A DNA stretch of 51,541 nucleotides, taken from Spirochaetales bacterium (GTDB lineage Bacteria > Spirochaetota > Spirochaetia > DSM-2461). Below are positions 1-51,541 of the stretch, in pieces. The notes beneath the pieces were generated by a model that was not told where the DNA came from, made no database searches, and worked only from the letters and a program-made list of their open reading frames with translations. Every line of letters starts with the position of its first letter. Position 1 is the stretch's first letter. The stretch is taken from the NCBI GenBank assembly GCA_016936555.1, contig JAFGXR010000025.1:1-51541 (forward strand). Direction: 5' to 3'. The translations under genes and the position numbers were made by a program.

Positions 1-76
1 AATATCTTCTTCAAATTTTGTCCGATTTTACAAAATGATGTGTTTTTTATGATTTTTCTGTCATTTTTTTCAGAGA

Positions 77-1078
77 TTATTGAAAAACCTTGTAGTCGAT
101 CCAGATGTATTTGCCCTTCTCAAGGGGATATTTCAGAGTCTCCGGATCCCCGCCGTTGAGCAGAACTTTCGCCAGATCGACAATAGCTTCTGCCTGTGTC
201 TGGGAATCATTGAGAACCGTACCGTACATATATCCCTGCTCAATCATTTCCTGTGCCTCTTCAATTCCGTCAATTCCGACCACAGGCCTCCAGGTTTCAT
301 CATCATCACTGATCTGCCCGTCTCCGTTATCATCACGGAAAAAGCCGGACTGCCTCATAATACTCAGAGCTCCCAGCGCCATGGCGTCGTTATTGGAGAT
401 GATCAGTTCAACAGTTCCGTCATATTGAGTGAGAATGGATTTCATTTTCTCATAAGCTTCCTGCCGCTTCCAGTTCGCAACTTCAGTTATGAGTATGTTG
501 AGCCTGAATCCCCGGTCGGCAAATGCTTTTACAACTTCCCTCGTGCGGATTTCCGCATCCTGATGCCCCTGTTCGCCTTTGAGGATAATCGTCTCGATTA
601 CATTATTCCCATTGAGATCATGGAAGTTGAGCTGGCCGGGATCACCTCCGAAGAGCTCCATGACAAGTCCCGCCTGTATTCTTCCGGACTGCTCCGCCCG
701 GGCCCCGACATAGAAGGCTTTATCCCAGAGGGCTAGATCTTCCGCCAGAGGTTCACGGTTAAAAAATATGACAGGGAGATCTTCAGCCCGGAGCCTCCTG
801 ATAATGGAATAGGCCCCCAGCCTGTCGACGGGATTGATAATCATGACTCCCGCCCGCCCCACTTCCGTTTCGATGGTTTCGTTCTGGATGATCTGGGAGT
901 TCTGGGCGTTGTAGGACCTTATTTCAAGGAGCGGTCCCGATTCCATCTGAATCTGCCGTCCGAATACGGCGACATAGGGATCTTCGGCATTATAGAGGAA
1001 AAGAGCTCCTTCCTGTTTGGGGCTGGTACATGATAAAAAGGCTATGGCGGATAAAATCAGGAAAGTGGCTTGCTTCAT
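77..1078 (-). CDS. Galactose/ribose-type sugar-binding lipoprotein (probable sensor partner)
   Basis: 333 aa periplasmic binding protein of the LacI/MglB type (Peripla_BP_4 fold). The N-terminus is a lipoprotein signal peptide with FLSC around Cys17, which fits the relaxed spirochaetal lipobox. Near residue 250 an acidic loop, DDNGDGQISDDDE, looks like the EF-hand-like calcium site of galactose-binding MglB proteins. The ATG overlaps the TGA of the upstream sensor kinase (TGATG), so the two are translationally coupled. No ABC permease or ATPase gene is adjacent. I therefore infer that it presents sugar to the kinase rather than feeding a transporter, as known for XylFII-LytS. The ligand is unknown; galactose or glucose is a guess from the family. 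A transporter could still lie left of the window. Confidence 0.85.
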   Translation of the reverse strand: MKQATFLILSAIAFLSCTSPKQEGALFLYNAEDPYVAVFGRQIQMESGPLLEIRSYNAQNSQIIQNETIETEVGRAGVMIINPVDRLGAYSIIRRLRAEDLPVIFFNREPLAEDLALWDKAFYVGARAEQSGRIQAGLVMELFGGDPGQLNFHDLNGNNVIETIILKGEQGHQDAEIRTREVVKAFADRGFRLNILITEVANWKRQEAYEKMKSILTQYDGTVELIISNNDAMALGALSIMRQSGFFRDDNGDGQISDDDETWRPVVGIDGIEEAQEMIEQGYMYGTVLNDSQTQAEAIVDLAKVLLNGGDPETLKYPLEKGKYIWIDYKVFQ

Positions 1079-2817
1079 CAGGTGTTTTTCTCCCCTTCTT
1101 TTTTTATGGGAATGATAAGTTTGATATTTGTCTTCTCATCGAGGACGCTTCTGATCTCAATATCCGCTTCCTCTCCGTAAAAGAGTTTGAGCCGTAAATA
1201 GACATTTCTCATCCCGACGCTGGTGATCGAATGGTTTCCCTTGAGGATTTCATAGATTTCGGCAATCCGTTCTTCCGTAATGCCGTAACCGGTATTTTCC
1301 ACTTCGAAAATAAGGAGATCCTTCTCCCGCCCGGCCCGGATAGTGATTTTCTCCACATCATCATCCCCGACACCGTGGTAAATGGCGTTTTCGACTATTG
1401 GCTGGAGAATCAGTTTCATCACCTTCTGATCGTTGATAGCCGGATCAATCTCGAAGGAATACTCGAACTTGTCGACATAGCGGATTTTCTGAATAGTCAG
1501 ATAGTTCTTTATATGGGAGATTTCATCCCTGACCGTTATGAACTGCTGTCCTTTCGAGATGCTGATCCTGAAAAAGCGGGCCAGGGCTATCACTGTCGTC
1601 ACGACATCGTCCGACCGGTGATTCTCCGCAAGCCAGACGATGGAATCGAGGGTGTTGTACAGGAAGTGGGGGTTGATCTGATTCTGCAGAGCCTTCAGTT
1701 CGGTTTTCCGTTTCTCTCTCTGCTCATTGACCACTTTATCCATAAGCGAATGGATCTCTTCGAGCATGCTGTTGAAGGACCGGGAGAGCCGGATGACTTC
1801 TTTCTGGCCGCTGGTCACCATGACCCTGGTGGTAAAATCGCCTCTCTCGATTTTCAGCATGGCTTTCTTAAGCTGATTCAGAGGACTTGAGATCCGTCGC
1901 GAAATCATCAGAGAAACGACAATTGTCACAATGAAGCTGAACAGGAAAATAAAGAAAATTATCATGAGAAGCTGCTGGCGGGCCTGTGCAATTTCATTGA
2001 CATTGCTGACCGTGACAATCCTCCAGCGGGTGTGGGCCAGGGTGTTGATGTTGAGGAACATCTCTCTATTGTTGATTCTTGTCCTGAACCCGCCCAGATA
2101 ATTCTCTTCGGCCAGCGACAGGCTCCGCTCAAAGCCCTCATCGTCCCAGCTTCCGGAATAATAAATGAGAGAGTCCGCATCATTGAGAATCATGATGTGA
2201 CCGCCCTCTCCGAGGTTGGTTTTCCCGGCCAGGTCGGTGAGAACCCGGAAATTGAGCTCGATTAAAATAACACCGTTCTTCTTCATCCCCTCCCAGGTGT
2301 ATTCGACGGAACGGGTAACGGAAATGACCTGATCGATTTCGGCCCGCGAGACGCTCTGATTATGGGGTGCCGAAAAATGAAATATCGACGGCTCGTCAAG
2401 GGCGTTCCGGAACCAGCTCTCCCGGGTAATATCGAAGAGGCGGATGAGATTGAGCTCATTTCCCAGAAGCTTGTTTCCCTCTTCGTCAAAAAGATAAATG
2501 GCTACGACGTCCTTTTTTATTTCCGAGTTGTAAAAGTAGACATCCTCCAGTTCCCTGTCGGATCGCGACACATCGCGGTTGAGCGACGCGAACTGGATAT
2601 AATTGGCTGTCTCGATAACGCTGTTGATGTAGCTCTCGTAATTGAGGACGATCTGTTTATTGATCTCCCGGGACTGGCTCTGAACGAGAGAGTCGGTTTT
2701 TCTGGAGAAGACCGAGTAATACACCGTGCTGGATATAAACAGAACGATCATAACGATGGAAAGTGTGGCGAGAAGTATGCTCTGTTCGATGGAAAGGTTA
2801 GTCAGCGGTCTCTTCAC
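1078..2817 (-). CDS. YesM/LytS-type sensor histidine kinase
   Basis: 579 aa from a GTG at 2817, which overlaps the end of the response-regulator gene by 20 bp. The frame is open further upstream to 2880, but that extension lies entirely inside the regulator gene. Order: TM helix near residues 13-35, extracytoplasmic sensor region to about 280, second TM near 282-305, HAMP, then a His_kinase domain (PF06580) with phospho-acceptor His384 in NPHFLYN. An HATPase domain follows, with N-box QPIVENAIYHG and glycine-rich GYGI and SVGMRN boxes. Such kinases usually sense carbohydrates and pair with AraC-type regulators, and exactly that pair is encoded here. The coupled binding protein downstream suggests sensing through a sugar-loaded lipoprotein. 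The Shine-Dalgarno site before the GTG is weak, so the start is uncertain by some 20 codons. Confidence 0.88.
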   Translation of the reverse strand: MKRPLTNLSIEQSILLATLSIVMIVLFISSTVYYSVFSRKTDSLVQSQSREINKQIVLNYESYINSVIETANYIQFASLNRDVSRSDRELEDVYFYNSEIKKDVVAIYLFDEEGNKLLGNELNLIRLFDITRESWFRNALDEPSIFHFSAPHNQSVSRAEIDQVISVTRSVEYTWEGMKKNGVILIELNFRVLTDLAGKTNLGEGGHIMILNDADSLIYYSGSWDDEGFERSLSLAEENYLGGFRTRINNREMFLNINTLAHTRWRIVTVSNVNEIAQARQQLLMIIFFIFLFSFIVTIVVSLMISRRISSPLNQLKKAMLKIERGDFTTRVMVTSGQKEVIRLSRSFNSMLEEIHSLMDKVVNEQREKRKTELKALQNQINPHFLYNTLDSIVWLAENHRSDDVVTTVIALARFFRISISKGQQFITVRDEISHIKNYLTIQKIRYVDKFEYSFEIDPAINDQKVMKLILQPIVENAIYHGVGDDDVEKITIRAGREKDLLIFEVENTGYGITEERIAEIYEILKGNHSITSVGMRNVYLRLKLFYGEEADIEIRSVLDEKTNIKLIIPIKKEGEKNT

Positions 2818-4393
2818 GATATTTCTTTGGTGACACTCCCATATATTTTTTGAAACAGTGGCTGAAGTAATACACATCACTGAACCCGCACTTCGTTGCG
2901 ATTTCCACGATCCTGTCGCCTGTCAGCTTTAAAAGCTCTTTCGCCCGGTCGATTCTGACGCCTGTCAGATATTTGACAAAGGTCGTCTCCCTGTGCTTTT
3001 TGAAGAGAAGGCTCATATAGGAGATGCTGATCCCCAGTTCGTCGCAGACCGTCTCCATGGATATCTTGGGATCGGCGTAATTGCTGTGTATATACTGGAC
3101 GGCTTTATCGAGCAGCTTCTGGGAGTTGTTCATTTTTGTACTGAGGTTTTTCTCCCGGAGCTTGAGAAGAGTCGCCAGAAACCAGTCGAAAAGCTGTTCC
3201 AGAGAGGAAAAGCCCAGCATCTTCTCCAGAATGTCCTGACCGATAACCTCATCGAGGTCCGCCTCAATCGATTCGGCGAAGTTGACAATGAGATTCATCA
3301 TATTAATGATATAAGGCCGGAAATTGGCAATGGACCTGCTGTCTCTCAGGGCGTTCAGCTTCAGCGATTCCACGACGTTGCGCAGCTCCGATTCGCTGCC
3401 GAATTTGACACTGTGCTCGATTTCCTTGACATCGCTTTCTCCGAGGGAGAGGACCTTCAGTTTCCGTTTTTCAAGCTGATTGATATAGACGATACGGCCT
3501 GAATGAAGAAAATGGCTGTAGCCCATGGCCTTATCCGCTTCCTCCCAGGCCAGGTGGAGCCGTGAAAACTCGCGGTGCATTTCGCTGATGCCTATGTTTA
3601 TCTGCACATCGAGAAATTTCTCCGACATTTTTACCATCTCGAAGAAGACGCTGTCCACATCGCGGAGGAAGAATTTCCCCTTCTCCTTTATCAGAAAAAT
3701 AATCCCTTCGGCAAACATGAAACTGTAGTGTTCGTATTCATGTCTTTCCAGGATCGAGTTGATGACCGAACGGACCGAAAGCTTCAGTTTCTCATATTCG
3801 ACGATATCCCGGGAGCCCTCTCTTTTTTCGATTTTGATATAGGAGAGAAGGTAGGGTTTGTCATCGAGGGATACGCCGTACTGTTTCAGGTTCTCTATCT
3901 CTTCATTTCTGCCCGTATGGGTCGAAACAAGACAGGATATAAAATAGTTATCGATAACCAGAGGAATGCTCTCCTCGTATCGCTTTTTAAGAATTTCGAG
4001 ATTGTATTTCTCCTGGAATTCCTTATCAAGATCTATTTTAAGCTGCTTGAGGAATTTGCTTATATCACTCTGGGTCAGAGGTTTGGTCAGATACCCGGAA
4101 ACTTTCAGCTCGATGGCCTCCCGGGCGTAATCGAATTCGTCATAACCTGTTATAAAAGCTATGCGGATAGTGGGAAAATCTCTTTTTATAATTGTCGCGA
4201 GCTCAATACCATCGATAAATGGCATTTTGATATCGGAAAGGACAACATGGGGGTTGTGTTTTTCTATCAGCTCCAGGGCGTCGTAACCGTTGCCCGCCGT
4301 ACCGACGATGGTAAAACCGCTCTCTTCGGAAATTTTGGAGGAAATACGTCCTCTCACCTCGTCTTCGTCGTCGACAAGAATCATTTTATACAT
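2798..4393 (-). CDS. YesN-type response regulator with AraC DNA-binding domain
   Basis: 531 aa from the ATG at 4393; a 12-codon extension to a TTG at 4429 is possible but begins before the receiver fold. The receiver domain (residues 1-120) has acidic pocket DDED near residue 8, phospho-acceptor Asp54 in LSDIKMP and the conserved Lys in YLTKP. About 250 residues of linker with no recognisable domain follow. The last 100 residues are an AraC/XylS double helix-turn-helix ending in GVSPKKYRE. It should control carbohydrate genes in response to the kinase encoded immediately downstream, with which it overlaps. Its own promoter is not obvious between 4393 and the divergent gene at 4458. Confidence 0.9.
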   Translation of the reverse strand: MYKMILVDDEDEVRGRISSKISEESGFTIVGTAGNGYDALELIEKHNPHVVLSDIKMPFIDGIELATIIKRDFPTIRIAFITGYDEFDYAREAIELKVSGYLTKPLTQSDISKFLKQLKIDLDKEFQEKYNLEILKKRYEESIPLVIDNYFISCLVSTHTGRNEEIENLKQYGVSLDDKPYLLSYIKIEKREGSRDIVEYEKLKLSVRSVINSILERHEYEHYSFMFAEGIIFLIKEKGKFFLRDVDSVFFEMVKMSEKFLDVQINIGISEMHREFSRLHLAWEEADKAMGYSHFLHSGRIVYINQLEKRKLKVLSLGESDVKEIEHSVKFGSESELRNVVESLKLNALRDSRSIANFRPYIINMMNLIVNFAESIEADLDEVIGQDILEKMLGFSSLEQLFDWFLATLLKLREKNLSTKMNNSQKLLDKAVQYIHSNYADPKISMETVCDELGISISYMSLLFKKHRETTFVKYLTGVRIDRAKELLKLTGDRIVEIATKCGFSDVYYFSHCFKKYMGVSPKKYREETAD

Positions 4394-4422
4394 ACCAAAG
4401 AGGCTGTCCCATAAGTTCGGAT

Positions 4423-4451
4423 TTGTCAAGGATTCTCAATGCTGGTATACT
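4423..4451 (+). promoter_or_regulatory. Sigma70-like promoter, leaderless type, for the C_GCAxxG gene
   Basis: TTGTCA at 4423-4428, a 17-nt spacer and TATACT at 4446-4451. The -10 ends exactly 6 nt before the ATG at 4458, so transcription should start at or next to the start codon. No Shine-Dalgarno sequence precedes the ATG. Confidence 0.55.
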
Positions 4452-4457
4452 CATCAC

Positions 4458-4874
4458 ATGGTAAGTGAATTGATCGAGAGCGGTTTCGGAGATAAGGACA
4501 GAGAAGACTTCAGCTGTTCCGAAAGAATCCTCTACGGGGCGAATGAAGTCTACAATCTGGGGCTGGACAAGGAAAGCCTGAAAATGTCGGCCGGACTGTC
4601 CGGCGGCATATATTCCAGAAGGAGCTGCGGTGCTGTTACCGCGTCGGCCATGGTACTGGCCAAACTCTTTGTCAAAGACCGCGCCCACGAGGGGGATTAT
4701 CACAGGGACCTGATTTCCGAGTTTGTAAACCGTTACGAGGAAGAGCTGGGTTCATCGGTCTGTCAGCCTCTTCTCGACCGATACAGAACCGAAGAAGAAG
4801 GCTGCCGGAAAGTGATTATCGCCGCAGCCCGTATCCTCGACGATATTGTCAACAGGGAAATGAAGCGGTCCTGA
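4458..4874 (+). CDS. C_GCAxxG_C_C family redox-type protein
   Basis: 138 aa. The pattern of the C_GCAxxG_C_C family is visible: an early Cys (SCSER), a glycine-rich run SAGLSGGI leading to SCGAVTAS (the family core, usually CGAVTGA), then Cys in SSVCQPL and EEGCRKV. Such proteins are small, alpha-helical, cytosolic and presumed to bind metal or act in redox chemistry. Their biochemical role is not settled. The frame is open to 4290, but the promoter geometry and the divergent regulator gene favour the ATG at 4458. The phosphopantetheinyl transferase starts 3 bp after its stop, so the two are co-transcribed. Confidence 0.78.
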   Translation: MVSELIESGFGDKDREDFSCSERILYGANEVYNLGLDKESLKMSAGLSGGIYSRRSCGAVTASAMVLAKLFVKDRAHEGDYHRDLISEFVNRYEEELGSSVCQPLLDRYRTEEEGCRKVIIAAARILDDIVNREMKRS

Positions 4875-4877
4875 CCA

Positions 4878-5558
4878 TTGAAGATTCCGGCAGATTTCCC
4901 GCTTCCCCCCTTAAGAGGAAAAGATATTCATTTATGGTCCTTTCCCGTTTCTCCCTATGAAACCCATGCCCGGGAGAACCTGCATGTCCTATCACAGAGA
5001 GAAAGGGACAAAGCGGACAGATTTTACAGGGAAAGGGACCGCATAGGATCGCGGGTCGTCTACGTTCTACTGAGGGAAATCCTCTCTCTATATACGGGGA
5101 AAAGTCCCGGATCCATTGAAATTCTCCTCGGAGAAAAGGGAAAGCCCTATATCTATGACAGGAAAGCCCCCTTTTTCAATCTGTCCCATTCGGGAAACCG
5201 GGTCTTATTCGGTTTTTCACCGAAGGGCGAAGTCGGTGTCGATATCGAAATAATAAAAGAGAACCGCGATCTGGACGGACTGATCGGAGCGAGCTGTTCT
5301 CCCGGAGAGATAAAAAGCCTGGACGGCCTTCCCGCTGATGAGAGAACCGCCCTTTTCTATCAATACTGGTCTTTGAAAGAAGCCTACCTGAAAGGCGTGA
5401 GCATGGGAATAACCGTTCCGCTGAAGGAAGTCGACTTCTCCCGGGGAGAGAGAATCGGAAGCTGGTCGGCTATCTCCTGCAGCCGCTGGGATGGCTTTTC
5501 TGCGGCGGCCGCCCTGAAAGCGGAAAATCCCCGACTGGTATTCATTACCGGGGAATAG
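4878..5558 (+). CDS. 4'-phosphopantetheinyl transferase, Sfp/AcpT type
   Basis: 226 aa. It would transfer the phosphopantetheine arm of CoA to a serine of a carrier protein. Family signatures are GVDIEIIKENRD (the GxDxE magnesium site) near residue 116 and WSLKEAYLKG (WxxKEA) near 158. The length fits the two-repeat Sfp class rather than the short AcpS class. The start is a TTG at 4878, three bases after the preceding stop, with only a weak ribosome-binding site. No polyketide or peptide synthetase lies in the window, so the substrate may simply be the fatty-acid ACP. The upstream C_GCAxxG partner gives no functional hint. Confidence 0.85.
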   Translation: MKIPADFPLPPLRGKDIHLWSFPVSPYETHARENLHVLSQRERDKADRFYRERDRIGSRVVYVLLREILSLYTGKSPGSIEILLGEKGKPYIYDRKAPFFNLSHSGNRVLFGFSPKGEVGVDIEIIKENRDLDGLIGASCSPGEIKSLDGLPADERTALFYQYWSLKEAYLKGVSMGITVPLKEVDFSRGERIGSWSAISCSRWDGFSAAAALKAENPRLVFITGE

Positions 5559-5606
5559 GGTAAAGAATCCAGACACTCAGGGAGATTATAAATTTATTAT
5601 ATTTAC

Positions 5607-6071
5607 TTAACTGCTTGACGATTTCCTCTTAATAAAGAGAATCAGATTTACGCATAAAATGATAATTCCAATAAGTACAAAAATTACAGGAAAAAGAAAT
5701 AACTCCGAGGTTAACCTGGCATCCCAAGGATCTTCAATCAAATGATACACTTTTATTTTTTTTCCAATCGCAGGAACAGATTTTGTATATGCTGATGGAG
5801 AAAAGGTAAATTCTTCATTGTTAACTATATACGAAATAGTCATTTGATACATGATCTTAGGTTTTTTTTGAGTTTCTTCTGTTCTATCAATTCGCAACAC
5901 TTGTTCGTAACTGATTATTTCCCCGATAACTGTATTGCTATTTGTTAGAAAATCAGCGTTTAAAGAAAATAAAAATACACCGATACCCACTATTATGATA
6001 CCGAAAATAAAAGGTATGATTTTTATAAAAGTCAGTAAAAATAATCTGTTCTGGTTCTCATAATTTTCCAT
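5607..6071 (-). CDS. DUF3592-like small membrane protein, AT-rich
   Basis: 154 aa. Two hydrophobic helices, near residues 11-36 and 125-150, flank a polar domain with features of DUF3592: GEIISYE, a central beta-rich part with YIVNNEEF and KIKVYH, and a DPWDARL segment before the second helix. Function unknown. The ATG at 6071 is chosen because AAGGAAA lies 8 nt upstream; the frame is open to 6107 without such a site. The gene is clearly more AT-rich than its neighbours and sits alone between two convergently placed units, which suggests recent acquisition. Confidence 0.7.
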   Translation of the reverse strand: MENYENQNRLFLLTFIKIIPFIFGIIIVGIGVFLFSLNADFLTNSNTVIGEIISYEQVLRIDRTEETQKKPKIMYQMTISYIVNNEEFTFSPSAYTKSVPAIGKKIKVYHLIEDPWDARLTSELFLFPVIFVLIGIIILCVNLILFIKRKSSSS

Positions 6072-6176
6072 AGTAATGTTTCCTTGAGATATTTGAATTA
6101 AATACACCTATATTAATCATAATTTTTAATTGAACAGAAAGTTGATCCTTCCGGTTTTTCCCGCGGGAGGTAACCG

Positions 6177-7397
6177 TTAAATTTTAAGAAAATTCCCCTT
6201 CTCCATCAGAGTAATCTCCTCGCCCTCTGCCGTATAGGCCGTCAGTTCCGTATCGGGACCGCCGATCATGAAATCGGTGTGGACCAGGGAATCGTTGCAT
6301 CCCGCTTCTTTCAGTTTCTCATCCGAGTCAAGTTCCTTGAAATCCCTGAGACAGGACGGGTAACCCGCCCCCAGAGCCATGTGGCATGAAGCGTTCTCAT
6401 CGTAGAGAATCGAATGGAAAATTAGGCCGCTGTTGGATATGGGCGAATCGTTCTGCACCAGAGCGATCTCTCCCAGGTATGAAGCTCCTTCATCGGTTTC
6501 GAAAAACTCTTTCAGAGCGTCTTCGCCCTCTTCGGCGCTGAAGGAGACAACTTTGCCCTTCTCAAAACGGAACTGCGCTCCGACAACTATTTTCTCCCGG
6601 ACCGAGACGGGTCTCGTCACCTTCACATAACCTTCGGTCCGTCGCCAGTCCGGTGTCGTATAGATCTCCTCCGAAGGAATATTGGCATTGTAAAGACGAC
6701 CGTCAGCCAGCGGCATGGGTCCCCCGCACCAGAGACTGCGATCCGAAAGTCCGACGGTCAGGTCCGTGCCTTCGCTCCTGAATCTTATCCTGTCGAATTG
6801 AATTCCATTATACCTGTCGCACCGGGCATGGAGAGTCTTATTCAGCTCATCCCAGGCTTTGGCCGGATCATCGCGGTCCAGACGCAGAATCGGCTTGAGA
6901 ACGTTCCAGAGCTCCTCCTCTGTTGCCCCATCCCCCAGCACCTGTTCCGCCCAGCTCTTTCCCGGAACCGCGACAACGCACCAGGCGTGTTCATCAGCCA
7001 TGAGGGACTGATTGAAAAATTTCAGCTTCCGCCCCAGAGCTTTCCTGTTTCTGGCTACTTTTCCCGGATCGGCGTTTTTCAGAACATTCCCTTCCCCCAC
7101 ATTGTCAATGCGGATATTAGCCCAGTCTTCATCGAGCATGACCCGGCCCTCTTCCACCAGATGAGGGGGAACGTAGTCGAGAGCGTCCCCTTCCTGATGG
7201 GTGAAGCGGCTCAGATCCAGATAATTATCGAGTATTGTAATCTGCACATAGCCGGCTCCCAGCCTGTAGGCTTCCCCGCCGAGAATACGGGCAAAATGAT
7301 AATCCTCCGCGCCGCAGCGGATTCTGACGCACTGCCCCTTTCTCAGATTGATTCCCGACCGGAGTATGATTTCCCCATATTCTTTCAGTTTATCCAT
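6177..7397 (-). CDS. M29-family (AmpS/thermophilic type) aminopeptidase
   Basis: 406 aa, normal for the family. A cytosolic metallo-aminopeptidase that removes N-terminal residues from peptides. Conserved blocks carrying metal ligands are visible: RRTEGYVKVTRP; LGEIALVQNDSPI followed by DENASCHMALG; and SLVHTDFMIG. The gene stands alone and diverges from the PHP-domain gene. The two start codons are only 67 bp apart, and their predicted promoters share one palindromic -35 hexamer (TTGCAA at 7429-7434). The predicted transcription start lies within about 2 nt of the ATG, consistent with the lack of a Shine-Dalgarno site. Confidence 0.9.
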   Translation of the reverse strand: MDKLKEYGEIILRSGINLRKGQCVRIRCGAEDYHFARILGGEAYRLGAGYVQITILDNYLDLSRFTHQEGDALDYVPPHLVEEGRVMLDEDWANIRIDNVGEGNVLKNADPGKVARNRKALGRKLKFFNQSLMADEHAWCVVAVPGKSWAEQVLGDGATEEELWNVLKPILRLDRDDPAKAWDELNKTLHARCDRYNGIQFDRIRFRSEGTDLTVGLSDRSLWCGGPMPLADGRLYNANIPSEEIYTTPDWRRTEGYVKVTRPVSVREKIVVGAQFRFEKGKVVSFSAEEGEDALKEFFETDEGASYLGEIALVQNDSPISNSGLIFHSILYDENASCHMALGAGYPSCLRDFKELDSDEKLKEAGCNDSLVHTDFMIGGPDTELTAYTAEGEEITLMEKGNFLKI

Positions 7398-7405
7398 GGT
7401 TTGAA

Positions 7406-7434
7406 ATCATAAAACGACGGGCCTGTCCTTGCAA
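7406..7434 (-). promoter_or_regulatory. Predicted promoter of the M29 aminopeptidase gene
   Basis: On the minus strand: TTGCAA at 7429-7434, a 17-nt spacer and TATGAT at 7406-7411. The -10 ends 8 nt before the ATG at 7397. The -35 hexamer is its own reverse complement and also serves the divergent promoter. Confidence 0.45.
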
Positions 7435-7458
7435 GGGAAAAGATCCTTCTGTTATATT
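7429..7458 (+). promoter_or_regulatory. Predicted leaderless promoter of the PHP-domain gene
   Basis: TTGCAA at 7429-7434, an 18-nt spacer and TATATT at 7453-7458. The -10 ends 6 nt before a GTG at 7465, which supports that GTG as the start. The TTG at 7429, a possible longer start, is then part of the -35 box. Confidence 0.5.
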
Positions 7459-7464
7459 GAGCAG

Positions 7465-8178
7465 GTGAAAAACCTACTGGATATACACTGCCACTCCATA
7501 GCGAGCGGCCACGCCTACAGTTCCATCGAAGAAAATGCCCGGGCTGCCTCGGCCAGAGGGCTTGAACTCCTGGCCATTACGGACCATGGGCCCGCCATGC
7601 CCGGCGGTGCCCATATTTACCATTTCCACAATCTGAGGATTCTGCCTACCCGTATAGAGGGGGTGAGGATACTGAAGGGAGCCGAAGCCAATATCATGAA
7701 TTACGACGGATCGATCGATCTTGATGAGGAATGTCTGGCCGGACTGGATTTTGTCATCGCCAGCCTTCACCCCCCCTGCATAGCCTTCGGTTCGGAACGA
7801 GAGAACACCGATGCAATGATCGGAGCTATGAGAAATCCCGGCATCCACGTGATCGGCCATCCCGGGGATGCGCGCTATCCTTTTAATATCGAAGAGGTTG
7901 TCGCGGCGTCCAAAGAGACGGGAACACTTCTGGAAATCAACAACAGTTCGTTGAAGCCCACGAGTTTCCGTCCCGGAAGCGATGCGATTTTAAGGAAAAC
8001 CGCTGCGGTCTGCCTGGAGAAAAATGTTCCGCTGGTCATGGGAAGCGATGCCCATTTCTCCGCCGATGCCGGACTCTTTCACGAAGCGGAAAAACTCCTG
8101 GCCGAAGCGGGATTCCCCGAAGAGATGATTCTCAATAAATCGGTTGAGGCCTTTCTGAAACACATCAGAATAAATTGA
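7465..8178 (+). CDS. PHP-domain phosphoesterase, YcdX-like
   Basis: 237 aa from the GTG at 7465; the open frame reaches a TTG at 7429, rejected because it overlaps the predicted promoter. PHP-superfamily metal-binding motifs are in order: DIHCHS at the N-terminus, AITDHGP near residue 40, HPGDARYPF near 132 and GSDAHF near 193. These are typical of the trinuclear-metal YcdX/HPP-type phosphatases. The physiological substrate is unknown. The last 14 bp overlap the end of the convergent DNA polymerase gene, so the two mRNAs are complementary at their 3' ends. Confidence 0.85.
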   Translation: MKNLLDIHCHSIASGHAYSSIEENARAASARGLELLAITDHGPAMPGGAHIYHFHNLRILPTRIEGVRILKGAEANIMNYDGSIDLDEECLAGLDFVIASLHPPCIAFGSERENTDAMIGAMRNPGIHVIGHPGDARYPFNIEEVVAASKETGTLLEINNSSLKPTSFRPGSDAILRKTAAVCLEKNVPLVMGSDAHFSADAGLFHEAEKLLAEAGFPEEMILNKSVEAFLKHIRIN

Positions 8179-10468
8179 GCTGTCTGCCTTCGATAAGAGA
8201 ATCAAAATCCTCTCCGATCGCGAAGAGAACCGCATCGGCTATAGGTCTGATCTGCTTCTCAACATAATGGCCGTAATCGGCTCCGCCTTCGTAGAGTTCC
8301 CGGGGGACAGGTCCCTCGGCCGTCATAATATAGGATATTTCCCGTAGTTTCCTGGTCCCTTCGGGGTCGAGAAGAAGTGCCGCTCTCACATGAGGAGGCC
8401 GGCTTTTCGAATAATCGCCTGCCTGGCGGCTCAGCCTCTTTTTATAGACGAGCTTGTCATCATATTCCCCGTCACGGAGCTTCTGTACATAATCGCGGAC
8501 CCACTGCTTCAACTCTTTTTCGTGGAAAAAACGGTAGAAAAGTTCCTGCTGAAATTCCCTGGCCAGAGCGGTCCAGTCGGACCGGACGGTTTCCAGTCCC
8601 TTGAATTCCATTTCGCCGTTATCCAGAAGTCCCGAATAGCGTTTCCTGGCACCTTCCTGGGAATTGCGCATGGGGGGGAGAAAGAATTTGCTGTAGTGTT
8701 TTTCAAATTCGATTTCCAGTTTCGATTCAATGGCGAACTCATCTTTCAGAACCCCGGAAAAATAACTGTTGACCTCTTTTTCCAATTCCTCACCCGCTCT
8801 ATGGGGATGGGAATATTCTCCCTCTTTAAGACAAACGAACACCGAATCGGTATCGCCGTAAATGACATTGTAGCCCTTTTCCCTCAGCATGGAAGCACAG
8901 CGCTTGAGGATCCACTGCCCCGTCCCCGTAATGGCAGTCGGCAGATCGGCATGATAAAACCGACAGCCCGTCGTCCCCATAACTCCGTAGAAGCTGTTCA
9001 TCAGTATCTTGACGGCCTGGGCCAGATACTGATCGCCCTCTTTTTTGGCACGGGACCGCCTTTCCATCAGCTCGGTGAGAAATCCCGGCAGAATGTGATG
9101 GCTGCGGGAAAAAGAGATTCCCACCGGTGTCGTACAGGGGTCGACGGAACTTTTCAGCCGGGACAGGGGATCGATGAAAAAAGTTCTGATAATAGTGGGA
9201 TAGAGACTTTTGAAATCCAGAACCACGACGTGGCGATACAGTCCCGCTTCACTGGAAAAGACATGGCCTCCCGCCGCATGGGCCCCTGCTTCCATATCCG
9301 CCGTATCGGGGGCCACATATCCCCTTCTGTGGATAAGCGGCAGCATAAAATAATCAAATGAGGCTACGGACATGTGCACTTTGTCGATAGGGAGCCCTGT
9401 TATCAGGCTGCGGGTGACCAGCTGCTCTATGATAGCGGTCTCCCTGAAAATTTCCGTAACCAGAACAGAGTCCTCAAGATTGTAGAAACCCAGCGCCTCT
9501 TTATCCTCCCGGAAACGCCGTTCTATCTCGGCGACTTTATCCTTTTCGGGAGTGATGTCCTTGCCTCTGCCGAGCAGTTCCTGCGCCACAGTCTCCAGTT
9601 TAAAGTTTTCAAATTTGTAAAAGGCCGTCCGCAGGGTCTGGGGCCCGTCAATGACAATCCGCCCTTCAAGATCGACGGCGAAAAGCCCGTTCCTCTTTTC
9701 GATAAGTCTCAGTTCCCGGAACCCGCGGCCCAGATTGAGACGAACACCCAGCTTGAGTGCCCGTTCGCTCAGAAACTTTAAATCGAAGCCGATGACATGC
9801 CAGCCGATCAACAGATCGGGATCGTAGAACCGGATAAGGGCGACAAAGCGCTCCAGAAGAGCTTTCTCGCCGGAACAGTATTCCAGCCACTCCGGCGATG
9901 TCCCGGGATCGTCTCCCCTCATAATGACATGCCTGAGATCCGTTCCATCTCCTGCCGTCAGATGAAAGGAAACGGAATAAAGCGTTCCGTCCTGACCGGT
10001 TTCAATATCGAAGGAGAGCCATTTCAGCCCGGGCCTGTAATCGATGCCCCGGATCCGGGGATTTCTGAAAACTCTCAGGTTCCCCTCCATCTCCGGCTCT
10101 CCCTCAATTTCCAGACCTCCCTTAATGTGCCTTTCCATCAGATAGCGGTCCTCGGCGCGAACATCGGACTCGTACAGTCTGACATGCTGTTCCTTGAGCA
10201 TTTTTCTGCTGTTGAAAAAGGATTCCAGAGAGGGGAAATAGAGAGCGTCCACAGGGTCATCGTGAAAATCAGTCAACTCGACTTCTTTCCGTTCCACCGC
10301 TTCTGCCAGGAGAGGCGAAGCCTCTCTGTTTATAAAAAAAAGCGGTTTGTGATTGTTATATATAATTTTAAAAGGCCCCTGAGAGCCCGTACCATAAAAA
10401 TGAAGCTCGCAAAGGCCTTTGTTATCGAGGCTTTCCACCGTAAGCAGAAAGCCCTGTTCAAAACTCAT
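8165..10468 (-). CDS. polB: DNA polymerase II (family B, with 3'-5' exonuclease)
   Basis: 767 aa, close to E. coli Pol II. An N-terminal domain is followed by the DnaQ-like exonuclease with LSFDIETG (Exo I) and, further on, GWHVIGFDLKFL (Exo II). The family-B polymerase motifs follow: DFKSLYPTIIR (motif A), KILMNSFYGVMG (motif B) and YGDTDSVF (motif C, catalytic Asp pair). In E. coli this enzyme acts in replication restart and translesion synthesis. The start is taken at the ATG at 10468, 10 bp after the stop of the chemoreceptor gene; the frame is open to 10537 but would overlap that gene. No lexA-type box is seen. Transcription probably reads through from the chemoreceptor gene. Confidence 0.93.
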   Translation of the reverse strand: MSFEQGFLLTVESLDNKGLCELHFYGTGSQGPFKIIYNNHKPLFFINREASPLLAEAVERKEVELTDFHDDPVDALYFPSLESFFNSRKMLKEQHVRLYESDVRAEDRYLMERHIKGGLEIEGEPEMEGNLRVFRNPRIRGIDYRPGLKWLSFDIETGQDGTLYSVSFHLTAGDGTDLRHVIMRGDDPGTSPEWLEYCSGEKALLERFVALIRFYDPDLLIGWHVIGFDLKFLSERALKLGVRLNLGRGFRELRLIEKRNGLFAVDLEGRIVIDGPQTLRTAFYKFENFKLETVAQELLGRGKDITPEKDKVAEIERRFREDKEALGFYNLEDSVLVTEIFRETAIIEQLVTRSLITGLPIDKVHMSVASFDYFMLPLIHRRGYVAPDTADMEAGAHAAGGHVFSSEAGLYRHVVVLDFKSLYPTIIRTFFIDPLSRLKSSVDPCTTPVGISFSRSHHILPGFLTELMERRSRAKKEGDQYLAQAVKILMNSFYGVMGTTGCRFYHADLPTAITGTGQWILKRCASMLREKGYNVIYGDTDSVFVCLKEGEYSHPHRAGEELEKEVNSYFSGVLKDEFAIESKLEIEFEKHYSKFFLPPMRNSQEGARKRYSGLLDNGEMEFKGLETVRSDWTALAREFQQELFYRFFHEKELKQWVRDYVQKLRDGEYDDKLVYKKRLSRQAGDYSKSRPPHVRAALLLDPEGTRKLREISYIMTAEGPVPRELYEGGADYGHYVEKQIRPIADAVLFAIGEDFDSLIEGRQLNLF

Positions 10469-10478
10469 AGCCGTCCCG

Positions 10479-12422
10479 TTAATCCAGCTCCTGAAGATCC
10501 GATGCGTCCTCACTGTCAGCCAGGTATTCATCATCACCCCGATCTGATACCGGAGAGGACTCTGCTGAATCTCCGTCCTGATCGGTGATAAAGCGGTTCA
10601 CTTCAGCATCGATATCCGTGCTGACCGCATCGACTCTATCGGAAACATCGCGAAGACCGAATACGGCATGAGTCACTTCGTTGAATCCCTGGTTGATTTC
10701 CGATACGGCATTGACGACACTCGTCGAAATATTGGACACATTGGTCATGCTGGACTGAACGGAAGAGGAGTTTTCCGTCATTATATTCGATTTGTCCTGT
10801 ATGTTGGAGGAAATGGAACTGAGGGACATCATAGCCTCGAGAATCTGTTTCCCCCCCATATCCAGCTCTTTGGTGCTGGAGGCAATGGTGACAAGGGCTT
10901 CTTTGAAATTATTAATACTCTCACGCACTTTCTCGAAAGAGTGATTGGATTTCTGCCCTGCCAGAGAGGCGTTTTCAATTTTACCGATAATATCTTTCAG
11001 GTTTTTGGTTATTTCCTTGGAGTTGACTGATGACGCTTCAGCCAGTTTTCTGATTTCATCGGCAACGACGGCAAAGCCCTTTCCGTTTTCCCCGGCATGG
11101 GCGGCCTCAATAGCTGCATTCATGGCGAGGAGGTTAGTCTGGGACGCTATTTTCTGAATAATGTCCACCATTCCGTAAATTTCGTTAACCGAATTATTGA
11201 TGTTCTGGACGATATTGGTTGTATCCATGATCGTGCGCCCTCCCTCTTCGGAGGTCTGAACCAATTCAACCATAGCCGACTGGTTCCGCTCGGTAAGCTG
11301 GGCGACGCTCTGAATAGAGGCAATCATTTCCGTAACGGAAGCGGTCGATTCCTCGACCATGGACATCTGCTCGTATATGTGGGAGTTCAGATCCTTGACC
11401 AATCCGCTGATCGCCATAACTTCTTCCGAAGAATGGTTGATATGGGAGTCGAGGTCCTTCATCTGCTTATCGATAGATTTGAGATTACCGGAAATCTGTT
11501 CAGCCGAAGCGGAGGTCTCCGTCGTGGTGGCCATCAGTTCCCCTTTCACTTCCGTGCTGCGCAAAGAGAGGTCTTTCATCGTCTGTATGGTCTGGCGGAG
11601 ACCGGTTTGAAAATCATTCATCATTTTGCTGAGGGCTCCGATCTCGTCTTTTGAACGTGAATCGAAATTCCGGGTCAGATTCCCCTGGGCCATGACGGAG
11701 ATATTCCCCTCAATGCTCCGGATTGATCCGGCAATGGAATTGGAAACCCGGAAAGCGATAAAGAGAGCCAGAACAATTGTGACAAAGATCAGGGCACCCA
11801 TAAAAATATAACTGGTTCTGACCTGGGCATCGATTCCGTTGCTGATAATTTCCGACTGGTTCCCCAGTATATCAATGGAAGACTCCAGAACATTCACCAT
11901 ATTGGTAATATTGTTTTCCACCTGCTGTCTGTAGAATGAAAAAGCCGGATGAAGCTCACTTTCCTGAGCAATCTGAGAATCGACATCATCGAACTGAAAG
12001 TCACCTTTATAGGTGATGATCTTGTCGGCAATATCGACCAGTTTATTCGAGGCGCTGTTAAAATGAGACATGGTGGATCCCTGAAGATCATCGAGGCGCT
12101 CAATGGATGTCAGCGAATCTTCAATGATGACGCTCAGCTTCCTCAGGGACTTGATCTTCTGGAGATCGGCCAGAGCTTCCTGTTTTACAGAATAAGCTTT
12201 TTCATAGGATGCAAGCTGGGATTTGTAAAGTGTATCGGGAAAAAAGAAGGCCGCGACCTCCTGCAGTTCCCGGTTTAAAGCCTTATCGAGTACTTCCAGG
12301 TATTCCCTTTCTCTTTCCAGGGTATTTATATTGATCTGCATCACGACGAACACGGTTATGGAAAAAAGAACCGCCGTTACGAGCGATGATATCAGAAGGA
12401 GAAGTTTGGTTTTTATCTTCAT
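10479..12422 (-). CDS. Methyl-accepting chemotaxis protein
   Basis: 647 aa. TM1 near residues 5-28, a mainly helical periplasmic domain to about 200, TM2 near 203-227, HAMP to about 280, then the long coiled-coil signalling domain. The conserved hairpin tip contains NLLAMNAAIEAAHAGE and [16 protein letters not shown]. The C-terminus is acidic, with no NWETF-type pentapeptide. The stimulus is unknown; the periplasmic part resembles four-helix-bundle sensors more than Cache domains. The ATG at 12422 has AGGT about 8 nt upstream. The DNA polymerase gene begins 10 bp after its stop. Confidence 0.93.
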   Translation of the reverse strand: MKIKTKLLLLISSLVTAVLFSITVFVVMQININTLEREREYLEVLDKALNRELQEVAAFFFPDTLYKSQLASYEKAYSVKQEALADLQKIKSLRKLSVIIEDSLTSIERLDDLQGSTMSHFNSASNKLVDIADKIITYKGDFQFDDVDSQIAQESELHPAFSFYRQQVENNITNMVNVLESSIDILGNQSEIISNGIDAQVRTSYIFMGALIFVTIVLALFIAFRVSNSIAGSIRSIEGNISVMAQGNLTRNFDSRSKDEIGALSKMMNDFQTGLRQTIQTMKDLSLRSTEVKGELMATTTETSASAEQISGNLKSIDKQMKDLDSHINHSSEEVMAISGLVKDLNSHIYEQMSMVEESTASVTEMIASIQSVAQLTERNQSAMVELVQTSEEGGRTIMDTTNIVQNINNSVNEIYGMVDIIQKIASQTNLLAMNAAIEAAHAGENGKGFAVVADEIRKLAEASSVNSKEITKNLKDIIGKIENASLAGQKSNHSFEKVRESINNFKEALVTIASSTKELDMGGKQILEAMMSLSSISSNIQDKSNIMTENSSSVQSSMTNVSNISTSVVNAVSEINQGFNEVTHAVFGLRDVSDRVDAVSTDIDAEVNRFITDQDGDSAESSPVSDRGDDEYLADSEDASDLQELD

Positions 12423-12515
12423 TATTCTACCTGTGTTTCAAAATAGTTAACTTTTTTTACTTCCGTCATTTTATCGTAAAAGCTAATATTTGCCTAATAT
12501 TATTTTAATAAATCC

Positions 12516-12544
12516 TTAAATCTTTGGGTTTTAAATGATAAAAT
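12516..12544 (+). promoter_or_regulatory. Possible leaderless promoter of the HAD hydrolase gene
   Basis: TAAAAT at 12539-12544 ends 6 nt before the ATG at 12551. The -35-like TTAAAT at 12516-12521, 17 nt further upstream, is weak. No Shine-Dalgarno site is seen. Confidence 0.35.
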
Positions 12545-12550
12545 ATTTTG

Positions 12551-13216
12551 ATGAAATATAAATGTCTGATAATTGACCACGATGACACAACTGTTGACAG
12601 CACTCCCTCCATTCACTACCTGGCCCACCAGGAGCAGATGAGAAGAATAGGCCGGGAAAGCGAGACTTCCACTCTGGAAGAGTGGTTCAAAGTGAATTTC
12701 GATCCGGGATTTTCCGTATACATCGACAAAGTGCTGAAGCTGACCGAGGCAGAAAAGAAAATCTGCTACGAAATATGGAGGGAATTCACGACCGTGCTCA
12801 ACCCGCCTTTTTTCGAAGGGATGCTCAGCCTCCTCAACGATTTTCGCAATCAAGGCGGCATAATCGTGGTGGTCTCCCACTCGGAACCGGATATCATCCG
12901 CAATCACTATGAAACGCAGAGTGAACTACCGGGCTTTATGCCGGACAGAATTATCGGCTGGACCGGAGAACCGGAAAAACAGAAGCCTTTCCCATGGCCT
13001 GTCGAGGAAGTCATGAAAGAGTTCTCCCTGTCGAGAAAAGAGATTCTGGTAGTCGACGATCTGAAACCGGGCATCACCATGGCAAACAGAGCGGGAGTCG
13101 ATTCAGCCGGAGTCGGCTGGAGTCACAACCTTCCGGTTATCCGTAAAGCCATCAGCAGGGAGAGCACCTATTTTCTCGAATCCGTGGAGGAGCTGAGACG
13201 TCTCGTTTTCAGCTGA
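12551..13216 (+). CDS. HAD-superfamily hydrolase
   Basis: 221 aa. All four HAD motifs are readable: nucleophile motif I DHDDT at the N-terminus (followed by VDST), motif II Ser in VVVSHSEP, the motif III Lys region in EKQKPFPWP, and acidic motif IV LVVDDLKPG. An alpha-helical cap lies between motifs I and II, as in phosphoglycolate-phosphatase-like and beta-phosphoglucomutase-like enzymes. The substrate cannot be named from sequence. Its TGA is directly followed by the TGA of the convergent pfl gene, with no spacer. The start is the ATG at 12551; a TTG immediately upstream is ignored. Confidence 0.8.
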   Translation: MKYKCLIIDHDDTTVDSTPSIHYLAHQEQMRRIGRESETSTLEEWFKVNFDPGFSVYIDKVLKLTEAEKKICYEIWREFTTVLNPPFFEGMLSLLNDFRNQGGIIVVVSHSEPDIIRNHYETQSELPGFMPDRIIGWTGEPEKQKPFPWPVEEVMKEFSLSRKEILVVDDLKPGITMANRAGVDSAGVGWSHNLPVIRKAISRESTYFLESVEELRRLVFS

Positions 13217-15445
13217 TCAGATCCTCTGAAAATAGGTCCGTGAGAGTACTTCCTCCTGCTGTTCCCGGCTCAGCCTGTGGAAATTGACTGCGTACCCTGA
13301 AACGCGGATCGTCAGATTGGGATATTTCTCAGGATGTTCCATCGCATCGGCCAGAGTCTCACGGTTAAAAACGTTGACATTGATATGATGCCCCTGTCTT
13401 GCGAAATAACCGTCCAGTATGGATACGAGGTTTTTTTCCGAAGACTCCCTGTCCCGGCCCAGAGTTTCCGGAGTGATGGAAAAAGTGCAGGAAACACCAT
13501 CGCGGCAGCACTCGTAGGGGATTTTCGAAAGGGAGTTGAGAGAGGCCAGAGCCCCCTTTCTCTCGCGGTTATGCATGGGATTGGCACCGGGGGCAAAGGG
13601 CTCTCCCCTCATTCTTCCGTCAGGTGTCGAACCCGTTTTCCTGCCGTAGACGACGTTCGATGTAATAGTGAGGATGGACAGCGTGTGTTCCGCTCTGCGG
13701 TATGTTTCCCTTTCGCGCAGACAGCTGATAAACTCTTCTGTTAATCCGGCGGCAATGGTGTCGACCCGGTCATCATCGTTACCGTACCGGGGAAAATCAC
13801 CCAGGACATCGTAATCGACGACAATTCCCCTCTTATCGGTAAGCGGTTTGACAACAGCGTATTTAATGGCTGAAAGGGAGTCGGCCGCAACCGATAATCC
13901 GGCGATACCGAAGGCCATAAAGCGGTTTACTATCGTATCGTGGAGAGCCATCTGAATCTTCTCATAGGCGTATTTGTCATGCATATAGTGTATGATATTC
14001 ATGGCGTTGACATATTTTTCACAGAGCCACCTGAGATAGCGGCTGAATTGTGCCCGGACCGTTTCGTAATCGAGTATACCGGCATTCAGAGGGGTTCCCT
14101 CCGGACCGGTGAACTCTCCGGTTATCTCATCGCGGCCGCCGTTTATGGCCAGAAGCAGTGTCTTGGCCAAATTGCACCGCGCTCCGAAAAACTGCATATC
14201 CTTTCCGATCTTCATAGCGGAAACACAGCAGGCGATGGCATAATCATCACCGTAAAGAGGGCGCATAAGATCATCGTTTTCATACTGTAGGGAATCGGTA
14301 TCGATGGAAAGGCGGGCGCAGAAACGCCTGAACGGCTCGGGAAGGGACTCTGACCAGAGAATCGTGAGATTCGGTTCTGCCGATGGCCCCAGATTATATA
14401 GTGTCCGGAGGATTCTGTAAGAGGATCGGGTCACCATGGAGACGCCTTTTTCCGTCATCCCGCCGATCACCTCGGTAATCCACATGGGATCTCCGGCAAA
14501 CAGTTCATTATATTCGGGAGTTCTGAGCTGGCGGGCACAGCGGAGTTTCAGAACGAAATCATCGAATATCTCCTGAACACCTTTTTCATTTATTGTCCCT
14601 TCCCGCAAATCTCTTTCGAAATAAATATCGAAGAACGTGCTGACCCGCCCGAGAGACATGGCGGCTCCATTCTGTTCCTTTATCGCCGCCAGATAGGCAA
14701 AGTAGGTCCACTGGACAGCCTCCCTGCCGTTAAGAGCGGGATTCGAAATATCGATTCCGTAAATCAGAGCCATCTCTTTCAGCTTCTTCAGAAAATCGAT
14801 CTGGCGGTAAAGCTCCTCGAGCAGCCTGATATTCTCCTCATTCATAGTAAGCCCGGAAATCTCTTTTCTGTCGAGTTTCTTTTCATCAATCAGCCTGTCG
14901 ACTCCATAGAGAGCCACCCGGCGGTAATCCCCGATTATCCGCCCCCGTCCGTAGGCATCGGGGAGGCCTGTTATCAGTCCGCTGCGTCTGAGTGTTTTGA
15001 TTTCGTCGCTGTAAACACGGAAAACCCCGTCGTTATGGGTCGTCCGGAAACGGAAATGATTCTCGATTTCTTCGGAAAGCTTTTCGCCGTAAGCGCTGCA
15101 GGCATCGCGGGCCATACGAATCCCGCCGAAGGGATTGACCCCTCTTTTCAAAGGCGCATCGGTCTGCAGCCCCACAATGATTTCTCTGTCCCGGTCCAGA
15201 TAGCCCGCTTTGTAACTGAGAAGAGATGATACTTTTTCCGTATCAATTGCCAGAACACCGCCTCTCCCGCTCTCTCTTTTCAGCAGTTCATTAAACCGCT
15301 CATTGAGCGCCGCCGTCCTTCCGGTCGGTCCCTCGAGGAAAGAGTCATCACCATTGTACGGGCTGTAATTGGAAAGAATAAAGCCCCGGACATCAATATC
15401 GTCCATCCAGGGGCCGGCGGCAAAACCGCGCCACGATTCCTGCAT
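13217..15445 (-). CDS. pflB: Pyruvate formate-lyase (formate C-acetyltransferase)
   Basis: 742 aa. It cleaves pyruvate plus CoA to acetyl-CoA and formate, using a glycyl radical, in anaerobic fermentation. The catalytic Cys pair is at about 406-407 in [12 protein letters not shown], followed by [13 protein letters not shown] and AINGGRDE. The radical glycine is Gly717 in [10 protein letters not shown]. These features match true PFL rather than glycerol or choline lyases. The activating enzyme is not in the window. The ATG has a strong GGAGGAT site, itself placed in a small hairpin (CTCCGG/CCGGAG). Upstream lie an intrinsic terminator and a ZTP riboswitch, so expression should depend on the purine/folate alarmone ZTP. 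Confidence 0.95.
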
Positions 15446-15471
15446 ATAATCCTCCGGTCAGAGGCCGGAGC

Positions 15472-15513
15472 AAAAAAAACGCCCGGCCAGAGTTGTTGTT
15501 CTCTGCCCAGACG
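15472..15513 (-). terminator. Intrinsic terminator in the pfl leader (riboswitch expression platform)
   Basis: On the minus strand, a hairpin of about 12 bp (arms 15501-15513 and 15480-15492, 8-nt loop, one mismatch, some G-U pairs) is followed by eight T residues at 15472-15479. The 5' arm contains the CTGGGCA of the riboswitch core, so aptamer folding and terminator formation compete. This predicts that ligand binding turns pfl on. Confidence 0.8.
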
Positions 15514-15578
15514 GTCGACATTTCTTTTTTCGATCCTGATTCCCGGAGGTACTCCCCCTTATCCGTCAGTCTCAGGAT
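15504..15578 (-). ncRNA. ZTP riboswitch (pfl motif) controlling pflB
   Basis: Minus-strand aptamer of about 75 nt. P1 is ATCCTGA (from 15578) pairing with TCAGGAT (to about 15533). Inside it are the conserved GACTGACGGA and a small P2 hairpin (GGAG, loop TAC, CTCC). After an A-rich linker comes the 3' core CGACCGTCTGGGCA. As I recall it, the well-studied Fusobacterium ulcerans ZTP aptamer has the same GACTGACGG and CGACCGTCTGGG elements. GACGG can pair with CCGTC to form the pseudoknot. The class binds ZTP/ZMP, which signals low 10-formyl-tetrahydrofolate, and was named for its link to pfl genes. Confidence 0.88.
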
Positions 15579-15584
15579 GGATCC

Positions 15585-15613
15585 ACTATATTCAAAAGTG
15601 ATACGTTAGTCCA
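15585..15613 (-). promoter_or_regulatory. Predicted promoter of the pfl riboswitch leader
   Basis: On the minus strand: TGGACT at 15608-15613, a 17-nt spacer and TATAGT at 15585-15590. The predicted start, about 15578, coincides with the first base of the ZTP aptamer P1. Confidence 0.5.
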
Positions 15614-15631
15614 GTGGAGCCGGTTTTATTT

Positions 15632-17503
15632 TCAGCGGGCGAAATCCGCCGACAGCATCATGTTCTGACGGGGAGCGAGATGCAGCTTGAGAATCCCGTT
15701 CTTTACAGCGAACAATTCGCCTCCGAAGAGATCCTGCCAACCGGTGCTGTTTCCCAGAATATCCACAGGTAATTCAAGAGTTCTCTTTTTCCCGCTTTTA
15801 TTCAGCACCGCAAGAAAGCCCTTATCCCTGTCAAACCGGGCAAAAACAAAAGCCCTTTCATCGCGGTAGAGAACTTTATATCCGCCTGTATGGAGAGCCG
15901 GTTCTTCGCGCTTGAGCCGGGCCATTGTACCGTACAGGTTCACAAACCGGCTGTCCCATTTCTCTTCCCGCCATTCCATGGGGTAGCGGCAGCCTTCAAC
16001 AGAGAGAGCATGTCCCTTAAGACCGACTTCATCGCCGTACCAGATATTGGGCGCGCCGGGAAGCAGGAATTGAAGATAAATCATTCCCGAATAAATATCC
16101 CAGTCGAAGAGCTCTTCATGATTGTGAAAGCGGTGAATATCGTGGGTGTCAAAGACATTGAGCTGGAGATCCTTCACCTGGCTGGGAATCCTGTCGTAGT
16201 GCTGACGGATCATCTGCTCCAGTTCGAATCCCGAATATTCGCGGGAACGATGGGGCGGATAGTCCGGACCTTCCGCTTCAAAACGGACGGCTTCACCGGC
16301 CCAGCGCCTGAGAGGGCTGCCGCAGGCGAAGTAGTTCATGGCACCGTCCCACTGGTCGCCCAGATGATAAGCGATCGTATCCTCCCAGTGCTCGCCCACG
16401 ATATAGGCCTCGGGGTTGACGCTTTTTACGGCTGTGCGGACATCGCGCCAGATTCCGAAACCGAGCTGGCTCTCCTTCCGGCGCCCCACCTGATTGGCCA
16501 CGTCAAAACGCCAGCCGTCGATCTTCCAGGGAGCTTTCAGCCAGTGTTTGACCAGACTGTCCTCCCCGTCGATTATGGTTTCCCGCAGTTCCGGAGCCCT
16601 GTAGTTGAGCTGGGGAAGAGTCGGCACATCCCACCAGCACTCGAATCCACCCTTCCCGTCGGGAAAATAGTATTTCGCTTCGCGGGAGTCGGGATCGGCT
16701 TTGGATTTCTGAAACCATACATGATTGGAACCTGTATGGTTGATGGACACATCGACGATCAGCTTCATCCCCTCATTGTGAAGAGCCTGTGACAAATCAG
16801 CCAGAGCTTGATCGCCGCCGAGCGCTTCGTCAACATGAAAATAATCAGTACAGTCGTAACGGTGGGCCGTATGGGCCCGGAAAACCGGGTTGAGAAACAG
16901 GGCCGTTACACCGAGCTCTCTCAGATAGGGGATTTTCTCCCGGATACCCGCCAGATCGCCGTTGAAAAAGTCCATGCAGCGTCCTTCGGGAAACTCCAGG
17001 GGCTCATCGGTCCAATCCATGGCTTTGGGGCTTCCGCCGTCGAACTCATACTCGCCGGTTTTCCGGTTGCAGGAGGGATCGCCGTTGCGGAACCTGTCGG
17101 GAAAAATCTGGTAGAATACAGCGCTTTTAATCCATTCAGGACTCTCGAAGGCGGGAAGAAGGGTAAAATCGTGATCTTCTGTGGGATTGACAGTTTCCAC
17201 GGCTTTTCTCGTATAGAACAACTCGCCTTCATCGGTATGCAGCAGAAAATGCCAGTGGATCATCTCTTCCTGACTGACAGAAAGCGAGGCTGTCCACCAT
17301 TCGAAGAGGCTGTCCTCTTCGGTTAACTTCATGGCAATTCTTTCCGAATGCCCGCAGATGACGACCCGCAGTTCTGCGGACCGGACCGGGGCGTCTTTAA
17401 AAACTCTGAAGCTGATAGTTGTCGTATCACCCACTTTTGCTGCAGGATTGGACATATAGACACTATTGACTTCCGAATGTATCGATTCTTTCCAGTCAAT
17501 CAT
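15632..17503 (-). CDS. GH13 alpha-glycosidase, neopullulanase/cyclomaltodextrinase type
   Basis: 623 aa. An N-terminal beta domain of about 115 residues, like that of neopullulanases and maltogenic amylases, precedes the (beta/alpha)8 barrel. Clan motifs: DVSINH (region I), GWRFDVANQ with nucleophile Asp334, VGEHWED with acid/base Glu371, and DTHDIHRF with Asp455. The C-terminal beta domain ends at about 620. No signal peptide, so it acts in the cytoplasm on maltodextrins or cyclodextrins. The AAGGAG site 5-6 nt before the ATG is good. It lies just upstream of pfl but is separated from it by the riboswitch promoter and terminator. A family-specific name would need subfamily assignment. Confidence 0.9.
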   Translation of the reverse strand: MIDWKESIHSEVNSVYMSNPAAKVGDTTTISFRVFKDAPVRSAELRVVICGHSERIAMKLTEEDSLFEWWTASLSVSQEEMIHWHFLLHTDEGELFYTRKAVETVNPTEDHDFTLLPAFESPEWIKSAVFYQIFPDRFRNGDPSCNRKTGEYEFDGGSPKAMDWTDEPLEFPEGRCMDFFNGDLAGIREKIPYLRELGVTALFLNPVFRAHTAHRYDCTDYFHVDEALGGDQALADLSQALHNEGMKLIVDVSINHTGSNHVWFQKSKADPDSREAKYYFPDGKGGFECWWDVPTLPQLNYRAPELRETIIDGEDSLVKHWLKAPWKIDGWRFDVANQVGRRKESQLGFGIWRDVRTAVKSVNPEAYIVGEHWEDTIAYHLGDQWDGAMNYFACGSPLRRWAGEAVRFEAEGPDYPPHRSREYSGFELEQMIRQHYDRIPSQVKDLQLNVFDTHDIHRFHNHEELFDWDIYSGMIYLQFLLPGAPNIWYGDEVGLKGHALSVEGCRYPMEWREEKWDSRFVNLYGTMARLKREEPALHTGGYKVLYRDERAFVFARFDRDKGFLAVLNKSGKKRTLELPVDILGNSTGWQDLFGGELFAVKNGILKLHLAPRQNMMLSADFAR

Positions 17504-17533
17504 AGAAACTCCTTAATGTTGTACATTAGGTAC

Positions 17534-17562
17534 TACATACAGAATATACACTGTTCTGTCAA
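17534..17562 (-). promoter_or_regulatory. Possible promoter of the GH13 gene
   Basis: On the minus strand: consensus TTGACA at 17557-17562, a 17-nt spacer and TATGTA at 17534-17539. A short dyad, CTGTT/AACAG (17551-17565), overlaps the -35 and could be an operator. Confidence 0.42.
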
Positions 17563-17578
17563 CAGATCAATTATCCAG

Positions 17579-18781
17579 TCAAGTAGCTTCGGATCGGGAA
17601 GAAAGTTCTTTTATCTGTATTCCCTGGTTCTTAAGAGCGTGCTCGGCTCCCTTGCTCAGTTGATCTTTATTGACCCAGAGATAATCGACACCCAGCTCTC
17701 CAAGCCATTCCGCCGTGAGAATTCCCTTCTGTTTCCCGGCAAGACAACCGGGATTATTCCCTCTCTCCACACCTTCTGAGAGAAAATCGGATAACTCCGG
17801 GCTGATATTCTTTTTAAGGGAAAGAAAGGCAAAAACCGGAACATCTCCGAATATGCCCTCCCCCCGCATTCTTTCATCTGCAACCGGTAAAGCATGTCTG
17901 TAAAACTCTTTTTCCTCCGGTTCATAATGGATTATGATTCTTTCAACCCGGGGAATGGCCCTACGGATTTCAGCTTCCAGTTCGTCAGCCACTCTATGGG
18001 CGGCGGGAAGTTCTTTCTCCTTCAAAGTCACAGCGGCCTGCATAAACCTGAACCGGCCGGCATTCCTCCCCATCAGAGATTTCAGATCTATAACAGAATC
18101 GTGATTTCTGATGATCCCGGAGGCCATTTCCAGCAGCTCCGGCTCCAGAGAGGCATCGAGAAGGACTTTCATGCCATCGGTCAGAAGTTCCCACCCGGCA
18201 CGGACTATAAAAATCAGAACGAAAACGGCGGCCAGTTTGTCCAGAGAGATACCGAAAACAGCGCTGATACCGAAATAAGCCAAAACGGTGGAAACGACAA
18301 CGATAAGCGAGGAAGCTGTATCGACCAGTCTGTGCTTTCCCTCGGCGATAAGCGTTGGAGATCCGTTCCTCCTCCCCCGGGCCAGCGTATAGAGGCCGAA
18401 TAGATAAACGACCAGCGTAGAAAGAGACATGATCAGAACTTCCCGCATCCCCACGGCAGGAGCAGTTCCGCTCTCCTCCACAAAAAGGGAACGGATTATT
18501 TCATAACCGGCGATAAATATAAAGAGCGAGACAATAACGGAAATAAGATTCTCGATTTTATACAAGCCCATAGGAAATTGACTGGTTTTACGGGTGGAGA
18601 TGAGAATTCCCAGAAAGACAGCCAGAGAGGCGACACAATCCGCCGTGGAGTCGATAACGCTGGCTTTTATAGCGGAGCTGCCCGACCGATAGGCCAGCCA
18701 GGCTTTAACGGAAGCCAGAATGAGATTAAGGGCAAAAGCCGCAAAAGCGATTCTTCGTATATGGACGGTTTCTCTATTCAT
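17579..18781 (-). CDS. CDF-family divalent metal exporter with C-terminal NifX/NafY-like domain
   Basis: 400 aa. Five to six TM helices occupy the first 200 residues. Metal-site residues match the D-D-H-D set of zinc-type CDF proteins: IDSTADC in TM2 and HRLVD in TM5. The dimerisation domain runs to about 290. The final 100 residues look like the dinitrogenase iron-molybdenum cofactor fold (PF02579): GIFGDVPVFAFLSL, ENP-like GNNPGC, then AEWLGELGVDYLWVN and EHALKNQGIQI. This domain may bind metal or a cofactor and modulate transport. The ATG at 18781 sits 6 nt after a consensus TATAAT, so it is probably leaderless and expressed separately from the upstream amylase gene. Confidence 0.85.
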   Translation of the reverse strand: MNRETVHIRRIAFAAFALNLILASVKAWLAYRSGSSAIKASVIDSTADCVASLAVFLGILISTRKTSQFPMGLYKIENLISVIVSLFIFIAGYEIIRSLFVEESGTAPAVGMREVLIMSLSTLVVYLFGLYTLARGRRNGSPTLIAEGKHRLVDTASSLIVVVSTVLAYFGISAVFGISLDKLAAVFVLIFIVRAGWELLTDGMKVLLDASLEPELLEMASGIIRNHDSVIDLKSLMGRNAGRFRFMQAAVTLKEKELPAAHRVADELEAEIRRAIPRVERIIIHYEPEEKEFYRHALPVADERMRGEGIFGDVPVFAFLSLKKNISPELSDFLSEGVERGNNPGCLAGKQKGILTAEWLGELGVDYLWVNKDQLSKGAEHALKNQGIQIKELSSRSEAT

Positions 18782-18787
18782 GATTCC

Positions 18788-18817
18788 ATTATAGAACACC
18801 GGGAATTCTCTAGTCAA
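18788..18817 (-). promoter_or_regulatory. Consensus leaderless promoter of the CDF gene
   Basis: On the minus strand: TTGACT at 18812-18817, an 18-nt spacer and a perfect TATAAT at 18788-18793, ending 6 nt before the ATG at 18781. It lies in the 45-bp gap after the amylase stop codon at 18827. Confidence 0.6.
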
Positions 18818-18826
18818 AGCCTGATC

Positions 18827-20146
18827 CTATTCTCCTGACCGGATCAGAACGGCGCCCCAGTTCGGCCATAAGCGGAGAGAGAGACTCCCCCCTTCTACCC
18901 TTACCGTTTCTCCGTTAAGCCGGTCTTCATACAGTCCGTCCTCCGGTGCGGGAATCTTTATCTGCACTTCCCGGTCTGCCGAATTGACAGCGCAGAGGGC
19001 GACCCCACGTCCCGATTCCCGGGCAAAGGCAAACTGATTGGAACTCTTGTACAATTCCCGGTATGAACCGGACTGAAGAGCTTCCGATGAATGGCGGATA
19101 GAAGCCATCCGGCAGTGGTTCTCCCAGGAAGACATTTCCTCTTCATTTGAAGGATGCTCCGAACAGCGGAGAGCCGGCCGGAGATTTCTGTCGCTGTGTC
19201 CCTCCTTGACTCCCCGGAGCTGCCATTCGCTTCCGTAATAGACTGAGGGATTTCCGGGAATCGTGTAGAGCAGAATCAGCGCATTATAGAAATGTGCGGG
19301 CTTCTGGAGAACCGAAGCGATGCGGTTCACATCGTGATTATCGATAAAATTATAAAGCCTGCGCCCTCTGTAAATCCCCTCTGCGCCGAAAAGGCGGTTC
19401 AAACTATAGGCGATTTCAAAAAAATTATTGTCGTTAAGACTGGAGTGGATTCCCTTATAACACTCATAGTTCGTGACCGAATCGAGAAGATCGTGATCGA
19501 GCCACTGCCGGTAATCTCCATGAATAACTTCTCCCAGAAGCTGAAAATCCGGATCAAGGGAGCGGGTGAAACGCCTCAATTCCTCCAGGAAATCTTTATC
19601 AAGACAGTAGGCAACATCGAGCCGGAGCCCTTTGATACCGAATTCCCGATACCACATTTCAACAGCTCCGAAGATGTGGTTGCGCACATCGCGGTTTGAC
19701 AGATTCAATTCAACCAGGCTGTCGTGCCCCTCCCAGCAGCGGACATGAAAAGGCTCCAGAGAGACATCGCGGAACCAGTCACGGCAGGGCGATTCTCCTT
19801 TCCGGCTTTCCAGATCCCGGAAAGCCCGGAACGACCGGGAGACATGATTAAAAACACCATCGACGTAGACGGCCAATCCCTTATCTTTCATCTTTCTGCA
19901 AAGCTGCGCAAAATCATTATTGGTTCCAAGGCGGCGGTCTACCCTGTAGTAATCCACCGTGTCATATCCATGGCTCTCCGATTCAAAAAGAGGACCGAAA
20001 TACACCGCATCAAATCCACCTTCGACAATATGACCGATCCAGTTTTCTATTTCGGAAAAGCGTGAAACCGGAACGCTGTCCAGATCATTTCTTTCGGGCG
20101 CCCCTGTCAATCCCAGGGGATAAATGTGGTAAAAAGTATGATTCAT
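18827..20146 (-). CDS. GH13 alpha-amylase-family glycosidase
   Basis: 439 aa, compact, with no signal peptide and no N-terminal extra domain: the barrel starts immediately with HTFYHIYPLGL. Clan residues: DGVFNH (region I), LRLDVAYC with Asp177, LGEVIHGD with Glu206, and FIDNHDVNR with Asp272. Expected to hydrolyse or transfer short alpha-glucans in the cytoplasm, complementing the larger GH13 enzyme encoded about 1.3 kb away. Its promoter overlaps a 22-bp palindrome that matches the operator of the divergence-free upstream tetR gene, so it should be repressed by that TetR protein. AGGAG lies 9 nt before the ATG. Confidence 0.88.
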   Translation of the reverse strand: MNHTFYHIYPLGLTGAPERNDLDSVPVSRFSEIENWIGHIVEGGFDAVYFGPLFESESHGYDTVDYYRVDRRLGTNNDFAQLCRKMKDKGLAVYVDGVFNHVSRSFRAFRDLESRKGESPCRDWFRDVSLEPFHVRCWEGHDSLVELNLSNRDVRNHIFGAVEMWYREFGIKGLRLDVAYCLDKDFLEELRRFTRSLDPDFQLLGEVIHGDYRQWLDHDLLDSVTNYECYKGIHSSLNDNNFFEIAYSLNRLFGAEGIYRGRRLYNFIDNHDVNRIASVLQKPAHFYNALILLYTIPGNPSVYYGSEWQLRGVKEGHSDRNLRPALRCSEHPSNEEEMSSWENHCRMASIRHSSEALQSGSYRELYKSSNQFAFARESGRGVALCAVNSADREVQIKIPAPEDGLYEDRLNGETVRVEGGSLSLRLWPNWGAVLIRSGE

Positions 20147-20161
20147 TATTTACGACTCCTT

Positions 20162-20190
20162 CTCTATACCGATCGGTATAGAGCAGTTAA
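20162..20190 (-). promoter_or_regulatory. TetR operator 2 overlapping the amylase promoter
   Basis: A perfect 22-bp palindrome at 20162-20183, with half-site CTCTATACCGA. On the minus strand a promoter, TTAACT (20185-20190), 16-nt spacer, TATAGA (20163-20168), is buried in it. A repressor bound here would block RNA polymerase. Confidence 0.7.
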
Positions 20191-20196
20191 AAAAAA

Positions 20197-20763
20197 TCAT
20201 GAATAGATTCCGTGGGCAAACTGATGAACAGTTCTGTAAACAAAATCCCCATCAATTTCAAATTCATTTCTGAGCAGGCGGGAGAGGGAGGAATTGATTA
20301 ATCCCATAAAAGTGGCGCTGTAATTCCTGTGCCGCCCTCTCATATTTCCATGTTTATATGAGGCATCGATAAACATGTCTTCGAGTATTCTCTCAAGCTC
20401 ATTCAGGAATTTGCCTCCAATCCTTATTTCCTCCGATAAGGGGGGGGCTGAACACAAAGTCAGGTAGGTTTGGATGAAATCTTTGTGATTCTTCCCATTT
20501 TTCAGCATATACTGGAGGATAAGCTGCATTTTGGAAAAAATATCCTCTTCTGATGAAGCCAGACGGGAGAGCTCTTTCAATAGCGGAGAAAAATCCCTCT
20601 CCAGACATTGGAGGTACAAACCTTCCTTGCTCCCGAAATAGTGGTAGAGCGTCGGTTTGGTTATCTCCGCCCTGTTGACTATTTCCTGTATTCCCACAGC
20701 GTGATATCCCTTTTCGGCAAAGAGGCTCAGTGCTGTTTTCTGAATATTCTCGCGGTTATCCAT
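20197..20763 (-). CDS. TetR-family repressor of the amylase unit
   Basis: 188 aa. The N-terminal helix-turn-helix is clear: ALSLFAEKGYHAVGIQEIVNRAEITKPTLYHYF is split over helices 1-3 with the family's typical LYHYFGSKEGLY end. The C-terminal ligand domain has no recognised subfamily signature. The core TATACCGATCGGTATA occurs both between the -35 and -10 of its own promoter and at the promoter of the downstream GH13 gene. I infer that it represses itself and the amylase. The inducer is unknown; a carbohydrate would be unusual for TetR proteins. The ATG at 20763 is probably leaderless. Confidence 0.88.
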   Translation of the reverse strand: MDNRENIQKTALSLFAEKGYHAVGIQEIVNRAEITKPTLYHYFGSKEGLYLQCLERDFSPLLKELSRLASSEEDIFSKMQLILQYMLKNGKNHKDFIQTYLTLCSAPPLSEEIRIGGKFLNELERILEDMFIDASYKHGNMRGRHRNYSATFMGLINSSLSRLLRNEFEIDGDFVYRTVHQFAHGIYS

Positions 20764-20769
20764 AAATCG

Positions 20770-20798
20770 AATATACCGATCGGTATAGAATCAGTCAA
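20770..20798 (-). promoter_or_regulatory. tetR promoter with embedded operator 1
   Basis: On the minus strand: TTGACT at 20793-20798, a 17-nt spacer and TATATT at 20770-20775, ending 6 nt before the ATG at 20763. The palindrome TATACCGATCGGTATA (20772-20787) fills the spacer and overlaps the -10, the classic position for autorepression. The -35 overlaps the aroK stop codon. Confidence 0.75.
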
Positions 20799-21297
20799 GA
20801 TCATAAAGTGATTTTTCTATGAGAAAAGCCGCTTTATCCTGAGAAATGGCCGCTGCATCGATTACGACGTCAGCGTATCGGCGGTACAGAACCTCTCTCT
20901 CGTTGAACAGTTCTGCAAAAGTCTGATTCTCCGCTTTGGCGATTCCCCTGGTTTCAAAATTGGTTATCCGCTTTTTCAGAACATCGAGTCCGGCCTGAAG
21001 AAACACGATACGGGAAATGGACTTGAGATGGTTCATAGCGGCTTCGCTGTAAACGGCACTTCCGCCTGTTGCGATAATATTTCCCTCTATATTGATCTTC
21101 AGGATTTCCTCTTCCTCTATTGTTCTCAAAGCCAGATATCCGTCGCGGTCCATTATGGACTGGAGCGATTCGCCGCGGTTGATCTGTATGAGGATATCCG
21201 TATCGAGAAAACCCATGGAAAGGTTCTTCGCCAGAATAATACCGGTTGTGCTTTTACCGGCGCCGGGCATGCCGATCAGGGTTATGTTCTTTTTCAT
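20791..21297 (-). CDS. aroK: Shikimate kinase
   Basis: 168 aa, usual length. It phosphorylates shikimate at the 3-OH, the fifth step of chorismate synthesis. Walker A is GMPGAGKSTTG near residue 8, followed by FLDTDILI (the DTD shikimate/magnesium site), then IATGGSAVYS (the family GGG/GGA substrate loop) and the lid region near TRGIAKAENQTF. No other aro gene is adjacent. The ATG has no Shine-Dalgarno site, but a -10-like TATTTT ends 6 nt upstream. Its stop is 28 bp before the tetR start and overlaps the tetR -35. Confidence 0.88.
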   Translation of the reverse strand: MKKNITLIGMPGAGKSTTGIILAKNLSMGFLDTDILIQINRGESLQSIMDRDGYLALRTIEEEEILKINIEGNIIATGGSAVYSEAAMNHLKSISRIVFLQAGLDVLKKRITNFETRGIAKAENQTFAELFNEREVLYRRYADVVIDAAAISQDKAAFLIEKSLYDLD

Positions 21298-21303
21298 GGA
21301 GTA

Positions 21304-21332
21304 AAAATAACTTCTTTTCCCTTTTCAGACAA
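21304..21332 (-). promoter_or_regulatory. Predicted leaderless promoter of aroK
   Basis: On the minus strand: TTGTCT at 21327-21332, a 17-nt spacer and TATTTT at 21304-21309, ending 6 nt before the ATG at 21297. Confidence 0.42.
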
Positions 21333-21360
21333 GAGAAGAGTACTCTCAAGCTGTTCGCTC

Positions 21361-23322
21361 CTATATCTTAAAAATTGCTATAAGCTCCTTAAGGCGCTCG
21401 GAATTCGATGACAGGACTTCCGCGGTGGAAGCCAGTTCCTCCGAACTTGCGGCATTCTGCTGAGTTATGGAATCCAGTTCGAGGAGGGATTTATTGATCT
21501 GTTCCGTTCCCGTTTTCTGTTCCTTACTGGAATAGGATATCTCGTTAATCAACTTGGCCGTTTTTTCAATATCAGGGACTAGCTTTGTCAGCATTTCACC
21601 GGCGAGTGTGGCTTTCTCGCTTGTTTTTACGGACAGCTCGCCTATATCCCCGGCCGCCGACTGGCTCCTTTCCGCCAGCTTCCTTACTTCCGCCGCGACG
21701 ACGGCAAAGCCTTTGCCTTGTTCTCCCGCCCTGGCCGCTTCAATGGCGGCATTGAGAGCCAGAAGATTGGTCTGTCTTGCAATCTCTTCCACGATGGAAA
21801 TTTTATTCGATATCTCCATCATAGCCTTAAGGGCCTCTCCAACAACCCGGGCACCGGTATTGGTATCTTCCACAGCCTTTAATGCTATTGTATCCGTTAT
21901 GCCGGCATTATCGGCATTCTGCTGAATGGTAGAATACATCTCTTCCATGGATGCGGAAATTTCCTCAACGGCCGCCGCCTGTTCCGTAGATCCCAGACTT
22001 AAAGCCTGGGCGGAATGGCTCAATTCCTGACTTCCCGATAAAACACTTTCCGCCGAATTGTTGACTTCGACTACCATGGATTGGATTTTCCGGGCCATAT
22101 TGTCCATGGCTTTCAATAATTGTCCCGTTTCATCGTTGTTGAAATGATCCAGTGAAATCCGGAAGTCCCCTTCGGCCATTTGATTTGACACCTCAACGGC
22201 AGATTCCAGATTTCTGGTCAGCAATTGGACGATAAGTATCAAAATCGCGGAAAGTATTACGACAAGTACGGCAAGGCCAAGGGCAAATCCGATTTTCAGT
22301 AAAAAGAACTTCCGGAAGATTTCGCTTCGGACTGCCGCGAACATTTCCTGATGTTCAGTAATATCCAGTGCATAGACTATAGTTCCCACAGTTTTTCCGG
22401 TATAGTCCCTGACCGGAAAAACGCTTAGAAAGAACTCCCCTCTTTCTTCCATATGAATTCCTTCCCTTCCTTTATCAAGAAGTTCTGTGGAAACCAGGGG
22501 GTCCGTGACGACAGGGTCTGTTACATCGGTCAATACGTATTTATCTTCCAGAACCGGATAGGTTTCCGGATTTTGAAGATTTTTGGCGACGGGCAGAAGA
22601 TCGGCATTCATATACACAGCAAAAAACATTTTGTCGGAAGTTACGGCTTTATTTATCAATTCCGTAAAGGAAAAAAGCACTTCATCGGATCCCAGGTGCC
22701 GTCCACCCGGAGCTGAAACGGGAGCCAGCCCCCTAATGGCGAATCCACCGCGACCGACCTCTATACCGACAATTGGTTCATGGTTCCCCTGGTTGATATC
22801 CAGAACAGTCTGCCGGAAGGAAGAGATGTCATCGGAGATATCAATTTTTTCACCGTCTCTGGTGGTCTGGTATCCATCTCTCCAAAGCCTGACAAGGCTC
22901 CTTCCGTTGGGCAGGTGAAAATGCAACTCCAGAAGGGACTGTCCGGAATAGCTTGTAAAGCCGTCGATAATAGGTCTGAAGAGCTCGCGCAGCATCTCCC
23001 TTGCCTTCTGGGACTGAGAGCTGCTTTCATCGTCCATATTCCCGGAATATGCCAATTCATAAGCCTTTAAAACAGGGTCCCATTTGGAAAAAAGCGATGC
23101 GATGGAGAGCGCTTTGCTGCCAACCCTTTCAATATCATTATAGATCTGCATGATCTTTTCATTGGCAGCTGTTGTTTGTGAATTTAAGAAAATCATCCTG
23201 TTTTTACTCAAAATATCCCCGGACAACTTATTAAAGCTCATGGAAAAAGAGATATAACCCAATACGCCGAATAGAGCCAAAACCGATAAAACCGGTAACA
23301 AAATTTTTGATCTGACTTTCAT
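21361..23322 (-). CDS. Methyl-accepting chemotaxis protein with Cache-like sensor
   Basis: 653 aa from the ATG at 23322, chosen because AAGAAGG lies about 6 nt upstream; an in-frame ATG at 23340 would add six residues. TM1 is near residues 7-28. A large periplasmic domain of about 310 residues, containing [14 protein letters not shown] and [11 protein letters not shown], resembles double-Cache sensors. TM2 is near 340-370, then HAMP and the signalling domain with [17 protein letters not shown] and [18 protein letters not shown]. The ligand is unknown. Both start codons and the ribosome-binding site lie in a 13-bp inverted repeat, which may control translation. Confidence 0.93.
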
Positions 23323-23356
23323 AACAACCTTCTTATCCATTAATTATGAAAGTCAG
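23312..23356 (-). promoter_or_regulatory. Inverted repeat around the start codon of the chemoreceptor gene
   Basis: A perfect 13-bp inverted repeat, CTGACTTTCATAA at 23312-23324 and TTATGAAAGTCAG at 23344-23356, separated by 19 nt. In the mRNA the loop holds AAGAAGG and the upstream ATG (23340). The downstream ATG (23322) and the next codons form the 3' arm of the stem. Confidence 0.65.
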
Positions 23357-23584
23357 GTTTATCTTTTTCAATTTTCAAACCTTTTTTTTCCGTTTTTTCA
23401 CTCTTTCCATCGAGATCTTGAAATCCGATCGGGAAAAAAAATCGTAGCTCTTGAGAAAACCATGGCGTTAGAGCGGGAATCATTCGATATTTTAATCTTG
23501 ACTTATTATTGACATTTTTTTACAATTTGTCAGATACAAATGAGCGGTACTGCTGCTGCGTATCTGTGTATAACTGAAAGATTG

Positions 23585-23593
23585 TGATATAAT
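23585..23593 (+). promoter_or_regulatory. Extended -10 promoter of the acc operon
   Basis: TGATATAAT at 23585-23593 combines a consensus -10 with the TGn extension; there is no good -35. The predicted start near 23600 gives a leader of about 64 nt with an AGGTGG ribosome-binding site before accD. Confidence 0.5.
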
Positions 23594-23621
23594 CATGGAC
23601 GTATTCACAAAAAGTATTTGC

Positions 23622-23639
23622 CTACCTACAGGTAGGTAG
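23622..23639 (+). promoter_or_regulatory. Dyad in the accD leader, possible operator
   Basis: CTACCTA-CAGG-TAGGTAG, 7-bp arms with a 4-bp centre, lies between the predicted transcription start and the ribosome-binding site of accD. Such symmetry is typical of TetR-type or lipid-regulator operators. No cognate regulator can be named. Confidence 0.45.
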
Positions 23640-23663
23640 ATAGAATAATAACAGGTGGTATAG

Positions 23664-24491
23664 ATGGCTTGGTTTAGCACTTCTAAAGCTAAAGATAAAA
23701 AATTCAATGAAGATATCTGGTTAAGCTGCCCCAAATGTAAAAAACATATTTTCAAGGAAAGCTGGCTGCAGGAACACAAGGTCTGCCCGGCATGCGGGCA
23801 TCATGGAAAACTGACTGCCTGGGAAAGAATCGGCATTACCCTTGATGAAGGGACTTTTACGGAGCTCAACGGTGCCATAAAGCCCGCCGACCCCCTGGAG
23901 TTCAACGACGCCAAGGGAAGTTATAAAGATAAAGTGGCCGAGACGACGGAGAAAACCGGACTGAACGAATCGGTCGTAACCGGTTCCGGCAAAATAAACG
24001 GAATCCCCGTATCCATCGCTGTTATGGATTTCCGGTTCCTCGGAGGAAGTCTCTCCTCGGGAACAGGAGAAAAAATTCTGAGAGCAGCCAATTACGCTTA
24101 TGAGAAATCGGTTCCCCTGATCATCTTCTCCGCTTCCGGTGGAGCGAGAATGCACGAGGGAATTCTCAGCCTGATGCAGATGGCCAAGACCTGCGCCGGC
24201 GTCGCCCGGCTCAACGACAGGGATATCCCTTTTATTTCCGTTCTCACCGATCCGACGACAGGGGGCGTCTCCGCATCCTATGCCATGGTAGGCGACCTCA
24301 ACCTGGCGGAACCGGGGGCTCTTATAGCCTTCGCGGGACGGAGGGTCATCGAGGAAACCATTAAACAGAAGCTTCCCGATGATTTTCAGACAGCTGAATA
24401 TCTGGTGGAACACGGCTTTATCGATAAAATCGTTCACCGGAAGGAAATGAAGAATACACTCAGTCGGATTCTTTCATTTTACAACAGATAG
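23664..24491 (+). CDS. accD: Acetyl-CoA carboxylase carboxyltransferase, beta subunit
   Basis: 275 aa. With AccA it transfers the carboxyl group from biotin to acetyl-CoA, giving malonyl-CoA for fatty-acid synthesis. The N-terminal zinc ribbon CPKCKKH...CPACGHH (residues 27-49) is followed by the crotonase-like core with FRFLGGSLSSGTGEK and SASGGARMHEG, hallmarks of AccD. First gene of a three-gene operon: accA starts 12 bp later. Its leader carries a dyad that may be an operator. The ATG has AGGTGG 6-7 nt upstream. Confidence 0.96.
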   Translation: MAWFSTSKAKDKKFNEDIWLSCPKCKKHIFKESWLQEHKVCPACGHHGKLTAWERIGITLDEGTFTELNGAIKPADPLEFNDAKGSYKDKVAETTEKTGLNESVVTGSGKINGIPVSIAVMDFRFLGGSLSSGTGEKILRAANYAYEKSVPLIIFSASGGARMHEGILSLMQMAKTCAGVARLNDRDIPFISVLTDPTTGGVSASYAMVGDLNLAEPGALIAFAGRRVIEETIKQKLPDDFQTAEYLVEHGFIDKIVHRKEMKNTLSRILSFYNR

Positions 24492-24503
24492 GAGCACGGG
24501 AAG

Positions 24504-25421
24504 ATGGTTAGCAAAATAGAACTGGAAAAGAAACTGGCTTTGATGTCCAACTCCCCGGATCTTTTTAAAAGGGAAATTGCCAAAGTTAAAAAGGAACTGG
24601 CGGAGCTGGATTCCCAGCCCCAGGACCGGACACCCTGGGAAACAGTCAAGCTGGCGAGAAATCCCCTCAGGCCGGTGCTCCAGGATTACCTGGGGGCCAT
24701 ATTTACCGATTTTACGGAATTTCACGGGGACAGACGCTTCTCAGACGATAAAGCCATTGCTTCGGGTTTCGCCCGGATAGGCGGCGAACCGGTTATGGTC
24801 ATAGGCCACAACAAGGGAAAAACCATTGAGGAGAACATTGAAAGGAACTTCGGCTGCGCTTTGCCCGACGGCTACAGAAAGGCTCTGAGGATGATGCAGT
24901 TAGCCGAGCGTTTCAATGTACCCATCATAACTTTCATTGATACTCAGGGAGCTTTTCCCGGCCTGGAAGCCGAAGAGAGAGGACAGGCCGAAGCCATCGC
25001 CAGAAACCTGGTTGAAATGGCCCGGATCAAGGTCCCTATCATCTGCGTGGTCGTCGGTGAAGGTGGTTCTGGAGGAGCTCTCGGGATCGGCGTGGGAGAC
25101 AGGATTCTCATGCTCTCCAATGCGGTTTACTCCGTTATCTCCCCTGAAGGCTGTGCCGGCATCCTCTGGAGAGACGGAACGAAAGCGCCTCTGGCGGCTT
25201 CGGCTCTGAAACCGACGGCCCCGTCCCTGCAGGAACTGGATGTCATTGACAGAATTATAGAAGAACCGGCGGATGGCGCCCATACAGATTATGACGCCAC
25301 GTTCGCCGCAGTCAAGCAAGCATTACTGGAAGAGCTGAAGGGCTTGAAAAAGATCCCGAAAGCCAAATTGACCAAACGCCGTTTTGAAAAGTTTTCCAAA
25401 ATGGGGATCTACAACGAGTAG
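24504..25421 (+). CDS. accA: Acetyl-CoA carboxylase carboxyltransferase, alpha subunit
   Basis: 305 aa. Partner of AccD in the A2B2 carboxyltransferase. Recognised by the coiled N-terminus, RNPLRPVLQDYL, then FTEFHGDRRFSDD, the substrate loop FIDTQGAFPGLEAEERGQ and the glycine-rich GEGGSGGALGIG (oxyanion site), followed by SPEGCAGILWRD. AGGAG precedes the ATG, and accD ends 12 bp upstream. The next gene, 20 bp downstream, encodes a carboxyltransferase fused to a biotin carrier, so one operon makes both kinds of biotin-dependent carboxyltransferase. Confidence 0.96.
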   Translation: MVSKIELEKKLALMSNSPDLFKREIAKVKKELAELDSQPQDRTPWETVKLARNPLRPVLQDYLGAIFTDFTEFHGDRRFSDDKAIASGFARIGGEPVMVIGHNKGKTIEENIERNFGCALPDGYRKALRMMQLAERFNVPIITFIDTQGAFPGLEAEERGQAEAIARNLVEMARIKVPIICVVVGEGGSGGALGIGVGDRILMLSNAVYSVISPEGCAGILWRDGTKAPLAASALKPTAPSLQELDVIDRIIEEPADGAHTDYDATFAAVKQALLEELKGLKKIPKAKLTKRRFEKFSKMGIYNE

Positions 25422-25441
25422 AAAGATACAGGAGTTATATA

Positions 25442-27424
25442 ATGGCCGATAGAAGTCAGAAAAAAGAAGACGCTCTGCACAAGCTGCCTTTGAGAATTAC
25501 CGATACGACACTGAGAGACGCTCATCAGTCCCTCTGGGCAACCAGAATGAGGACATCCGACATTATGGATATTATCGATACGATAGACCAGGCCGGATAT
25601 TACTCTCTCGAAATGTGGGGAGGGGCCACCTTTGATGTCTGCATGCGCTTTCTGAGGGAAAACCCCTGGGAGAGATTGCGGGAAGTGAAAAAGAGAGCGA
25701 CGAAAACGCCCCTTCAGATGCTTCTCCGCGGACAGAACGCCGTGGGATACCGCAATTACTCCGATGATGTTATCGATAAATTCGTAGCGCTGGCAGCTAA
25801 AAACGGAATCGATATTTTCCGGATCTTCGATGCGCTGAATGATACGAGAAACCTTGAGGCGGCCATCAAAGCCGTCAAAAAACACGGCGGACACGCTCAG
25901 GGGACACTGGCCTATACAACATCTCCGGTCCATACGGTTGAAAAATACGTAGGATATGCGAAAGAACAGGTTCAGCTCGGTGTGGATTCGCTCTGCATCA
26001 AGGATATGGCGGGAATCCTCAGCCCCATTATGGCGGAAAAACTGGTATCGGCCCTGATCAAGGAAGTCGATGTCCCCATACAGATCCATGCCCACGCCAC
26101 AAGCGGCATGGCGACCCCGACGTACGTGGAGGGAGTCAGAGCCGGAGCGGGCGCCATTGACTGTTCGATCTCCAGCATGGCCGGTTTCACAGCCCAGCCG
26201 CCGGTCGAAACGCTCGCCGCTATTTTCAACGAAACGAACTATGCCACGAACCTCGATTTCGACGCTCTGGCGAAAATATCAGCCTATTTCAGCAAACTGA
26301 AGCACAAAAGAGCCCACAAGAGCACGGTTATGGATTCTATTATCGATCCCGGCATTCTTGTTCATCAGATCCCCGGTGGGATGATCTCCAATTTCCGGTC
26401 CCAGCTCGATATGCAGGGTGCCCTCGATAAGCTCGATGACGCCCTTGAAGAAGTGACTGCTGTCCGGAAGGATCTCGGTTATCCCCCTCTGGTAACACCG
26501 ACCAGCCAGATCGTCGGAACCCAGGCTGTTATGAACGTCCTGGCCGGCGAGCGCTATGCCATGGTTCCCAACGAAGTGAAAGAATATGTCCGGGGCAAAT
26601 ACGGACGCTCCCCCGCTCCCATCGATCCGGAGTTTATCAAAAAGATTCTCGGAGACGAAAAGCCCATCGACCACAGGCCGGCCGATGATATAAAACCCAT
26701 GCTTCCCACCATAGCCAACGATCTGGAAGCGGGACTGATCCGGGAAGACGAGGATGTCCTGTCCTACGCCATGTTCCCCGAAGTGGCTATCGAATTTTTC
26801 AAGTGGAGAAATCAGCCCGAGGGGGAAAGAGACCCCATCCCCGCCGATCTGGAAATGGAAGCCGATACATCAACAGCCGATGTGAAAACGGCTGAACTCC
26901 CGCTGAAGCAGGGTACGGGAAAGGCCGATGCCGACCAGCTGGTCCATACGAACGACTATACGGGAATAGCCCATGTAATAGCCCAGACAGCCGGTCTCAA
27001 TCTCGACGAGCTTTCCATCCGCAAAGGGGATTTTTCAATTGATATCAGAGCTAACGGCGCAGCGCCCCGTCCCTTCGCACAGCCTGCGGCCGCCGCTCAG
27101 GCCGCAGCTCCCGCACCGGCTGAACCGGCCGCATCTCCTGAGGAAAAAGCCGCTCCCGCAGCATCTTCCGCCGGGAGTGCATCGGCCTATGAGAACGCAG
27201 TAAAGGCCCCGCTTGTCGGAACCTTCTACGCCGCATCGGAACCGGGACAGCCTCCCTTCGTAAAACTGGGCGATTCTGTTAAAGCCGGGGATACGGTCTG
27301 TATTGTTGAAGCCATGAAGCTATTCAATGAGATCAAGGCGTCAAAAGACGGAGTGATCGATGCCATTTTCTACAAAGATGGTGATAAGGTTTCCAAAGGC
27401 GATGTCCTTATCGGTTTGAAATAA
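25442..27424 (+). CDS. oadA: Pyruvate/oxaloacetate carboxyltransferase fused to a BCCP-like biotin domain
   Basis: 660 aa. Residues 1-470 are the carboxyltransferase of pyruvate carboxylase subunit B / oxaloacetate decarboxylase alpha: RITDTTLRDAHQSLWATRM, GQNAVGYRNY, KDMAGIL and the metal motif HAHATSG, then the PYC_OADA domain. After an Ala/Pro linker the C-terminus is built like AccB: LNLDELSIRKGDFSIDI (BCCP N-terminal helix) near 521, KAPLVGTFYAA, and biotinyl Lys626 in VEAMKLFNEI. The carrier sequence matches BCCP more than typical OadA ends (EAMKMxxEI). No separate accB or accC is present here. It may serve both anaplerosis and acetyl-CoA carboxylase. AGGAG precedes the ATG. Confidence 0.9.
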   Translation: MADRSQKKEDALHKLPLRITDTTLRDAHQSLWATRMRTSDIMDIIDTIDQAGYYSLEMWGGATFDVCMRFLRENPWERLREVKKRATKTPLQMLLRGQNAVGYRNYSDDVIDKFVALAAKNGIDIFRIFDALNDTRNLEAAIKAVKKHGGHAQGTLAYTTSPVHTVEKYVGYAKEQVQLGVDSLCIKDMAGILSPIMAEKLVSALIKEVDVPIQIHAHATSGMATPTYVEGVRAGAGAIDCSISSMAGFTAQPPVETLAAIFNETNYATNLDFDALAKISAYFSKLKHKRAHKSTVMDSIIDPGILVHQIPGGMISNFRSQLDMQGALDKLDDALEEVTAVRKDLGYPPLVTPTSQIVGTQAVMNVLAGERYAMVPNEVKEYVRGKYGRSPAPIDPEFIKKILGDEKPIDHRPADDIKPMLPTIANDLEAGLIREDEDVLSYAMFPEVAIEFFKWRNQPEGERDPIPADLEMEADTSTADVKTAELPLKQGTGKADADQLVHTNDYTGIAHVIAQTAGLNLDELSIRKGDFSIDIRANGAAPRPFAQPAAAAQAAAPAPAEPAASPEEKAAPAASSAGSASAYENAVKAPLVGTFYAASEPGQPPFVKLGDSVKAGDTVCIVEAMKLFNEIKASKDGVIDAIFYKDGDKVSKGDVLIGLK

Positions 27425-27445
27425 TATAAAAAACAGTAATTGAAA

Positions 27446-27481
27446 GGGATTGTTCCGCAGCGGGACAATCCCTATTTTTTT
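27446..27481 (+). terminator. Intrinsic terminator of the acc operon
   Basis: Arms GGGATTGTTCCGC (27446-27458) and GCGGGACAATCCC (27460-27472), with one G-U pair, followed by TATTTTTTTC. On the minus strand the same hairpin, followed by a weaker T-rich stretch, could also end the plsY transcript. Confidence 0.85.
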
Positions 27482-28107
27482 CTTTTTCTGCCGAACCTGT
27501 TCTCCGTCCCTTTTATCAGGCGGACAATATTCTTTCTGTGAAGGACCGTTATAACAATGGCGGTCGCAATAAAAAAGATTTGCTGTTCAGGAGTGTAGGT
27601 ATATCCGGCATGCCGGGTAAAAACATAATAGAAAACCGGGAGAAACCAGGCTGCGGCCAGAGAGGCTACCGAAACATATCCGGTCAGGAAAGCTATTACC
27701 AGGAAGAGAAAAAGACAGGCCGGCAAGGCCGGAGGAAAGAGCGCGGAAACACCTCCTGCACCCGATGCGACAGCCTTCCCACCTTTGAATCCCGACCAGA
27801 GGGGAAAGACATGGCCAAGGACAACGGCGCTCAGAATCAGGAGTTTAAGAAGTAATTGATTGTCCCACTGGATTCTGAAAAGACCGGAGAGCCATTCGCT
27901 GTAGAAAACAGGGAAAAAAGCTTTGGAAAAATCAAAGAGAGCAACGGGCAGCGCGGCTTTCACACCGAGAATCCGGAAGACATTGGTGGCGCCGGCATTC
28001 CCGCTCCCCTCCTTTCGAATATCCTTTCCTGTGAGAATGAATCCGGCCAGAAGGGCAGCAGGAACAGAGCCGATGAGATAGGCTGCCCCGATGAGAACAA
28101 ATGTCAT
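27472..28107 (-). CDS. plsY: Acyl-phosphate:glycerol-3-phosphate acyltransferase PlsY
   Basis: 211 aa, multi-pass inner-membrane enzyme that makes lysophosphatidate from acyl-phosphate and glycerol-3-phosphate. Conserved motifs are present: YLIGSVP near the N-terminus, GKDIRKEGSGNAGATN (motif 1), and GHVFPLWSGFKGGKAVAS (motif 2, glycerol-phosphate binding). The basic C-terminus is KRKK. Its ATG overlaps the stop of the upstream DUF1295 gene by 4 bp. The acyl-phosphate substrate is what fatty-acid kinase produces, and that kinase is encoded 1.8 kb away on the other strand. Confidence 0.94.
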   Translation of the reverse strand: MTFVLIGAAYLIGSVPAALLAGFILTGKDIRKEGSGNAGATNVFRILGVKAALPVALFDFSKAFFPVFYSEWLSGLFRIQWDNQLLLKLLILSAVVLGHVFPLWSGFKGGKAVASGAGGVSALFPPALPACLFLFLVIAFLTGYVSVASLAAAWFLPVFYYVFTRHAGYTYTPEQQIFFIATAIVITVLHRKNIVRLIKGTENRFGRKRKK

Positions 28108-28913
28108 GTATTATCTTCCCTGACAGACTTGGGAGGTAAAGGAACTAATAAACTGGTCTTGTCCCGGTATGAACGATAGAGCGGATTTTCTCCGTATTTC
28201 TTTTCTGCGCTTTTCTCCAGAAGAGGAATTCCGCTGACGAAGAGAAGCAGAAGAGTTATAAAAACCGGTCCCGCAACAGTCAGAAACTTCAAGCCGCCCA
28301 GAGCCGGGGTAACAACAACAAAAAGCCCCCACCAGACAAGCATTTCACCGAAATAATTGGGGTGACGGGAGTATTTCCACAACCCTTTTTCAATCCACAA
28401 CTCTTTATTCTCTTCATGACTCTTAAAACGGAATTTCTGATGATCGCTCACGCTCTCGAGAACAAACCCGATTGCAAAAAGGGCAAAACCAATAAAGTGG
28501 AGATAGAGATTGAAAGGGACTTCCCGAACTGCCAGAAAAATGGTGATCGGCAGCATAATGACCCATACCGCTATCATCTGCAGAACCCAGAATCGGATCA
28601 GATTGGCAGGGTTGCTGCGTTTGTCGTCAAAGCGCTCATCTGTTTTTGTTATAACTATCCGCAGAAAGAGATAGCCGCCCAATCTGAGAGCCCATAAGAG
28701 GACAGCCGCAGCGACAAGCAGCTGAACGTATGTGAAATCCGGACCTGCCGCGAAGAGAAGAACAGGAGCCAGAACAGCGAAAGTCAGGCTGTAGGACAGA
28801 TCAGTCACTTTGTCTGTTTTAAAAATCAAAGCCACAAGGAAAAAGGCAAAGTTAATGCCGAAGCTGAATAGAAAGGAAGCCAGAAGAGGCTGGCTATTGA
28901 TAAGCTGTATCAT
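28104..28913 (-). CDS. DUF1295 integral membrane protein (ICMT/steroid-reductase-like)
   Basis: 269 aa. About six to seven TM segments. The C-terminal half carries the signature of DUF1295 and related isoprenylcysteine-methyltransferase or steroid-reductase folds: WKYSRHPNYFGEMLVWWGLF, then FLSGIPLLEKSAEKKYG near the end. Members are presumed lipid-modifying enzymes using NADPH or SAM; the reaction is unknown. The ATG at 28913 is chosen because GGAG lies 6 nt upstream; the frame stays open to 29054, over the small upstream gene. It overlaps plsY by 4 bp, which supports a role in lipid metabolism. Confidence 0.82.
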   Translation of the reverse strand: MIQLINSQPLLASFLFSFGINFAFFLVALIFKTDKVTDLSYSLTFAVLAPVLLFAAGPDFTYVQLLVAAAVLLWALRLGGYLFLRIVITKTDERFDDKRSNPANLIRFWVLQMIAVWVIMLPITIFLAVREVPFNLYLHFIGFALFAIGFVLESVSDHQKFRFKSHEENKELWIEKGLWKYSRHPNYFGEMLVWWGLFVVVTPALGGLKFLTVAGPVFITLLLLFVSGIPLLEKSAEKKYGENPLYRSYRDKTSLLVPLPPKSVREDNT

Positions 28914-28938
28914 ATTTTCTCCATAAGTATAGATAATT

Positions 28939-29151
28939 TCAGTTAAAACCAATTTCGACGGATCGCCCGAACCGGGATCGGCCAAATCTGGTCTGGCCGT
29001 GAATTTCCAGTATCGATCCGTTTTTATTGTCGACGACAATATCCGCATGATCAATGAAAAGCCTGAGGAAAGCAGATTTTAAAGACATATCCAGTAAGAT
29101 TATGTCATCTGAGCCGTTGTACTTCTTCACTTGTTTTCTCTCCTTCTCCAT
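28939..29151 (-). CDS. Small basic protein of unknown function
   Basis: 70 aa, no recognised domain. Supported by a good ribosome-binding site (GGGAG, 5 nt before the ATG) and by position: it is the first frame of the minus-strand unit and ends 25 bp before the DUF1295 gene. The N-terminus is charged (MEKERKQVKKY); the middle, IILLDMSLKSAFLRLF, looks amphipathic; the end holds a tandem RFGRS-RFGRS. There is no TM segment or signal peptide. It could be a short regulatory or leader protein, or not expressed at all. Confidence 0.5.
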   Translation of the reverse strand: MEKERKQVKKYNGSDDIILLDMSLKSAFLRLFIDHADIVVDNKNGSILEIHGQTRFGRSRFGRSVEIGFN

Positions 29152-29342
29152 AGGAACTCCCTGGCTGAGAGGGGTAATGAAAAATCAAAATATATCTTAA
29201 TGCTATATTTATATTCACTTAAACATCTTTTTTTAACTATATTAGTAATTATTATTACTATTTGCAATTTATTTCTTTCCTTTTGATTTCTTTTTGATAT
29301 ATTTTATTTTGTAAGCTTATTAATTCGGGAGGAAAACAAAAT
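29152..29342. other. AT-rich divergent promoter region between two lipid operons
   Basis: 191 bp, strongly AT-rich, between the small-ORF/DUF1295/plsY unit (minus) and the lipocalin/fatty-acid kinase unit (plus). It contains a dyad TAGTAAT-TATT-ATTACTA at 29243-29260 and several overlapping -10-like hexamers, so exact promoters cannot be fixed by eye. The lipocalin gene has a GGGAGGA site. Confidence 0.55.
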
Positions 29343-29894
29343 ATGCGTTTGTTGTTTATCAGTTTTTTCTCTCTTATATTTTGTGCAGGAGCAATTATGA
29401 TTGTATCAGCTTCGGGAAATAAAGAACCTTACCATCGGACCGTAGACTATGTAGACCTCCAGCGCTTCTCCGGAGACTGGTATGTCATCGCCCTTATGCC
29501 GACGGTATTCGAAAAAGGCGCTTCCCATGGAATAGAAAACTACTCCATAGACGGCGAAGGAAATATACGGGTTCGTTACACTTTCCTGAAGGGGGCGGAG
29601 AATCCTAAAAAGAAAGTCATGTATCAGAGAGGCTGGGTTTATGATTTTGAGACCAATGCTGAATGGCGTGTGCAGCCTCTTTGGCCTCTGAAGCTGCCTT
29701 ATTACGTTTTGGAGCTTGCTGAAGATTACTCCTATACCGTTATCGGTACAAATAATTATAAATACCTTTGGATAATGGCCCGCTCCCACGTCATGGAAAC
29801 CAGAGTTCTCGAAGGCATTATAAACAGGATGGCAGAAAGAGGTTTCAACAGAAAGGACATCATAGAAATGGAACAAAGGGGGACTGCAGAATGA
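29343..29894 (+). CDS. Secreted bacterial lipocalin (Blc-like)
   Basis: 183 aa. The N-terminal 24 residues form a signal peptide. A Cys follows LIF, which is not a normal lipobox, so cleavage after VSA seems likelier and the protein should be soluble in the periplasm. Lipocalin signatures: FSGDWYVIALMP (the GxW motif), a beta-barrel core with YQRGWVYD and YVLELAEDYSYTVIGTNNYKYLWIMAR (second and third conserved regions), and a C-terminal helix. E. coli Blc binds fatty acids and lysophospholipids. Its stop overlaps the ATG of the fatty-acid kinase gene (ATGA), so the two are translationally coupled. Confidence 0.9.
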   Translation: MRLLFISFFSLIFCAGAIMIVSASGNKEPYHRTVDYVDLQRFSGDWYVIALMPTVFEKGASHGIENYSIDGEGNIRVRYTFLKGAENPKKKVMYQRGWVYDFETNAEWRVQPLWPLKLPYYVLELAEDYSYTVIGTNNYKYLWIMARSHVMETRVLEGIINRMAERGFNRKDIIEMEQRGTAE

Positions 29895-31693
29895 GCGATG
29901 ATGTTATGAACGGCTATCAGATTTATCATGGTTTTCTCGCCGGAGTCATGAGTATCAACAAGGAAAAGCAGCATTTGAACCGGATCAATGTTTTCCCCGT
30001 TGCCGACGGGGATACGGGAAACAATATGGTGAGAACGGTTAAGATGATTGCCAAGCGGCTTGAAACCTCTCGTTCGGCATCAGACGTTCTATCCCGCATT
30101 GCGAGACTGTCTCTCGATAGCGCAAGGGGTAATTCGGGAATGATATTTTCACAATACCTGAACGGTCTTGCCATTCATACAGAAGGGAAGGACACTCTTT
30201 CCGTGGATGATTTCGCCTTTGCCGCTAAAGAATCTGTTCATATGGCATACAAGGCTATGGAAAAACCCGTCGAAGGGACAATTCTGACAGTTCTGAGAGC
30301 CTGGTCAGAATCTCTCTATCAGCACAGCGTCGAGAACCATCCTCCCGGAGAGATATTCAAGAGAGCTTTCGACAAGGCAGCCCAGGTTCTGGAAAAAACC
30401 AGAGATCAGCTCCAGGTACTGAAAGAAAATAATGTCATAGATGCCGGAGCCCTGGGTTTTGTTTCCTTTCTGCAAGGTGTAGAGACCCTCCGTTTTCAGG
30501 GGCCGGTCCCTTTATCTTTCAGACGACAACTTCTCGCGGGGAATGACCTGGTTTCAATGGAAGGAAATATGAGCCGTCACAAAAACAGCTCCGCACCGCC
30601 GTTCAGATACTGTACGGAGTTTCTCATCGGCAACAGGCTTGAGAATCGGGAAAATCTGAAGAAAGAGCTAAGCCCTCTGGGAGATTCTCTGATAATTAAC
30701 GAAGGCAAAGAGAAGACAAGGATTCACATTCATACGAGCCTTCCCCATGAGGCTGCGGATATTTTACGGAGATACGGGGCAATTGAAGAGGAAAAGGCCG
30801 ACGATATGGTCAGACAGCAGCAGGTCGTCAATGCACGGAAGAGCTCTGTAGCGGTCCTGACTGATTCCATCGCCGATATCCCCCAGGAGATCCTCGATGA
30901 AGAGCAGATCCATGTGATAAACCTGAAGCTCAACTGGGACGATGCGGAATATCTCGACCGCATTACCATGACTCCGGAACAGTTCTACAGAGAACAGCAG
31001 ACAAGGACTTCTTTTCCCGGCAGCTCAGTTCCAGAGCCGGGCCGGATCGATTCAATTTATCAATATCTGACCGATTATTACGATTCTGTCATTGTTCTGC
31101 CTGTAGCCAGATCGCTCAGCGGCACGTGGAACCAGATGACTCAATCGGCTCTTCCCTATAACAGCGTCAAAAAACGCATTGCCGTTGTTGACACCTGTCT
31201 CAATTCAGTAGCCCAGGGGTTGCTTGTCAGGGAAATTGCCCGTCAGGCAAACGGTGGCAGTACTCTTGAAGAGCTGGTAACCGCCGCTGAAGATCTCAAA
31301 AAAAGAATTCGCATTTACGTAAGTGTCAGCACATTTAAATATATGGTGAAGGGAGGAAGAGTCAGCCCGCTGAAAGGGCTTATAGCCTCCCTTCTCCACC
31401 TCAAACCGATTGTATCTCTCGATGCGACAGGAAAGGGAAAGGCTTTCGATAAAGCGTTTTCCCGAGCCGGTCTTATAAAGAAAATTATTTCCATTATGAA
31501 AAAGACATCAGAGACAAAAGGCATTCAATCATACGCCATAGTTCATGGAGCGGCAGAAAAGAAAGCTGATGAGTTCGCCAGGGCTTTGAATGACGCTACA
31601 GGTACGGCACCCGATTACATTACTTCCATTTCCCCCATAGTGGGCATGCACTCGGGACGGGGAGCTCTGGCAATCGGTGTCATAGAAAAGTAA
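29891..31693 (+). CDS. Fatty-acid kinase, FakA (DAK2) fused to FakB (DegV)
   Basis: 600 aa. Residues 8-205 are a DhaL/DAK2 ATP-binding domain with NVFPVADGDTGNNM, where Asp39 and Asp41 should hold magnesium. The middle domain has Cys241 and His279/His281 (RIHIHT), matching the zinc triad reported for S. aureus FakA. From about residue 320 comes a complete DegV domain: LTDSIADIP, TSFPGSSVPEPG, RSLSGTWN, KYMVKGGRVS and VGMHSGRGALAIG, the fatty-acid-binding set of FakB. The expected reaction is fatty acid + ATP to acyl-phosphate, the PlsY substrate. The start at 29891 overlaps the lipocalin stop; the longer frame to 29768 lies inside that gene. Confidence 0.88.
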   Translation: MSDDVMNGYQIYHGFLAGVMSINKEKQHLNRINVFPVADGDTGNNMVRTVKMIAKRLETSRSASDVLSRIARLSLDSARGNSGMIFSQYLNGLAIHTEGKDTLSVDDFAFAAKESVHMAYKAMEKPVEGTILTVLRAWSESLYQHSVENHPPGEIFKRAFDKAAQVLEKTRDQLQVLKENNVIDAGALGFVSFLQGVETLRFQGPVPLSFRRQLLAGNDLVSMEGNMSRHKNSSAPPFRYCTEFLIGNRLENRENLKKELSPLGDSLIINEGKEKTRIHIHTSLPHEAADILRRYGAIEEEKADDMVRQQQVVNARKSSVAVLTDSIADIPQEILDEEQIHVINLKLNWDDAEYLDRITMTPEQFYREQQTRTSFPGSSVPEPGRIDSIYQYLTDYYDSVIVLPVARSLSGTWNQMTQSALPYNSVKKRIAVVDTCLNSVAQGLLVREIARQANGGSTLEELVTAAEDLKKRIRIYVSVSTFKYMVKGGRVSPLKGLIASLLHLKPIVSLDATGKGKAFDKAFSRAGLIKKIISIMKKTSETKGIQSYAIVHGAAEKKADEFARALNDATGTAPDYITSISPIVGMHSGRGALAIGVIEK

Positions 31694-31704
31694 GGAGTTA
31701 TAAA

Positions 31705-32568
31705 ATGAGAAAAATCACTATTATCACAGCTTTATTATTCGCGATTTCGGCGAATAGCCTATTCAGTCTATCATGGGATGAAGAGAGCCTGATCAACAAG
31801 CCCGACAGCCTTTTCAAGTTTAACGCCGAAGTGGAAGGCGGGGTGACCAAAGTGCTCTACCACCACTATCAGAACGGGGATGCCGGAACCGATTTCGATT
31901 TTGTCACCATGGGAGGCCAGGAGATCCTCTTCCCCTTCAGCCGCGTAGAAGCGGGAATCGTTTTAGCGGACAGACATATATTCAATGCCCTCTATCAGCC
32001 TCTGATCGTCAATACGGAAGTGACATTCCGCGATGATGTGACTGTCGATCAGGTCACTTTTGCCTCTGGAACACCAATGGACATCCAGTACGGCTTTTCC
32101 TTCTGGCGCTTTACCTACGGCTTTGATTTTTTCAAGCGGAAAGATCTCGATGTGGTAGCCGGCGTGGCTCTCCAGCTGAGAAACGCTTCCATCATCTTCT
32201 CGGAAAAAAACGGAGCACAGTCCACGACGAGCCAGAACCTGGGACTGGTACCGGCCCTCTACGTCGCCGCCGAATACCGCTTCCCCTCGGGCATCGGCCT
32301 GGGCTTTGAAGCCACGGGAATCTATGCCAGCTCGGCTTTTTTCAACGGAGCGGATTTCGAGTTCGAAGGCAGTCTCCTCGACACGTCCCTCAGAGTTTTA
32401 TTCCCTCTTAAAAACGGCATCGATACATTTGTCAATGTCCGCTTTCTCGGAGGAACTTCCGATGGAGTCAGCCAGTATGAAGACCGCTTCTGGACCCAAA
32501 CCATAGAAAACTATTCAACGAACAATCTGGCCACTTTGAATTTCTCCATCGGTCTGAGAATCCGGTAA
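31705..32568 (+). CDS. Predicted outer-membrane beta-barrel protein
   Basis: 287 aa. A signal peptide of about 21 residues (MRKITIITALLFAISANSLFS) is followed by alternating hydrophobic/polar stretches rich in aromatic residues and glycines, ending in a beta-strand with NFSIGLRIR. This is the pattern of an outer-membrane barrel of roughly 10-14 strands. I do not recognise a family; FadL motifs are not evident. It starts 11 bp after the fatty-acid kinase gene with a strong AAGGAG, so it belongs to that operon. Location and neighbours suggest a lipid-uptake channel or sensor, which is inference. Confidence 0.7.
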   Translation: MRKITIITALLFAISANSLFSLSWDEESLINKPDSLFKFNAEVEGGVTKVLYHHYQNGDAGTDFDFVTMGGQEILFPFSRVEAGIVLADRHIFNALYQPLIVNTEVTFRDDVTVDQVTFASGTPMDIQYGFSFWRFTYGFDFFKRKDLDVVAGVALQLRNASIIFSEKNGAQSTTSQNLGLVPALYVAAEYRFPSGIGLGFEATGIYASSAFFNGADFEFEGSLLDTSLRVLFPLKNGIDTFVNVRFLGGTSDGVSQYEDRFWTQTIENYSTNNLATLNFSIGLRIR

Positions 32569-32569
32569 A

Positions 32570-34027
32570 TTAAAAAGGTCCGAATCCGAACTGGACGGCT
32601 CCCCAGAGAAAAGCACAGGTCAGGACGAGCATGACCAGCTGAAGGGGAAATGTCCAGCGGATCCATTTGGGATAGGAGACGACTGTAAAGCCCAGCGCGA
32701 TGAGAAGCAGAGCATTGGAGGGGTATATCATATTGCTGAATCCGTCTCCGAAATCAAAGGCCAATACGGCGGTCTGTCTGGTTATTCCCACAAGATCGGC
32801 AAGAGGCGTCAGAATCGGCATCATAAGAAAAGCTTTGGCAGAAGCCGATCCGATGAAAAAATTCATCCCGAGGGTCAGGGCGTATACGAGGAAGGCCGCT
32901 GCGTCGGGCGATGCTTTGCTGATGGCTCCCGATGCCAGATAGAGAATGGTATCGGTAATCTGAGCCTGATCTATGATATGCTTGACACTGTAAGCCATGA
33001 GAACGAGGAGAATTCCCGGCAGGATTCCCAGAGTTCCCTTGCCGAAGAACCTCAGGATGTTCCGCCCCCTTATTCCCACGAGAAAAGCACTACCGATTCC
33101 TCCGATAAGAAAAAACAATCCCATTAGGGGGAAAGCCAGATCGGAAAGGGCTGAAACCATAGAAGAGAGGAGCACCATGATAATTGCGGCGGTCATGGAC
33201 AAGGTAAACCAGATAACCGCCCGGCTCATTTTCTTCTTTTCCGAACCGGAAAGTTTTGTTTTCTGTAATTCTCCATCCGTTCTTTTTACTTCCAGATCCT
33301 CTTTGTAGACGATGGAAAGTCCCGGTTTTCTCTCGATCTTCTTCGCATAGGTACTGACGAATAGATAGACGAAAAAGTAAACGACAACGAAAAAGATAAT
33401 TCGGTACCAGGCTCCGGAAAAAAGGGGAAGCTCGGCGATTTTCTGGGCAACCCCTATGGTAAAGGGATTAGTCACCGCCGATGAAAAGCCGAAAGCCAGA
33501 GGCATCAGGCTCATCCCGAGTCCCGTCAGCGAGTCCCAGCCCAGGGAATGGGCCAGCGGCACGATAAAGAGAATCAGCGGAACCAGCCCTTCGTAAATCC
33601 CCAGAAATGAAGCGAGAAACATAAAGAGAAAAATAATCATGGCCATAAGGAGGTATTTGCGGCTTCTGAATTTTTCAACGAGCTCATCGAGAATATAGGT
33701 AATAACTCCGGCGGTCTCCAACACCGTTACGGAACCGCTTATAAAAATGATAAGCAGGGAAAGAGTGATAATCGTGAGGCTGTCAGCCCCCCATAAAACC
33801 TCAACCGGAGCAGTGAGCCAGCGCCAGATCGGGTAATCAGGAGCTTCGGTATAATGAAAAGAGCCGCTGACGACCACCTCTCTGGCACCGTCTACAACTC
33901 TGTCAAAACGGCCCGCCGGCAGAATCCGTCCCATAATTCCTGAGATGATCATAAGCACGAAAATGATTATGACTGAGCCGAGAAAGGCTTTTTTCCCTAT
34001 TTTTACTGAACTTTCGCTATTTCCCAT
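32570..34027 (-). CDS. YfcC/DcuC-family membrane transporter
   Basis: 485 aa with about 12 TM helices (PF03606, C4-dicarboxylate anaerobic carrier family; YfcC subgroup). Features: LPAGRFDR near residue 35, GIYEGLVPLILF, FGFSSAVTNPFTIGVAQ and the C-terminal FIGSASAKAFLMMPILTPLAD and FGDGFSNMIYPSN. A polar loop near residues 230-265 separates the two halves. The substrate is unknown; relatives move amino acids, peptides or dicarboxylates. It follows the M20 peptidase gene by 15 bp with a GGAACGGG site, so uptake and hydrolysis are probably linked. It ends 1 bp from the convergent beta-barrel gene. Confidence 0.85.
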   Translation of the reverse strand: MGNSESSVKIGKKAFLGSVIIIFVLMIISGIMGRILPAGRFDRVVDGAREVVVSGSFHYTEAPDYPIWRWLTAPVEVLWGADSLTIITLSLLIIFISGSVTVLETAGVITYILDELVEKFRSRKYLLMAMIIFLFMFLASFLGIYEGLVPLILFIVPLAHSLGWDSLTGLGMSLMPLAFGFSSAVTNPFTIGVAQKIAELPLFSGAWYRIIFFVVVYFFVYLFVSTYAKKIERKPGLSIVYKEDLEVKRTDGELQKTKLSGSEKKKMSRAVIWFTLSMTAAIIMVLLSSMVSALSDLAFPLMGLFFLIGGIGSAFLVGIRGRNILRFFGKGTLGILPGILLVLMAYSVKHIIDQAQITDTILYLASGAISKASPDAAAFLVYALTLGMNFFIGSASAKAFLMMPILTPLADLVGITRQTAVLAFDFGDGFSNMIYPSNALLLIALGFTVVSYPKWIRWTFPLQLVMLVLTCAFLWGAVQFGFGPF

Positions 34028-34042
34028 CTATTTTCCCGTTCC

Positions 34043-35491
34043 TTAAATTTCATTCAATAAAGTCATGTAGAACTGTATGGCTTTTCTATAGTTTTCCCGG
34101 GATATCCTCTCATCGGCGCTGTGGATAAGGGCGATTTCTTCGCTTTTCAGGCTCATGGGGGAAAAACGGTAAATGTTCCTGCAGACATGTCTGTAGTGTT
34201 TGGAGTCCGTAGCGCCGGTCATCATATAGGGTGCCGTAACAGCCCCTTTAAAAACTCCTGCTATGACAGATTCTATCAGCCTGTACGGTTCATTATACAG
34301 TTCCGACTCCTCCACAGGATCATTGGAATCGTTCATGCTGCAGTTTTCCACTGTTACCGGTTGATGCTTCAATATCTCCGAGACCCTTTTTACCGTACTG
34401 TCCACTGTTTCCCCGGGAAGAATCCTCAGATTGATAATCGCTTCTCCAGAGGAGGGAAGAACATTCTCTTTTTTTCCCGAACGGATAATCGTCACAGCCT
34501 GAGTCGTGCGAACCAGAGCTGCCGTCTGGTCACCGGCGAGAAGCAGTTTTTTAATGACCGGAGAAAAGATACGCTGATTGGCCAGAACCATGGCGACAGG
34601 AAAACTCACAAAAGGGACAATCCCTTTCAGAAAGGCTTCCACTGTGGGTGTCAGTTTTGCCGGGAAAGGGCGGTTTTCCACTGTAGCCACGGCCCGGGCA
34701 ATTATCCCCGCCGCACTGTGGGCAGGGGGCATGGAGGAGTGTCCCCCCTTCCCTTCCGCGGCGATCCGGATATTGACATATCCCTTCTCTGATATACCGA
34801 CCAGGGCCAGAGGCTCTTTGACCATGGCCAGGGCGTTCTCGGCGACAACGCCCCCCTCATCGAGGAGCCATTCAAACTCTATCCCCTTCTCCCGGAAATA
34901 GACGCTCATTCTGCCGGCTCCTTCCGATCCCTGGGTTTCTTCGTCGCCTCCGAAAGCGAAATACACGGTTCGGTCGGGTGCATAACCGCCTGCAAGAAGC
35001 TGCTCAGCCGACTCCAGCAAAGCTGTAAAGGTATTTTTCGTATCCAGTGTTCCGCGCCCCCAGATAAATCCTTCTTTTTCTTCACCGGCGAAAGGTTCTA
35101 CGGACCATTTTTCCGGAACGACGGGAACCACGTCGTAATGGGCCAGAAGTAGAACAGGTTTCAGGGAATGCTCTTTTCCAGTCCATTTGATAATGCAGGA
35201 ATAATCATTCAGGAGCTCCATCTCAAGAGATGAACTCACCCGAGGATAGTTTTCATGTATGAAAGGGATGATTTTTCTGAATTCCCTCAGATCGTTCAGA
35301 GAATAATCACTGTGACTCACGGACTTTATAGCCACAGCCCGCTTCAGTTTATCGACCACCTGATCCGATAGTTCAAAAGGAAGGGGTTCGATTTTCCCAA
35401 AATCCTGCCCGCGGAACCTCAATGTATTGAGTATCAGAACAACTGTAATGACAAGGAGAACAGCGACAATTGTGTACATCATGTGATCCAT
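34043..35491 (-). CDS. Membrane-anchored M20 metallopeptidase (carboxypeptidase S/PM20D1-like)
   Basis: 482 aa. A single N-terminal TM segment (residues 5-22) is followed by an M20 catalytic domain. Zinc-site motifs: AHYDVVPV (HxD), WGRGTLDTKN, FGGDEETQG (Glu-Glu), WLLDEGG, and the C-terminal TGATDSKHYR with the last His. The dimerisation domain is inserted at about 240-350. Relatives are carboxypeptidase S and PM20D1, which hydrolyse peptides or N-acyl amino acids. Paired with the YfcC transporter downstream. PM20D1-type activity would release fatty acids for the kinase encoded nearby, but this is speculative. Confidence 0.88.
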   Translation of the reverse strand: MDHMMYTIVAVLLVITVVLILNTLRFRGQDFGKIEPLPFELSDQVVDKLKRAVAIKSVSHSDYSLNDLREFRKIIPFIHENYPRVSSSLEMELLNDYSCIIKWTGKEHSLKPVLLLAHYDVVPVVPEKWSVEPFAGEEKEGFIWGRGTLDTKNTFTALLESAEQLLAGGYAPDRTVYFAFGGDEETQGSEGAGRMSVYFREKGIEFEWLLDEGGVVAENALAMVKEPLALVGISEKGYVNIRIAAEGKGGHSSMPPAHSAAGIIARAVATVENRPFPAKLTPTVEAFLKGIVPFVSFPVAMVLANQRIFSPVIKKLLLAGDQTAALVRTTQAVTIIRSGKKENVLPSSGEAIINLRILPGETVDSTVKRVSEILKHQPVTVENCSMNDSNDPVEESELYNEPYRLIESVIAGVFKGAVTAPYMMTGATDSKHYRHVCRNIYRFSPMSLKSEEIALIHSADERISRENYRKAIQFYMTLLNEI

Positions 35492-35604
35492 ACTACTCTA
35501 AACTCTGCTGTTGAGACAGAAAAAAAAATGCTGAACTTCTTCAAAGGGAAAAAAACAGGGAATCTCATAATGAGACGCCTCTTACTCTAGAAAAAAAAAT
35601 CACC

Positions 35605-37215
35605 TTGATCCTCAACCGCCTATTCGGATTCGAACCTGTCGATCAGGAAGAGGAGATCGATAGGGCTGAAATGAAAAAGAGATTGGATATTACGCAGCAA
35701 TGGCATTTTTTTCATCTCTGCAGCAGCTGCGATATCTTCGATTATTCTGTGCTCATCCGGGGAGAGAAGATTCAGAAAGAACAGATAACCCATCTCCTGA
35801 ATGAGACTGTAGCCCTCGAAGTTCTTCCCGGAACACTGACCGAAGAGGACATTGAGCCTTTATTCTGGATATGGGGTGAAACCGCGGTCGTGGCGGGACG
35901 GGAAAACAGATTTTTCATAGTAAAATCTCATTGCGGCGAAAATGACCAGAAGGACAGCAAATGCCTTAGGATATGCCGAAGCCGGGAATTTACATTCGGA
36001 CATTACCTGATTCCCGAATTATCGATCGGAAGCTCGTTTATCAACCGCGATTTTCAGCAACTCTGTTTTGCCCCTGAAGCCCTGGTCTCCGAGGGCAACA
36101 GTCTTTTCCATTGCATGTTCCGGATCGATGAGAGAGATGTTCCGTGCTTTTACACATTTCGGGGACAGAGTCCGTCAATAGACACGCTGTCAGCCCGGCT
36201 GATGAAATCACAGAAGGAAAGCCTCAGCCGCCTGTTGAATAAAGAGGTTGCGATCAGCACCGCCGGTCCCCTTTCCCCCGGTGCGGAGAAAACCCCCGAA
36301 GGATACGAATTGGAGGGGCATCTTTATTCTTCCGGGGGAACACTCCCTTACCGTTTCAGGTTTCCCCGGAAACTTCTCAATCTGCTGCCGGATCAGGAGT
36401 GTTCAACCATCAAAGGAAAAATTCTTCAGACAAACCGACTCCTCTTCCGCGGGGATTTTGATTCTTTTCATCTTTCGGGCAACAGGTTTCTTCTTGATGA
36501 CCTCCTGACACTGGCCGGTACCAGAGATCTCAATATCATCTGTCAGAATTTTGTACTCTCCAACTCCTTGTCGGGAGAAGATCTGAGAAAGCTCTTCTAC
36601 TATAAAATCCCCAGGGGCGGAAAAGACCGCATGACGTCCCTTCCCTTCTCAAGCCGTCAGAAACTTCTGGAACACCTTCCCCTGCGGATCCGGGAGGAAT
36701 TTATAACAGTTCAAAGCGGCTCGGAAAATATCGATGAGCTCCTGGACCGCAACAGCCGGCTCCTCGAAGAACTTTTTAAGGGGATTTCCGAAGGCAAGCT
36801 CCTCCTCAGTTCCAATATAAAGCTGATATTGCAAAGAGAAACCGGAACAAAGCTTCGGGAAAACGGTTTGGTCCGCTTGAAAAAACTGATGAGCAAAATG
36901 GGAACCTATCATTCTCTGATGCGCCTTGATGGCAAAACGATTCAGATTTTTCTCGGTACACTCAATCACAGGGTTCTCTGCGATCTCTTTGTCTACCAGC
37001 CTAAAAATATCGTACAACTGAAACAGTATCTGAGCCGCAACCGCTTCAATGAACTGATGGAGGATATCCGGTACACACAAAACAGGATAAAAACAGATCA
37101 GATCGACATAAACCGGGTTTGTGACAGCATAGAGAGATTCAACAGGGAAGCAGCCGCCTTTATCCGAAAGGAAAAAGAGAAGAATCGTAGAGACGCCGGA
37201 AAAAACCGACTATAA
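35605..37215 (+). CDS. Large protein of unknown function with FliG-C-like C-terminal domain
   Basis: 536 aa from a TTG at 35605; an ATG at 35671 with AGGG 5 nt upstream is an equally good start (514 aa). The first 430 residues match nothing I know; they include HLCSSCDIFDY early on and no TM helix. Residues 438-525 align by eye with the C-terminal rotor domain of FliG: LDGKTIQIFLGTLNHRVLCDLF parallels LDDRSIQ...REVD...LALAL, and ELMEDIRYTQNRIK..QIDINRVCDSI parallels the LLKDELEYMGPVRLKDVEEAQQKI helix pair. The charged torque residues (REVD) are lost. It may be a FliG-derived structural or motility protein. No flagellar gene is adjacent. Confidence 0.55.
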   Translation: MILNRLFGFEPVDQEEEIDRAEMKKRLDITQQWHFFHLCSSCDIFDYSVLIRGEKIQKEQITHLLNETVALEVLPGTLTEEDIEPLFWIWGETAVVAGRENRFFIVKSHCGENDQKDSKCLRICRSREFTFGHYLIPELSIGSSFINRDFQQLCFAPEALVSEGNSLFHCMFRIDERDVPCFYTFRGQSPSIDTLSARLMKSQKESLSRLLNKEVAISTAGPLSPGAEKTPEGYELEGHLYSSGGTLPYRFRFPRKLLNLLPDQECSTIKGKILQTNRLLFRGDFDSFHLSGNRFLLDDLLTLAGTRDLNIICQNFVLSNSLSGEDLRKLFYYKIPRGGKDRMTSLPFSSRQKLLEHLPLRIREEFITVQSGSENIDELLDRNSRLLEELFKGISEGKLLLSSNIKLILQRETGTKLRENGLVRLKKLMSKMGTYHSLMRLDGKTIQIFLGTLNHRVLCDLFVYQPKNIVQLKQYLSRNRFNELMEDIRYTQNRIKTDQIDINRVCDSIERFNREAAAFIRKEKEKNRRDAGKNRL

Positions 37216-37223
37216 GACGAAAT

Positions 37224-37247
37224 AAGGGGCTGTCCCGACAGCCCCTT
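37224..37247. terminator. Bidirectional hairpin between convergent genes
   Basis: Perfect 10-bp stem AAGGGGCTGT/ACAGCCCCTT with loop CCCG, placed between the stops of the FliG-C-like gene (plus) and pyk (minus). The T tract is poor on both sides (ATTTCG on the minus strand), so termination may be partial. Confidence 0.65.
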
Positions 37248-37263
37248 GGTAATCAAGAATTAA

Positions 37264-38679
37264 TCAGCTGAGTGTGTTTTTCACACAGTTGGCCACCGTG
37301 TTGATTTCAATAAAATCGGCCGCCTCCGTGGACTGGGGATTTCCCGCCATAAGCACAACCATATCACTGATATTCAAGTCCGTTTCCTTAACCAGATGAT
37401 TGAGGTTTCTGGTGGTCAGGTCGTTGATTGTCTCGGCGGCTTCGATATAGTGGGCGTCAAGACCGTAGATCAGAGACATGCGGCGCATAACCTCTTCTTT
37501 GTGGCACATGACGTATATGGGAACATGGCTTCTATGGGAAGCCAGGATTCTGGCTGAATAACCGGAGTGCGTATCGGCGACGATGGCCGTAACGGGAAGC
37601 TGGGTTGCCGCCTTAACCGCGTTTCTGGCCAGAAAACTCCTGACTGTGGAATCGCGGTAGCCTTTGCAGGAAAGGGCCTGTGATTTCTGGGATTCCACTT
37701 TACGGGCGATGGAAGCCATGGTCTGGACCGCTTCCACGGGGTAGTCGCCGTATGCCGTCTCGCCGGAGAGCATCAGAGCATCGGTTCCGTCGAACACGGC
37801 GTTGGCCACATCGCTGACTTCCGCTCTGGTGGGGCGGGGATTTTTGATCATGGTGTGGAGCATCTGTGTCGCCGTGATAACAGGCTGAGCTCTTTTAATA
37901 CAGATATCGATGATTTTCTTCTGGGCTACGGGAACCTCTTCAGCGGGGATTTCGATTCCCAGGTCACCACGGGCAATCATGACACCGTAGGCGTGGTCGA
38001 GAATCTCTTCGATATTGTCGACGCCTTCGCGGTTTTCGATTTTGGCGATAATCTTCGCTTTGCTACCGAATTTATCGAGAATAGCCTGAACATCGAGGAC
38101 ATCCTGTTTGTTTCTGACAAAAGAATGGGCAATGAAATCAAGATTGTTTTCGGCCGCGAATTTGATGTAATCCTTATCTTTCTGAGTCAGTGAGGGCAGC
38201 TGAATGGACACATCGGGAACATTGACGCTTTTATTGTTTTTAATCTCTCCGTCGTTGAGGACTTCGCAGACCAGGGCGCCGTCTTTCTTTTCAACGACCT
38301 TCATTCCTGTTTCGCCGTCATCGATGAGAATGATATTTCCCACATTCACATCTTTGACAAATCCGGAGTAATTCACTTTAAAACAGACTTTGTCTTTCAG
38401 GATTTTATCGCTGATAACAACTTCATCACCTTCTTTTACCGAAAGAGCTGACTCCATTTCACAGGTTCTGACTTCCGGTCCCTTCGTATCGAGAAGAAGG
38501 GCTATCTTCGATGATACTCTCCGGACATTTTCAATAACTTTCAACGTGTCCTCATGAGTCTGATGGGCTGTGTTCAGACGGACCACATCCATTCCGCTCT
38601 CATGCAATTCCTTCAGGAAATCGACATCGCATTTCAGGTCCGAGATTGTGGCGACAATCTTGGTGTGTTTTCTCTTCAT
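37264..38679 (-). CDS. pyk: Pyruvate kinase
   Basis: 471 aa. Converts phosphoenolpyruvate and ADP to pyruvate and ATP, the last glycolytic step, feeding pyruvate formate-lyase. Motifs: TKIVATISD at the N-terminus (usually TKIVATIGP), RLNTAHQTHED (usually RLNFSHG), LDTKGPEVRT, the active-site block MIARGDLGIEIPAEEVPVAQK and the following TQMLHTMIKNPRPTRAEVSDVANAVFDGTDALMLSGETAYG. The slightly divergent N-terminal motifs resemble a pyruvate kinase clade seen in spirochaetes and relatives. The ATG has no Shine-Dalgarno site, but TAAAAT ends 6 nt upstream. Confidence 0.93.
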   Translation of the reverse strand: MKRKHTKIVATISDLKCDVDFLKELHESGMDVVRLNTAHQTHEDTLKVIENVRRVSSKIALLLDTKGPEVRTCEMESALSVKEGDEVVISDKILKDKVCFKVNYSGFVKDVNVGNIILIDDGETGMKVVEKKDGALVCEVLNDGEIKNNKSVNVPDVSIQLPSLTQKDKDYIKFAAENNLDFIAHSFVRNKQDVLDVQAILDKFGSKAKIIAKIENREGVDNIEEILDHAYGVMIARGDLGIEIPAEEVPVAQKKIIDICIKRAQPVITATQMLHTMIKNPRPTRAEVSDVANAVFDGTDALMLSGETAYGDYPVEAVQTMASIARKVESQKSQALSCKGYRDSTVRSFLARNAVKAATQLPVTAIVADTHSGYSARILASHRSHVPIYVMCHKEEVMRRMSLIYGLDAHYIEAAETINDLTTRNLNHLVKETDLNISDMVVLMAGNPQSTEAADFIEINTVANCVKNTLS

Positions 38680-38685
38680 TTGTTA

Positions 38686-38715
38686 ATTTTACTCCGCTTG
38701 ATTTTCATGGTTGAA
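38686..38715 (-). promoter_or_regulatory. Possible leaderless promoter of pyk
   Basis: On the minus strand TAAAAT at 38686-38691 ends 6 nt before the ATG at 38679. The -35-like TTCAAC at 38710-38715, 18 nt further upstream, is weak. The remaining intergenic stretch to 38816 shows nothing else I can name. Confidence 0.4.
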
Positions 38716-38816
38716 ATGATAAAGATATGGCCTTCACGTGTCAATGAACCGGAGTTTTAGACTCGATTTTTCTTTACAAGAAAGAGAAAACGTGTTAATT
38801 AAATCAGTTCTTTATT

Positions 38817-40538
38817 TCAATAGGGAAGCCTGATGATAAAACGGGCGCCTTCCCCGGGATGGGATTCCACTTCCATTTCGCCATTGTGATTTTCCGTGAT
38901 GATAAAATAGGATACGCTTAAGCCCAGTCCCGTACCGACACCGACTTCCTTGGTGGTGAAAAAAGGTTCGAAGACGCGCTTCCGCGTATTCTCATCCATA
39001 CCCGGCCCGTTATCCTGTATTTCCATGCAGACCATTTTTCTCCCGTCGTCGCGATAGGTTCTGATGAGAAAGGTCGGTTTTTCCGTATCGGCTTTCTGCA
39101 TGGCCTGGGCGCCGTTTCTCAGAATATTGAGAAGCACCTGCTGTATTTTCCCCTGCTGACAGGGAACCATGGGGAGGTCTTCTGAAAAATCCTTTTCGAT
39201 ACTGACAAGTTTGAAGTCGTATTGTTTTTTCAAATCATAATCGGAGTATGCCAGTTCGAGTGTTTTATCAATGAGCTCGTTGACATTTCTGGTCGTGGAC
39301 TGTCCGTCGCTCTTCCGGGAAAAGGAGAGCATATTCTCGATAATTTCGGCGACGCGGCGTCCCGACTCGTTTATGGAATTGATCATTCTGGGGATTCCCC
39401 GGGAATCCATAAAGGCCTTAATGGCTTCCATGGTGGTTCCGGCTTCCTCAGCCGCTTTCACATTCCCCGGCATATCGAGGTTTTTGCCGAGCCTGTTTTC
39501 CATAACATGAGCGGTCTGCATCATACCGCCGAGGGGATTGTTGATTTCATGAGCCATACCCGCTGCCAGTCCGCCGACCGAAAGCATTTTCTCGCTCTGA
39601 ATCATCATCTCTTCGAGCCGGACTTTATTCGTCACATCGTCGAGCCGGATAACAGCCCCTTTCGCTCCCTCTTCCGTGAGAGGATAAATCGTTATATCGG
39701 CATAACGGATGTTTCCGTTTTCCTTGATGAGAACTTTCTGTTCCTGCTTTATATCACCGCTGTCTATGCTCTCCCGAATATAGACCATGCGGGTCTTCAT
39801 CTGAGGAATAAGAGAATCAATATAGCGGCCGACCGATTCATTCCGGTCGATTCCGGTCATTTCCTCAGCCGTTTTATTGCACTGGGTAATACGCCCTTCA
39901 GAATCGACGCTGATGAGAATCGAAGGCATGGAATCGATAATATTGGAAATATAGTTCCGGGCTTCTTTCAGCTCCATTTCTATCTTGATGCGCTCTTCGA
40001 TCTCCTCCTCCAGTTCTATGGTTCTTTCGCGGACACGGTGTTCAAGCTGGTGCTTGTCCCCCACAGTTTTGAGAAAGAGGATGACGACAAAATAGATGAG
40101 AATGAAGACGATAAAAGCATAGAAATAGATATAGATATTTTTATTGCGGTACGCTGCGGTCAGATAACCTATGACTTCATCGTCGTGAACGATATCAAAC
40201 TGCATGATGGTTTCGGGAATCAGTCCGATATTGTCGAGAAAACTGTCGAAGCCGGTGAATTCAGGCTCATCAATCTGCAGGAACTCCTCTCCGTTCAGTC
40301 CATAGATGGATATGCTTCCGAAGCTCTCTCTCTGGGACACGAGGGTCAGATATTTGAGCGGCCCCTGGGAATCAAGAGCCCAGTAATCCTCTTCGATCAC
40401 AATGGCGTGACGCTCCATCTCCCTTTCCTGCCAGCGCATTTTAAATTGATTGTAGAAGATGATAAAGAGAATAAAGCAGACTGAAATTAAAACAAAAAGA
40501 TAGAACGCTGTCCTTTTATTGCTCAAAATGGTCTCCAT
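38817..40538 (-). CDS. PAS-domain sensor histidine kinase (NtrB-like), orphan
   Basis: 573 aa. TM1 near residues 10-30, an extracytoplasmic part of about 90 residues, TM2 near 130-158, a coiled coil with many Glu residues, then a PAS domain (about 185-300, IDSMPSILISVDSEGRI). HisKA follows with phospho-acceptor His in GGLAAGMAHEINNPLGGM. The ATPase domain has N-box NILRNGAQAM, DNGPGMD and GTGLGLSVS. An insertion of about 40 residues lies just after the H-box. No response regulator is adjacent, so its partner is elsewhere. A TTGGAT-18-TATAAT promoter lies at 40557-40586 on the minus strand. Confidence 0.9.
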   Translation of the reverse strand: METILSNKRTAFYLFVLISVCFILFIIFYNQFKMRWQEREMERHAIVIEEDYWALDSQGPLKYLTLVSQRESFGSISIYGLNGEEFLQIDEPEFTGFDSFLDNIGLIPETIMQFDIVHDDEVIGYLTAAYRNKNIYIYFYAFIVFILIYFVVILFLKTVGDKHQLEHRVRERTIELEEEIEERIKIEMELKEARNYISNIIDSMPSILISVDSEGRITQCNKTAEEMTGIDRNESVGRYIDSLIPQMKTRMVYIRESIDSGDIKQEQKVLIKENGNIRYADITIYPLTEEGAKGAVIRLDDVTNKVRLEEMMIQSEKMLSVGGLAAGMAHEINNPLGGMMQTAHVMENRLGKNLDMPGNVKAAEEAGTTMEAIKAFMDSRGIPRMINSINESGRRVAEIIENMLSFSRKSDGQSTTRNVNELIDKTLELAYSDYDLKKQYDFKLVSIEKDFSEDLPMVPCQQGKIQQVLLNILRNGAQAMQKADTEKPTFLIRTYRDDGRKMVCMEIQDNGPGMDENTRKRVFEPFFTTKEVGVGTGLGLSVSYFIITENHNGEMEVESHPGEGARFIIRLPY

Positions 40539-40556
40539 GCCCTTATAGATGTTTTA

Positions 40557-40586
40557 ATTATAGAATAATCCCCTGCGGCAATCCAA
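40557..40586 (-). promoter_or_regulatory. Predicted promoter of the PAS histidine kinase gene
   Basis: On the minus strand: TTGGAT at 40581-40586, an 18-nt spacer and a perfect TATAAT at 40557-40562, 18 nt before the ATG. It implies a short leader of about 12 nt with AAGGGC close to the start codon. Confidence 0.45.
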
Positions 40587-40622
40587 TTCTTTTTTGAGAT
40601 TTCCTTTTCGGTGTCTTTTATG

Positions 40623-40628
40623 TACAAT
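40623..40628 (+). promoter_or_regulatory. -10 element of the molybdoenzyme gene
   Basis: TACAAT at 40623-40628 ends 6 nt before the ATG at 40635, the spacing seen at other genes here. No convincing -35 is present, so confidence is low. It favours 40635 over the upstream GTG at 40611. Confidence 0.35.
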
Positions 40629-40634
40629 GGCGCC

Positions 40635-42728
40635 ATGGAACAGGAAAGATCAACACCCCTATCATGCAATAAGGATTGCGGAGCCGGCTGCGCCCTCCGG
40701 GCTCACCTCAAGGACGGACAAGTTACGGGCATTACCGATTCCCCCTTCAGACCGACCTATATGCGCGGCTGCCTGAAGGGCTACAGAAGCACGGAGACGC
40801 TCTATCATAAAGACCGGCTGACCTCACCTCTCATTCGTACCGGAAAAAGAGGTTCCGGACTGTTCCGCGAAGCCTCCTGGGATGAAGCCCTCGACCTGGT
40901 TTCCGCCAGAATGTCGGGGTTGAGAGAAGAAGGGAGACAGGATGAAATTCTCAGACTGGGCGGATCGGGATCGTGCCGCGGCGCCCTTCACAACACAGCC
41001 TCTCTGACGAGCCGGTTCCTGTCGCTCTTCGGAGGATTCACCGACACACTGGGCGATTATTCCAGCCAGGCGTCGGAATACGTCAAGAATCCGGTTTTCG
41101 GAACAAGCCATGTCGGGATAGACGCGGCGACTCTTCTTCAGTCGAAGAAGATTATACTCTGGGGATTCAATCCCTCCGACACGAGGTTTGACAGCGAGGT
41201 GGAAGCTGTGCTGCGGGAATGTTCCCGGAAAGGGACAGCCATCTTTGTCATCGACCCGAGACGAACCAGAACTGTCAGGGATTTCAAGGCTACGTGGATC
41301 CCCGTTCTGCCCGGTTCCGATTCCGCCTTTATGCTGGCACTCCTCTGGGTCCTAATCGACAAAGAGCTGATTGACCGGGTTTCACTGAAGGCCTACAGCA
41401 CCGGGTTTGAACTCTTTGAATCCTATATAACCGGTGAAAGTGACGGCATCGCGAAAACACCCTCCTGGGCGGAAAAGATCTGCGGCATCGGAGCGGAAGA
41501 GATTACCTCCTTCGCGGTGCAATACAGCTCGGTTACGCCGACAGCCCTCCTTCCCGGTTTTTCTCTGCAGCGCGCCGTGGGCGGGGAAAATGCCGACAGA
41601 CTGGGGACCGTCCTCCAGCTTGCGACGGGAAATGCGGGGCTGCCCGGCGGTTCGACGGGAGCGGCCAAATGGAACCGCCTTCCCAAGCCACTTTGCGGAA
41701 AAATGAAAGTCCCGGCAAACCCGATCGGCAAAGGCGTTCAGGTGTACCAGTGGGCCGATGCTGTTCTGGAAGGCAAAGCGGGCGGCTACCCCTCCGACAT
41801 AAGCTTTCTCTACAATGTGGGCGGAAATTTCCTCGGACAGTCCGCCGGAACCGGTAAAGTAATCCGCGCTTTTGAAAAAGCGGATTTTTCCGTAACCCAT
41901 GATTATTTTCTCACCGATACGGCGCGGTACTGCGATGTGGTTCTTCCCGTCACCACATTTATGGAACGGGACGATATTGTGGGAACGCAGAACAACTATC
42001 TCTTTTATTCCGCAAAAGCGGCCGAACCGGTCGGGCTTTCGAAAAACGATTACGATATTTTCTGCGAACTGGCCGGCAGACTGGGATTCGGAAAGGAATT
42101 CTCCGAGGAGAGAACGGACCGGCAGTGGCTCGATTTCTTTTTAGAGGAATCGGAAATTGAAGATATTGAAAAGTTCAAGGCCGAAGGTATCTACAGAGGC
42201 AAGAACAGAGAGAGAATCGGTCTGAAAGATTTCTTCACCGACCCGCTCGGCAATCCTCTCGATACACCTTCAGGGAAGATAGAAATCGCTTCAGAAAAAC
42301 TGCAGGACGCGGGAGGGACGCTTCTCCCTGAGCATATCCTCATCGGGACGACAGAAAACCATCCACTGAGGATGATTACCCCCCATGAAAAATACCGCAT
42401 ACACTCCCAGTTTGAGAACATACCCTCGCTGAAAAAACTCTGTGACGACAAACTGTGGATCAACAGCGGCGACGCTTTACAGAGAGGCATCGGTGAGGGT
42501 GATGCGGTGGAAGTGACAAGCCCTGACGGAGCCGTAGTCGTCGAAGCGCATCTGACCGACGGCATCTGCCGCGGAGCTGTGTCTCTCAATCAGGGTGTCT
42601 GGGCCATAAGCGCGGAAAAGGGATCCAACGCCAATTATCTGACATCGACGGAACCGACGAGGCCTTCCATGGGCTCGAGGACCCATTCAATCATTGTCGA
42701 GGTGAAAAAAGCTTCAAAACCGGTCTGA
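40635..42728 (+). CDS. DMSO-reductase-family molybdopterin oxidoreductase, single-subunit
   Basis: 697 aa. The N-terminal 4Fe-4S motif is C11-x3-C15-x3-C19-x26-C46. The molybdopterin core follows, with GDYSSQ near residues 140-145, where DmsA-type enzymes have the serine that ligates molybdenum. Later come NVGGNFLGQSAGTGK, VLPVTTFMERDDIVGTQNN and a C-terminal molydopterin-dinucleotide-binding domain. There is no Tat or Sec signal and no neighbouring iron-sulphur or membrane-anchor subunit, so it is probably cytoplasmic and uses a soluble electron donor. The substrate is unknown. The frame is open to a GTG at 40611; the start is chosen by promoter spacing. Confidence 0.85.
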   Translation: MEQERSTPLSCNKDCGAGCALRAHLKDGQVTGITDSPFRPTYMRGCLKGYRSTETLYHKDRLTSPLIRTGKRGSGLFREASWDEALDLVSARMSGLREEGRQDEILRLGGSGSCRGALHNTASLTSRFLSLFGGFTDTLGDYSSQASEYVKNPVFGTSHVGIDAATLLQSKKIILWGFNPSDTRFDSEVEAVLRECSRKGTAIFVIDPRRTRTVRDFKATWIPVLPGSDSAFMLALLWVLIDKELIDRVSLKAYSTGFELFESYITGESDGIAKTPSWAEKICGIGAEEITSFAVQYSSVTPTALLPGFSLQRAVGGENADRLGTVLQLATGNAGLPGGSTGAAKWNRLPKPLCGKMKVPANPIGKGVQVYQWADAVLEGKAGGYPSDISFLYNVGGNFLGQSAGTGKVIRAFEKADFSVTHDYFLTDTARYCDVVLPVTTFMERDDIVGTQNNYLFYSAKAAEPVGLSKNDYDIFCELAGRLGFGKEFSEERTDRQWLDFFLEESEIEDIEKFKAEGIYRGKNRERIGLKDFFTDPLGNPLDTPSGKIEIASEKLQDAGGTLLPEHILIGTTENHPLRMITPHEKYRIHSQFENIPSLKKLCDDKLWINSGDALQRGIGEGDAVEVTSPDGAVVVEAHLTDGICRGAVSLNQGVWAISAEKGSNANYLTSTEPTRPSMGSRTHSIIVEVKKASKPV

Positions 42729-42739
42729 TTCAAAAAACT

Positions 42740-42772
42740 CCTGGAAAATGTATGAAATCTCCTTTTCTCAGG
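42740..42772 (+). terminator. Possible terminator after the molybdoenzyme gene
   Basis: CCTGGAAAA at 42740-42748 pairs with TTTTC-T-CAGG (one bulge) at 42763-42772, followed by TTTGTAATTTT. It overlaps the last codons of the convergent mazG-like gene. The 14-nt loop is long for a terminator. Confidence 0.35.
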
Positions 42773-43184
42773 TTTGTAATTTTACCCTCTCCCACTCTTC
42801 GGCAAGACGTTTTTTCTGAAGGGCTTTGACCTTCTTCCAGGAAGAACCGCCGGGATCGGAATTTCCGCCGGGCTCTTTCAACCCCTCTATTCTCTCCCCG
42901 AACTTCCGGACACTTCTCTCAAAGACCCGGGAGAAATTGATCTTTCCTTCGCTTTCCAGATTGATCAGGAGATTCAGATAATCCCAGAGGACATCTCCCA
43001 GTTCATCTTCAAGGTAATTGAACCGCTCCGTTTCCAGCTCCTCCCCCACTTCATCGATCTCTTTTTTTAATTCTTCGAAATAGGTAATACTGCCTTTCGA
43101 CCAGTTGTGCTGCTTGTCGATATGTTTTTTCGAAACAGCGATATCGTAGAGCTGCCTTATCAGAGACGTTTCATGTTCATTCAT
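42768..43184 (-). CDS. MazG-like nucleotide pyrophosphohydrolase
   Basis: 138 aa, a single MazG-type helical domain. The magnesium-binding pattern is EELKKEIDEVGEEL (ExxxE) around residue 32 and LEDELGDVLWDYLNLL (ExxD) about 20 residues later, as in all-alpha NTP pyrophosphatases. It would hydrolyse (d)NTPs to NMP and pyrophosphate; small MazG-like proteins often act on non-canonical nucleotides. The C-terminus is basic. The ATG has no Shine-Dalgarno site, but a good promoter ends 6 nt upstream. It diverges from the binding-protein gene at 43267. Confidence 0.82.
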   Translation of the reverse strand: MNEHETSLIRQLYDIAVSKKHIDKQHNWSKGSITYFEELKKEIDEVGEELETERFNYLEDELGDVLWDYLNLLINLESEGKINFSRVFERSVRKFGERIEGLKEPGGNSDPGGSSWKKVKALQKKRLAEEWERVKLQT

Positions 43185-43190
43185 TTTTGT

Positions 43191-43219
43191 ATTGTAGAGA
43201 GAGCTCCTGAGGCTTTCAA
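43191..43219 (-). promoter_or_regulatory. Leaderless promoter of the mazG-like gene
   Basis: On the minus strand: TTGAAA at 43214-43219, a 17-nt spacer and TACAAT at 43191-43196, ending 6 nt before the ATG at 43184. Confidence 0.55.
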
Positions 43220-43229
43220 CTTATTCAAT

Positions 43230-43258
43230 TTGAATTTAATCCGGTTTTTCTTTATATT
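43230..43258 (+). promoter_or_regulatory. Predicted promoter of the solute-binding protein gene
   Basis: TTGAAT at 43230-43235, a 17-nt spacer and TATATT at 43253-43258, 8 nt before the ATG at 43267. No Shine-Dalgarno site is present, so the mRNA is probably leaderless or nearly so. Confidence 0.45.
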
Positions 43259-43266
43259 TTAATGTA

Positions 43267-44031
43267 ATGATGTGGAAAGCAAAACTCTATTACCTCTCAA
43301 TTCTCTTTTTCATCATTCAGGTATTCAGTCTTTTTTCCGATTCATCCTCCCTGTTGATATCATCTCTGGATTTTCCTCCCATAACCGATATGACTCTGGA
43401 AAATTACGGTTTTATTACCGATCTTTTCAATGCTATTTTCGAACCTTACGGATATGAGGTGGAGATCCGGGTCTATCCCTGGGCCAGAGCATTTGAAATG
43501 AGCAAACAGGGCAATCCCGTCATCGGGATATTTCCCAGCATATACAACGGGGAAAGGGAAACCTGGTTTTATTTTTCAGAAGCCATTATAAACTCGGCCT
43601 ATGTGCTGGTTACGAGAAAAGATACAGGAATCACCGCTTATGATTCTCTTTACGAACTCCGGGATAAAACGATAGGGATTCTCCGCGGAGGCATAACGGG
43701 ATCTGAGCTTGACAGTTCCGATTTCAGAAAAGAAGAAGCCACTGATTTTGATACGAACCTGAGAAAGCTCCTGGCCGGACGCTTCGACCTGATAACAGGT
43801 GAATACATGTCCATCATGAACAATATCAATGTAAATTTTCCCGGCGAAAAGGATAACCTCGTTGTCCTGACCCCCTATGTATCGAAAGTAGACTTCCACC
43901 TTATGATTTCAAAAGAAGCCCCTCATGCCGGGACTCTTCTCAAGCAGTGCAATGAAGGTATAGAACGGATCGGGGAAGAGGGAATTCTCCGGGATCTGAT
44001 GGAAAAATACGGAATCATATCCTTCGAATAA
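43267..44031 (+). CDS. Family 3 extracellular solute-binding protein, orphan
   Basis: 254 aa. A signal peptide (about 24 residues, ending FSLFSDSSS, no lipobox Cys) precedes a PF00497-type domain: FPPITDMTLENYGFITDLFNAIF, then EIRVYPWARAFEMSKQG, ETWFYFSEAI, and the second-lobe LRDKTIGILRGG and LLAGRFDLITGE. Such proteins bind polar amino acids or other small molecules. No transporter genes accompany it, so it may be a stand-alone sensor or use a distant permease. Tandem ATGs at 43267 and 43270 make the exact start ambiguous. It converges on the antiporter operon with a 33-bp gap. Confidence 0.82.
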   Translation: MMWKAKLYYLSILFFIIQVFSLFSDSSSLLISSLDFPPITDMTLENYGFITDLFNAIFEPYGYEVEIRVYPWARAFEMSKQGNPVIGIFPSIYNGERETWFYFSEAIINSAYVLVTRKDTGITAYDSLYELRDKTIGILRGGITGSELDSSDFRKEEATDFDTNLRKLLAGRFDLITGEYMSIMNNINVNFPGEKDNLVVLTPYVSKVDFHLMISKEAPHAGTLLKQCNEGIERIGEEGILRDLMEKYGIISFE

Positions 44032-44064
44032 TCGGTTTCATTGAAAGACCCGTCCAGGACTGAA

Positions 44065-45816
44065 TCAGAGGAAAGCATGATAAAGCAGCCAGCCCGCCAT
44101 AGCAGCGGCGGCCAGGGCATAGGAGACAAAAAGCCCCTGGAAACTGCGCGGTCTCTCCCGGACTTTTGTGAGAAGCGCACCTCCCCGTCTCCCCGTTGCC
44201 AGAAGAAAAACGAATATCCCGGCTCCCGCCGTATAAAGCGACTTCATAAGATTGCCTGCCGAGAAGAAAGAAAAGCCTTCCCCCATCGATAAAGGCGAAC
44301 CGGATAAGAGCGCCGTGACAGTTCTGAAAATAAGAGGAGTGAAGATCCCTCCGGCGATGCAGAGCAAAGAGAGGAAGAGGATTGAAACGGAGGCCGGAAG
44401 GACAGCTAGAGCCCCCTTCCTATCGGGAAGATCGCGGTACGCCTCGTCTTTGCCGGGCCAGTAGATGCGGGAGAGCTTGATAAAAGAAGCGGCTGTTCCC
44501 GCTCCCGCGACTGTAAGCATCCAGTAGAGAACCGTACCGGACTGTCCGTAATACTTGAGAAGGTAGGTCATAGCCGTTTTACTGGTGAACCCGTTAAAAG
44601 GCGGAATAGCGGAAATGGAAAGAGCTCCGACAAGAAAACCGAAAAAAGCTATTGCCGCTTTATCTCCCGATCTTTTCAGGATGGATACCGCTCCCCGAAG
44701 TTTATAGACATCCCGCTCTCCCGCCGCGTCGACAGAGGAACCGATGCTCAGAAACAGAAGCCCTTTGAAAACGGCGTGAAACAGAGCGTGGAGGAAAGCG
44801 GCTGCCATGAGCAGAGTTCCCGCCTTTGTCCCGATTCCCACAGCCACGGCAGCGCCCCAGGTGCAGACAATGTAACCGATCTGGCTGATGGAGTGATAGG
44901 CGAGAAGCCTTTTGGCATCCTTCTGGGAGAGAGCTATGATCACGGCCAGCAGGGCTGTGGCGGCTCCTGCATAACTCATCAGCTGCCCCGCTTCCTTTCC
45001 GATGGGAAAAAGAATGAGAATCCGGCTCAGGGCAAAAAGCGGCGTTTTAATCAGGACACCGGAAAGGACGGCCGAGACGGCATGGGGGGCCAGAGCATGG
45101 GCATCGGGCAGCCACCCGTATAGAGGCATAACCGCCACTCTTATGGCTATGGCACCGACGAGCAGAGAGAGAGAAATGACAGCCGTCGCAAGGGTATTCC
45201 CTTCCAGATGCCCTGATCCTGCGGCAATCCCTTCATAGGAGAGAGAGCCGGTGATGCGGTAGAGACCGAAGAGGCCGAGAAGAAAGAATACCATAGCGGT
45301 GGAGCTGACCATGAGATAGGAAAAAGATGCCAGTGCTGCTCCCGGCTTTTCCGAGCTGGAAACGAGAATGTAGGAAGAGATGCCTAGAACTTCCAGACTG
45401 ACAAAGAGATTAAATAGATCCGCCGTCATAATGGCTGCGCCGAGCGCCGCCGTCTGGATGAGAAAAATAGCGCTGAAAGAGGGACCTTTGGGCCCCGATG
45501 AGAGAGAATGGAGCCAGGCTGCCCCGCCTAAAGTGTAACCCAGAACATTGACCATCCACGCCAGCCCGTCGAAGCGGTAGGAGATGCCCACACCGCTGTT
45601 CCAGTGGCCGATAACTCCTGTTACGGCTGATCCATTGATAACAACAGGGAACAGAAAGATCAAAGCCAGCCAGGGAAGATAGAGTCCGGTGAAAACGCCG
45701 GTGTATTCGGCGATGACCGCTCCTCTCCCTCTGAAAAATGCCTTGGCGAGAAAAACGATAGCGGCTCCCAGGAGAGGAAGCAGCACAGGGGCGAATGCCA
45801 GGCCTTCAGGACTCAT
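44065..45816 (-). CDS. mrpD: Mrp/Mbh antiporter subunit D (proton-conducting transporter)
   Basis: 583 aa with about 14-16 TM helices, longer than usual MrpD (about 490). The proton-pumping core (PF00361) is clear: TADLFNLFVSLEVLGISSYIL with the conserved Glu, VMPLYGWLPDAHALAPHAVSAVLSGVLIKTPLFAL with its lysine, then KRLLAYHSISQIGYI and HALFHAVFKGLLFLSIGS. Equivalent to MrpD / MbhH. The extra C-terminal 80 residues hold two more TM segments. Last gene of a nine-gene operon; its ATG overlaps the MrpC stop by 4 bp. Confidence 0.9.
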   Translation of the reverse strand: MSPEGLAFAPVLLPLLGAAIVFLAKAFFRGRGAVIAEYTGVFTGLYLPWLALIFLFPVVINGSAVTGVIGHWNSGVGISYRFDGLAWMVNVLGYTLGGAAWLHSLSSGPKGPSFSAIFLIQTAALGAAIMTADLFNLFVSLEVLGISSYILVSSSEKPGAALASFSYLMVSSTAMVFFLLGLFGLYRITGSLSYEGIAAGSGHLEGNTLATAVISLSLLVGAIAIRVAVMPLYGWLPDAHALAPHAVSAVLSGVLIKTPLFALSRILILFPIGKEAGQLMSYAGAATALLAVIIALSQKDAKRLLAYHSISQIGYIVCTWGAAVAVGIGTKAGTLLMAAAFLHALFHAVFKGLLFLSIGSSVDAAGERDVYKLRGAVSILKRSGDKAAIAFFGFLVGALSISAIPPFNGFTSKTAMTYLLKYYGQSGTVLYWMLTVAGAGTAASFIKLSRIYWPGKDEAYRDLPDRKGALAVLPASVSILFLSLLCIAGGIFTPLIFRTVTALLSGSPLSMGEGFSFFSAGNLMKSLYTAGAGIFVFLLATGRRGGALLTKVRERPRSFQGLFVSYALAAAAMAGWLLYHAFL

Positions 45817-46160
45817 TTGCGGCTCACCTCTTTGCGGATATCTTCAATATTGAATGTCCCCGCCGCCTTGTACAGACGGTAGGCCAGGGCCAGGGAGAGA
45901 GCGGTGACGCAGACGCCGATAACGATGGCGGTGAGCATAAGCGCCTGGGGGACGGGGTCGACAATGCCGGCAATTCCCTCTTCCAGTATGGGCGCTTTGT
46001 TACCGATACGGCTCCCTTCCAGAACAAAAAGAATGACCACGGCACTGTTAATCAGGTTCAGAGATATGATTTTCTTTATAATATTGTGTTTGGCCAGTAT
46101 CCCCCAGAAGCCCAGAAGGAAAAGCAGAAAAAGCAAAAGCCGTTCTATCATCACCATCAT
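45813..46160 (-). CDS. mrpC: Mrp antiporter subunit C (NuoK-like)
   Basis: 115 aa, three TM helices, equivalent to MrpC / MbhG and NuoK. Features: GFWGILAKHNIIKKIISLNLINSAV and VDPVPQALMLTAIVIGVCVTALSLALAYRLY, the most conserved part of the family. The start at 46160 is preferred because it gives the same 4-bp ATGA overlap seen at every other junction of this operon. An ATG at 46151 has a better-spaced AAGGA and is the alternative. Confidence 0.9.
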   Translation of the reverse strand: MMVMIERLLLFLLFLLGFWGILAKHNIIKKIISLNLINSAVVILFVLEGSRIGNKAPILEEGIAGIVDPVPQALMLTAIVIGVCVTALSLALAYRLYKAAGTFNIEDIRKEVSRK

Positions 46161-46876
46161 TCCTTCCCCAGCATGATTATGCACATAACGCCGATACCCG
46201 CTCCCACTTTCAGCCCTATGATGATATTGAGTACAATAATGAAAGCCGCCGGCAATGATGAATAGTGCTTTAAAGGATTGTCGAGAAAACCCTCTCCCGT
46301 AAAGATCCCGCTGATGGAAAGAATCAGAAGCATGAGGAAGGCCACCGCTTCAATCCGCCCCAGCATATCCTGACGGATCAAAGCCGAACTGGCGTTTCCG
46401 CTGCTTCCGAGGGCAAGAAAGACAATGCCTGAAGCGACGACGACTCCTCCCTGGAACCCGCCCCCCGGCGAGAGATGACCATAGAGCATGACATAAAACC
46501 CGAAAAGCAGCACGATAGGCCCCAGTTTGCTCGTCACGGCTTCCAGCAGATGAGTCCTCATATAATTTGCCCGTCTCATTTCTCCCGGCAGGGCGAAACT
46601 GTGTCTGTCTTCCAGAACGGCGCCGGCTTTCTTCAGAATTCCGATTGTTCCTGTCACGGCGACGAGAAGAACGATGGTTTCACCGAGCGTGTCGTAAGCG
46701 CGGTACCCGAGGTAGATGGCACTGACGAGATTGGTGGCTCCCGATTCCTCAACGCCTTTGAGCTCGAGATGATCGCGGGCTGTAACAGGCCACTGATAAC
46801 TGCTGAGAAAAACAGGGAGGACTACGGCGCTGATCAGCAAAAGAGCGAAAACCGAACCGACTGCAGATTTTTTCAA
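46157..46876 (-). CDS. mrpB: Fused MbhE-like + MrpB subunit
   Basis: 239 aa from a TTG at 46876 with AGGAGAG 6 nt upstream. The N-terminal 90 residues (SAVGSVFALLLISAVVLPV, then AIYLGYRAYDTLGETIVLLVA) correspond to MbhE, i.e. the extreme C-terminus of MrpA. The rest is the MnhB domain: HLLEAVTSKLGPIVLLFGFY and YGHLSPGGGFQGGVVVASG. In Mbh complexes these are two genes, E and F, so this is a fusion of adjacent subunits. An upstream extension of the frame to 47134 runs through two other genes and is not coding. Confidence 0.85.
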   Translation of the reverse strand: MKKSAVGSVFALLLISAVVLPVFLSSYQWPVTARDHLELKGVEESGATNLVSAIYLGYRAYDTLGETIVLLVAVTGTIGILKKAGAVLEDRHSFALPGEMRRANYMRTHLLEAVTSKLGPIVLLFGFYVMLYGHLSPGGGFQGGVVVASGIVFLALGSSGNASSALIRQDMLGRIEAVAFLMLLILSISGIFTGEGFLDNPLKHYSSLPAAFIIVLNIIIGLKVGAGIGVMCIIMLGKE

Positions 46877-47109
46877 CTGTCGCTCTCCTTCCTGTCTGTA
46901 TGGCGGATGATCCAGACAAAAATGATTGTGGAGACTCCGGCACCCACAGCCGCCTCGGTAATGGCCACATCGGGAGCATGGAGAATGTAGAATAGCATGG
47001 CAGACAGTAGACTGATAGCCGATAGCGCAATGACGCTGTGGAGCAGATCCTTTGTAAAAAGAGTGTATATTCCCAGCCCCAGAATGAAGAGCAGTAGAAT
47101 GACTGTCAT
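46873..47109 (-). CDS. MbhD-like subunit (DUF4040, MrpA C-terminal part)
   Basis: 78 aa, two to three TM helices. LLFILGLGIYTLFTKDLLHSVIALSAISLLSAMLFYILHAPDVAITEAAVGAG is split over the DUF4040 pattern, with the conserved APDVAITEAAVGAG end. This segment is the C-terminal domain of large MrpA proteins and a separate subunit (MbhD) in membrane-bound hydrogenase-type Mrp modules. The NuoL-like main part of MrpA is absent from the operon. Start and stop each overlap a neighbour by 4 bp. Confidence 0.88.
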   Translation of the reverse strand: MTVILLLFILGLGIYTLFTKDLLHSVIALSAISLLSAMLFYILHAPDVAITEAAVGAGVSTIIFVWIIRHTDRKESDS

Positions 47110-47477
47110 GGGTTCTCCTCCGGAGCGGCCTCATCTTTCCCTGTGCCGGCCTTTCTCTGTTTCTTCTTCTCTTCGGATTTGGGCCTCCAGGGATGTGTCC
47201 CGATGTTCCAGGTGAACCGCGCGACGATATGGGATCCCGTCGGAGAGGAAATAAGAAAAAAGAGCATGATTACCACGACCCGCGCCGCTACGGCTCCATT
47301 GGGGGACAGAAGCAGCGTTCCTATGAAGATGGACAGAACCGACGTGGTCCCCAGAAGAGAACCCGCCTGAAGCCGCGAATAGGGATCGGGGAAGCGGAAG
47401 AGCCCGGCCAGTCCGGCAACTCCGAAAACAACAGCAGCCAGAAAAGCTATTGCCGCCAGTATCTCGCGTATGCTCAT
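47106..47477 (-). CDS. mrpG: Mrp antiporter subunit G
   Basis: 123 aa, three TM helices: equivalent to MrpG / MbhC. Signature LAGLFRFPDPYSRLQAGSLLGTTSVLSIFIGTLL (family: R.PD.YtRlHAatK..T.G) is visible across residues 25-60, followed by the third helix VVVIMLFFLISSPTGSHIVAR. The C-terminal 30 residues are a charged Lys/Glu-rich tail (EEKKKQRKAGTGK). Overlaps mrpF and the MbhD-like gene by 4 bp each. Confidence 0.9.
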   Translation of the reverse strand: MSIREILAAIAFLAAVVFGVAGLAGLFRFPDPYSRLQAGSLLGTTSVLSIFIGTLLLSPNGAVAARVVVIMLFFLISSPTGSHIVARFTWNIGTHPWRPKSEEKKKQRKAGTGKDEAAPEENP

Positions 47478-47752
47478 TCCTGCGACTCCCCCTGGATTTT
47501 ATCTTTCAGAAACCGGGCGATTCCAAGAAAACCGAGAAAACCGAAAATATCGTAAACAAGAGCCACATCGAGATAGAGGGCCCGCCCTTCGCTGACACCG
47601 CGGAGGACCAGAAAAGCCAGAACGGCTCCCGAAAGGACATTCAGGCCCACAAGCTTGCCCGAAGTGGTTCGGGAAGTGAGGATTCTGATGATGCAGACCA
47701 GTATGCAGGCAATTATGAACCACTGCATACCCGTAAGAAGGAACTCTCTCAC
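47474..47752 (-). CDS. mrpF: Mrp antiporter subunit F
   Basis: 92 aa, three TM helices: equivalent to MrpF / MbhB. Typical features are CIIRILTSRTTSGKLVGLNVLSG (family R...G.t..DRvvalnll) and YLDVALVYDIFGFLGFLGIARFL (conserved DVALvyALlgFigtvA.a.y), including the Asp in the second segment. Overlaps its neighbours by 4 bp. Confidence 0.9.
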   Translation of the reverse strand: MREFLLTGMQWFIIACILVCIIRILTSRTTSGKLVGLNVLSGAVLAFLVLRGVSEGRALYLDVALVYDIFGFLGFLGIARFLKDKIQGESQE

Positions 47753-48261
47753 AGCCAGACCTTCTTAAGATGTTTTTCTATCTCTCCTTTCACTTCGTTT
47801 CCGGCCACTTTCGAATGGCTTGTGGTGGAGAAGAACCAGTGAACCGTAAGGTGATCGTCATTGAGATCCAGAGTGATGGTTCCGGGAGTCATGGTTATGG
47901 AATTGGCCAGAACCATTCTGGCCATGTCCGATTTAAGAGAAGTTCTGAAATGCACGATGCGGGGATTGACCCGGCCGGTCACAACGGAGACGAGAACAGC
48001 GAGACTCGATTTGTAGATAAAAAAGATCATGAGGAAGAGATAGAGAATCAGATGGAAAGGGCGGGGCACGAAAAAATTGATTCCCGCCTGGTGCCTGGGT
48101 ATAAAGATTTCGTATGTGAGTGCGGCCACGAAAAAAGAACCGCCCAGGCCCGTAACCAGAGAAAAAAGCTCAAAGCGGGCTGTAAAAATAAGCCAGAGAC
48201 CGAACATGGAGAGAGCTGTAATCAAAAAACGGATAAGCTTCCATCTGGTTTCAATACTCAT
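47749..48261 (-). CDS. mrpE: Mrp antiporter subunit E
   Basis: 170 aa from the ATG at 48261, two bases after the stop of the EIIA gene; an extension to 48345 would run through that gene. Two to three N-terminal TM segments are followed by a cytoplasmic domain: VNPRIVHFRTSLKSDMARMVLANSITMTPGTITLDLNDDHLTVHWF, split over the family's conserved NSITLTPGT region. Equivalent to MrpE / MbhA. First membrane subunit of the module, directly after the two putative regulatory genes. Confidence 0.9.
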   Translation of the reverse strand: MSIETRWKLIRFLITALSMFGLWLIFTARFELFSLVTGLGGSFFVAALTYEIFIPRHQAGINFFVPRPFHLILYLFLMIFFIYKSSLAVLVSVVTGRVNPRIVHFRTSLKSDMARMVLANSITMTPGTITLDLNDDHLTVHWFFSTTSHSKVAGNEVKGEIEKHLKKVWL

Positions 48262-48262
48262 A

Positions 48263-48721
48263 TCACTGATCCTTGAGACTGAGGATCCTGTGAAAATCCC
48301 CGGCGTCGACGGCCTTCTCCAGATCCTCCCGGAACTGGGGGTCATGGAGAAACCGGGCGAGTTTCGATAACAATCTGATGTGGCTTCCGGTATTTTTCGC
48401 AGGGCCGGCCATCAGAAAGACAAGGGAGACAGGCTGCCCGTCGGGCGTGTCGAAATCCCGGGGGGGGTCTAGTCTGGCCGCGGCGAAGAGTGTGTTCTCC
48501 AGCGACTCGGACTGGCAATGGGGAACGGCGCATCCGGAACCGATACAGGTGGAAACCATCTCTTCTCTTTTCAGAATGCTTTGGTACAGTTGATCCGGTT
48601 CTTCTATTCCGTGAACGGAAGTGAGTGTGTCCACCAGATGTCTGAAAAGCTCCTCCTTCTCTGTTTCGGGAGGATCTATGAGAATACATTCCGCTTTCAG
48701 TTTCGCCGATATTACGCCCAT
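48263..48721 (-). CDS. PTS EIIA (Ntr/fructose-type) domain protein
   Basis: 152 aa, a single EIIA-2 domain. The phosphorylatable His lies in GSGCAVPHCQSE (family GxGIAIPHCK), with the preceding QSILKREEMVSTCIG and later VSLVFLMAGPAKNTGSHIRLLSKLARFL. It has no EIIB or EIIC partner here. Together with a PII-like gene upstream and the antiporter genes downstream this suggests a regulatory role like PtsN, perhaps tuning cation transport through phosphorylation; PtsN controls potassium transport in E. coli. AAGGAAG about 10 nt before the ATG. Confidence 0.88.
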   Translation of the reverse strand: MGVISAKLKAECILIDPPETEKEELFRHLVDTLTSVHGIEEPDQLYQSILKREEMVSTCIGSGCAVPHCQSESLENTLFAAARLDPPRDFDTPDGQPVSLVFLMAGPAKNTGSHIRLLSKLARFLHDPQFREDLEKAVDAGDFHRILSLKDQ

Positions 48722-48750
48722 TATCTCAACACTTCCTTTTTAAATTGAAA

Positions 48751-49098
48751 TTAAATTTCCTCATCCTCCGGGACCAGACCGTAGGCCCAATCGATCGGGA
48801 TGGTAAACATGACCCCCGTGCCGGGCTTATCCAGACCGCCGACGATTTCGTCCACGAGGGTTTTCACGCTTTCAAGAGTCTCATTATCGCGGATAACAGA
48901 AATAATCGTCTTGTTATATGGTTTATTGCCCTTCATGAATTCCTTGAAACCGGCAAAGAGAGGGACTTCGTAAGTCAAAAACCGGCCCATTCCTTCGGAA
49001 TCGAGTATAGTCGCTCCCGTAACACCCGATTCGATGTAGGCGGACATCACTTCCTCGAGAAATTCTTCATTATTCAGAATAAAAACCAGCAATTTCAA
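48751..49098 (-). CDS. PII-like signalling protein
   Basis: 115 aa with a TTG start at 49098; no ATG is available in frame. It reads as a PII-superfamily ferredoxin-like fold: KLLVFILNNEEFLEEVMSAYIESGVTGATILD (beta1-alpha1-beta2, split) followed by GMGRF, a short loop in place of the full T-loop, and KTIISVIRDNETLESVKTLVDEIVGGL (beta3-alpha2). The canonical uridylylation Tyr loop is missing, so it is a PII-like rather than GlnB protein. PII-like proteins often bind nucleotides and regulate neighbouring transporters. First gene of the antiporter operon, 29 bp before the EIIA gene. Confidence 0.72.
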   Translation of the reverse strand: MKLLVFILNNEEFLEEVMSAYIESGVTGATILDSEGMGRFLTYEVPLFAGFKEFMKGNKPYNKTIISVIRDNETLESVKTLVDEIVGGLDKPGTGVMFTIPIDWAYGLVPEDEEI

Positions 49099-49125
49099 TG
49101 CGATTAACCCCGTATCCTTTTCATA

Positions 49126-49154
49126 AACTTAATCCGGAACCGATCAGGTGACAA
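49126..49154 (-). promoter_or_regulatory. Predicted promoter of the antiporter operon
   Basis: On the minus strand: TTGTCA at 49149-49154, a 17-nt spacer and TAAGTT at 49126-49131. The predicted start near 49119 gives a leader of about 20 nt with AAAGGA and GGGG elements before the TTG codon. Confidence 0.45.
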
Positions 49155-49238
49155 GCGCTTTAATTGCCCGGAACTCACTCAGATGGACTTTTTGCGGTTT
49201 TTAAGGATTTTCTTCCTCTCTGCTCAGTGATGCAGAAC

Positions 49239-49267
49239 TTGCTAAAGCCTGTAAATGCAGTTACATT
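49239..49267 (+). promoter_or_regulatory. Leaderless promoter of the diguanylate cyclase gene
   Basis: TTGCTA at 49239-49244, a 17-nt spacer and TACATT at 49262-49267, ending 6 nt before the ATG at 49274. No Shine-Dalgarno site is present. Confidence 0.5.
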
Positions 49268-49273
49268 AGAACG

Positions 49274-50410
49274 ATGGAATGGGAAGATCTGGCTAAAAAC
49301 CCCAAACTGATCGTCAATTACGGCTTACTGAAGGAAATCGGGGTTCTTGATTATATTGAAAATCTGAAAGTAACAAATAAAAACAAGGATGAACTGATCA
49401 ACGAAGCCTATGAAATTTTTCTCAAGGAATCGGTTGACGAACTCGTATCCTATATTATCAAATGCCTTTCTGAAAAATTTATCCCCACCGATTTGATTTT
49501 TATTCTCAATGAGGGGATTTCTGTCAGCAAAATCAAAACCTATGCCTATCACAATATGAATTTCACAAAGATTAATATGGATCTTGAGTCGCTCGAACCG
49601 TACGAAACTTTTTTCCGCAACTACTCCGGAACAACCAGTTTCAGCCTCTTTGAATATGAAATAGCAGATCCCCGTCTGATCGAACCGTTCAACCGGTTCA
49701 ATCCGGAAATAATCGTTCCGATCAAAGGACTTTCCGGTCTTTACGGGATTATCCTATTCGGTCCGAAAGTACTGTCCGAGGAATACAGTAAATCGGAGAT
49801 TGCCTATATAGACAGATTGATGAAATTCACATCTGTAGGAATTCAGAACAACATTCACTATGAACATTCCGTAAAAGATTCCAAGACGGGACTGTATAAC
49901 CACAACTTTTTCGTAAGCCGCGTCAACGAAGAACTGGCGCGCTGCCGCCGCTTCAGGCATTCAAGTTCCCTTATAGTCATGGATATCGATCATTTTAAAA
50001 ACTTCAACGACACGTACGGGCATCTGGCGGGCGATGAAGTGATCATCCGCCTGGCGGAAACACTGAAGCACACGGTCCGTGAGGAGGATATCCTCTCCCG
50101 CTTCGGCGGTGAGGAGTTCACCGTCCTCCTTCCCGAAACAGGCCGGGAAAAAGCAATTGTCGCAGGGGAGAGAATCAGGCGTGCCGTGGAAAAAATGCTC
50201 GTGGACTGGGAGGGGAAATCTCTCAATGTCACCGTCAGCATCGGGATCAGCACTTACGACTGGGTGGAGAAACTTTCGGAAAAGACTTTGATAGAAAGAG
50301 CTGACGAGGCCCTGTACAAATCAAAGAAAAACGGCCGGAACCAGGTGAACCTCTATCAATCGGGACTGCTTTTCAAAGCCAATCAGGCCCACAGCAGCGA
50401 TATCATTTAA
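49274..50410 (+). CDS. Diguanylate cyclase (GGDEF domain)
   Basis: 378 aa. Makes cyclic di-GMP from two GTP. The C-terminal domain has MDIDHFKNFNDTYGH, active-site GGEEF at 278-282, and an inhibitory I-site RxxD (Arg269-Asp272) five residues before it, so product inhibition is expected. The N-terminal 190 residues contain a GAF-like segment (about 65-190, FSLFEYEIADPRLIEPF) preceded by a helical region; no TM segment, so it senses a cytoplasmic signal. It diverges from the antiporter operon. Its TAA directly abuts the stop codon of the convergent TetR gene. Confidence 0.92.
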   Translation: MEWEDLAKNPKLIVNYGLLKEIGVLDYIENLKVTNKNKDELINEAYEIFLKESVDELVSYIIKCLSEKFIPTDLIFILNEGISVSKIKTYAYHNMNFTKINMDLESLEPYETFFRNYSGTTSFSLFEYEIADPRLIEPFNRFNPEIIVPIKGLSGLYGIILFGPKVLSEEYSKSEIAYIDRLMKFTSVGIQNNIHYEHSVKDSKTGLYNHNFFVSRVNEELARCRRFRHSSSLIVMDIDHFKNFNDTYGHLAGDEVIIRLAETLKHTVREEDILSRFGGEEFTVLLPETGREKAIVAGERIRRAVEKMLVDWEGKSLNVTVSIGISTYDWVEKLSEKTLIERADEALYKSKKNGRNQVNLYQSGLLFKANQAHSSDII

Positions 50411-51073
50411 CTAGCTGCTTACAGTCAGCGCCCTTTCGATGAACAGCATGACTTTATCGATGAGGGCTTCTTCATCGGGCTCGTCATCTCCCAGAAAGAT
50501 CTGCATTCTCTTTCTGTAATAATCCGATGTGTAGGAATACTGGAACATCATAATCAGGTTATCGAGGCAGAAGGAAACCACATTGATATCAATAGCCGGA
50601 TCGATGTGGCCCTCATCCTGAGCTTTCTGCAGTATGGAGTGATAAAGCTTCGCTGTGATATCTTCCAGCTGATAGGAAAGCTGTTCGGATAGGGAGCTCA
50701 TTCCCTGTGTCGTCATTTCCAGATAGACCTGATTCATTTCGGGATACTCAAGGGCATAGCGGCGCGAAGCTCTGAGGAGCTCTTCAAAAATCTTCAGGTG
50801 ATCGGACTGCCTGCGGTTCACTTCCGAAAGGGCCCGTGCCAGAAGGCTGTAGCCGTAGTCTCCGATGGTCAGATAAAGATCGTCTTTCGACTCGAAATAA
50901 GAGTACATGGAGCCTATGCTGATCCCCGCTTCGCTGGCGATATTATTGATATTGGTCGCCTTGAAACCGTATTTCGCGAAATGGCTGACCGCCACATCGA
51001 TTATGCGCTGTTTTTTTTCGGGATCGATTTTTTCGAATGTCGATTTATGAAATTTCTTATCTTCCGTTGCCAT
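50411..51073 (-). CDS. TetR-family transcriptional regulator
   Basis: 220 aa. The N-terminal HTH reads IIDVAVSHFAKYGFKATNINNIASEAGISIGSMYSYF in two parts, ending in the family's YSYFESKDDLY. The C-terminal domain ends in a helical region rich in aromatic residues (MMFQYSYTSDYYRKRMQIF), like AcrR-type regulators of lipid or efflux genes. The ATG has GGGGTGA about 6 nt upstream, a normal leader unlike most first genes here. No palindromic operator is clear in the 72 bp upstream. Confidence 0.88.
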   Translation of the reverse strand: MATEDKKFHKSTFEKIDPEKKQRIIDVAVSHFAKYGFKATNINNIASEAGISIGSMYSYFESKDDLYLTIGDYGYSLLARALSEVNRRQSDHLKIFEELLRASRRYALEYPEMNQVYLEMTTQGMSSLSEQLSYQLEDITAKLYHSILQKAQDEGHIDPAIDINVVSFCLDNLIMMFQYSYTSDYYRKRMQIFLGDDEPDEEALIDKVMLFIERALTVSS

Positions 51074-51145
51074 AATTTTTCACCCCGTTATGCCCTGCAC
51101 CTCTCCGGACTGAAGCCGGAAAGGCGAGAGACTGTTCCGGGGGAG

Positions 51146-51541
51146 TCAGGCCGGGCCATAATAAGCCTTGTATTTGCTTCTGCCGAAGAGCAGAGCGGCA
51201 AGAGCCCCTACGAAACTTTTGATTATTGTATTATTCATTTTCATATCAATCAACTCTATAAGGTTGCCGTCTGGATCTTTGAGAAAGACCCAGTCCGCTC
51301 CTTTCGTGTTCTGCGGTTCCGAAAAGAACTCGATTCCCTCCCCCTTCAGTTTTTTATACCACTTGGCGACATTTTTCACATCGAAGGTGATATGAGTCGG
51401 TCCGGGACGATTCCATCTCGTTCTCTCCGGCTCGAGCTTCTCCTCGAATTCGAAGATTTCCACAACGCCGCCTCCGGGAACTCTGAGAAATCCCAGTTTT
51501 ATGGAAGAATTCTCAAGGCCGTACAAGTCTTTAAGCGCCGT
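51146..51541 (-). CDS. VOC (glyoxalase/dioxygenase) superfamily protein, partial
   Basis: At least 131 codons; the frame continues past the right edge, so the N-terminus and start are missing. Visible beta-strands and ligands of the second VOC half: GPTHITFDVKNV (metal-binding His region) and DWVFLKDPDGNLIELID with the terminal Glu ligand. A C-terminal tail of about 30 residues (FVGALAALLFGRSKYKAYYGPA) looks amphipathic. A metal-dependent lyase, isomerase or dioxygenase is possible; substrate unknown. It lies upstream of the TetR gene in the same orientation. Confidence 0.72.
   Translation of the reverse strand, partial: TALKDLYGLENSSIKLGFLRVPGGGVVEIFEFEEKLEPERTRWNRPGPTHITFDVKNVAKWYKKLKGEGIEFFSEPQNTKGADWVFLKDPDGNLIELIDMKMNNTIIKSFVGALAALLFGRSKYKAYYGPA

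Follow-up and report, generated by a model that had tools for sequence, protein, structure and literature searches.

The window, by which we mean the whole 51,541-nucleotide stretch analysed (JAFGXR010000025.1:1-51,541, assembly GCA_016936555.1, from a Spirochaetales bacterium whose genome we code G000), carries three consecutive genes on its forward strand. They encode a secreted or periplasmic lipocalin (29343..29894; Pfam Lipocalin_2, PF08212, 9.8e-29), a single-chain fatty-acid kinase of 600 amino acids (29891..31693; Dak2 2e-37, FakA-like_M 8e-17, DegV 4e-68) and an outer-membrane beta-barrel protein with a predicted OmpT/OpcA/Legionella-porin-I-like fold (31705..32568; model pLDDT 77.8, VIA Z 16-18). 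The lipocalin stop and the kinase start overlap in the sequence ATGA. Upstream of the lipocalin and divergent from it, the reverse strand carries the genes for a DUF1295 membrane protein with a steroid-5-alpha-reductase fold (28104..28913; Pfam DUF1295 2e-65) and for the acyl-phosphate:glycerol-3-phosphate acyltransferase PlsY (27472..28107; Pfam G3P_acyltransf 1.9e-46; TIGR00023 165 bits, cut-off 137). Both gene groups had been described in the initial annotation, and open reading frames and domain matches agree with it. Also on the reverse strand lies the frame-broken remnant of a gene for a secreted protein, 'fam10' (28911..29157), which tblastn aligns with L076:12164-12859 over residues 152-206 and 208-232 in two different frames and which the family HMM detects at E 4e-9 in the window and 6e-14 in the sister genome; relatives have the gene unbroken at the corresponding site. 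The lipocalin promoter contains a predicted operator, ATTTCTTTTTGATAT (29286..29300), a repeat that it has in common with the promoter of a B12-binding regulator.

The borders of the unit differ from those first drawn, which joined the lipocalin, the DAK2-DegV kinase and the barrel in one candidate operon. Linkage is above chance for the lipocalin, kinase, DUF1295 and plsY genes but not for the fifth, the barrel gene, and the conserved unit across relatives is the lipocalin-kinase pair together with the DUF1295-plsY pair. Of 61 relatives, 21 have a barrel homologue, but in most of these no kinase is linked to it, which led us to reject the barrel as a conserved kinase partner; the two genes are neighbours in G000 and one sister species (G002) only. 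It is probably not a FadL protein either, since it has no match in Pfam or NCBIfam, and hence none to the FadL model Toluene_X, and since FadL, whose fold includes an N-terminal hatch, stands at the bottom of the structural list (Z 7.0, as compared to VIA Z 16-18 for 9nh1, 2vdf and 1i78, with OpcA and OmpT/Pla among the best, for a model of pLDDT about 78). The barrel, proposed earlier as the outer membrane step of a fatty-acid path, is not supported in that role; it is an accessory gene in a lineage-specific position.

A fused kinase beside PlsY and the missing PlsX

The kinase comprises a DAK2 domain (amino acids 36-197), a FakA middle domain (238-311) and a FakB/DegV domain (320-600); for the C-terminus the DegV model gives 230 bits and FakA-like_C only 27 bits. 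Judged from these matches it is a genuine FakA-FakB-type fusion, as had been proposed. Across 15 aligned homologues N33, D39, D41, T42, N81 and D184 are invariant and match the nucleotide site of Staphylococcus aureus Fak (N32, D38, D40, T41, N82 and D185), and the equally invariant triad C241, H279 and H281 matches C240, H282 and H284 of that enzyme (PMC9136124). R490, likewise invariant and located in a KGGR motif, aligns with solved DegV/FakB chains and is the counterpart of the essential R173 of S. aureus FakB1 (PMC9136124). We infer from sequence that the protein phosphorylates fatty acids in an ATP-dependent manner. It shares with the FakA/FakB systems of Staphylococcus, Enterococcus and Bacillus the DAK2 nucleotide site, the Cys-His-His triad, the FakB arginine and the expected product, acyl-phosphate for PlsY. 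Different from these, however, it is one polypeptide instead of a FakA with several FakBs, its FakB domain stands where FakA_C would be, and its host is a diderm spirochaete in which PlsX is undetectable. Neither a second DegV protein nor a separate FakA plus FakB was found in G000, and the open-access literature yielded nothing useful on a DAK2-DegV fusion or on a lipocalin joined with a fatty-acid kinase.

PlsX (PF02504) was undetectable in G000, a draft of about 95% completeness, and in 39 of 40 relatives, with positive controls. The window plsY is the sole PlsY match in G000. Among 30 PlsY matches in G000 and the 40 relatives, 26 have a fused or split kinase gene no farther than about 3.5 kb away, and one more, on a contig that is broken, is next to the lipocalin of the module; co-occurrence of PlsY and kinase gives a Fisher p of 2e-8, a statistic that ignores phylogeny. 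In other phyla PlsX is missing from six of eight genomes with a PlsY-linked fused kinase as opposed to one of eight in which the kinase is unlinked. Since PlsX is undetectable and PlsY adjoins the kinase, the kinase is the only identified source of acyl-phosphate for this PlsY, which greatly strengthens the functional tie between the two that the initial annotation had drawn. As in the PlsX-PlsY pathway, PlsY would acylate glycerol-3-phosphate from acyl-phosphate, but here the acyl-phosphate would come from the kinase alone. Such a route has precedents: FakAB together with PlsY, that of E. coli included, produces LPA in vitro without PlsX (PMC13400652), and without PlsX, S. aureus can still live on free fatty acid by way of Fak (PMC13245860). 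Then again, there are eight PF01553 acyltransferases, and PlsY therefore may not be the main entry into phospholipid; nor was a thioesterase or phospholipase identified that would supply the free fatty acid.

The lipocalin and the DUF1295 protein

In most close relatives the lipocalin stands next to the kinase. Among solved proteins those closest to the lipocalin are plant TIL-1 and bacterial Blc, and it contains the GxW motif in the form FSGDWY. With Blc and the temperature-induced lipocalins it has in common the GxW fold, secretion and membership of a lipid-binding family. However, it scores 67 bits where the NCBIfam Blc cut-off is 267 and belongs to a sequence group of its own, it sits in a lipid-kinase operon, and no canonical lipobox was found in the window copy when read by eye, whereas the lipocalins of the relatives G006, G015, L108, L130 and L146, read in the same way, have one. 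Its earlier assignment to the Blc type therefore fits loosely, correct as to fold and motif but not as to score and lipobox.

No other partner of the fused kinase is as widely conserved as the DUF1295 protein, a point that had previously been overlooked: this protein adjoins the kinase at 53 of 76 loci of other phyla, at 44 of the 76 on the same strand and no more than 100 bp away. This pair is found in anaerobic and monoderm lineages and is unlinked to PlsY in most non-spirochaete genomes. The DUF1295 profile matches the SRD5A2 structures 7bw1 and 7c83 (E 2e-5), and the structural model (pLDDT 93.4) gives VIA Z scores of 15.3 to 4quv, 14.5 to 7c83 and 12.1 to ICMT. D156 and N185 are invariant, E189 is nearly so, and all three align with the D, N and E of SRD5A2 that we take to be its NADPH residues. 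Fold and C-terminal D...N...E residues are thus those of steroid 5-alpha-reductase, although the protein is bacterial and linked to a fatty-acid kinase. It is probably an NADPH-type lipid reductase; given the similarity to ICMT, it could instead belong to the methyltransferase branch. The open-access literature held nothing useful on the function of DUF1295.

A B12-binding regulator and a common predicted operator

The predicted operator in the lipocalin promoter is the inverted repeat ATTTC-N5-GATAT, and the same repeat occurs in the promoter of a G000 regulator gene located elsewhere. With the N5 spacer the pattern gives 19 matches in 15 of 16 promoters and with other spacers 0-3, the pattern having been derived partly from the same promoters. 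An exact copy of the 15 bases at G000:C38:6084 falls within a sugar-kinase-like gene, and we took it as chance. B12-binding HTH regulators precede the lipocalin-kinase pair or stand beside the module in G001, G006, G007, G010, G015, G016, G018 and G020, and carry the CarH motif Wx9EH, whose role has been described (PMC8156234). That of G000 (L188:7190-8077) is not beside the cluster but at C96 with an RND pump, and contains the motif as WFTGDISVLDEH. Its ExHx2G B12-ligand site reads EEHDLV, the acidic residue and the histidine being kept and the glycine replaced, and its N-terminus aligns with that of the G001 regulator, which is of the HTH_3 (Cro/CI) type; G006 and one of two G018 copies are of the MerR form. 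A photolyase gene lies within the cluster in G007 and G016, and in other phyla only ABC ATPases outnumber photolyase among the Pfam families of 130 close neighbours. No photolyase under the common operator was found in G000, a genome without a photolyase. The earlier reading had missed these regulators, the photolyases and the operator.

The CarH/LitR regulons of Myxococcus, Thermus and Pseudomonas likewise combine a B12-binding regulator carrying Wx9EH with light-induced sets in which photolyase, an efflux pump and lipid genes occur, as does lipocalin elsewhere. They differ in that the HTH of most regulators here is of the Cro/CI type rather than that of MerR, and that the target here would be a fatty-acid kinase operon. 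The B12-binding regulators, the photolyases and the common predicted operator suggest lipid salvage or repair under the control of stress or light, and the module is probably regulated by light or oxidation.

Role of the module

On balance we favour the view that the locus encodes a PlsX-independent module for salvage and remodelling of free fatty acids in a diderm spirochaete, controlled in the manner of CarH/LitR and combining kinase and PlsY with lipocalin and DUF1295. In the periplasm or at the outer membrane, the lipocalin would serve as carrier of fatty acid or lysolipid. The C-terminal FakB/DegV domain of the kinase would bind the fatty acid for phosphorylation by its own DAK2 and middle domains, and the acyl-phosphate would pass to the adjacent PlsY to yield lysophosphatidate. 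DUF1295 would work on the same lipid pool, possibly by reducing unsaturated or oxidised acyl groups. Since a CarH/LitR-like B12-binding repressor would control the lipocalin-kinase operon through the operator at 29286-29300, the main role would probably be to recycle or remodel acyl chains freed from membranes damaged by light or oxidative stress; fatty acids from outside may be drawn on in addition. A more far-reaching version, which we put forward tentatively, is a lipid-repair regulon of diderm bacteria that senses light through AdoCbl: light would free the operon from the CarH-like repressor, the lipocalin would gather acyl chains that are oxidised or set free, DUF1295 would make them fit for use by reduction, and kinase and PlsY would return them to phospholipid without PlsX. 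At the centre of this acyl-repair pathway, undescribed so far and widespread, would be the kinase-DUF1295 pair.

But could the module instead serve nutrition, the barrel admitting outside fatty acids, the lipocalin ferrying them and kinase and PlsY incorporating them, as was originally proposed? Lipocalins stand beside the kinase only in phyla with an outer membrane (6 of 43 other-phylum loci as opposed to none of 33 of the Firmicutes type, in addition to many spirochaetes), the coupling of kinase and PlsY is solid, and Fak of Firmicutes serves outside fatty acids (PMC12594616). However, the barrel is not conserved with the kinase and is probably not FadL-like, and regulators and neighbours indicate light or oxidative stress. 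Moreover, genes of de novo fatty-acid synthesis are present (FabH in the genome, accA/accD within the window), so that simple auxotrophy was rejected as the reason for the module. We consider the nutritional route rather unlikely as the explanation; uptake of outside fatty acid by the module is possible, with nothing here that singles it out. The apparent switching by a vitamin-B12-type light sensor speaks for mending or recycling of membrane under stress no less than for the use of fat from outside.

Somewhat less probable still is a kinase that constantly recycles fatty acids from normal lipid turnover with no link to light or stress. The occurrence of the kinase-DUF1295 pair in anaerobes and monoderms would suit such a role, and Fak handles internal fatty acids in E. 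faecalis and S. aureus (PMC12594616, PMC13245860), but it would not readily explain why a CarH-like regulator and a predicted operator precede the lipocalin-kinase operon or why photolyases are so frequent among the neighbours. It seems very improbable that the kinase has some other hydrophobic acid as its substrate, whether isoprenoid, sterol-like or modified, which DUF1295 reduces, with the PlsY link secondary, for although DUF1295 resembles sterol/steroid reductases and its linkage is wider than that of PlsY, the FakB residues are conserved and PlsY adjoins fused and split kinases throughout the PlsX-less spirochaetes.

The acyl-phosphate used by PlsY is taught to be a product of PlsX, and the literature presents fatty-acid kinases as a strategy of Gram-positive bacteria (PMC10146087, PMC12594616). 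Our work presents a large set of diderm genomes in which PlsY is present, PlsX is undetectable and a kinase gene lies beside that of PlsY, and in which the kinase is for these reasons predicted to be the acyl-phosphate donor. DUF1295, which has no assigned function in Pfam, gains a likely lipid context. Finally, with a putative lipid-salvage operon linked to a candidate B12-type photoreceptor, light control of membrane repair becomes testable outside the carotenoid producers.

The fused kinase and its tie to PlsY

Ordinary FakA ends in a degenerate FakA_C domain, whereas the C-terminal domain of the 600-aa DAK2–FakA-middle–DegV protein (29891-31693, + strand) scores 230 bits for DegV/FakB as compared to 27 bits for FakA_C and is by sequence assigned as a bona fide DegV/FakB domain. 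The structural homologues of the protein are FakA and FakB chains, and its closest named relatives lie in Spirochaetaceae/Spirochaetales genomes. N33, D39, D41, T42, N81 and D184 match the nucleotide-site residues N32, D38, D40, T41, N82 and D185 of the S. aureus kinase, C241, H279 and H281 its Cys240-His282-His284 triad, and R490 the FakB arginine R173 (PMC9136124); all are invariant in 15 homologues reaching down to 34% identity. The draft genome (4.73 Mb, 95% complete) encodes no other DegV protein. Domains, conserved residues and this sole occurrence together lead us to read it as a probable single-chain fatty-acid kinase.

The initial annotation had this kinase supply PlsY (27472-28107), a path that is well supported, and better than first proposed, because PlsX (profile PF02504) was detected neither in this genome nor in 39 of 40 relatives, with eight control genomes positive. 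PlsY occurs in 22 of the 41 genomes, and 26 of its 30 matches have a fused or split kinase gene no more than about 3.5 kb away. One further match (on C284 of G015, a broken contig) adjoins the lipocalin of the module; those apart from kinase and lipocalin are in G032, on contig C301 of G019 and, as a partial match, in G017. Across genomes PlsY and kinase are strongly associated in their presence, with a Fisher p of 2e-8, uncorrected for phylogeny. Among sixteen genomes of wider origin, taken without completeness figures, PlsX is absent from six of eight with a PlsY-linked fused kinase (loci L096, L097, L122, L158, L161 and L173; present for L105 and L137) and from one of eight with an unlinked one (L115). 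FakAB with PlsY, that of E. coli included, yields lysophosphatidate without PlsX (PMC13400652), and in S. aureus free fatty acid carried via Fak bypasses PlsX (PMC13245860). De novo fatty-acid synthesis is predicted to be intact, judged by FabH and the acc genes in the window, and eight PF01553 acyltransferases in the genome leave room for PlsB-like entry.

Five relatives (G008, G015, G018, G019 and G020) carry a second, split FakA + PlsY locus besides the fused kinase with PlsY, so that two acyl-phosphate routes may coexist there. Beside plsY, accD-like, accA and biotin-bearing pyruvate/oxaloacetate carboxylase-type genes form one run (23664-27424), retained in the sister genome G002 only.

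The conserved unit and the barrel

The lipocalin (29343-29894, + strand), kinase and barrel-like (31705-32568, + strand) genes had been proposed to form a trio. The lipocalin–kinase pair, whose ORFs overlap by ATGA, stands, as the two genes adjoin in eight relatives (G001, G002, G005, G006, G007, where the adjacency spans a contig break, G010, G016 and G020). The barrel, starting 12 bases after the kinase end, does not: its homologues are common in relatives yet unlinked to the kinase, and only G002 has one in the same place. A 34% relative follows plsY in G001, and another in G003 is divergent from a B12-binding regulator. The structure model is an outer-membrane barrel that has Legionella porin I, OpcA and OmpT as its nearest matches (Z 16-18) and reaches only Z 7 against FadL, which together with the missing linkage argues against a part in the fatty-acid path; the barrel should be left out of the module core.

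In nearly all family genomes the fused kinase is adjoined by DUF1295 (28104-28913 in the window) and plsY, divergent from the kinase as a rule, as in the window, and co-directional in G006 and G028. Outside the spirochaetes, DUF1295 lies within 3.5 kb of the fused kinase in 53 of 76 loci, and in 44 of the 76 it shares the kinase's strand at a distance of no more than 100 bases; as best matches to one query, these loci are a sample and not a census. Those with DUF1295 nearby come from Firmicutes, Thermotogae, Cloacimonadota, Marinimicrobia, Aminicenantes, Bacteroidetes and others. Among PDB structures the DUF1295 profile matched SRD5A2 and one bacterial SRD5A (E 2e-5) and no methyltransferase, and its model (pLDDT 93.4) lies closer to delta-14 sterol reductase and SRD5A (Z 15.3-13.5) than to the methyltransferase ICMT (Z 12.1); DUF1295 is thus more likely a reductase than a methyltransferase.

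In 26 Firmicutes-type loci (L101-L165) a gene next to the fused kinase or to DUF1295 encodes a DUF2177 membrane protein. The secreted-protein gene fam10 stands complete next to DUF1295 or plsY in L076, L077, L079, L084, L122 and L130, is left as a frame-broken remnant in the window (28911-29157, - strand) and is decayed in G002 too. L130 of Tenebribacter burtonii (1143-7407) unites two lipocalins with a barrel homologue, the fused kinase, DUF1295, fam10 and DUF523/DUF1722, which is almost the full spirochaete set in a different phylum. The least conserved flanking gene of the window (35605-37215) encodes a 536-aa protein with 62% identity in the sister genome and no match in a Pfam search.

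Predicted B12-dependent control and physiological role

A regulator with HTH and B12-binding domains precedes the lipocalin–kinase pair or lies nearby in eight family genomes. The Wx9EH motif, which defines CarH photoreceptors (PMC8156234), is intact in the seven aligned regulators as well as in the copy of this genome; they retain the lower-ligand His, and the Gly after it in ExHx2G is replaced in HTH_3 forms. The promoters of regulators and lipocalins share ATWWC-N5-GWWAT, with 19 occurrences in 15 of 16 regions (2808 bases). Since the pattern was first spotted in these same promoters, its weight rests on the spacer control (0-3 occurrences at all other spacer lengths between 0 and 20), on the one region lacking it, which belongs to a MerR-type regulator, and on its genome-wide density of one per 34 kb. 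Nor does it occur in four promoters whose clusters lack lipocalin and regulator. The window copy, ATTTCTTTTTGATAT (29286-29300), would place the lipocalin–kinase operon in the predicted regulon; G002 has an identical copy and repeats these 15 bases ahead of its regulator gene. A second AT-rich element, TAGTAATTATTATTACTATTTGCAA (29238-29270), has similar counterparts upstream of the regulators of this genome and G002 and of the G018 kinase, and could be either another site or part of a promoter.

The genome's own regulator lies away from the module (contig C96, 11189-12034), followed by an RND efflux pair; in G016 such an arrangement is directly joined to a lipocalin–kinase–photolyase cluster. 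The C96 region (L188, 7190-12946) runs from regulator to membrane-fusion protein, RND pump and TPR-like secreted protein, an order kept in G002 and G003 and divergent in G005, and is by gene content a predicted B12-regulated efflux operon.

In two genomes the cluster also holds a photolyase, the only one of its genome, and a DUF523/DUF1722 protein. Photolyase comes second in frequency to ABC ATPases among the Pfam families of 130 close neighbours in other phyla, a rank that is indicative only, because a few photolyase loci from earlier clustering were added deliberately; peroxiredoxins and rubrerythrins recur there too. Lipocalins are known to be induced or clustered in the setting of light or oxidative stress (PMC7064467, PMC5401885). 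In the literature covered, FakAB figures as a Gram-positive system, and diderms are said to use thioesters (PMC10146087, PMC12594616), and we found no description of the module in the open-access literature, to which the search extended. Its fatty acids may be external or derive from the membranes of the cell itself; the regulator, photolyase and peroxidase genes found with the module speak more for a role in salvage or repair during light or oxidative stress.
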